A stretch of DNA of 28,258 bases from a virus: IMG/VR virus record IMGVR_UViG_3300042380_000649, positions 1 to 28,258 of that record; one strand, given 5' to 3'. The notes beneath the pieces are model-generated. The model had not been told where the DNA came from. It saw nothing but the letters and a program-made list of their open reading frames with translations, and ran no database searches. This document shows positions 1 to 28,258 of the stretch, piece by piece. Position 1 is the stretch's first letter; each line of letters starts with the position of its first letter. A program made the translations under genes and the position numbers.

Positions 1-1508
1 GCGACGCCTTCCGGCCGAATCAGACGATGGCGAACGCGGCTCGGAAGGGTCTGCGGGCCGCCAAGTCGCGTGGTGACTTCGACGAGCGGCTCATCGCGGT
101 CGCCGAACGCATCGCGGAGCGCGAGGTTCTCTCCGTCGAGGAGGTCGAGTTCCTCGCCGGCACGCATCAGCGGTGCCACGAGGTCCGCTCCGTCGGCTGG
201 TCTGGCTCGCCGGCTTGGGTCGAGTGGATGCTGGCCGGCGGCGACGGCGGCGAGAAGTGGGTGCAGCGTCGCTCTCTCGCCGAGCGAGAGAGCGACGTTC
301 GGACGCCGCAGGCTGCATCCCAGATTCCAGAATCTGGGACGACCGCGGAACGCGCCGCCCCAGACGAACTCTCCGAAGGCGACTTCGTCGCATGGGACGG
401 CGGCATCGGCCGCGTCGAGCACATCATGCGGGAAGGCTCGATCCAAGGCATGACGGCGACGGCGGAGGCACCGCTGGCCGTGGTGACGCCGTTCGACGAC
501 GGCGAGCCGGAAGACTACATGGTCGCCTTGATGGTCTCGGAACTCACGAAGACCGACCAGCCGGAGCCGGAGATGGACGACGAAGAGGACCGTGCCGCCG
601 GCGACAAGTCCCAGTCGACGCCCGCCCCGGAGAAGGACCGGATCACGGGCAGCGACGCGAACAAAGAGGGATCGGCGAAGAACGCGAGCGGCAGGATCGC
701 CGTGTCGCAGGCGGTTCGCGCCGGCCTACAGAACAAGGTCCGCGACCACAACGAGGCCATGCGTGAGGACGAGAAGCCGTCGTGGTCCCGGACGACGCTC
801 GGGCAGTTGCTCGCGGTCTACCGGCGTGGCGCCGGGGCGTACTCGACCAGCCACCGGCCGGGCGTGAGCCGTGGAGCGTGGGCGATGGCCCGCGTGAACG
901 CCTACCTGTACCTCCTGCGAAACGGCAGGCCGCAGGACGCGAAGTACGTCACCGACAACGACCTCCTTCCGGCCGAACACCCGAAGTCGTCGAAGGAGCG
1001 GAGCGTCGAGGCGGACGTCGAAGATCGCGAGGTCGACCTGAAGCCGACGACCGGCATGGCCGCAGCGGCCCGTCGCGGACTCCGCCTCCACGAGGAGGGG
1101 AAGAGCGGCGACGGCCTCAAGCCGGAGACGGTCGCGAGGGCGAACAAGATCGCACGCCGCGAGGAACTCACGCCGGACCACGTCCGCGAGATGAATGCGT
1201 GGTTCGCGCGCCACGAATCGGCGAGCAAGTCACCCGGCTGGGACACGCCGGGTGCTGAAAAGCCGGGTTTTGTGGCGTGGGAACTGTGGGGCGGAAACGC
1301 CGGACAGACGTGGTCAGCACGAAAGGTGGCGCAGATGGAACGCGAAGCAGAGAGGTCGGAGCCTGCGGTCGCCGAGGTCGAGCAGCAGGTCGAGCAGGTG
1401 CAGCAGCCGGAGCAGGTCGTGGACGTCGATGCGACTGATGCGGCGGCCAAGTTGGCCGCGCTTCAGGAGGCTCTGCTCTGGACTAAGTTGCACGACACCG
1501 ACGGTTGA
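1..1508 (+). CDS. Phage head-maturation-region protein, 5' end cut by the window
   Basis: The frame is open from the first base, and the ATG at 27 has no ribosome binding site, so I read this gene as partial with its real start upstream. Two copies of one domain are visible. One lies at the N-terminal end (around MANAARKGL, then a GSPAWVEWMLAGG segment). The other is C-terminal (MAAAARRGL, IARREELTPDHV, FARHE, ELWGGNAGQTW). Between them is a segment beginning GDFVAWDGGIGRVE, like a small beta-barrel found next to prohead proteases, and a segment with RGAGAYSTSHRPG and DNDLLPAEHP seen in phage head proteins. The C-terminus is Glu/Gln rich and probably coiled coil, as in scaffolds. The gene directly precedes the capsid gene, the usual place for protease or scaffold. 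The family placement is from memory of similar phage proteins. I see no catalytic residues and the exact role is uncertain. Confidence 0.6.
   Translation, partial: DAFRPNQTMANAARKGLRAAKSRGDFDERLIAVAERIAEREVLSVEEVEFLAGTHQRCHEVRSVGWSGSPAWVEWMLAGGDGGEKWVQRRSLAERESDVRTPQAASQIPESGTTAERAAPDELSEGDFVAWDGGIGRVEHIMREGSIQGMTATAEAPLAVVTPFDDGEPEDYMVALMVSELTKTDQPEPEMDDEEDRAAGDKSQSTPAPEKDRITGSDANKEGSAKNASGRIAVSQAVRAGLQNKVRDHNEAMREDEKPSWSRTTLGQLLAVYRRGAGAYSTSHRPGVSRGAWAMARVNAYLYLLRNGRPQDAKYVTDNDLLPAEHPKSSKERSVEADVEDREVDLKPTTGMAAAARRGLRLHEEGKSGDGLKPETVARANKIARREELTPDHVREMNAWFARHESASKSPGWDTPGAEKPGFVAWELWGGNAGQTWSARKVAQMEREAERSEPAVAEVEQQVEQVQQPEQVVDVDATDAAAKLAALQEALLWTKLHDTDG
267..297 (+). repeat. 14-bp perfect inverted repeat inside the first gene
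   Basis: CGTCGCTCTCTCGC at 267-280 pairs exactly with GCGAGAGAGCGACG at 284-297, leaving a 3-base loop. It lies in coding sequence at the junction between two domains of the upstream head protein. No T-tract follows, so it is not a classical terminator. The function is unknown. Confidence 0.8.
318..339 (+). repeat. 10-bp perfect inverted repeat inside the first gene
   Basis: TCCCAGATTC at 318-327 and GAATCTGGGA at 330-339 form a perfect stem with a 2-base spacer. It starts 20 bases after another strong inverted repeat and is also within coding sequence, in a probable interdomain linker. It could be a protein-binding palindrome or an RNA hairpin; neither can be shown here. Confidence 0.75.
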
Positions 1509-1660
1509 TGTTACTCTACAAGTAGATACAAGCATCGCGATGGATGTCGCGATGGTCAGTGCGAGCGACGTGAGGATTCACGCCTGCGGCGCGCTAGCGG
1601 GAACACCCGCCGGCCGTCGCATCGTCGCGTATGGCCGGCTCAACAAGGAGCAGGCCAATC
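1509..1660 (+). other. Capsid gene leader with short repeats and a hairpin
   Basis: This is the longest non-coding gap of the window. It contains the palindrome CATCGCGATG at 1533-1542, a 9-base direct repeat TCGCGATGG at 1535-1543 and 1547-1555, and a 7-bp stem (GCCGGCC 1609-1615 with GGCCGGC 1633-1639) just before the capsid ribosome binding site. I see no convincing sigma-70 promoter. A leader or control region for strong capsid expression is an inference from position. Confidence 0.4.
1645..1650 (+). promoter_or_regulatory. Ribosome binding site of the major capsid gene
   Basis: AAGGAG lies 10 bases before the ATG at 1661. An in-frame ATG at 1631 has no such site, so this motif decides the start. 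Confidence 0.75.
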
Positions 1661-3025
1661 ATGGCGTCGAATCTCAAGAAGTTGCAGGACCGGGCCGCCG
1701 CGGTCGCCGCTCGCATGGCCGAACTCGGCAAGATCGAGGATCGCTCGGCCGAGGACAATCAGGAGTTTGTCGCGCTCGGCGCTCAGGCCAGCGAACTGAC
1801 CGCCCAGATCGGCTTCGAGCGTCGGCTCGCCGAGAAGGAGAAGGAACTCCGCGAGGTGATCGAGAAGGCGGCCCCCGCCCCCGTCGTGACGCCCGCCGAG
1901 ACCGAGGCTCGCGCCGAGGAGCAGAAGAAGGTCGAGATTCGGGCCAGCCTCCCGCATCACACCTCCCTGCGTGCCTTCGGTGACGGCCCCGACGCCGTCG
2001 AGAGCGCCTACCGCTGCGGCCGGTGGCTGCGGGCGCACATCTTCAAGAACTCCGAAGACCTCCGGTGGTGCAAGGATCACGGCGTCGAGAGCCGTGCGAT
2101 GGGCGAAAACAGCAACGCCTCCGGCGGAGCGCTCGTCCCCGACGAGTTCGCCAATCGCGTGATCCGGCTGGTGGAGTCCTACGGGACGCTGCCCCCGGCG
2201 TGCGAGAACATCTCGATGACCCGCGACACGCTCGTGATCCCCAAGCGGCTCACCGGCACGACCGCCTACTTCGTCGGCGAAGGCTCGGCCGTGACCGAGA
2301 GCGAGCCGACCTACGGCAACGTGTCGCTCGTGGCGAAGAAACTCGCCGTCGGCTGCCGGATGTCGACCGAACTGGTCGAGGATTCGCAGGGCGTGGTCGG
2401 ACTCGCTGATGCGGTCGCCACCGAGTTCGCCCAGAGCCTCGCCTACAAGATCGACCTCTGCGGCTGGCTCGGGGACGGGACGCTCGGAACCTACGGCGGC
2501 GTTCACGGCATCGTCGAGAAGATCAACGACGGCACGCACACCGCCTCGGTGGTGGGTGCCATCGCTGGCAACACCGGCTTCGAGACCCTCGACCTCGAGG
2601 ACTTCCTCGCCGCGATGGGCAAATTGCCGATCTACGCGAGGGCTGGTGCTCGTTGGTACGTGTCTCCGGCCGGCTACGCCGCGTCGATCGCCCGCCTGAA
2701 GTACGCCGCCGGTGGCAACACCGTCGAGAACGTGCAGGCTGGAACGGTCGACACGTTTCTTGGATACGGCGTCACCCTAGTGCATGTCATGAACAGCACG
2801 CTGGGTGCGGACGCGAACAAGGTCAAGGTGCTCTTCGGCAACATGGGCCTGTCGAGCATCTACGCCCGCCGGCGTGACTTCAGCGTCCGGCTCTACGATC
2901 AGGTCTACGCCACGACGGACCAACTCCTCCTGCAAGGGACGATGCGGTTCGACGTGAACCACCACTCCCTCGGATCGACCAGCGAGGTCGGCCCGGTGGT
3001 GGCCCTCAAGTCCGCGGCCTCGTGA
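1661..3025 (+). CDS. Major capsid protein, HK97 fold
   Basis: This 454-residue protein forms the icosahedral shell. Residues 1 to about 95 are highly charged and helical, with Glu/Lys/Ala runs, like the HK97 delta domain. That domain acts as a built-in scaffold and is normally cut off during maturation. The rest has the family pattern: GGALVPDEFANRVI, then YFVGEGSAVTESEPTYGNV and KKLAVGCRMSTELVEDS (E-loop and P-domain region), and a C-terminal RRDFSVRLYDQVYATTDQ followed by MRFDVNHHSLG. The start at 1661 is chosen because AAGGAG precedes it. The likely protease region lies just upstream and connectors lie downstream, as in HK97-type head modules. The fold assignment rests on sequence pattern. 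Whether subunits crosslink cannot be told. Confidence 0.93.
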   Translation: MASNLKKLQDRAAAVAARMAELGKIEDRSAEDNQEFVALGAQASELTAQIGFERRLAEKEKELREVIEKAAPAPVVTPAETEARAEEQKKVEIRASLPHHTSLRAFGDGPDAVESAYRCGRWLRAHIFKNSEDLRWCKDHGVESRAMGENSNASGGALVPDEFANRVIRLVESYGTLPPACENISMTRDTLVIPKRLTGTTAYFVGEGSAVTESEPTYGNVSLVAKKLAVGCRMSTELVEDSQGVVGLADAVATEFAQSLAYKIDLCGWLGDGTLGTYGGVHGIVEKINDGTHTASVVGAIAGNTGFETLDLEDFLAAMGKLPIYARAGARWYVSPAGYAASIARLKYAAGGNTVENVQAGTVDTFLGYGVTLVHVMNSTLGADANKVKVLFGNMGLSSIYARRRDFSVRLYDQVYATTDQLLLQGTMRFDVNHHSLGSTSEVGPVVALKSAAS

Positions 3026-3044
3026 TAACAGGAGAACGCCAGAG

Positions 3045-3482
3045 ATGATCCACAACCAGAACCTCAAGGTCGTCGGCCACACGAGCGGCCCGGTCACCGT
3101 CGGCTCGACCGCCACCACCACGATGGTCGTCGACCGCCGGAACTACGACTACGCCTCCGTGGTCGTGTCGAAGGCGCCCTCCGCCGGCACGGCGTTCGCG
3201 AGCGTCCTGAAGATCGAAGAGTCCGACGACAACTCGTCCTACGGCGACGTCGCGGCCTTCGTGAAGGACGGCGCGAGCGGCTTCACGATGTCGGCGGTGA
3301 GCACCTCGGTCGGCTCCATCGTCAAGATGGACGTCGACTGCAAGGCTCGGAAGCGGTACCTCCGCGTGACGGTGACCCCCGACGTGACCGCTGCGGTCAG
3401 CGTCGTGGCGCTCCTGTCGCGAGGCGAGGAGTTCCCGTCGACCGACGCCGAGGTCAACGTCGCCAAGTGGGTCAAGGGCTGA
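3045..3482 (+). CDS. Probable capsid decoration or head-stabilising protein
   Basis: This 145-residue protein starts at an ATG preceded by AGGAGA (3030-3035). It is rich in Val, Ser and Thr, with alternating hydrophobic residues that suggest an all-beta fold. Visible segments include TTTMVVDRRNYDYASVVVSKAP and KARKRYLRVTVTPDVTAAVSVVALLSR. There is no signal peptide or membrane segment. It sits immediately after the major capsid gene, where many siphoviruses carry a decoration or cement protein. The function is inferred from position and composition, without a recognised family motif. It could instead be a minor neck or structural protein. Confidence 0.5.
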   Translation: MIHNQNLKVVGHTSGPVTVGSTATTTMVVDRRNYDYASVVVSKAPSAGTAFASVLKIEESDDNSSYGDVAAFVKDGASGFTMSAVSTSVGSIVKMDVDCKARKRYLRVTVTPDVTAAVSVVALLSRGEEFPSTDAEVNVAKWVKG

Positions 3483-3545
3483 TTCCCGTACAGCGGGACG
3501 GCCATGACGGCCGAGCAGGCGCATGGAGGCGCCCCCGCTCCTTCC

Positions 3546-3551
3546 AAGGAG
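3546..3551 (+). promoter_or_regulatory. Ribosome binding site of the head-module glycosyltransferase
   Basis: AAGGAG lies six bases before the ATG at 3558. A possible earlier in-frame ATG at 3504 lacks a comparable site, so the shorter protein is preferred. Confidence 0.75.
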
Positions 3552-3557
3552 CACTCC

Positions 3558-4286
3558 ATGCTACTGCGTATCGGCAACGTGGAAGCCGAGGTCAAAGTGG
3601 CTGCTCTGATGAGCACGCCACGCCTCGGCTTCACGGACAACTTCTTCTGCGTCGCACAGGCTCTCGCGCCGCATCGCATCTCGCCGATCAAGTACACCGG
3701 GGCGTTCTGGGGGCAATGCCTCCAGCGTTCGATGGAAACCGTCGTGGACAACCACGACGTGATCCTGACGTTCGACTACGACACGATCTTCACGTCGAAG
3801 ACGATCGAAGCGCTGCTCGCACTCCTGATGCACTCGGGAGTGGACGCGATCGCCCCGCTCCAGACGAAGCGGGAGGCGAACGCGGTGATGTTCGCCCTGC
3901 CGGGCGTGACGCCGGAGCAGCAGACGACGGTCGACGAGGACTGGTTCAAGAAGCCCGTCCAGCGGGTCGCGACGGCGCACTTCGGCTGCACGTTCCTGCG
4001 GTGTTCGGCGCTCAAGAAGACGCCCAAGCCGTGGTTCTTGGCGAAGGCCAACGAGCAGGGAGAGTTCACCGGCGGCCACGTCGATGAGGACATCGCATTC
4101 TGGCGAGCGTGGGAGTCCGCCGGCAACACGCTGGGCATCGCGACGCACGTCAGCGTCGGCCACGCCGAACTGATGATCACATGGCCCAGCCGCACCACCG
4201 AGGGCGGCAAGATTCAGCAGCACACGACCGAGTACTGGAACAGCGGCCAGCAGGCGCCGGAGGGCGCGTGGGGATTCGTGGCATGA
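3558..4286 (+). CDS. GT-A type glycosyltransferase within the head gene cluster
   Basis: This 242-residue protein has features of a nucleotide-sugar-dependent transferase. Residues 1-70 contain an N-terminal strand and helix region (VKVAALMSTPRLGF, WGQCLQRSMETV). VILTFDYDTIF follows, with the DxD metal-binding motif at residues 73-75. A later GGHVDEDIAFWRAW segment resembles the acceptor-side acidic motif of GT-A folds. It has no signal peptide and should act in the cytoplasm. It lies between the decoration protein and the connector, and ends in an ATGA overlap with the next gene. This suggests co-expression with capsid proteins, so glycosylation of a virion protein is my inference. The donor sugar and target are unknown. 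Confidence 0.7.
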   Translation: MLLRIGNVEAEVKVAALMSTPRLGFTDNFFCVAQALAPHRISPIKYTGAFWGQCLQRSMETVVDNHDVILTFDYDTIFTSKTIEALLALLMHSGVDAIAPLQTKREANAVMFALPGVTPEQQTTVDEDWFKKPVQRVATAHFGCTFLRCSALKKTPKPWFLAKANEQGEFTGGHVDEDIAFWRAWESAGNTLGIATHVSVGHAELMITWPSRTTEGGKIQQHTTEYWNSGQQAPEGAWGFVA

Positions 4287-4486
4287 GAGTGCGGATCAAG
4301 AAGAACTTCGCGAACTACAAGGAAGGCCAAGAGTTCGACTGGGGCGACGGGATGGCCCGTGTCCTAGCCGCCCGCGGCCTGATCGAGGAGGTCCGGCCGG
4401 CTCCGCCAGAGGTTGAGACCGCGGACGCGACCGATCCGCCGCTCGAGCGGGCCGTCGAGCAGCACCGCAGGAAGCCGAAGAAATGA
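4283..4486 (+). CDS. Small phage protein of the head-tail junction region
   Basis: This 67-residue protein has an ATG that overlaps the preceding stop by four bases. The N-terminal half reads MRVRIKKNFANYKEGQEFDW and then GDGMARVLAARGLIEEV. This matches a short motif common in phage genes near head-tail connectors, where a small barrel or strand-helix unit is followed by a charged tail. The C-terminal 30 residues are polar and probably disordered, ending in a basic patch (RRKPKK). No enzymatic function is suggested. It overlaps the connector gene, so it is probably translated with it. Confidence 0.7.
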   Translation: MRVRIKKNFANYKEGQEFDWGDGMARVLAARGLIEEVRPAPPEVETADATDPPLERAVEQHRRKPKK

Positions 4487-5133
4487 ACGTCACGATTGTC
4501 TACGGCGAGCCGCGATCACCGACGATCGGAATCACGCCGTACCGGAGCCTGTATCAAGCCACGCCGCCCGTGGTCGAGCCGTTGAGCCTCGCCGAGGCGA
4601 AGGCGCAGTGCAGGATCGACGACGACACCTCCGACGCTCTCGTCCAGACGTACATCACGGCCGCGAGGCAGTACGTCGAGGACATCCTCGACATCAGCGT
4701 CATCACGCAGGTCTGGCAGGCCCGCTATGACGTGTTCCCGATCTGGGAACTCATTCTGCCCCGCCCGCCGATGCAGCCGGAGACCGTGACGGTCACCTAC
4801 CGCAACGAGGCAGGGCAGAACCTTTCGCTCTCAAGCGCCGCCGGCGACTTTCAGGTGGACCGCTACACGACGCCGGGCCGCATCTACCCCAACTACAACG
4901 GCGTCTGGCCGGCGGTTCGCGGCGACGAGAACAGCGTGGTCGTGCAGTGGACGGCCGGCTACGGCTCCTCCGGTGCCTCGACGCCGCCGATCCTCCGGCA
5001 GGCGATCGCGCTCTTGGTCGCACACTGGTTCGAGATGCGGCAGCCCGTGGTCACTGGCTACTCGCAGGTGCTGCCGGTGCCGCAGACGTTCGACACGCTC
5101 TTGGCGGCCTCCGGGTGGGCCGGCTACCGATGA
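4483..5133 (+). CDS. Head-tail connector, HK97 gp6 / phiE125 gp8-like
   Basis: This 216-residue protein is likely to form the adaptor ring under the portal. After about 30 leading residues the family pattern appears: EPLSLAEAKAQCRIDDDTSDALVQTYITAAR (helical, with acidic DDD), QYVEDILDISVITQVW, a beta stretch PRPPMQPETVTVTYRNEAGQ, then VVVQWTAGYG and PPILRQAIALLVAHWFEMR near the C-terminus. These are hallmarks of the gp6-like connector family, as known from HK97 and phiE125. Start and stop both overlap their neighbours by ATGA, showing tight translational coupling inside the head module. The family call is confident. The stoichiometry is not deducible. Confidence 0.88.
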   Translation: MNVTIVYGEPRSPTIGITPYRSLYQATPPVVEPLSLAEAKAQCRIDDDTSDALVQTYITAARQYVEDILDISVITQVWQARYDVFPIWELILPRPPMQPETVTVTYRNEAGQNLSLSSAAGDFQVDRYTTPGRIYPNYNGVWPAVRGDENSVVVQWTAGYGSSGASTPPILRQAIALLVAHWFEMRQPVVTGYSQVLPVPQTFDTLLAASGWAGYR

Positions 5134-5618
5134 CACTCACCGCCCAGATTCGCGCAAGCGTCGATGCCCGTCGCACGACGCAGAGCGGGCTGGCGACGGG
5201 TGTCGAGGTGAAGCCGATCTCGATCGGCGTGGACGCCGGCGACTGCGACCTCGTGTACGCGGAGCGGCGGACGTTCGGAGCGATCGGGTACGACGAGATT
5301 GACTTCGCAACAGGCGGCCTCGCGGTCGTGAAGTTGCTCTTCGTCAAGAACCTCTCGGAGACGTCGGCGATCGGCCTGTCGGCCGGCTGGAACGGCACGC
5401 AGTTCTCGATCTTCCGGCAGGACGTGACGTCGTGGAACTTCTCGCCGATGGTCAACCTCGGGAGCCTGACGCTCCGCGGGTTTCCGATCCGGCCGCTGGG
5501 GGCGTGGCTTTTGTCGTGCCCGAACTCGGACGGGTTCGGAACGACCGTCGGGGGATCGATCCTCCGGGTTGGCGGCGTGCCTTCCGAACGGTACGAGTTC
5601 TACGCGATGGGGACGTGA
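5130..5618 (+). CDS. Virion structural protein, paralogue of the next gene
   Basis: This 162-residue beta-rich protein starts at an ATG overlapping the connector stop. Segments such as TAQIRASVDARRTTQSGLATG, GGLAVVKLLFVKNLSETSAIGLSA and GSLTLRGFPIRPLGAWLLSCP correspond in order to parts of the following 152-residue protein (SAQISLSVLA, LTAVKLYYVRNKGASSLAFAGAP). The two therefore look like diverged duplicates. Proteins of this type are frequent in the head-to-tail region of siphoviruses and are usually annotated only as structural. I infer a head-surface or neck role from position. No enzymatic motif is visible. Confidence 0.65.
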   Translation: MTLTAQIRASVDARRTTQSGLATGVEVKPISIGVDAGDCDLVYAERRTFGAIGYDEIDFATGGLAVVKLLFVKNLSETSAIGLSAGWNGTQFSIFRQDVTSWNFSPMVNLGSLTLRGFPIRPLGAWLLSCPNSDGFGTTVGGSILRVGGVPSERYEFYAMGT

Positions 5619-5621
5619 GCG

Positions 5622-6080
5622 ATGGCATTCTCGGCACAGATCAGCCTGTCGGTACTGGCCCACGAGACCTCGGCGACGGACCTGTCCTCGTCGCTGCGGG
5701 TGACGCCGGCGTCCTACGCCCAGTCGCTGACGAACGGCTCGGCGGGCAACCAAGCCCAACTGGCGTGGAGTGCCACGAAGACGCTTTCGGGGGCGTCGCA
5801 GACGTTCTCGCTGGCAACGCTCTCGGACGTCCGTGATGGGGCCACGGTCACCGTGACGCTCACGGCCGTGAAACTCTACTACGTGCGAAACAAGGGGGCG
5901 TCGAGCCTCGCGTTCGCCGGGGCGCCGTTCCCGGCCTCCGGCCTGACCGTGGCGGCCGGCGCCGTGGCGGTGCAGTCCGACCCGTCGGCGACGGGTATGT
6001 CGGCCTCCGGCGTGACGGTGACCGGAACCAACGGCGGCTCCTACGACATCGTGCTCCTCGGGAACGGGAGCGTGTCGTGA
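5622..6080 (+). CDS. Conserved virion structural protein of the head-tail region
   Basis: This 152-residue protein has the order of a widely seen phage structural family: SAQISLSVLAHETSATDLSSSL, NGSAGNQAQLAWSATKTLSG, TFSLATLSDVRDGATVTVTLTAVKLYYVRN, an aromatic-poor Ala/Gly stretch, and a closing GGSYDIVLLGNG. It is all beta by composition, with no signal sequence. It starts three bases after the previous stop and ends in a GTGA overlap with the head-closure gene. It shares its layout with the preceding gene. Its exact place in the particle is not known to me. Confidence 0.7.
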   Translation: MAFSAQISLSVLAHETSATDLSSSLRVTPASYAQSLTNGSAGNQAQLAWSATKTLSGASQTFSLATLSDVRDGATVTVTLTAVKLYYVRNKGASSLAFAGAPFPASGLTVAAGAVAVQSDPSATGMSASGVTVTGTNGGSYDIVLLGNGSVS

Positions 6081-6397
6081 TCGACATCGGCAAGTACACC
6101 GAGCGGGTCACGGTCCTCGCCCCGACAGAGACGCGGAGTTTCTCGGGCGAGTCGACGTTCTCGTGGGAGACGACCGTCGGGACGTTCTGGGCGCAGGTTG
6201 AGGGGCTGTCGAGCCGGGACGTCCTGCAAGCCCAGCAGGCCAACGTGATCGCCACCCACCGCATCCGCATCCGGTACCGAGCGGATGTTACGCACCTCCA
6301 CCGCGTGGTCTGGAGGGGCAGGACAATGGAGTTGGCGAGCGTGACGGAGCGCGGGAAGCGCACGTACCTCGAGATGCTCGCCAGAGAGGTGCAGTGA
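6077..6397 (+). CDS. Head-tail joining (head closure) protein
   Basis: This 106-residue protein uses a GTG start that overlaps the previous stop (GTGA). The sequence follows the phage head-tail joining family related to SPP1 gp16: IGKYTERVTVLAPT at the N-terminus, TVGTFWAQVEGLSSRDVLQAQQ in the middle, then THRIRIRYRADVTHLHRVVWRGRTMELASVTERGKRTYLEMLARE. In that family the protein forms a small beta-barrel ring that closes the DNA exit below the connector. The length (about 105-115 residues) is typical. It overlaps the next gene, which fits an ordered assembly operon. Confidence 0.88.
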   Translation: MIDIGKYTERVTVLAPTETRSFSGESTFSWETTVGTFWAQVEGLSSRDVLQAQQANVIATHRIRIRYRADVTHLHRVVWRGRTMELASVTERGKRTYLEMLAREVQ

Positions 6398-7170
6398 TGG
6401 CAGTTCGCCTCGACGCAACGACCTCGCGGATTCTTCCTCGCGGCGGCACGGCACGCGAGGCGGCGGAGTCGTTCGCCAGTTTCGACATCTCCGGCATCGG
6501 CGACCTGATCACGGCGCTCGAGCGGGCGGCGGACAAGTGCCTGCAAGACCCCGGCGGCTACCTCCAGAAGTCGATCATCAAAGGCATGGAGGCCGTCCGC
6601 GACTCGTACCGCGGGAAGGTCAACAGCGTCACCGGGAATCTGAGCCGGGCCACGGTCTCGCGGAAGGGAAAGCGGACCTACGAAGGCATCTACATCGCCG
6701 TCGCAGGCCCGCAGCACGCCGTGGCTGGCAAAGAGTGGGACGTCGAGGAGAAGGGGGCCGGAAACCACGCTTGGCTCGTCGAATTCGGCACCGACCGCCG
6801 CCGGCCAGCGACCCAGAACCGCCGCACGTACCTGAACGTCCACGAGAAGATCAACCGGCGTTTCCGGCGGATTACGAACCGCGACGGCGGGTTCGTCTTC
6901 GACAACGAGCAGTTTGAGCAGATGGGCCGCGGGTACTACTTCCTGATGGGCAGCATCAACGAGCGGCACCCGGCCCGGAGGACCGGCCGCGGGGCGTTTG
7001 TCCGCACGAGCGGCGGCGGCACGCGGCCGTACTTCCTGTCGCCCAACGAAACCTACGGCGCCATGCGTGCCACGCACCCGATGGAGCGAGCCATCGGAGA
7101 CAGCCGGCAGGCCGTCCTGTCGGCCGTTCGGGCGTCCCTGACCAAGTTCGTCGCCGACCTGAGCAACTAG
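6397..7170 (+). CDS. HK97 gp10-like neck/tail-completion protein
   Basis: This protein of about 257 residues belongs by pattern to the HK97 gp10 family: an early GIGDLITALERAADKC helix, GYLQKSIIKGMEAVRDSYRGKV, TGNLSRATVSRKGKR, a beta hairpin GIYIAVAGPQ and HAWLVEFGTDRR. It ends with RPYFLSPNETYGAM, HPMERAIGDSRQAVLSAVRASL. It is longer than the common 130-170 residues because of an insert of roughly 70-90 residues between the FGT and HP segments (NRRTYLNVHEKINRRF through GRGAFVRTSGGG). A GTG at 6394 and an ATG at 6397 are adjacent. I chose the ATG because a purine-rich AGAGAGG sits 7 bases before it. Head-tail junction role is by family. Confidence 0.82.
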   Translation: MAVRLDATTSRILPRGGTAREAAESFASFDISGIGDLITALERAADKCLQDPGGYLQKSIIKGMEAVRDSYRGKVNSVTGNLSRATVSRKGKRTYEGIYIAVAGPQHAVAGKEWDVEEKGAGNHAWLVEFGTDRRRPATQNRRTYLNVHEKINRRFRRITNRDGGFVFDNEQFEQMGRGYYFLMGSINERHPARRTGRGAFVRTSGGGTRPYFLSPNETYGAMRATHPMERAIGDSRQAVLSAVRASLTKFVADLSN

Positions 7171-7172
7171 CC

Positions 7173-7595
7173 ATGCTCCTCCAGCCCGAAAAGCACGTCT
7201 ATCAAGTCCTCGCCGGCAACCCGGCCGTGGCCCGGCGGGTCGGGTTCCGCATCTACGCCGTGGCGGTGCCGAAGACCGACTTCCCGTTCCTTGTCTACAA
7301 GAGAGCAAATGTGGCCCGCGAGTCGACGCTCTCGGGGCCGCTCTACCTGCCGATGGTCAGCATCCAAGTCGCCTCGTGGGCGCTCACCCACGACGCCGCT
7401 AGGGAACTCGCGGACGACGTCCGGCTTGCGCTGGACGGCCGAACTGGCACGCTTGCCGGGGTTACAATTGAAGATATGAGGTTGGTGTCGGAGACGGACG
7501 ACTTCCTCGACCCCACCACCGTCGGTTCGCAGATGCCTCCGGCCTACGAGGTCCGGCAACTGTGGCAGGCGAGGTGGCAGGAGTCGCAGTCTTAG
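7173..7595 (+). CDS. Tail terminator protein, DUF3168-like
   Basis: This 140-residue protein has the DUF3168 pattern: an N-terminal helix KHVYQVLAGNPAVARRVG, then RIYAVAVPKTDFPFLVYKRAN, a central ATP-free beta sheet around PMVSIQVASWALTHDAARELADDVRLALDGR, and a C-terminal strand YEVRQLWQARWQ. In related phages this ring protein caps the tail tube and defines its upper end (lambda gpU-like role). It is placed between the gp10-like gene and the tail tube genes, exactly where terminators lie. About 25 bases of spacer after it carry the strong ribosome binding site for the tail tube gene. Confidence 0.82.
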   Translation: MLLQPEKHVYQVLAGNPAVARRVGFRIYAVAVPKTDFPFLVYKRANVARESTLSGPLYLPMVSIQVASWALTHDAARELADDVRLALDGRTGTLAGVTIEDMRLVSETDDFLDPTTVGSQMPPAYEVRQLWQARWQESQS

Positions 7596-7620
7596 ACCAC
7601 TGAAACAGACAACAAGGCGC

Positions 7621-7627
7621 AAGGAGG
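7621..7627 (+). promoter_or_regulatory. Strong ribosome binding site before the first tail tube gene
   Basis: AAGGAGG lies 7 bases before the ATG at 7635. It is one of the two best Shine-Dalgarno matches in the window, fitting an abundant virion protein. The next paralogues at 7974, 8337 and 8755 have no comparable site. Confidence 0.75.
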
Positions 7628-7634
7628 CGCGGCA

Positions 7635-7970
7635 ATGGCTGGCATTTCGGCACAGGGACTGACGTTTTCGTTCGGCGGCACGACGCTGACGATCACGAGC
7701 GTGCAGGTCAATGACACGCAAGACCTCATCGACGGCAGCCACCTCGGCATCGGCCCGAACCAGCGGCGAGAGTTCGTCGGCGGCTTCGCGACCGACCGCG
7801 AGGTCACCGTTGACTACATCTCAACGAACATCCTCACCGCCGGCGCGTCGGGCTCCCTGTCGATCACGGGGCCGATCAACTTCAGCGGCAACGCAACCTG
7901 TGCGTCCGCGTCGCTCGGCGGGTCGGTCGGCGCCCTCGTCTCTGGGAGTGCGACGTTCCGCGTCGCGTAA
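7635..7970 (+). CDS. Probable major tail tube protein (first of four paralogues)
   Basis: This 111-residue, Gly/Ser/Thr-rich all-beta protein is the first of four consecutive related genes. Shared landmarks are a starting FSFGGTTLTITSVQV strand pair, SHLGIGPNQRREF, EVTVDYIST and the closing VGALVSGSATFRVA. It has a strong AAGGAGG ribosome binding site, unlike its three copies, so it is the best candidate for the abundant tube subunit. The genes sit between the tail terminator and the tail chaperone, the fixed place of the major tail protein in siphoviruses. It is short for a tube protein (commonly 140-250 residues). The assignment is mainly by position and copy arrangement. Confidence 0.65.
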   Translation: MAGISAQGLTFSFGGTTLTITSVQVNDTQDLIDGSHLGIGPNQRREFVGGFATDREVTVDYISTNILTAGASGSLSITGPINFSGNATCASASLGGSVGALVSGSATFRVA

Positions 7971-7973
7971 GCG

Positions 7974-8327
7974 ATGGCAACTTCACAGGGGAACGCTTCT
8001 GGGAGTGCTCCGGGGGTTTCTGGAAACCTTCTCACCGTCACGATCGAGTATTCGGGCGAGCGTCAGAAAATTTCAGGCGCGAGCCTGTCCACGTCGCTGG
8101 ATGCCTACGAGCCTACGTTCGATTCGTATCGAACGGAAAACGAGCATCCGACGGTCACGTTCGAGTACATCGGCAGCGGGTTGCCAACCGTTGGCGCAAC
8201 AGGCGCTGTCTCCGCCACGATCGGCGGAGTCACCGTGTCCGGCCAAGGAACCTGTACCGCGTCAAACGTTCGCGCTGCGGTCGGCGAACTCATTCGCGGT
8301 AGCGCCACGTTCCGCGTCAAAGAGTAG
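7974..8327 (+). CDS. Tail tube-like protein, second paralogue
   Basis: This 117-residue protein starts three bases after the first copy ends. It keeps the same order of motifs: NLLTVTIEYSG, ISGASLSTSLDAYE, HPTVTFEYIGSG and a C-terminal VGELIRGSATFRV that is almost the same as in its neighbours. There is no clear ribosome binding site, so translation probably depends on coupling to the gene before it. The base composition looks less GC-rich than in the first and fourth copies. It may be a minor tube ring, a tube decoration domain as a separate chain, or a receptor-side variant. Confidence 0.6.
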   Translation: MATSQGNASGSAPGVSGNLLTVTIEYSGERQKISGASLSTSLDAYEPTFDSYRTENEHPTVTFEYIGSGLPTVGATGAVSATIGGVTVSGQGTCTASNVRAAVGELIRGSATFRVKE

Positions 8328-8336
8328 TCAAACGTC

Positions 8337-8684
8337 ATGGCTTCATCTCAAGGGACAACGGTCACGCTGTCCGGCGCGAGCGGCATATCTGTCACCAGCA
8401 TCGTCGTTGACGGTGGTCAGGCGCGACGAACCATCACGGCTCCGCATTTGGGACTCGGAGCGAACGATTTCGAGACGTCCTACAACACATTCAAGGCAGA
8501 TTCAGAACGGCCAACTGTATCCGTCGAGTACATCGGCGCAGCGCTCTTCAAGACGGGCGACAACGTGTCTGTGTCTGCGTCTGGCTCGTTCTCAGTATCA
8601 AAAGCCGGAACGGTCGTTTCTTCGAGGTTGTCGGCATCTGTCGGCGATCTCATCCGCGGCAGCGTCTCTGTGCGAGTTACTTAG
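8337..8684 (+). CDS. Tail tube-like protein, third paralogue
   Basis: This 115-residue protein is closest to the second copy: MASSQG at the start, ISVTSIVVDGGQ, ITAPHLGLGAND, RPTVSVEYIGAAL and VGDLIRGSVSVRV at the end. The spacer to the previous gene is nine bases and shows no Shine-Dalgarno match. Like the second copy it has a visibly lower GC content and more varied codons than the flanking genes. This suggests it arose or arrived separately from the first and fourth copies. The function is inferred from the array only. Confidence 0.6.
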   Translation: MASSQGTTVTLSGASGISVTSIVVDGGQARRTITAPHLGLGANDFETSYNTFKADSERPTVSVEYIGAALFKTGDNVSVSASGSFSVSKAGTVVSSRLSASVGDLIRGSVSVRVT

Positions 8685-8754
8685 AGCCCCGCGGCGGGCA
8701 GCGCCGGCGTGTACCTCTAACTCGCTGCTTGTTTGCCTTGTGGTGCTGCTTCAA

Positions 8755-9114
8755 ATGGCCGTCCCGCACAGCGCTACGTTCACCTTCAACGGCATCGCCG
8801 CGACGGTGACCGGCGTTCAGGTGGAGACGCCGGTCGCCGAGATCGTTGATATGACCGGACTCGGAGACGCGAGCGGGTACACGGTGCAGGTCGCAACCGG
8901 CGACATCCGAGGCGGCTCGGTGACGGTGGACTTCCTCTACGGCGGCAACACCGACCCGCAGGCGCTGATCGGGACCAATGGCATCCTCGTTTTCACCAGT
9001 TCCGCCTACTCGGTCAGCCGCAGGGCCATCCTCGAGAGCGCGAGCGTCACAGCACAAACGGCCGACGTGGTTCGCGGCCAGTTGAAGTTTCGTATGACCG
9101 ATTCCACGGTGTAG
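8755..9114 (+). CDS. Tail tube-like protein, fourth and most diverged paralogue
   Basis: This 119-residue protein starts MAVPHSATFTFNG, matching the starts of the other copies. It then has GIAATVTGVQVE, VDMTGLGDASGY, GGSVTVDFLYGG and VVRGQLKFRMT. The ATG at 8755 is chosen by alignment with the paralogues. Two in-frame GTG codons just upstream (8740 and 8743) are possible, and no good ribosome binding site marks any of them. A 70-base spacer, the longest within the tail array, separates it from the third copy. Its stop overlaps the strong ribosome binding site of the tail chaperone gene. Confidence 0.6.
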   Translation: MAVPHSATFTFNGIAATVTGVQVETPVAEIVDMTGLGDASGYTVQVATGDIRGGSVTVDFLYGGNTDPQALIGTNGILVFTSSAYSVSRRAILESASVTAQTADVVRGQLKFRMTDSTV

Positions 9115-9118
9115 GAGG
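9113..9118 (+). promoter_or_regulatory. Strong ribosome binding site of the tail assembly chaperone
   Basis: AGGAGG lies six bases before a GTG start at 9125 and overlaps the preceding TAG stop. It supports the GTG as the true start. Confidence 0.75.
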
Positions 9119-9124
9119 TTATCC

Positions 9125-9490
9125 GTGATCCTGTCGAAGAAGGCGATCCTCGAAGCGAAGGACATCAAGACCAAGGAGGTCGAGGTCGCCGAGTGGGGGG
9201 GCAGCGTCTGCGTCCGCGTCATCAGCGGCGCCGATCGCGACGTGTTCGAGCAGGCGTTCGCCGACAAGAAGATGGAGTCGTTCCGCACGAGGTTCCTCGT
9301 GCTGACGATCTGCAACTCAGACGGCGACCGCCTCTTCACGAACGACGAGGTGGAGGCTCTCAACAAGAAGTCGAGCGCGGTGATCAACCGCCTGTTCGAC
9401 GTCGCGTGGGAGTTCAACGCCTTCACGCCGGCCGCCGTGGAGGCGCTGGGAAACGATTCGCCGAGCGCCCAGAACGCCTCTTCTACTTGA
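9125..9490 (+). CDS. Tail assembly chaperone, short frame (G-like)
   Basis: This 121-residue protein starts at GTG with an excellent AGGAGG site. It begins MILSKKAILEAKDIKTKEVEV, followed by a small beta domain (WGGSVCVRVISGADRD) and helices (VFEQAFADKK, FRTRFLVLTICN, LFTNDEVEALNKKSSAVINRLFDVAWEFN). This is the usual build of the first of two tail chaperones in siphoviruses. Such chaperones bind the tape measure and recruit tube subunits, and are absent from the finished particle. Its last codons overlap the second frame, and a slippery heptamer 36 bases before the stop lets part of the ribosomes continue into the longer product. Confidence 0.88.
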   Translation: MILSKKAILEAKDIKTKEVEVAEWGGSVCVRVISGADRDVFEQAFADKKMESFRTRFLVLTICNSDGDRLFTNDEVEALNKKSSAVINRLFDVAWEFNAFTPAAVEALGNDSPSAQNASST

Positions 9491-9768
9491 GGCTGGCTCT
9501 GGCGCTCGGCCGCAGCGTCAAGGAACTCCTGAACACCGTCGACAGCGAGGAACTATCCGAGTGGGCTGCGTTTGACCAGATATACCCGCTCCCGAATCCG
9601 TGGCTTCAGACGGCACGCATCTGCCGGACGATCATGGCCGCGAGCGGAAACTACAAGCGCATCCCCGACGAGGACGTGTTCATCCCGGCGTCACGGAAGA
9701 AGCCGCAGTCCAACGAGCAGATGATCGCGGAGTTGTCCAAGTTGTTCGGCCCGCCGCAAGGATCGTGA
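9125..9768 (+). CDS. Tail assembly chaperone, -1 frameshift product (G-T-like)
   Basis: Reading 9125-9454, slipping back one base, then reading 9454-9765 gives a 214-residue fusion (110 plus 104 residues). The part gained after the slip begins RFAERPERLFYLRLALALGRSV and continues KELLNTVDSEELSEWAAFDQIYP, typical of the C-terminal (T, DUF4035-like) partner of tail chaperones. That second frame has no good start of its own, which argues for frameshifting over a separate gene. The slip site is G_GGA_AAC at 9448-9454 in the correct phase, followed by a 5-base spacer and a 10-bp stem. The tape measure gene starts two bases after the stop. The ratio of products cannot be read from the sequence. Confidence 0.88.
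9448..9510 (+). promoter_or_regulatory. Programmed -1 ribosomal frameshift signal
   Basis: The heptamer GGGAAAC (9448-9454) is in the X_XXY_YYZ phase of the upstream frame. After five bases, GCCGAGCGCC (9460-9469) pairs perfectly with GGCGCTCGGC (9501-9510). AGA (9471-9473) can add three pairs with TCT (9498-9500) past a bulged C. The zero-frame stop lies inside the loop (9488-9490). Confidence 0.88.
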
Positions 9769-9769
9769 G

Positions 9770-12700
9770 ATGGCGAACTACATCGGCAAGATCGCCGCCG
9801 TCGGCACGATCAACATGGCGCAGTTCAGCCGCGGGCTGGACAACAGCGCCAAGGACGTCGAGCGCTTCGCCAAGCGGATCAGTTCGACGCTCTCTTCGGC
9901 CAACTCGGCCGCCGCGCGGTCTTTCGACCAGATTTTCACGCCGATCCAGCGACTAGAGCGTGCGATTCAGGCGAGGTCGCGAGACCGCCTGAACATCGAC
10001 ACTGGCGGCGCGGAGGCGAGGATTCGCGCTCTCGTCGGTGCCGCCGAGGACATCGCAAGGCCGCTCGGATCAAGCGCCAAGGCGTTCTCTGGCCTGTCGG
10101 CAACGATCCAGAACGAGTTCGTCGGTTCGTTGGTGCGCGCTCAAAACGCTGCAACGACGGCCCAGAACAACATCACACGCGGCGCGATCAAGAACGCCCA
10201 AGACTACGAGCGATACAAGCGAGTCGTCGATGAGACGGTGATTTCGATCCGCCGCCTCTCCGAGGCTGGCGCCGCCGTCTCCGGCCTCGCGACCGGCCGT
10301 GAGTTGCGATTTCAGCAGGCTGATCTGGCGTCTGAACTTCAGAGAGCATCCGCTTCGCAGTCGGCGGCATCGGCTCTGCCGGCAGACGCCCGCCGCAGCG
10401 GAGCGGTTGCCCAGTTGGTGGAACTCCAGAGGCGCGAGGCCGAGGAGGCTGCTCGGCTACTTTCTGTCCTTGAAAACATCCGCAATACGCGAAGAGGCGA
10501 CGCCGCTGCCGCTCAGGCTGCGCTCGACGCTCAGGTGCAGCGGCTCGGACAGGTCAATTCGCAGTTGGAACGTCAGGCAGCCTTGTCGTCACAGGTGGCG
10601 CAGCGGCAGCGAGAGGTCGCTCAGGCGCAGGAGCAAGCCGCCACTCGTTTCTCGGCGACCGAACTAAACCGACGATCTGGTGAGTTGGCAAGGAGAAACG
10701 CCAGCGCGTTCGACGCAGCCACGGCCGGCGTGCTCTCCCAGCCGCAGGACAGGGGCGTGGTGTTTGGACGCCGAGTCAACACGATAGAGACAGAACTGTC
10801 GAGGCTCGATCAATTAGGCCAAAGATTCCTCGCATTGCCTGCGAACGTCAGGCAGTCGCTGGAAGGACAGCGAGCCGCAGTCGAGAACCTCGCAAACGCA
10901 GCGAGGCAGAACCCAGCCGGCGGGCTGACTCTTCTGGCAGAGGCAATAGATAGGCTCGACGACGTCGTCCGAACGACAGAACGAGGGATTAGCGAGTTTC
11001 GTCCGATACCGGGCAACCCGACCGGCACATTTGGCCCACCGACGCCGCTTGACGTCAGAAGAGACTCGACCGCTGGACGCCTCGGACCAGAAATCGACTC
11101 CGCGGACGCCGAGTTCGCACGGCTCGAGGCCGCGACGGTTCAGGTCAAGAACCAGATCGATCAGTTGCCGGCCGGCGTGAGGACGAGGTTCATCCCGGCA
11201 GTCAAGAGTGCAAGAGACGAACTCCTCCGCCTCGCCGCGACCGACGCCTCCCCGGAGGAACTGGAACGTGCCACGCAACGTGTCGTCCAGTTGCGGCAGG
11301 AGGTCGGCCGGGCCGAGCGGGCTTTCAAAGCATTTGGAGGTTCGTTCCAAGAATTGGCCGACGCGGCGGACCTTCGGCGGGCGGAGGCACGGCTCACTGC
11401 ATTGAGGCAGGAACTTCTGAAGGCAACTGGCGACACGTCTAGGGCTGCCGAGGCCGCGGACGACTATGCAGCCGCACTGCTCAGAGCATCCAACACGCCG
11501 GGCGGCTTTCAGGAATTCGCTGCTCAGTTAGATCAAGTCGAGCAGGAAGCAATCGAAGCGGCAGCGGCGGTTCTCAATATCAAGCCAAGCAAACTTACCG
11601 ACATTCTCAAAAAGCAAGGCGATATTGCCCGCGGCTTTTCAAGCAAATTTGGGTTGGCTTTCCAGCAGGCAACATTTGCCGTCGATGACTTCTTCTCTGT
11701 CACTGGAGACATTAGTCAACGGATTCGAGCCGTCGGAAACAATCTCTCGCAACTCGGATTTATTCTCGACAGCACTAGGGGTCTCGCCATCGGCGTCGCG
11801 ATATCCATTGGAGCGCAGGCAGTCGCTGCGCTGATCAAATGGGCAAACGCAGGCGTTGATGCGACTGACCGAACAAAAGCCCTCAACGACGCCCTGTCGC
11901 GACAGAGAACGCTTGTCGACCAGTTGGCCGAGTCCTTCAGGAATCTAGGGCAGTCGATCACGCTCGGTGCCTTCTCTGGAGGCGCCCGCGACGCAGAGGA
12001 GTTCCGCCGCCAGATTGAGCAACTCCGGCAGCAGCAGCGAGAGGCCCAACGAGAGCAGGCGGCGGCGCTTGATCCTACGGTACAGCAAGAGCGCGCCGTG
12101 CAGGCTGCCCGCGAGCGCGAACTTGGGAACGCCACAACGGTAGGTCAGGTTGTCGCACTTCGCCGCGAGATCGAGCAGTCGCAGGCAAGGGAGCGGGCGG
12201 CGGCGGATGCGGCTGCCGCGCGTCCACCAACAGCACCAGCGGACGTCGTAGAAATCGTCGCGAGACAGGTGCAGCAGCAGGCACAGGCAGCATTCGCAGA
12301 CCTTGGTCTGCCTCTTGATATTCAGGCTGGAGAGGGCCAGAGAGCAAGGCAAGAATTCGAGGCAGGGCCGGGAGCAGCGGTCAGGACAACTGAAGATGCC
12401 CGTTTGTTGCTTGAGAGGAGAAGGGACGAACTAGTCGCTGCAAGGAGAGGCGCGGGTGATGGCGGACGGTTTGTTATTGATCGCAGTTTGCAGGAGAACG
12501 CCTCGCTCCTTGCGGCGATCCAGCGAGACGAAATCGCCAAAATAGGCGAGGAAGCCGTCAATGTCGTCATCTCCCTGCGTGCCGCGGCGCTCGGCATTGG
12601 TCAGGCGCAGGACGGCCTGCGAGAAGCCATACGGCAGGGCTTGCCGAACGCTGTCCAGTTCAACCAGCAATTGACAAAACTCGCGGAAGCCCTCACGGCC

Positions 12701-13999
12701 GCGGAGCGCGAGGTCAACGATGCCACCAACGCTCTGGCAAACGCGCAGCGACTGCCGGCAAACGACCCCACGAGAGCGGGCGCAATTGATGCCGCAGAAC
12801 GCCGGCGTCAGGCAGCGACCGAGCGTGTTTCGGAACTGCGAAGAGGTGGCTTCGACCTAGAGAACGAGGCACTCGAGTTCCGCCAGCGATTAGCACTTGA
12901 TCCTCAGTCTACGCTTGACGCCCGCTTCGCTCGTATCCGCCAAAGCCTAGATGAAGCGAGAGTGCCGGAAGGGCGAGCCGCGAGGGGTTTGCGGGACTTA
13001 GAGTTCCGCCGAAGCGAGGCTGTTCGCCAACTCGAGGACGCGCGAGCGGCACAAAACCCACAGGCACAGCAAGCGGCTCAAAACTCGCTCGATGCGATTT
13101 CTGCTCAGGCAAGTAGGCTAGAGTCCTCCACGGGCGCCATACGATTGTTCTCAGAGGCGATCAACGATGCCCAAGACGGAGTCGTGTCTCGCACACAACA
13201 GGCGCAGCAGGCGCTTAATGCCGCCATTGAGAGAAACACCGCATTCAGCACGCCGCAGTCGCAGCGCGACGTCGTGCGAGCGAGGCAAGACCTCGCCCGG
13301 CAGCGCGAGTCGGCCAACGCGGCGCAGGTCAGGCTAGAAAGAATTAGAACGGAGGCGGAAGGGCAGGCCGCACTGACCGACCCACAAATACTTGCGGAGC
13401 GGCAGCGGCTGCTCGATCAGATTTCCTCTGGAACGCTCAATTCGCAAGGAGTGCAGGACGCGCGACAGCGACTTCAAGAAATACAAGACCAAGAGATAGG
13501 GTCTTTTAGGGGGTTTCTTGAAGAGAACACACAAAAAGCCGTTGACCAAGACATCCGCGAACGACAGCGACCACTTCTTGAGGCCGCAGGGCAAGAGTTG
13601 CTTGAAACCCCGGCCGAGCGCGCCGGCGAGCAGTTGGCGAGAGATTTTGAGAACATCCGGCTGGCTGCGCAACGGAATGCAAAGGAGCAAGGCAAGCCGA
13701 TCGACGAACTGGCAGTCGCCGAAGCGCAGCAACGAGCCTTCCGCCAGCAGGCCGAGCAGGTTGCTCCACTCCTCGTCGGCTTCTCCGACGAAGTCGCCAA
13801 CGCCCTCCTGCAAGGACCGTCGCGGGCCGCCCTGCAAGCCTCCGACGCATCCACGCTCCAAGGCCAGCAGGAACTCAACAGGCTCCTTCGGGGCGAAGAC
13901 CCGGCAAGGGACGTGAACCTCGTGGAACTCCAGAAGCAGACGCAGGCGCTCAATGAATTGGTGCAGATAGGACGCGCAGGCCCGCAGGTAGCCCAGTAA
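9770..13999 (+). CDS. Tape measure protein
   Basis: This 1409-residue protein, the largest of the window, sets tail length and is ejected with DNA. The N-terminus (IGKIAAVGTINMAQFSRGLDN) is of the usual kind. Most of the chain is Ala/Gln/Arg/Glu-rich and predicted as long coiled coil, with many QQAQ and RQR runs. One hydrophobic stretch around residues 660-690 (LGFILDSTRGLAIGVAISIG, then AQAVAALIKW) is the single probable membrane-inserting segment. It is preceded by FAVDDFFSVTGDISQRIRAVGNN, a pattern common in this family. The start at 9770 has AAGG at 9758-9761. The position right after the chaperone frameshift gene is diagnostic. No lytic transglycosylase or peptidase motif is seen. Confidence 0.94.
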   Translation: MANYIGKIAAVGTINMAQFSRGLDNSAKDVERFAKRISSTLSSANSAAARSFDQIFTPIQRLERAIQARSRDRLNIDTGGAEARIRALVGAAEDIARPLGSSAKAFSGLSATIQNEFVGSLVRAQNAATTAQNNITRGAIKNAQDYERYKRVVDETVISIRRLSEAGAAVSGLATGRELRFQQADLASELQRASASQSAASALPADARRSGAVAQLVELQRREAEEAARLLSVLENIRNTRRGDAAAAQAALDAQVQRLGQVNSQLERQAALSSQVAQRQREVAQAQEQAATRFSATELNRRSGELARRNASAFDAATAGVLSQPQDRGVVFGRRVNTIETELSRLDQLGQRFLALPANVRQSLEGQRAAVENLANAARQNPAGGLTLLAEAIDRLDDVVRTTERGISEFRPIPGNPTGTFGPPTPLDVRRDSTAGRLGPEIDSADAEFARLEAATVQVKNQIDQLPAGVRTRFIPAVKSARDELLRLAATDASPEELERATQRVVQLRQEVGRAERAFKAFGGSFQELADAADLRRAEARLTALRQELLKATGDTSRAAEAADDYAAALLRASNTPGGFQEFAAQLDQVEQEAIEAAAAVLNIKPSKLTDILKKQGDIARGFSSKFGLAFQQATFAVDDFFSVTGDISQRIRAVGNNLSQLGFILDSTRGLAIGVAISIGAQAVAALIKWANAGVDATDRTKALNDALSRQRTLVDQLAESFRNLGQSITLGAFSGGARDAEEFRRQIEQLRQQQREAQREQAAALDPTVQQERAVQAARERELGNATTVGQVVALRREIEQSQARERAAADAAAARPPTAPADVVEIVARQVQQQAQAAFADLGLPLDIQAGEGQRARQEFEAGPGAAVRTTEDARLLLERRRDELVAARRGAGDGGRFVIDRSLQENASLLAAIQRDEIAKIGEEAVNVVISLRAAALGIGQAQDGLREAIRQGLPNAVQFNQQLTKLAEALTAAEREVNDATNALANAQRLPANDPTRAGAIDAAERRRQAATERVSELRRGGFDLENEALEFRQRLALDPQSTLDARFARIRQSLDEARVPEGRAARGLRDLEFRRSEAVRQLEDARAAQNPQAQQAAQNSLDAISAQASRLESSTGAIRLFSEAINDAQDGVVSRTQQAQQALNAAIERNTAFSTPQSQRDVVRARQDLARQRESANAAQVRLERIRTEAEGQAALTDPQILAERQRLLDQISSGTLNSQGVQDARQRLQEIQDQEIGSFRGFLEENTQKAVDQDIRERQRPLLEAAGQELLETPAERAGEQLARDFENIRLAAQRNAKEQGKPIDELAVAEAQQRAFRQQAEQVAPLLVGFSDEVANALLQGPSRAALQASDASTLQGQQELNRLLRGEDPARDVNLVELQKQTQALNELVQIGRAGPQVAQ

Positions 14000-14010
14000 G
14001 GAACCCCCAG

Positions 14011-14379
14011 ATGGCAGACATCACCTACTCCATGACGCTCAAGGTCGACAAGGACAACCTGTCAAACCAGATTCAGATCAGCCAGATCACGGCCTCGATG
14101 GCGAAGGCCGGTTACAAGAGCGTCGTCTACGACCTCACGACGAATTCAACCGTCATATCGACGGCGAACCTGTCGACGGTCGGCATGGCGTTCCTGCGGA
14201 ACCTCGCGACGGCGTCGGCGTCGACCGTGCAGGTCGGCATCGAGGCCGGCGGCTCGTTCGTCGGCTTCGCGACGCTCCGGGGCGGTGAGCCGGCGATCAC
14301 GAGGCTCTCGAGCGGCACCGAATACAAGGCGATCGGCGTCTCCGGCGCCCGCCTCCGCGTGGACATCACAGAGGGCTGA
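14011..14379 (+). CDS. Small tail protein after the tape measure
   Basis: This 122-residue protein has TAAGGAA (13997-14003) before its ATG. It begins MADITYSMTLKVDKDNLSNQ and contains a beta-rich middle (YKSVVYDLTTNSTVIS), a helix (GMAFLRNLATASASTVQVGIEAGG) and a strand-rich end (GTEYKAIGVSGARLRVDITEG). I do not recognise the family. Its place directly behind the tape measure gene is where distal tail or tail-tip adaptor genes usually lie. The size and fold would fit a small ring or hub adaptor. No cysteine or catalytic motif is present. Confidence 0.65.
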   Translation: MADITYSMTLKVDKDNLSNQIQISQITASMAKAGYKSVVYDLTTNSTVISTANLSTVGMAFLRNLATASASTVQVGIEAGGSFVGFATLRGGEPAITRLSSGTEYKAIGVSGARLRVDITEG

Positions 14380-14382
14380 TCC

Positions 14383-15501
14383 ATGCCGAAGATGGTGAAA
14401 GAGGTCTACGCCGGCGTCCAGTACGACTTCTCGTCGGAAGAGGGGCAGGTCGCATCCTCGACGACGAGAGTCTTCAGGATCATCAAGTCCAGCGTTGGCG
14501 AGTACGTGAACGTCGCCGCGACCTGCGGCGTCCAGATCGGTGACCAGCACCCGTCCGAGTCCGGCCTCTACTGCGCGTCCTACTCCGCCCAGTACGACGG
14601 CGACAGCCGGATGGTGATCGTCGCGACGTTCAATTACCGGACGACGCCGGGTGGCGGAGACGCCGGCCAAGACCCCGGGCAGTTCTCGCCGGACATCCGG
14701 CCGGCGAACTGGTCGATCTCGACGACGCTCATGGAGGCACCGGCGTTTCAGTGGAAGCCGTTCGGCGACGCATCCGGTGCTATTCGAGGAGGAGGAACCG
14801 ACTGGACGGCTCCCGTGAACCCAGTGGGCGATAAGTATGAAGGAGTTACAAGACTGGTCCCGGTCAGCACAGTGACGGTTGAGCAGTTTGAACTGAGTGA
14901 CCCGACGAGGCACGCGGAGCGGGCTGGCGTCATCAACGACTCAACCAGAAAGATCGGTTCGCTCTCGTGCGCAAGGCACACGCTGATGTTCCGCGGCGTC
15001 GCGATGCAGCCTGCGCTCGAGCAGTACGGCACAGTTCTGTATAGGGGCTGGAAGGCGACCTATGAGTTCCTCTACAAGCGCAACAGGTTTCAGTTTGACG
15101 CATCCACTTCGATCGACCTCGGCTGGGACCACGCTCAGGTTGTCGAAGGACTCAACATCATCAACCGCCCATACGGATCGGCCGAAGCGGCGGAGGGCGA
15201 GAAAGTCGAGGCAGGTTCACTTTCGCTGAAGAAAAAAGGGAGCGAAAGCGGCATTGCCACTGAGATAGACGGGTGGCCGAACAACATTTCAATAAACGAG
15301 AACACGGAGGGGAAGAAGGTCCGCGGCATGATCCTGATCGGCGAAGAGGGGAAGCCGACGCAGCGGCCGTGCGCCCTTCCGATCGCGCTGAATCCAGATG
15401 GATCGCCACGCTGGAACGGCGCAAGCCCACCAGTTCTGGTCTACACGTATCAAATTCAAGACGACTACGACTTCAGCAACTTCGGATTGAGGCTCACCTA
15501 G
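14383..15501 (+). CDS. Tail tip/distal tail-region protein of unknown family
   Basis: This 372-residue protein is largely beta by composition. Visible blocks are VQYDFSSEEGQVASSTTRVFRI, YCASYSAQYDGDSRMVIVATFNYR, a Pro/Gly-rich DIRPANWSISTTLMEAPAFQWK, GVVQ-free helical segments around residue 180, and a C-terminal part with DLGWDHAQVVEGLNIINRPY and VLVYTYQIQDDYDFSNFGLRL. The start is an ATG after AGAGGG. It lies between the tape measure and fibre genes, so a role in the tail tip or baseplate hub is likely by synteny. I see no peptidase or glycosidase motif. The precise role remains unassigned. Confidence 0.65.
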   Translation: MPKMVKEVYAGVQYDFSSEEGQVASSTTRVFRIIKSSVGEYVNVAATCGVQIGDQHPSESGLYCASYSAQYDGDSRMVIVATFNYRTTPGGGDAGQDPGQFSPDIRPANWSISTTLMEAPAFQWKPFGDASGAIRGGGTDWTAPVNPVGDKYEGVTRLVPVSTVTVEQFELSDPTRHAERAGVINDSTRKIGSLSCARHTLMFRGVAMQPALEQYGTVLYRGWKATYEFLYKRNRFQFDASTSIDLGWDHAQVVEGLNIINRPYGSAEAAEGEKVEAGSLSLKKKGSESGIATEIDGWPNNISINENTEGKKVRGMILIGEEGKPTQRPCALPIALNPDGSPRWNGASPPVLVYTYQIQDDYDFSNFGLRLT

Positions 15502-15502
15502 C

Positions 15503-16030
15503 ATGGCCGAAGGCTTCCTCCTTGGTCCGAACCTGCTCTCGCAGATACGACGCACGATCGACCGCGTCGATGGGGAGCCTATCGGCTCAGGTTTTCGGCG
15601 CGCTCAGATCACCATCGAGGGCGAGGGTCCGCGGTCGGCGAAGGTGTTTCGGATTTGCACGTTCACCGGATCGTGGGCGATCGGCGAGACGAAACCAGTC
15701 GAGTTCAGGTATCAGACGACAACGCCGAATACGGTAAATGCCACGAATCTTTTCTTCCCGTGGGCAACGACATCCACCGGAGCGTCCACCGAGTGCGCAA
15801 TCGCGAAGGACGGCACGGCGTGGTTCTTGATTGACGTGCCGTTTGAAACAGCGACGGCTGTATTCGTCGGGGCGACATCCACACTATCAATGGTAAGCGA
15901 CGTGCAGATCGCGGCCGTTCTCAGAACTTCCGATTGCACGATCGTCGTCTCCAAGACGCAATCGACAGCGAGCATAATCGCTATCGTGTCTACTTTCACT
16001 TCATCATTTACGCGATTCAGGGTGACGTGA
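15503..16030 (+). CDS. Putative tail protein, unknown family
   Basis: This 175-residue protein starts one base after the previous stop, with only a weak GAGG 12 bases upstream. It has a helical N-terminus (FLLGPNLLSQIRRTIDRVDG) and then beta strands, including KVFRICTFTGSWAIGETKPVEF and TAWFLIDVPFETATAVFVG. The GSWAIGETKPVEF block is a pattern I have seen in phage tail-region proteins that precede fibres, but I cannot name a family. The stop overlaps the next start (TGATG). GC content and codon choice are more relaxed here than in the head module. Confidence 0.6.
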   Translation: MAEGFLLGPNLLSQIRRTIDRVDGEPIGSGFRRAQITIEGEGPRSAKVFRICTFTGSWAIGETKPVEFRYQTTTPNTVNATNLFFPWATTSTGASTECAIAKDGTAWFLIDVPFETATAVFVGATSTLSMVSDVQIAAVLRTSDCTIVVSKTQSTASIIAIVSTFTSSFTRFRVT

Positions 16031-16641
16031 TGGCGTGCCCGTGCTGCGCGTGCAGGATTTGCTACGCTTCGTTTTCCAGCATTACTGCTGCCGCTGCGAC
16101 TGGCGTGATCGCGGTAGATAAAGGCCAGATAAGCATCAACATTTCCGGCGGTCCTATTGTTGCGAGGACGGCAACGGCAACACAATATCTGCGTGGGTTT
16201 TCAGGCTCGGCATACGACTGGCCGTGCCTGACAACGCCCGGATCAAATTCTGTTGTGGCGCTAAAAGAAGAATCAGAAGATGCAGCCTATGAAATCGCGC
16301 TGTCCGCGCCGGCTAGCAGAATAGTGATGCCGATAATATCGCTCGGTGCATTTTTAAGGCTAGGGCCAGAACTTCCGCCACTCGTCAACAAGTCGGTGAC
16401 GTGGCAATTTTCAGAAGAACTCTCCATTTACAGCCAAGGCGCACACACGTTTTTCGGCCAGTGCGAGCAGCCCGGGCAGTGCCTGCAAGGAGCCGGAGCG
16501 ACGCTGACGGGCCTTGAAGGGAGCGGGATAATACAATTCACCGGAGAGATATCCGCATTGACGCTGTCCGTCGTCGGCCCGAGCGAGAACTACAACGCAT
16601 TCGGAATCGGGATTCCATGCGAAACAAATCCTCTGCCGTGA
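16030..16641 (+). CDS. Cys-rich N-terminus tail-region protein
   Basis: This 203-residue protein begins MACPCCACRICYASF, with five cysteines in the first eleven residues. A beta-rich body follows (GVIAVDKGQISINISGGPIV, SRIVMPIISLGAFLRLGP, VTWQFSEELSIYSQG, SGIIQFTGEISALTLSVVGP). Two more cysteines lie in FGQCEQPGQCLQG. The N-terminal cluster could bind a metal or form disulfides in the particle. It is not a lipobox, because no hydrophobic signal segment precedes it. The ATG overlaps the previous stop. The role is unknown; by position it is a tail-tip or fibre-adaptor protein. Confidence 0.6.
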   Translation: MACPCCACRICYASFSSITAAAATGVIAVDKGQISINISGGPIVARTATATQYLRGFSGSAYDWPCLTTPGSNSVVALKEESEDAAYEIALSAPASRIVMPIISLGAFLRLGPELPPLVNKSVTWQFSEELSIYSQGAHTFFGQCEQPGQCLQGAGATLTGLEGSGIIQFTGEISALTLSVVGPSENYNAFGIGIPCETNPLP

Positions 16642-17078
16642 TAACAACACACAGGGACAATCTGAACAGTCGGTGTATTCAGCGCGGCTACGCCATCGAC
16701 GATGTGATGCCGTGCGTCGTCGCGCAGAACGGCGACCAGTGGACAATCGACACCGAGCACCCTGCCTACCCGAGGCACCCGAAGCCGGGCTACGAGCAGC
16801 CATTGCCGCCGCCATCGTCCGGCCCCGGCACCGAACTCTCAAGACTCCTAAAGCGATTCGGCATCGAGCCGACGCCGACCTGCCAGTGCCGAGCAAAGGC
16901 CGCCGAGATGGACGCATGGGGGCCGGATGAATGCGAGAAGCCGGAACGCATTGATGAGGTCGTCGCCGTGATGCGTGCGGAAGCGGAGGCTCGCGGCCTC
17001 CCGTTTCTTGACGTGGCCGGCCGAATGCTCGTCCGCCGAGCGATCAAGAACGCCCGCAGAAAGGCTAAAATGGACTAA
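16638..17078 (+). CDS. Conserved phage protein with a CxC motif, unknown function
   Basis: The GTG at 16638 overlaps the previous stop (GTGA), giving about 146 residues. An in-frame ATG at 16617 would add seven residues and overlap by 25 bases. The first half (RCIQRGYAIDDVMPCVVAQNGDQWTID, then TEHPAYP) resembles a short phage domain. The second half has a motif block that recurs in phage genomes: GTELSRLLKRFGIEPTPTCQCRAK, AEMDAWGPDECE, then a helix EVVAVMRAEAEARGLPFLDVAGRMLVRRAI and a basic end. The CQC plus DEC cysteines could bind zinc. The recurrence of this domain is from memory, and its function is not known to me. It sits just before the fibre genes. Confidence 0.65.
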   Translation: MITTHRDNLNSRCIQRGYAIDDVMPCVVAQNGDQWTIDTEHPAYPRHPKPGYEQPLPPPSSGPGTELSRLLKRFGIEPTPTCQCRAKAAEMDAWGPDECEKPERIDEVVAVMRAEAEARGLPFLDVAGRMLVRRAIKNARRKAKMD

Positions 17079-17446
17079 TGGCTACTTTCGCGCAACTACC
17101 GGGCACCCTCGACGCGACTTTTGTGGCTGGAGATGAGGTCGCCATCGCGCTCGACTTCGATCGCGACCTCACCGGGTACACGATCACGACGGCCGTCTAC
17201 GTCACCGCTGTCTACGCCTCCGGCGGCGGCGGGACCGGGTTCGTGACAGGCATCGGCGCGACGGCGGCCACCTTCTCAATCTCGAACACGAACCTCGCGG
17301 CGGGTCAGATCACGATCGGTCTCTCCGAGGTGCAGACCGCGGCGCTCTCGCCGGCAATCGCCTACCGCTGGTACTTGCGGTGGGTTGATACCGGGCAGGT
17401 CACGAGGACCGTTCTCTCCGGCACCGTGACAGTGGCGAACCCATGA
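17078..17446 (+). CDS. Small beta-sandwich tail protein preceding the fibre
   Basis: This 122-residue protein starts in a TAATG overlap, with AAAGG upstream. It is composed of Thr/Val/Ala strands: ATFVAGDEVAIALDFDRDLTGYTI, AATFSISNTNLAAGQITIGLS, IAYRWYLRWVDTGQVTRTVLSGTVTV. The RWYLRWVD and GTVTV end is typical of small baseplate or fibre-network proteins next to tail fibres in many phages. It ends in an ATGA overlap with the fibre gene. This points to a fibre adaptor or fibre-associated role. No enzyme motif is present. Confidence 0.65.
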   Translation: MATFAQLPGTLDATFVAGDEVAIALDFDRDLTGYTITTAVYVTAVYASGGGGTGFVTGIGATAATFSISNTNLAAGQITIGLSEVQTAALSPAIAYRWYLRWVDTGQVTRTVLSGTVTVANP

Positions 17447-19968
17447 GCATCAACGTCACGGTCGTCGGGACGACGAACGTCGTTGCCAGCGTGGCCGAGA
17501 CGACCATCGGCGTCTCCGTCGGCTCGCCGGGGTCGGTTGACGTCGGCATCGGGACGATGGTCGCCCAAGCCGTGACCGGCCTGCTCGTGGCCGGCGGGAA
17601 CAACGTCACCGTCACAACCACTAGCGGCGTCTTCACGATCGCCGCCGCCGACGCTCCGGTCTCGAGCGTCAACGGGAAGACCGGCGCGGTCGTTCTGAAC
17701 GCCACCGACGTCGGGGCCGCCAGCAACACGCACGGCCACTCCTACGTCCAGAGTCTCAACAGCCTCACTGGGACGCTCAACGTCCTCGCCGGCAGCAACA
17801 TCACGATCTCGACGTCATCGAGCGGGATCACGATCGTCGGCTCGGCCGGCGGCGGGACGGCCGGCGGGGCCGTCTCGAGCGTCAACGGCAGGACGGGGAC
17901 GATCACGCTCGTCTCAACTGACGTCTCGGCCGCCTCGGCCAGCCATACGCACGTTGCCGCGAACATCACGGACTTTGCTACAGAAGCCGCCAAATATGGC
18001 CCAGTCTCTAGCGTCAACGGGCGGACTGGGACGGTCACGCTCGTCGCGACCGATGTCTCCGCGGCCTCCTCGGCGCACGCCCACTCCTACGTCCAGAGCC
18101 TAAACGCCCAGACCGGCACGCTCTCGATCGTGGCAGGCGACAACGTCACGATCTCGACGTCCGCCGGGTTCATCACGATCACTGGGTCTGCCGGAGGGAC
18201 CGGCGGCGGCTCGGTGACCAGCGTCAACGGCAGGACCGGAGCCGTCACGCTGGTCTCGACTGACGTGTCGGCCGCGAGCGCCGTCCATTCGCACGTTGCC
18301 GCGAACATCACGGACTTCACGACCGAGGCCGCAAAGGTCGGCCCGGTGTCGAGCGTCAACGGCCGGACAGGCACGGTCACGCTCGTGGCCTCCGATGTCT
18401 CCGCAGCCTCGGCCAGCCATACGCACGTCGCTGCGAACATCACCGACTTTGCGACCGAAGCGGCCAAGGTCGGACCCGTGTCGAGCGTCAACGGTAAGAC
18501 CGGCACTGTCACTCTGGTCTCGACAGACGTATCCGCGGCCAGTGCCGTCCACACGCACGTTGCCGCGAACGTCACTGACTTTGCGACCGAAGCGGCCAAG
18601 TATGGCCCAGTGTCCTCGGTCAACGGCAAGACCGGCACGGTCACGCTGGTCTCGACCGACGTCTCCGCTGCCAGCGCCAGCCATACGCACGTCGCGGCGA
18701 ATATCACGGACTTCGTGACCGAAGCGGCCAAGGTCGGACCCGTCTCTGGCGTCAACGGACGCACTGGCACGGTCACCCTTGTATCAACCGACGTCTCTGC
18801 GGCCAGTGCGAGCCACACTCACGTTGCCGCTGATGTGACCGACTTCGTCACGGAAGCGGCCAAATACGGCCCCGTGTCCAGCGTCAACGGCCGCACTGGC
18901 ACGGTCACGCTGGTCTCGACGGACATCTCGGCGGCCTCGGCCGTCCACACGCACGTTGCGGCGAGCATTACGGACTTCGTCACGGAAGCGGCCAAATACG
19001 GCCCGGTCTCCAGCGTCAATGGACGCACAGGCACGATCACGCTCGTCTCGACGGATGTCTCCGCAGCCTCCGCCAGTCATACGCACGTCGTTGCCAACAT
19101 CACGGACTTCGGCGCCGGCGTGCTGGCGAACCAATCGGTATCCAGCGTCAACGGACGCACGGGCACGATCACGCTCGTCTCAACCGATGTCTCGGCGGCC
19201 TCCGCCAGTCACACACACGTCGCTGCGAGCATCACGGACTTCGTGACCGAGGCCGCGAAGGTCGGCCCGGTCTCGAGCGTCAACGGCAAGACAGGGACGA
19301 TCACGCTCGTGGCGACCGACGTGTCGGCCGCGAAAACCGTCCTCGCCGTAGAGACGCGAGGCCCGCTGGCGATCGAGAACAACTACAACGCCGGCACGTC
19401 CGACATCGTGCGGATTTCTGCGACGGCCGCCACGGAGATCACGGGCCTGTCGGGCGGCCAGTCCGGCGTCGTCAAGTTGCTCGTCAACGTCGGCACGAAC
19501 GACGTCACGTTCGTCTCCGACTCCGTGGAGAGCGAGTCGTCGAACCGGATCACGATCGTCGGCGGCAATAAGAAACTCAGCCGCGGCGAGGCGGCGTCGG
19601 CGTTCTACGATCCGACGAGCAACATCTGGCGGATCATCAGCGACCCGCCGTCGGCTCCGGCGTACTCGTGGACAACTTTGTCCATCACCGCCGCCCTCAA
19701 CAACTACAACCCCGGCACGCACACCGTCCTGCGTCTCAGTGCGAACTCGGCGCATCTGGTGACCGGCTTCTCCGGCGGCGGCGAAGGCTCCATCCTTCGG
19801 CTCATCAACGTCGCCACGCATACCGTCACGCTCGTCCACGCCTCGACGGCGAGCGACTCGTCCAACCGGCTCCTGCTCGACACGGGGACCGACCGCACGC
19901 TGGACGAGGATCAGCAGGCCGAACTGCTCTACGACCCGGTCTCGCTGCGCTGGCGGGTCACCCCGTGA
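17443..19968 (+). CDS. Repeat-built tail fibre with HxH metal-site array
   Basis: This 841-residue protein has an N-terminal 72-residue part that probably attaches to the tail. Twelve repeats follow, beginning VSSVNG(R/K)TG and mostly 44 residues long. Repeats 1 and 3 are longer (71 and 70 residues) and share an extra HSYVQSLN segment. Eleven repeats carry an HxH motif (HGH, HTH, HAH or HSH). In the T4 long fibre tip, HxH motifs from three chains bind iron on the trimer axis. By analogy this is a trimeric, metal-studded shaft. The C-terminus has two copies of an 86-87 residue domain (NNYN...YDP...WR), a likely receptor-binding head. Ends overlap both neighbours. Confidence 0.9.
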   Translation: MSINVTVVGTTNVVASVAETTIGVSVGSPGSVDVGIGTMVAQAVTGLLVAGGNNVTVTTTSGVFTIAAADAPVSSVNGKTGAVVLNATDVGAASNTHGHSYVQSLNSLTGTLNVLAGSNITISTSSSGITIVGSAGGGTAGGAVSSVNGRTGTITLVSTDVSAASASHTHVAANITDFATEAAKYGPVSSVNGRTGTVTLVATDVSAASSAHAHSYVQSLNAQTGTLSIVAGDNVTISTSAGFITITGSAGGTGGGSVTSVNGRTGAVTLVSTDVSAASAVHSHVAANITDFTTEAAKVGPVSSVNGRTGTVTLVASDVSAASASHTHVAANITDFATEAAKVGPVSSVNGKTGTVTLVSTDVSAASAVHTHVAANVTDFATEAAKYGPVSSVNGKTGTVTLVSTDVSAASASHTHVAANITDFVTEAAKVGPVSGVNGRTGTVTLVSTDVSAASASHTHVAADVTDFVTEAAKYGPVSSVNGRTGTVTLVSTDISAASAVHTHVAASITDFVTEAAKYGPVSSVNGRTGTITLVSTDVSAASASHTHVVANITDFGAGVLANQSVSSVNGRTGTITLVSTDVSAASASHTHVAASITDFVTEAAKVGPVSSVNGKTGTITLVATDVSAAKTVLAVETRGPLAIENNYNAGTSDIVRISATAATEITGLSGGQSGVVKLLVNVGTNDVTFVSDSVESESSNRITIVGGNKKLSRGEAASAFYDPTSNIWRIISDPPSAPAYSWTTLSITAALNNYNPGTHTVLRLSANSAHLVTGFSGGGEGSILRLINVATHTVTLVHASTASDSSNRLLLDTGTDRTLDEDQQAELLYDPVSLRWRVTP
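17659..19323 (+). repeat. Tail fibre coding repeats (12 units, mostly 132 bp)
   Basis: Units start at 17659, 17872, 18004, 18214, 18346, 18478, 18610, 18742, 18874, 19006, 19138 and 19270. From 18214 to 19269 there are eight 132-bp units in a row. Units 1+2 and 3+4 form a larger duplication of 345 and 342 bp. Protein identity between units is higher than DNA identity because many codons differ silently. The twelfth unit lacks the HxH motif. Confidence 0.9.
19378..19959 (+). repeat. Duplicated C-terminal fibre domain
   Basis: Two diverged coding copies, 19378-19635 and 19699-19959, each carry NNYN(A/P)GT at the start, ITGLSGG or VTGFSGG, ESSNR or DSSNR, and YDP...WR at the end. They are probably two beta domains at the tip of the fibre. 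Confidence 0.8.
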
Positions 19969-21131
19969 AACGCCGAGGCGTTGGGACTCGCCTCATTCGT
20001 GCGTGCGCCCTCTTGGCACGGCGTTCCTTCGCCAGCCGCCGCCTCGAGCACCGCGAGCGGTGGGCGAACGAGAACGGCCTCGACAGGGACCGTGCCGTCC
20101 AGTGGGTCGTCGAGGAGGCCGCGAGGTTCGGCGTCCCGTGCGAAGAGGGTGTGGCCCTCCGCCTCTACGTCGCAGCGGCCCGGCACGCGATCCGGTCGCA
20201 GCGGTATCAGGTGGCCGCGCCTGAGCGGAGGCCACGGACGGAGCGGACTGTGCTCCCCGGCGAACTGGCTATCGTCACCTGTCACTTCAACCCGGCCGGA
20301 TACAGGTCGCTCAGGGACAACTACCTTCGATTCATGCACGAGATGCGGTGGTGGGGCGTGCCGACGTTCGTCGCCGAGGTCGCCTACGAAGGGCAGGATT
20401 TCGTCGACAACGACGCCTTCCTGAAACTCCGCGGGACAGACCGGAACGTCCTGTGGCAGAAGGAACGCCTGCTCAACCTGCTGGTCGAGAAACTCCCAGA
20501 GCAGTACGACAAGGTCGCGTGGATCGACGCGGACGTGCTGTTCTTCGACCGCTCGTGGGTTCAACGCACACGCGAAAAACTGGAGTACGATCCCGTCATC
20601 CAACTGTGGAATCGCTGGCACTGCATCGACTCTGCCGGTCGCGTTGGCGAGGTGCTGTGGGGCGTCGGCGACGACGCATGGCGATACCTGTCTCGGCCCG
20701 CGTGCCCGGGAGGCGCATGGGCGGCCCGCAGGTCGGTCTTCCCGCTCTACGATCGCCACATTCTCGGCTCCGGCGACGCGATGTCGCTTGTGGCGTGGTG
20801 CGGCCGGCTGGACCGCCTCGCGATCAAATACTCGAGCGAGGTCATGCGGGAGGATTTCGCCGCATGGGCCGAAGACGCTCACCTGAAGGTGCAGGGACGC
20901 ATCGGGACGCTCGAAAGCGACGCGATCCACCTCCACCACGGCTCGAGGTCGCGGCGGCTCTACGTCGACCGCTGGAAGCCTGCCCTGAAGTGGGGCTTCG
21001 ACCCGCGCCGGCACGTCGAGATCGACGAGTCCGGCCTGCTAGCATGGACAGCGTCTGCCCCCCCGCAACTGCGAAAATGGGTGGCCGAATACTTCCTCGT
21101 CCGCGACGAGGATGGCGAAAATCTCACTTGA
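19965..21131 (+). CDS. GT-A type glycosyltransferase with N-terminal extension
   Basis: This 388-residue protein starts at a GTG that overlaps the fibre stop (GTGA). Residues 1-95 are a basic helical extension of unknown role. From residue 100 a GT-A like domain begins with ELAIVTCHFNPAGYRSLRDNYL. It continues with WQKERLLNLLVEKLPEQYDKVAWIDADVLF, where DAD at residues 188-190 is the expected metal/nucleotide-sugar motif. Later LWGVGDDAWRYL, CPGGAWAARRSVFP and AIHLHHG (a His-rich end-motif) fit the acceptor side. The gene follows the fibre directly, so transfer of sugar to the fibre or to the glycan made by the cassette downstream is a reasonable inference. The substrate is unknown. Confidence 0.75.
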   Translation: MKRRGVGTRLIRACALLARRSFASRRLEHRERWANENGLDRDRAVQWVVEEAARFGVPCEEGVALRLYVAAARHAIRSQRYQVAAPERRPRTERTVLPGELAIVTCHFNPAGYRSLRDNYLRFMHEMRWWGVPTFVAEVAYEGQDFVDNDAFLKLRGTDRNVLWQKERLLNLLVEKLPEQYDKVAWIDADVLFFDRSWVQRTREKLEYDPVIQLWNRWHCIDSAGRVGEVLWGVGDDAWRYLSRPACPGGAWAARRSVFPLYDRHILGSGDAMSLVAWCGRLDRLAIKYSSEVMREDFAAWAEDAHLKVQGRIGTLESDAIHLHHGSRSRRLYVDRWKPALKWGFDPRRHVEIDESGLLAWTASAPPQLRKWVAEYFLVRDEDGENLT

Positions 21132-21164
21132 CCGCCACTAGACTTCCCAAAGACACTATTCACG

Positions 21165-21470
21165 ATGCCGGCGACCCACCACTTCCTGATCGCAGGCGCC
21201 CGCTGGGTGTGGCGGTATAGCCGCCTCCGCGGGCAGGCGGCCGGGTGGGCGTACCTGCCGAATCCGAACAAGCCCGACGAGCCGTCGGTGCGGAAGGTCT
21301 TGATCGACTCGCGGCTGAAAGGTCGGACTCGCATGGAGACCGAAATCCACGAGGCGCTCCATGTATGCTTCCCGCAGATGTCCGAGGAAGTGATCACGAC
21401 GAGCGCCCGCGACGTGAGCAGAATCCTCTGGTTCTTAGGCTACCGCCTCCAAGAGGACAAGCAGCCGTGA
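21165..21470 (+). CDS. Small HExxH protein, putative phage metallopeptidase
   Basis: This 101-residue protein has H62-E63-A-L-H66 in METEIHEALHVCFPQMSEE, the zinc-binding and catalytic motif of gluzincin/minigluzincin peptidases. ITTSARDVSRILWFLGYRL follows and could carry the third ligand in a helix. The first half is strand-rich (TRMETE preceded by VRKVLIDSRL). Short proteins of this kind are common in phage genomes and have no known substrate. It is separated from the glycosyltransferase by 33 bases and ends in a GTGA overlap with the acyltransferase. It might process a virion protein, or it may be inactive. Confidence 0.6.
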   Translation: MPATHHFLIAGARWVWRYSRLRGQAAGWAYLPNPNKPDEPSVRKVLIDSRLKGRTRMETEIHEALHVCFPQMSEEVITTSARDVSRILWFLGYRLQEDKQP

Positions 21471-22078
21471 GCAGCACGTACATCGTGGGCGCCGGCGGCT
21501 TCGGCCGCGAGGTGCTCCGCTGGGCACGGGACGCCGGCATCGACGTGGACGCCTTCCTCGACACGACCGAGGGCGTCGCGTGCGGCCTGCCGATCCTGCC
21601 CGACGACCTCGTGTTCTCACCACGCGACGTCTTCCTGTGCGGCATCGGAGAGCCGGCGCTCAAGCGGATTGTCTGCGAGCGACTCCGCAGCCGCGGGGCG
21701 CGGTTCTGGACGCTCGTTCACCCGACCGCGATCGTCACCGAGCCGGCCGCGATGGGGGAAGGATGCGTGATCTGCCCGCACGCGATCCTGAGCGTCGGCT
21801 CGTCCATCGGGCGGTTCGTGACGGTCAACTGCGCCGCGACCGTCGGCCACGACACGGTAACCGGCGACTACTGCTCGATCTCAAGCCACGCCGACATCTG
21901 TGGGCACGCGAGCCTCGGCGAGGGCGTCCTCGTCGGATCGCACGCCAGCATCCTGCCGCACGCCCACGCCGGCGACTGGTCGATCGTGGGCAGCGGCAGC
22001 GTCGTCGTCCGCGAGGCGCCGGAGCGATCCACCGTCATGGGAGTCCCTGCGGCAGTTATCTACAGGAAGCCACAATGA
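21467..22078 (+). CDS. NeuD/PglD-like sugar O- or N-acyltransferase
   Basis: This 203-residue protein starts at GTG (GTGA overlap). The N-terminal 80 residues form a small Rossmann-like sugar-nucleotide domain (YIVGAGGFGREVLRWARDAG). From about residue 85 a left-handed beta helix of hexapeptide repeats follows (HPTAIVTEPAAMGEGCVICP through MGVPAAVIY). NCAATVGHD places a histidine at residue 128, equivalent to the catalytic base of PglD. In this family the enzyme transfers an acyl group from CoA or ACP to an amino or hydroxyl group of a nucleotide sugar. The next gene is an ACP in ATGA overlap, which suggests an acyl-ACP donor. It is the first gene of the acyl-sugar cassette. Confidence 0.85.
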   Translation: MSSTYIVGAGGFGREVLRWARDAGIDVDAFLDTTEGVACGLPILPDDLVFSPRDVFLCGIGEPALKRIVCERLRSRGARFWTLVHPTAIVTEPAAMGEGCVICPHAILSVGSSIGRFVTVNCAATVGHDTVTGDYCSISSHADICGHASLGEGVLVGSHASILPHAHAGDWSIVGSGSVVVREAPERSTVMGVPAAVIYRKPQ

Positions 22079-22293
22079 GCGAGTTCTGCGAGGCGCTCGA
22101 CCAACTGGTCGAACAGCCGGCCGGCACCAGCCAGCCGGAGATGTACCTGAACCACCTTGCGGGGTGGGATTCCATGAGCGCGATGGGGTTCATGGCTATG
22201 GCGGACAAGAAGTACGGCGTGATCGTGAGCGCTGCACGGCTCATGGAAGCGAAGACCGTCGGCGACTTGGCCGCACTCGTGGGAATCCAATGA
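22075..22293 (+). CDS. Acyl carrier protein
   Basis: This 72-residue acidic helical protein has the 4'-phosphopantetheine attachment motif GWDSMSAMGFM, with the modified serine at residue 33. KKYGV and TVGDLAALVG follow, the typical helix III and IV signatures. Specialised ACPs of sugar-acylation loci look like this (WDS instead of the DSL of fatty acid ACP). It overlaps both the acyltransferase and the methyltransferase by ATGA. No phosphopantetheinyl transferase is visible in the window, so loading would rely on the host enzyme. A phage-borne ACP beside a ketosynthase and an acyltransferase points to a dedicated acyl chain. Confidence 0.85.
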   Translation: MSEFCEALDQLVEQPAGTSQPEMYLNHLAGWDSMSAMGFMAMADKKYGVIVSAARLMEAKTVGDLAALVGIQ

Positions 22294-22835
22294 GACAGTT
22301 CACGCACGACTGGCTGCCTGAGTCGTTATCGAAGCGGTGGCGGGAGTTCGTGCTCCCGCGACTCAAGCATCCGCTGCGCTGGCTGGAACTCGGCTCATAC
22401 GAGGGCCGCTCGGCGTGCTGGGTGATCGACAACGTGCTCGAGGACGAGGACGTCTTGGTCTGCGTCGATCACTGGGTGAACGCCGACGCGGAGGCGCGAT
22501 TCGACCAGAACACGGCTGGCCGGACGGAGAAGGTGAAGTCACGGACGACGCAATTCCTCGCTCGCGCGATCGCTGCCGGCGACAGTTTCGACGTCGTCTA
22601 CATCGACGCCGACCACGAGGCCAAAAACGTCTTCAAGGATGCGGCGATGACGTGGCCGCTCCTGCCGATCGGCGGCATCGGCATCTTCGACGACTACCGC
22701 TGGCAGATGCCCGCCGAGAAGTCGCACCTCCTGCCGCCGAAGCCTGCGATCGAAGCCTTCCTTGAGGTCTACGCGGGCTACATCGACGTCCTGCACAAGG
22801 ACTACCAAGTCATCTTCCAGAAGGTGGGCCGATGA
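22290..22835 (+). CDS. SAM-dependent methyltransferase, class I
   Basis: This 181-residue protein has motif I as LRWLELGSYEGRSACWVID (ELGSxEGRS), an acidic strand end DVLVCVDHW that would hold the ribose of SAM, and SFDVVYIDADHEAKNVFKDA followed by LPIGGIGIFDDYRW. This is the layout of the Methyltransf_24 type, known for sugar O-methylation and small-molecule methylation. The length is normal for a stand-alone Rossmann methyltransferase. It overlaps the ACP and the LamG gene by ATGA. By context it methylates the sugar or the acyl group made by this cassette; a virion or DNA substrate cannot be excluded. Confidence 0.82.
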   Translation: MRQFTHDWLPESLSKRWREFVLPRLKHPLRWLELGSYEGRSACWVIDNVLEDEDVLVCVDHWVNADAEARFDQNTAGRTEKVKSRTTQFLARAIAAGDSFDVVYIDADHEAKNVFKDAAMTWPLLPIGGIGIFDDYRWQMPAEKSHLLPPKPAIEAFLEVYAGYIDVLHKDYQVIFQKVGR

Positions 22836-23524
22836 GTCTCTTGTCGTTGATAGCAAGACCGCGGTGGCTGCGGCCAGCGGCGATCGAGGGCGACCCGTTC
22901 TTCGAGGACGTCCTCTTGCTCCTGCACATGAACGGCACGGACGGCGGGACGACGTTCACGGATTCCAGCCGTTTCGCACGAACCGTGACACGGTCTGGGG
23001 CGACGACGTCCAAGACCCATCGCAAGTGCGGCGACGCCAGCATGAGCGTCAGCGTCTCGCAGAGCGTGTCCGTGGCGTCGAGCACCGACTTCGGACTGTC
23101 TGACGACGATTTCACGATCGAGGCGTGGGTGCGACCGACGACGCTCTCCGGCAGGCACGGCATCGCGGACTTCGGGTCCAACAACCACTTCATTCTTGAG
23201 GTTTCGGACGCGAACAAGTTTCGAGTGTTTCTGTGGAACGGCGGCGGGTTCACCATCATCTCAGGCGCGACAACGGTCGTGGCGAATGCGTGGTATCACG
23301 TCGCCGTCACCCGTTCCGGCACGACCTTGAAACTCTGGGTGAACGGCACCGAAGACGCGAGCGCCGGATCGGCAAGCGGACCACCGGACTCGTCCTACCC
23401 CGTTCGTGTCGGCCTTACGCAGGCGACCGGATTCACCGGTTACATCGACGAGTTCCGCATCACGCGGCAGGCCCGCTACTCGGCGGCGTTCTCCGTGCCC
23501 GTGAAGCCATTTCCAGACAGGTGA
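22832..23524 (+). CDS. LamG / concanavalin A-like lectin-fold protein
   Basis: This 230-residue protein has a LamG-type jelly roll: LLLLHMNGTDGGTTFTDSSRF at about residue 28, then FTIEAWVRPTT, GIADFGSNNHFILEVSD, NAWYHVAVTRSGTTLKLWVNGTE and GFTGYIDEFRITRQARY near the end. These are the core strands of Laminin_G_3 domains. Such domains bind carbohydrates and occur in phage tails and capsids. The first 25 residues are not a clear signal peptide. It lies inside the acyl-sugar cassette, between methyltransferase and ketosynthase, with an ATGA overlap. It may display or bind the glycan on the particle. Confidence 0.85.
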   Translation: MSLLSLIARPRWLRPAAIEGDPFFEDVLLLLHMNGTDGGTTFTDSSRFARTVTRSGATTSKTHRKCGDASMSVSVSQSVSVASSTDFGLSDDDFTIEAWVRPTTLSGRHGIADFGSNNHFILEVSDANKFRVFLWNGGGFTIISGATTVVANAWYHVAVTRSGTTLKLWVNGTEDASAGSASGPPDSSYPVRVGLTQATGFTGYIDEFRITRQARYSAAFSVPVKPFPDR

Positions 23525-23528
23525 GAGC

Positions 23529-24464
23529 GTGCCAATCCAAGGCGTCGCGATCCGCGACATCGCCGTGGCCGTGCCTTTGACCGTGCGAGATCAGTCTCGT
23601 TGGGGCGCCGCGGCGTCGAAACTGGAGGCGGCCACAGGCGTCCACGAGCGGCGCGTTGTCGACCGCCTGACGCTCGCCGACTTGGCAGAGGCCGCGTGCC
23701 GCGAGGTGCTCGGCCGGGCGGTGCAGGCGATCGTCGTCGTCACGCAGACGCCGGACCAACGCATCCCCCCGGTAGCCAACGTGCTGCACGGCAGGCTCAA
23801 TCTCGGCACGGCGTGTGCCGCGTTCGACGTGAACCAAGGGTGCTCCGGCTACACCTACGGCCTCGCGGTTGCGTCCGGCCTCGTGACCGCCGGCGTGCCT
23901 CGCGTTCTCTTGGTCGCCGGCGACTGCCTGTCGACCGTCGTCTCGCCGAACGACCGTGCGACCGAGCCGCTCTTCGGAGACGCCGTGAGCGCGACGATCC
24001 TTGAGCGGGACGACGACGCGCCGCCCATGCACGTCGCATTCGGCAGCGACGGGAGCGGAGCGGAGCATCTGTCGCTCGCACACGGCGACACGTCGTGCCT
24101 GAAGATGAACGGCGCCGAGGTCTTCGAGTTCGCGATGCGGACGGTGCCGATGATGGTCACCGAGTCGCTCGCGGCGGCCGGCTGGACGATGGACACGGTC
24201 GACCAGATCGTCCCGCACCAACCGAACCAGTTCATGCTCCGGCACCTCCGCGAGAAGTGCGGCGTGCCGGAGGCGAAGTGGGTCGATGGCATCGTCCGGT
24301 ACTTCGGCAACGTGTCGAGCGCGTCGATCCCGCTGGCGCTGGTGACCTGCGGCGGCAAGGGGAAGACTGTCATGGCCGGATTCGGCGGTGGCTGGTCGTA
24401 CTGCGCCGTCGCCGCCGACCTGTCCACGACGAGGCTCCACGACCTCGTGGAGGTCGCCGAGTGA
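23529..24464 (+). CDS. Beta-ketoacyl-ACP synthase III (FabH-like)
   Basis: This 311-residue protein of the thiolase superfamily condenses a primer acyl-CoA with malonyl-ACP. The catalytic triad is complete: Cys105 in DVNQGCSGYTYGL, His230 in IVPHQPNQFML and Asn261 in FGNVSSASIP. The FGDAVSATIL loop and the closing GFGGGWSYCAV are also family typical. Its length is close to the usual 317-335. GTG at 23529 is preceded by AGGTGA (23518-23523) that overlaps the LamG stop. It ends in a GTGA overlap with the SDR gene. With the ACP it would build a short 3-oxoacyl chain. No malonyl transferase or dehydratase is present, so the host would supply malonyl groups. Confidence 0.92.
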   Translation: MPIQGVAIRDIAVAVPLTVRDQSRWGAAASKLEAATGVHERRVVDRLTLADLAEAACREVLGRAVQAIVVVTQTPDQRIPPVANVLHGRLNLGTACAAFDVNQGCSGYTYGLAVASGLVTAGVPRVLLVAGDCLSTVVSPNDRATEPLFGDAVSATILERDDDAPPMHVAFGSDGSGAEHLSLAHGDTSCLKMNGAEVFEFAMRTVPMMVTESLAAAGWTMDTVDQIVPHQPNQFMLRHLREKCGVPEAKWVDGIVRYFGNVSSASIPLALVTCGGKGKTVMAGFGGGWSYCAVAADLSTTRLHDLVEVAE

Positions 24465-25192
24465 GATACCTCGCGACCGGAGGTTCCAGCGGCATCGGGG
24501 CCGCCGCGGCGAGGCTCTTGGCCGCCGGGGGCCACGACGTCTACCTGCTAGGCAGGGACTACGGCCGCCTGCGGGAAGTCCACGACGCACTGCCGCCCGG
24601 CAACCACGGTTGGAAAAGCATCGACCTCGTGTCGCTCGGAGACCGCACCGACGACGTGCTCGCGGACATCGCCGCTGTCCACGGGAAGTTCGACGGCGTC
24701 GTCCACGCCGCCGGCATCCACTCGCTGATCCCGCTCAGGTACCAGACGCACGCCAAAGCGGACGAGATGATCGCGGCGAACTACCACACGGCGTGGCACG
24801 TCGCGAAAGCGTTCCGGCAGCCGGCCGTGCGGGCCGGCGGGGCCGACGCGATCGTGTTCGTCGCGAGCGTGGCAGGGATCGTCGGGCAGGCCGCCGCGAG
24901 CGCCTACGCGGCGTCGAAGGCCGCGGTGCTCGGGCTGACCAAGGCTCTGGCGGTCGAACTGGCCCCCTCCGGCATCCGCGTCAACGCCGTCGCCCCCGGC
25001 GTCGTCAGGACGCCGATGCAGGAGCGGCTCGAGCACACGATGTCTCCGGCTCAGTGGCAGGCCGTGATCGACGACCACCTCCTCGGCCTCGGAGAGCCGG
25101 AGGACGTCGCCGAGGCGATCCAGTACCTCCTGCGTCAGAAGTGGACGACGGGGACCATCCTCACGATCGACGGGGGCATGACCGCACGATGA
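24461..25192 (+). CDS. FabG-like short-chain dehydrogenase/reductase
   Basis: This 243-residue protein is a classical SDR. The cofactor loop TGGSSGIG is at residues 6-13, HAAGIH resembles the NAG motif, Asn107 is in AANYHTAW, and the catalytic Ser136 is in VFVASVAG. Tyr149 and Lys153 are in YAASK, followed by NAVAPGVVRTPM and a C-terminal TGTILTIDGGM. GR at residues 31-32 after the second strand suggests NADPH preference. The closest functional type is 3-oxoacyl-ACP reductase. It follows the ketosynthase by a GTGA overlap, so reduction of its 3-oxoacyl product to 3-hydroxyacyl is the natural inference. A sugar-keto reductase is the alternative. Confidence 0.88.
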   Translation: MRYLATGGSSGIGAAAARLLAAGGHDVYLLGRDYGRLREVHDALPPGNHGWKSIDLVSLGDRTDDVLADIAAVHGKFDGVVHAAGIHSLIPLRYQTHAKADEMIAANYHTAWHVAKAFRQPAVRAGGADAIVFVASVAGIVGQAAASAYAASKAAVLGLTKALAVELAPSGIRVNAVAPGVVRTPMQERLEHTMSPAQWQAVIDDHLLGLGEPEDVAEAIQYLLRQKWTTGTILTIDGGMTAR

Positions 25193-26253
25193 TTCCGGCC
25201 GCCTACTACGTTTCCGAGGAGCAGTACGCACGCGAGGTGACGGCGTTCGCGAATTCCGTCTGGACGCCGGTCTGCATGGCGAACGAGATCGCCGGAGACG
25301 GCGACTACGTCGCCCGCGGGAAGGTCATCGTCCAGAACGTCGGCGGCGAACTGAAGGCGTTCTTGAACGTCTGCCCGCACCGCCTCAACAGGCTTGTCGC
25401 GAAGCCCTGCGGCACCGGCCCGCTCGTCTGCGGCTACCACGGCTGGGAATTCGGGCCTGACGGCCTGCCGTGCCGGGTGCCGAAGCGGCCCAGTTTCGAC
25501 GGCGTGAACCTCGCGGAGCACGGCCTCGCCGTGTACGAGACGGCCCGGTGCGGCAACCTCGTGTTCGTCTGCCGCACGAAGGCGATCGAACTGGAGGCGT
25601 GGCTCGGAGATGCTTGGGGGACGATCGCCGCGATGACGGAAGCCTGCGGCGAGAAACTCGACACAAACCGCATCTGGATGCGGTGCAATTGGAAGATCGC
25701 CGTAGAGAACACGCTCGAGGCGTACCACGTCGGCCACGTCCACCCGGAGACGTTCCACCGACTCGGGGCGAACGGCGGCGAGTTCGCCTTCGCCGGCCCG
25801 CACTCGTCGTGGTCGACGCCCCTGTCTGCGAAGACGACGGCGTGGCTTGAATCGATGGAAGACGTGTTCGCCTCGCGGCCGTACAAACCGGCAGGCTACG
25901 TCCATCAACTGGTGTTCCCGCACTGCACGATCGCGAGCGCGGCCGGCATGAGCGTGTCGATCCAGTTCTTCTCGCCGGCAGGCGTCGGCGACACGGAGTT
26001 CACGTCGCTTGTCTACGCGACAAAGGTAGGCGACCTCTCGCCGGCACAGGCGGAACGCCGCGAGGTGTTCAACAAGTCTGTCGTGGACTTCAACCGGGCC
26101 GTGTTCGCCGAGGACGCCGCAGTTTGCGAGAGCGTCCACGCCGGAGCCTGCGACGCCGCCGGATCGGGCGTGGAAGCAATCCTGTCGGAGGACGAGGAGC
26201 GTGTCGGGCATCACATCAGCGCACTCCTGATGGCGTGCGACGGTCTCTCGTGA
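25189..26253 (+). CDS. Rieske non-heme iron oxygenase, alpha-subunit type
   Basis: This 354-residue protein has an N-terminal Rieske [2Fe-2S] domain with C62-P-H64 (NVCPHRLNRLV) and C81-G-Y-H84 (LVCGYHGWEF), and a catalytic domain with NWKIAVENTLEAYHVGHVHP. His180 and His185 there, together with a downstream Asp (likely 309 in FAEDA), form the mononuclear iron site. This is the layout of aromatic-ring and aliphatic hydroxylases or demethylases (RO family). Such enzymes need a reductase, which is not in the window, so host ferredoxin or reductase would be used. It is coupled by ATGA to the SDR and ends the cassette. The substrate is presumably the acyl group or the sugar. Confidence 0.92.
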   Translation: MIPAAYYVSEEQYAREVTAFANSVWTPVCMANEIAGDGDYVARGKVIVQNVGGELKAFLNVCPHRLNRLVAKPCGTGPLVCGYHGWEFGPDGLPCRVPKRPSFDGVNLAEHGLAVYETARCGNLVFVCRTKAIELEAWLGDAWGTIAAMTEACGEKLDTNRIWMRCNWKIAVENTLEAYHVGHVHPETFHRLGANGGEFAFAGPHSSWSTPLSAKTTAWLESMEDVFASRPYKPAGYVHQLVFPHCTIASAAGMSVSIQFFSPAGVGDTEFTSLVYATKVGDLSPAQAERREVFNKSVVDFNRAVFAEDAAVCESVHAGACDAAGSGVEAILSEDEERVGHHISALLMACDGLS

Positions 26254-26261
26254 GGTGCAGC

Positions 26262-26522
26262 ATGGACGAGAAGCAGTTGTCATCGGATGACCTCATCGAA
26301 CGAGTCGCGTCCCGCGTGGACACGACGCCGCACGTCAAGCCGTGGTGGCAGCGGCTCACGCCAGAGCAGGCGGAGCAGGTTCTGCCGCTCCGCGATGCGT
26401 ACTTTGCAGGCCGGTTCGGCAAGCGCGAGATCACGGCGTGCCGGGCGATCTCGGCGACGCTTGGCGAACTGGGCATCACAATCGGCCCGCAAGGAGTGAA
26501 GGCATGGCTCAGGAGGACTTGA
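26262..26522 (+). CDS. Small protein with possible helix-turn-helix, unknown function
   Basis: This 86-residue protein starts at an ATG after GAGGTG (26252-26257), which overlaps the previous stop. The first 30 residues are acidic to neutral and helical (MDEKQLSSDDLIERVASRVD). PWWQRLTPEQAEQVLPLRDAYF follows, then ACRAISATLGELGITIGPQG with VKAWLRR, whose helix-turn-helix spacing resembles DNA-binding ends of small phage regulators. The fold guess is weak. The gene overlaps the metallophosphoesterase gene by 19 bases, its tail carrying that gene's ribosome binding site. Confidence 0.6.
   Translation: MDEKQLSSDDLIERVASRVDTTPHVKPWWQRLTPEQAEQVLPLRDAYFAGRFGKREITACRAISATLGELGITIGPQGVKAWLRRT
26491..26496 (+). 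promoter_or_regulatory. Ribosome binding site of the metallophosphoesterase
   Basis: AAGGAG lies seven bases before the ATG at 26504, within the end of the preceding gene. It fixes the start and argues against longer in-frame readings. Confidence 0.75.
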
Positions 26523-27676
26523 TCGCCAAGGTGGCGGCCAAACTGCCGCAGCCTGAACCCGCCCCCGACGCGGAGCAGGTCACGACCAAGCGCGAAGGCG
26601 ACGTGCTCGAGGCCCGCAGTACGAGCCGCCGCATCAAGACTGTCGAAGACCTGCTCAGGCACATTGAGGCTGACTTGGAACGCTATGAGGTGGCGGCCTC
26701 TGAGGCCACCAAGTGGGAGTGCGCGTCAAGCGATGGAAAGGGCGGGACGACCGTCACGGAATTGCACCGCGTCTTCGTCCGGCTGAAGCCGAAGGCGGGG
26801 CCGACGACACGCGAGGTCGTGGAGGCGATGATCGCCGGGGCAGTCGGACTCAAGCAGCGGCCGGTGAGCCGCCACAAGAAGCAGAAGGGCGAGTTGTGGC
26901 AGGTCATCGTCGTGGCGGACGTCCATGTCGGCAAGTATGCGTGGAGCAAGACAACCGGCCACGGAGACTACGATCTCGACATCGCCGACCGCGTCATCCG
27001 GCAGACGTCGAACGAACTGATCGCCGTCGGCAACGAGTACAAGCCTGCTCGGCGGAGCATCTTCTACCTCGGCGACCTCTTTCACTACGACTCTCCGCAC
27101 GGGACCACCACCAGCGGCACGCAGTTGGAACGCGACGGCCGGCTCCAGAAGATGATCGAGGTTGGCAGCGACGCGCTTCTTTCAATTGTCGAGCAGTCCG
27201 CCGCGACGACGCCGACCGACGTTCACGTCGTGAACGGGAACCACGACGAGACGCTCACTTGGGCCTTTCAGCGCATCCTGTTTGAGCGGTTCCGAAACGA
27301 CCAGCGTGTCGCCGTGAGCATGAAGTTCACCGGCCGGCAGTACGTCACGCACGGGGCCAACCTGCTCGGCATCGCCCACGGCCACCGAGCGAAACGGAAG
27401 TTGCCGCAGATCATGGCGATTGAGGCTGCCGGCGACTGGGCGAGGTGCCCGTACCGCGAGTACCACACCGGCCACTACCACTCGCAAGCAGCCGAGTGGC
27501 AGCGGCCGATCGAGACGATTGAGTCGGTCATCGTCAGAACCGCTCCCAGCGTCGGGGCCACAGATGACTGGCACTCCGAGCACGGGTTCATAGGCGCCCG
27601 CCGAGCGATGGAGACGTTCCTCTACCGCCCAGAAGGCGGCTTGACGGCCATGCACGTCGCCGGGGTGAAGCCATGA
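26504..27676 (+). CDS. Calcineurin-like metallophosphoesterase
   Basis: This 390-residue protein has, after a 130-residue N-terminal part that is charged and partly helical, the full set of dimetal ligands in order: D139-V-H141 in VVADVHVGKY, GD at 190-191 in FYLGDLFHYD, GNHD at 245-248, H292-G-H294 in IAHGH, and GHYH at 323-326. Enzymes of this fold cut phosphodiesters or nucleotides. Phage members are often annotated as DNA repair exonuclease-like. The ATGA overlap with the kinase gene links it to nucleotide or DNA metabolism. The polarity of cleavage and the substrate cannot be told. It marks the change from structural to nucleic-acid genes. Confidence 0.88.
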   Translation: MAQEDLIAKVAAKLPQPEPAPDAEQVTTKREGDVLEARSTSRRIKTVEDLLRHIEADLERYEVAASEATKWECASSDGKGGTTVTELHRVFVRLKPKAGPTTREVVEAMIAGAVGLKQRPVSRHKKQKGELWQVIVVADVHVGKYAWSKTTGHGDYDLDIADRVIRQTSNELIAVGNEYKPARRSIFYLGDLFHYDSPHGTTTSGTQLERDGRLQKMIEVGSDALLSIVEQSAATTPTDVHVVNGNHDETLTWAFQRILFERFRNDQRVAVSMKFTGRQYVTHGANLLGIAHGHRAKRKLPQIMAIEAAGDWARCPYREYHTGHYHSQAAEWQRPIETIESVIVRTAPSVGATDDWHSEHGFIGARRAMETFLYRPEGGLTAMHVAGVKP

Positions 27677-28224
27677 TAATCGGCCTCTGCGGGGCCGCGG
27701 GGTGCGGCAAAAACACGGTCGCTGAGATGCTGGCGGCGAGGCAGGGGGCCGGCATCTTCGGGTTCGCGGACCCCTTGTACGCTGCGATTTCAGCGATCAC
27801 TGGGATGTCGATCGCGGAGTTGCAGGACCGGCGGCACAAGGAACGCGACCTGCCGTGGCTGCCGGCCAGCCCGCGGCGGCTCCTCCAGACCATCGGCACG
27901 GAGTGGGGGCGCGAGACGATCCACCCTGAAATCTGGGTGATGGCGACCATGAAGCGGATCGAAGACTCCGAGGCGCCGATCGCCGTGATCACAGACGTCC
28001 GATTCGACAACGAGGCCGAAGCGATCCACGCCCGCGGCGGGTACGTCTGGCGTGTCGTCCGGCCCGGTGCTGGATTGGCAGGGTCTGCCGGGTCGCACTC
28101 AAGCGAGCGTGGCATCGAGGCTCGCCTCGTGGACGACGAGGTGCTCAACGACGGGGATTTGTCGGTCCTCTCCGGCCGCGTGGATGCTGCGTGGTCAAGA
28201 CTGCAAAACGATACAATGAAATAA
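27673..28224 (+). CDS. Deoxynucleoside monophosphate kinase (T4 gp1-like)
   Basis: This 183-residue P-loop kinase has IIGLCGAAGCGKNTVAEML at the N-terminus. The Asn-Thr after the P-loop Lys is the variation found in phage dNMP kinases. FADPLYAAISAITGMS (the DP base-binding segment), RRLLQTIGTEWGRETIHPEIWV and AVITDVRFDNEAEAIHARGGYVWRV follow, the latter two being family signatures. It converts dNMPs to dNDPs for phage DNA synthesis in the cytoplasm. Its ATG overlaps the phosphoesterase stop. The gene ends in TAA right before a stem-loop. The call is firm; nucleotide specificity is not readable. Confidence 0.9.
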   Translation: MIIGLCGAAGCGKNTVAEMLAARQGAGIFGFADPLYAAISAITGMSIAELQDRRHKERDLPWLPASPRRLLQTIGTEWGRETIHPEIWVMATMKRIEDSEAPIAVITDVRFDNEAEAIHARGGYVWRVVRPGAGLAGSAGSHSSERGIEARLVDDEVLNDGDLSVLSGRVDAAWSRLQNDTMK

Positions 28225-28250
28225 CGCCGCATTCTGCCTTTTTGCGGCGT
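28224..28250 (+). terminator. Stem-loop after the kinase gene, possible terminator
   Basis: ACGCCGCA (28224-28231) pairs perfectly with TGCGGCGT (28243-28250) around an 11-base loop that contains a run of T. No T-tract follows in the eight bases left, so intrinsic termination is doubtful. It may still protect the mRNA end or mark an operon border. Confidence 0.45.
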
Positions 28251-28258
28251 CACGAGGC

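Follow-up and report, generated by a model that had tools for sequence, protein, structure and literature searches.

What does a ladder of eleven HxH motifs do in a phage tail fibre? The question is posed by an 841-residue protein encoded in an IMG/VR virus record of 28,258 bases, referred to here as the window. A sequence-only reading of this DNA had proposed that the motifs build an unusually metal-rich shaft, perhaps able to bind host iron-uptake receptors.

Architecture of the fibre gene and its HxH ladder

The fibre gene lies 3′ of a long gene (9770–13999) with a weak tape-measure match and of the small tail-region genes that come after it. The same record carries an HK97-type major capsid gene (PF05065), which together with the tape-measure gene places the fibre in a tail block. 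Shortly 3′ of the capsid gene, the gene at 3504–4286 shows a weak glycosyltransferase-family match (E 0.0077, below the cut-off). The features of the fibre locus are listed below; the HxH motifs, the VQSLN modules and the final repeat were located by motif scan.

17078–17446, + strand: small gene immediately 5′ of the fibre gene, overlapping its start (phrog_1084, 1.5e-5)
17443–19968, + strand: repeat tail fibre or minor tail protein, 841 aa; a single ORF that closes the tail gene block
17443–17658, + strand: N-terminal 72 residues of the fibre, 99–100% identical to L002, L003, L004, L006 and L007
17659–19323, + strand: array with twelve VNG[KR]TG repeats, HxH in eleven (repeat analysis of the ORF)
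17731–17739, + strand: HxH 1 (HGH), residue 97
17746–17871, + strand: VQSLN module 1, without HxH, residues 102–143
17944–17952, + strand: HxH 2 (HTH), residue 168
18076–18084, + strand: HxH 3 (HAH), residue 212
18091–18213, + strand: VQSLN module 2, without HxH, residues 217–257
18286–18294, + strand: HxH 4 (HSH), residue 282
18418–18426, + strand: HxH 5 (HTH), residue 326
18550–18558, + strand: HxH 6 (HTH), residue 370
18682–18690, + strand: HxH 7 (HTH), residue 414
18814–18822, + strand: HxH 8 (HTH), residue 458
18946–18954, + strand: HxH 9 (HTH), residue 502
19078–19086, + strand: HxH 10 (HTH), residue 546
19210–19218, + strand: HxH 11 (HTH), residue 590
19270–19323, + strand: final VNG[KR]TG repeat, histidine-free
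19330–19965, + strand: C-terminal region, a 107-residue unit present twice (direct repeats D4 and D9, 321 nt apart), HxH-free

The protein belongs to known tail families, matching PHROG 26941 (E 5e-54) and 2952 (E 5e-38). Its whole-protein score against Pfam PTR (PF12789) is 40.5 bits, above the curated cut-off of 27, although its best single stretch covers just 17 of 60 profile positions and no stretch passes alone. Weak Pfam matches to DUF3164, SocA, KOW and CobT were dismissed as artefacts of repetitive sequence. The near-identical N-terminal 72 residues are probably the virion attachment end. Comparison with related viruses revealed replacement or divergence of the C-terminal region in L007, L009 and L018, and this region is probably the distal end. 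A homologue of the small gene at 17078–17446 precedes the fibre genes of the relatives, adjoining them in most of L002–L034. In L020–L024, a second fibre gene (around 4730–6160) that contains two HxH motifs and a single VNGKTG match follows a dNMP kinase gene and sits behind a 34% paralogue of this small gene; its position would map just past the end of the window.

Downstream, a gene at 19965–21131 starts (GTG at 19965) within the last codons of the fibre gene; it appears glycosyltransferase-like by eye and has no match in Pfam or NCBIfam. It is followed at 21473–26253 by a run of enzyme genes, comprising a NeuD/PglD-type acetyltransferase (TIGR03570, 2e-58), an acyl carrier protein, Methyltransf_24, a LamG lectin-like protein, a ketoacyl-ACP synthase III, a short-chain dehydrogenase and a Rieske oxygenase. 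Such an acyl-modifying pathway is unusual within a phage tail region. Named phage records hold only distant matches to the synthase and oxygenase (<60% identity), many of them in unannotated or very long records that may be bacterial DNA. When 19965–26253 was compared with L002–L010, the acetyltransferase, acyl carrier protein, synthase, dehydrogenase and oxygenase were 95–100% identical wherever present; the fibre C-terminus and the glycosyltransferase, methyltransferase and LamG genes were replaced or diverged in some. This pattern suggests that a swapped host-recognition or surface-modification block adjoins a fixed enzyme block.

Within the array, HxH occupies repeat position 25 in 11 of 12 repeats, and the final repeat is histidine-free, just as the sequence-only reading had described. 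Its count of eleven motifs and their coordinates also hold. The uniform 44-residue spacing does not: successive intervals measure 71, 44, 70 and then seven times 44 residues, so that 44 residues separate the motifs in eight of ten cases. The two longer intervals arise because the HxH-free VQSLN modules are interposed. A chance origin was rejected, since none of 20,000 shuffles of the fibre protein reached eleven HxH (mean 0.78, maximum 5). Recent copying can be discarded as well, because third codon positions differ between repeats at 47% of sites (first and second positions: 19%). Both histidines are invariant across the eleven motifs, the first being encoded by CAT five times and by CAC six times. 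The ladder is thus a real, selected feature.

Paired histidines in a variable module family

To place the ladder in its family, we compared 194 distinct repeats. Besides those of the window, they derive from 22 loci in bacterial genomes and from related viral contigs; many are near-copies from related phages, so that the counts are not independent. The site carries HxH in 109 modules and is without histidine in 79. Six were unclassified, four having a histidine elsewhere and two (both L079) an HTH that, as the full protein reveals, was cut by the search window. A site with a single histidine did not occur among the 194 modules, and we saw no exception to the both-or-none rule. As judged from these repeats, selection acts on both histidines together, and the motif is present or absent as a whole.

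Because the histidine-free type is common (79/194), the motif is dispensable for the VNGKTG repeat, whose fold does not require metal. One common type of this kind, DVGALPDTTVIPSKTSQLTND, is present in other phages too. The frequency of such close histidine-free repeat types lends some weight to a metal-free alternative, in which the histidines serve in the virion as core or hydrogen-bonding residues required by the repeat fold. In the same direction, our literature search found no metal measurement, nor any other metal evidence, for a VNGKTG-type repeat. We nevertheless regard this alternative as rather unlikely. Histidines that are both present or both absent, and never single, argue against it, as does the tentative alignment with a crystallographic iron site described below.

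The number of motifs changes among close relatives, from 10 in L002 and L006 to 9 in L003 and L004, 8 in L007 and 6 in L018; a truncated copy of the fibre in L005 has 8. This range of 6–11, with the window fibre at its upper end, reflects the loss or gain of whole repeats, and therefore no fixed number is required. In Streptomyces acidicola (L097 and L099), a 927-residue frame, a putative gene, contains 16 HxH at irregular spacing.

A candidate axial metal site

The link to a solved metal site runs through the fibre of the relative L011, which carries twelve HxH, mostly within a 37-residue repeat. At '..KPATFPPSGHNHDTSQITSG..', this ladder matches the shaft of the R1 and R2 pyocins (6CL5 and 6CL6; E 0.013 and 0.044). 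The aligned pyocin HNH corresponds to His561/His563 and His562/His564, as placed from chain lengths (384 and 372 residues, with last residues 701 and 691), and these histidines coordinate iron octahedrally (PMC6116203). The sequence xxx[QN][IL]T comes after HxH in the pyocin-type and the window-type repeat alike. Moreover, L011 contains a hybrid repeat, '..ALSNVPTTFSPTTHTHSVSQITDFVTEAAKYGPVTSVNG..' (also given as SPTTHTHSVSQITDFVTEAAKYGPVTSVNG), that resembles the pyocin type up to HxH and the window type thereafter, as expected if the two types of HxH site are equivalent positions. In line with this, hhalign placed the pyocin-type and window-type profiles in register at HxH with moderate confidence (E 1.7e-4, probability 49%). 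The connection from window repeat to pyocin site, which passes through L011 and this one modest profile match, is a weak one. The L011 fibre also matches the collar fibre gp4 of 9d93 (E 1.8e-7), a Bxb1 structure (PMC13148394).

The metal reading of the ladder is plausible but indirect, and we hypothesise that the protein is a homotrimeric fibre with a shaft of consecutive ~44-residue PTR/VNGKTG-type modules. In 11 of 12 modules, two histidines from each of three chains would most likely point to the three-fold axis, and the six together would form one buried octahedral divalent-metal site, probably Fe(II), as in the R1/R2 pyocins and T4 gp37. The axial metal would keep the chains of the trimer in register while the fibre folds and stiffen it afterwards, making no contact with a receptor. 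This would agree with the buried pyocin iron, for which a role as a folding aid or in tuning stiffness was suggested (PMC6116203). Gain or loss of whole modules would change shaft length and site number together. We assign this reading, eleven buried six-histidine sites included, a probability of roughly 0.72, on the grounds of the both-or-none histidine pattern and of the in-register alignment with the pyocin sequence. An analogy with T4 gp37, in which six histidines of three chains hold one iron, had been drawn earlier and is reasonable, but the R1/R2 pyocin site supports the proposal better, its flank aligning in register with moderate confidence (PMC6116203).

The same structural role could be filled by zinc or another divalent metal, a sub-case of the proposed trimeric shaft in which the metal alone differs. 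Zinc was found in the HxH site of a T4 gp12 crystal, after heat treatment and zinc reconstitution, whereas iron occupies most solved HxH sites of fibres and spikes (PMC6116203). A metal other than iron therein appears improbable.

Structure prediction with AlphaFold2 gave a mean pLDDT of 42.6 for the full fibre as a single chain (ten sequences; ~40–65 over most of the repeat region) and of 56 for a single-chain two-repeat fragment (thirty sequences). Neither model yielded a usable fold or a reliable histidine orientation, and Foldseek with the full-length model returned no match at E ≤ 0.001. In that low-confidence model (mean pLDDT as above), the HxH of many repeats falls within a strand. If HTHVAANI forms a regular strand, the histidines would be on one face and V and I on the other. 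This is not what a simple inward-facing face would give and, as far as the model can be read, counts against histidines that face the axis.

A further possibility, called the Ferrojan or Trojan Horse idea, is that an iron-loaded fibre docks on iron-uptake receptors of the host. It has been put forward for marine phages whose fibres carry HxH, with receptor use left to further work (PMC11705849). For the fibre described here, such binding is unsupported, because the C-terminal end is HxH-free and the iron of the pyocin site is buried. The motifs are located in the shaft and would be buried if pyocin-like, as iron is in solved HxH sites (PMC6116203). In addition, HxH number varies among kin. We therefore consider receptor docking very unlikely. 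Hardly more credible is a composite scheme with eleven stacked metal sites ~6 nm apart (roughly scaled from the pyocin shaft, in which 70 residues span 93 Å; PMC6116203), a length tuned in steps of a single repeat with its metal, and an iron load that aids receptor docking.

Ladder length, metal density and known systems

If each site binds metal, up to eleven ions would sit in one fibre, and the shaft would lengthen or shorten by whole metal-bearing units. The relatives with 6–11 motifs would then form a natural series for testing whether axial metals determine the register or the stiffness of trimeric fibres. That the 194 modules show a both-or-none pattern of histidines is simple evidence of a paired role; otherwise, the ladder extends a widespread design.

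The suggestion of an unusually metal-rich shaft was not borne out. HxH motifs follow each other at a mean spacing of 49.3 residues in the fibre; the seven at the C-terminal tip of T4 gp37 are 19.2 residues apart on average. Nor is their number exceptional: L011 has 12, L028 has 11, and tail proteins of cultured phages have up to 9 (DrYang gp27, KBurrousTX gp27 and Mcat4, 9 each). Fibres with six (PMC11705849) and seven HxH (PMC8174754) were already described. The ladder is a long new example of a design known in many phage fibres; it does not define a novel class of tail that is rich in metal or hijacks iron. Searching named phages by tblastn with the fibre and three of its repeats returned no match, probably owing to the masking of low-complexity sequence by BLAST. 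With the L011 fibre, which is more varied, 206 records were retrieved.

Among known systems, the R1/R2 pyocin shaft (6CL5, 6CL6) resembles the window fibre in having xxx[QN][IL]T directly after HxH, and its structure holds a six-histidine iron site on the trimer axis. However, the pyocins have one site per fibre instead of eleven motifs, and the module before HxH reads KPxTFxPS rather than VNGKTG. The receptor-binding tip of T4 gp37 (2XGF) likewise bears a series of HxH along one chain, and seven irons are reported for it, but its motifs lie 9–37 residues apart, at the C-terminal tip, and without the VNGKTG repeat.

The repeat itself is shared with tail proteins of Pfam PTR (PF12789) and PHROG families 26941, 17509 and 2952, from which the window fibre differs in its long array with HxH in nearly all modules. 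FtbO (9j1l), a solved protein for which our literature search found no paper, contains two modules of the same type as those of the window, both bearing HTH (E 3e-16), with VNGKxG and SHTH or NHTH in the register of the window repeat. Unlike the window fibre, it is short, with two modules and 146–159 residues in the chain.

Tail proteins of the Arthrobacter phages DrYang and KBurrousTX, Moraxella phage Mcat4 and Streptomyces phage Paedore carry ladders of 9, 9, 9 and 4 HxH, respectively. These are built from other module types at other spacings, such as KPxTFxPSxHxH every 19 residues in Paedore, and not from 44-residue VNGKTG modules. Alteromonas phage R22Y gp12 has six HxH in a fibre whose iron sites are predicted only, but whereas most intervals of the window ladder are regular, those of R22Y gp12 are irregular (PMC11705849).
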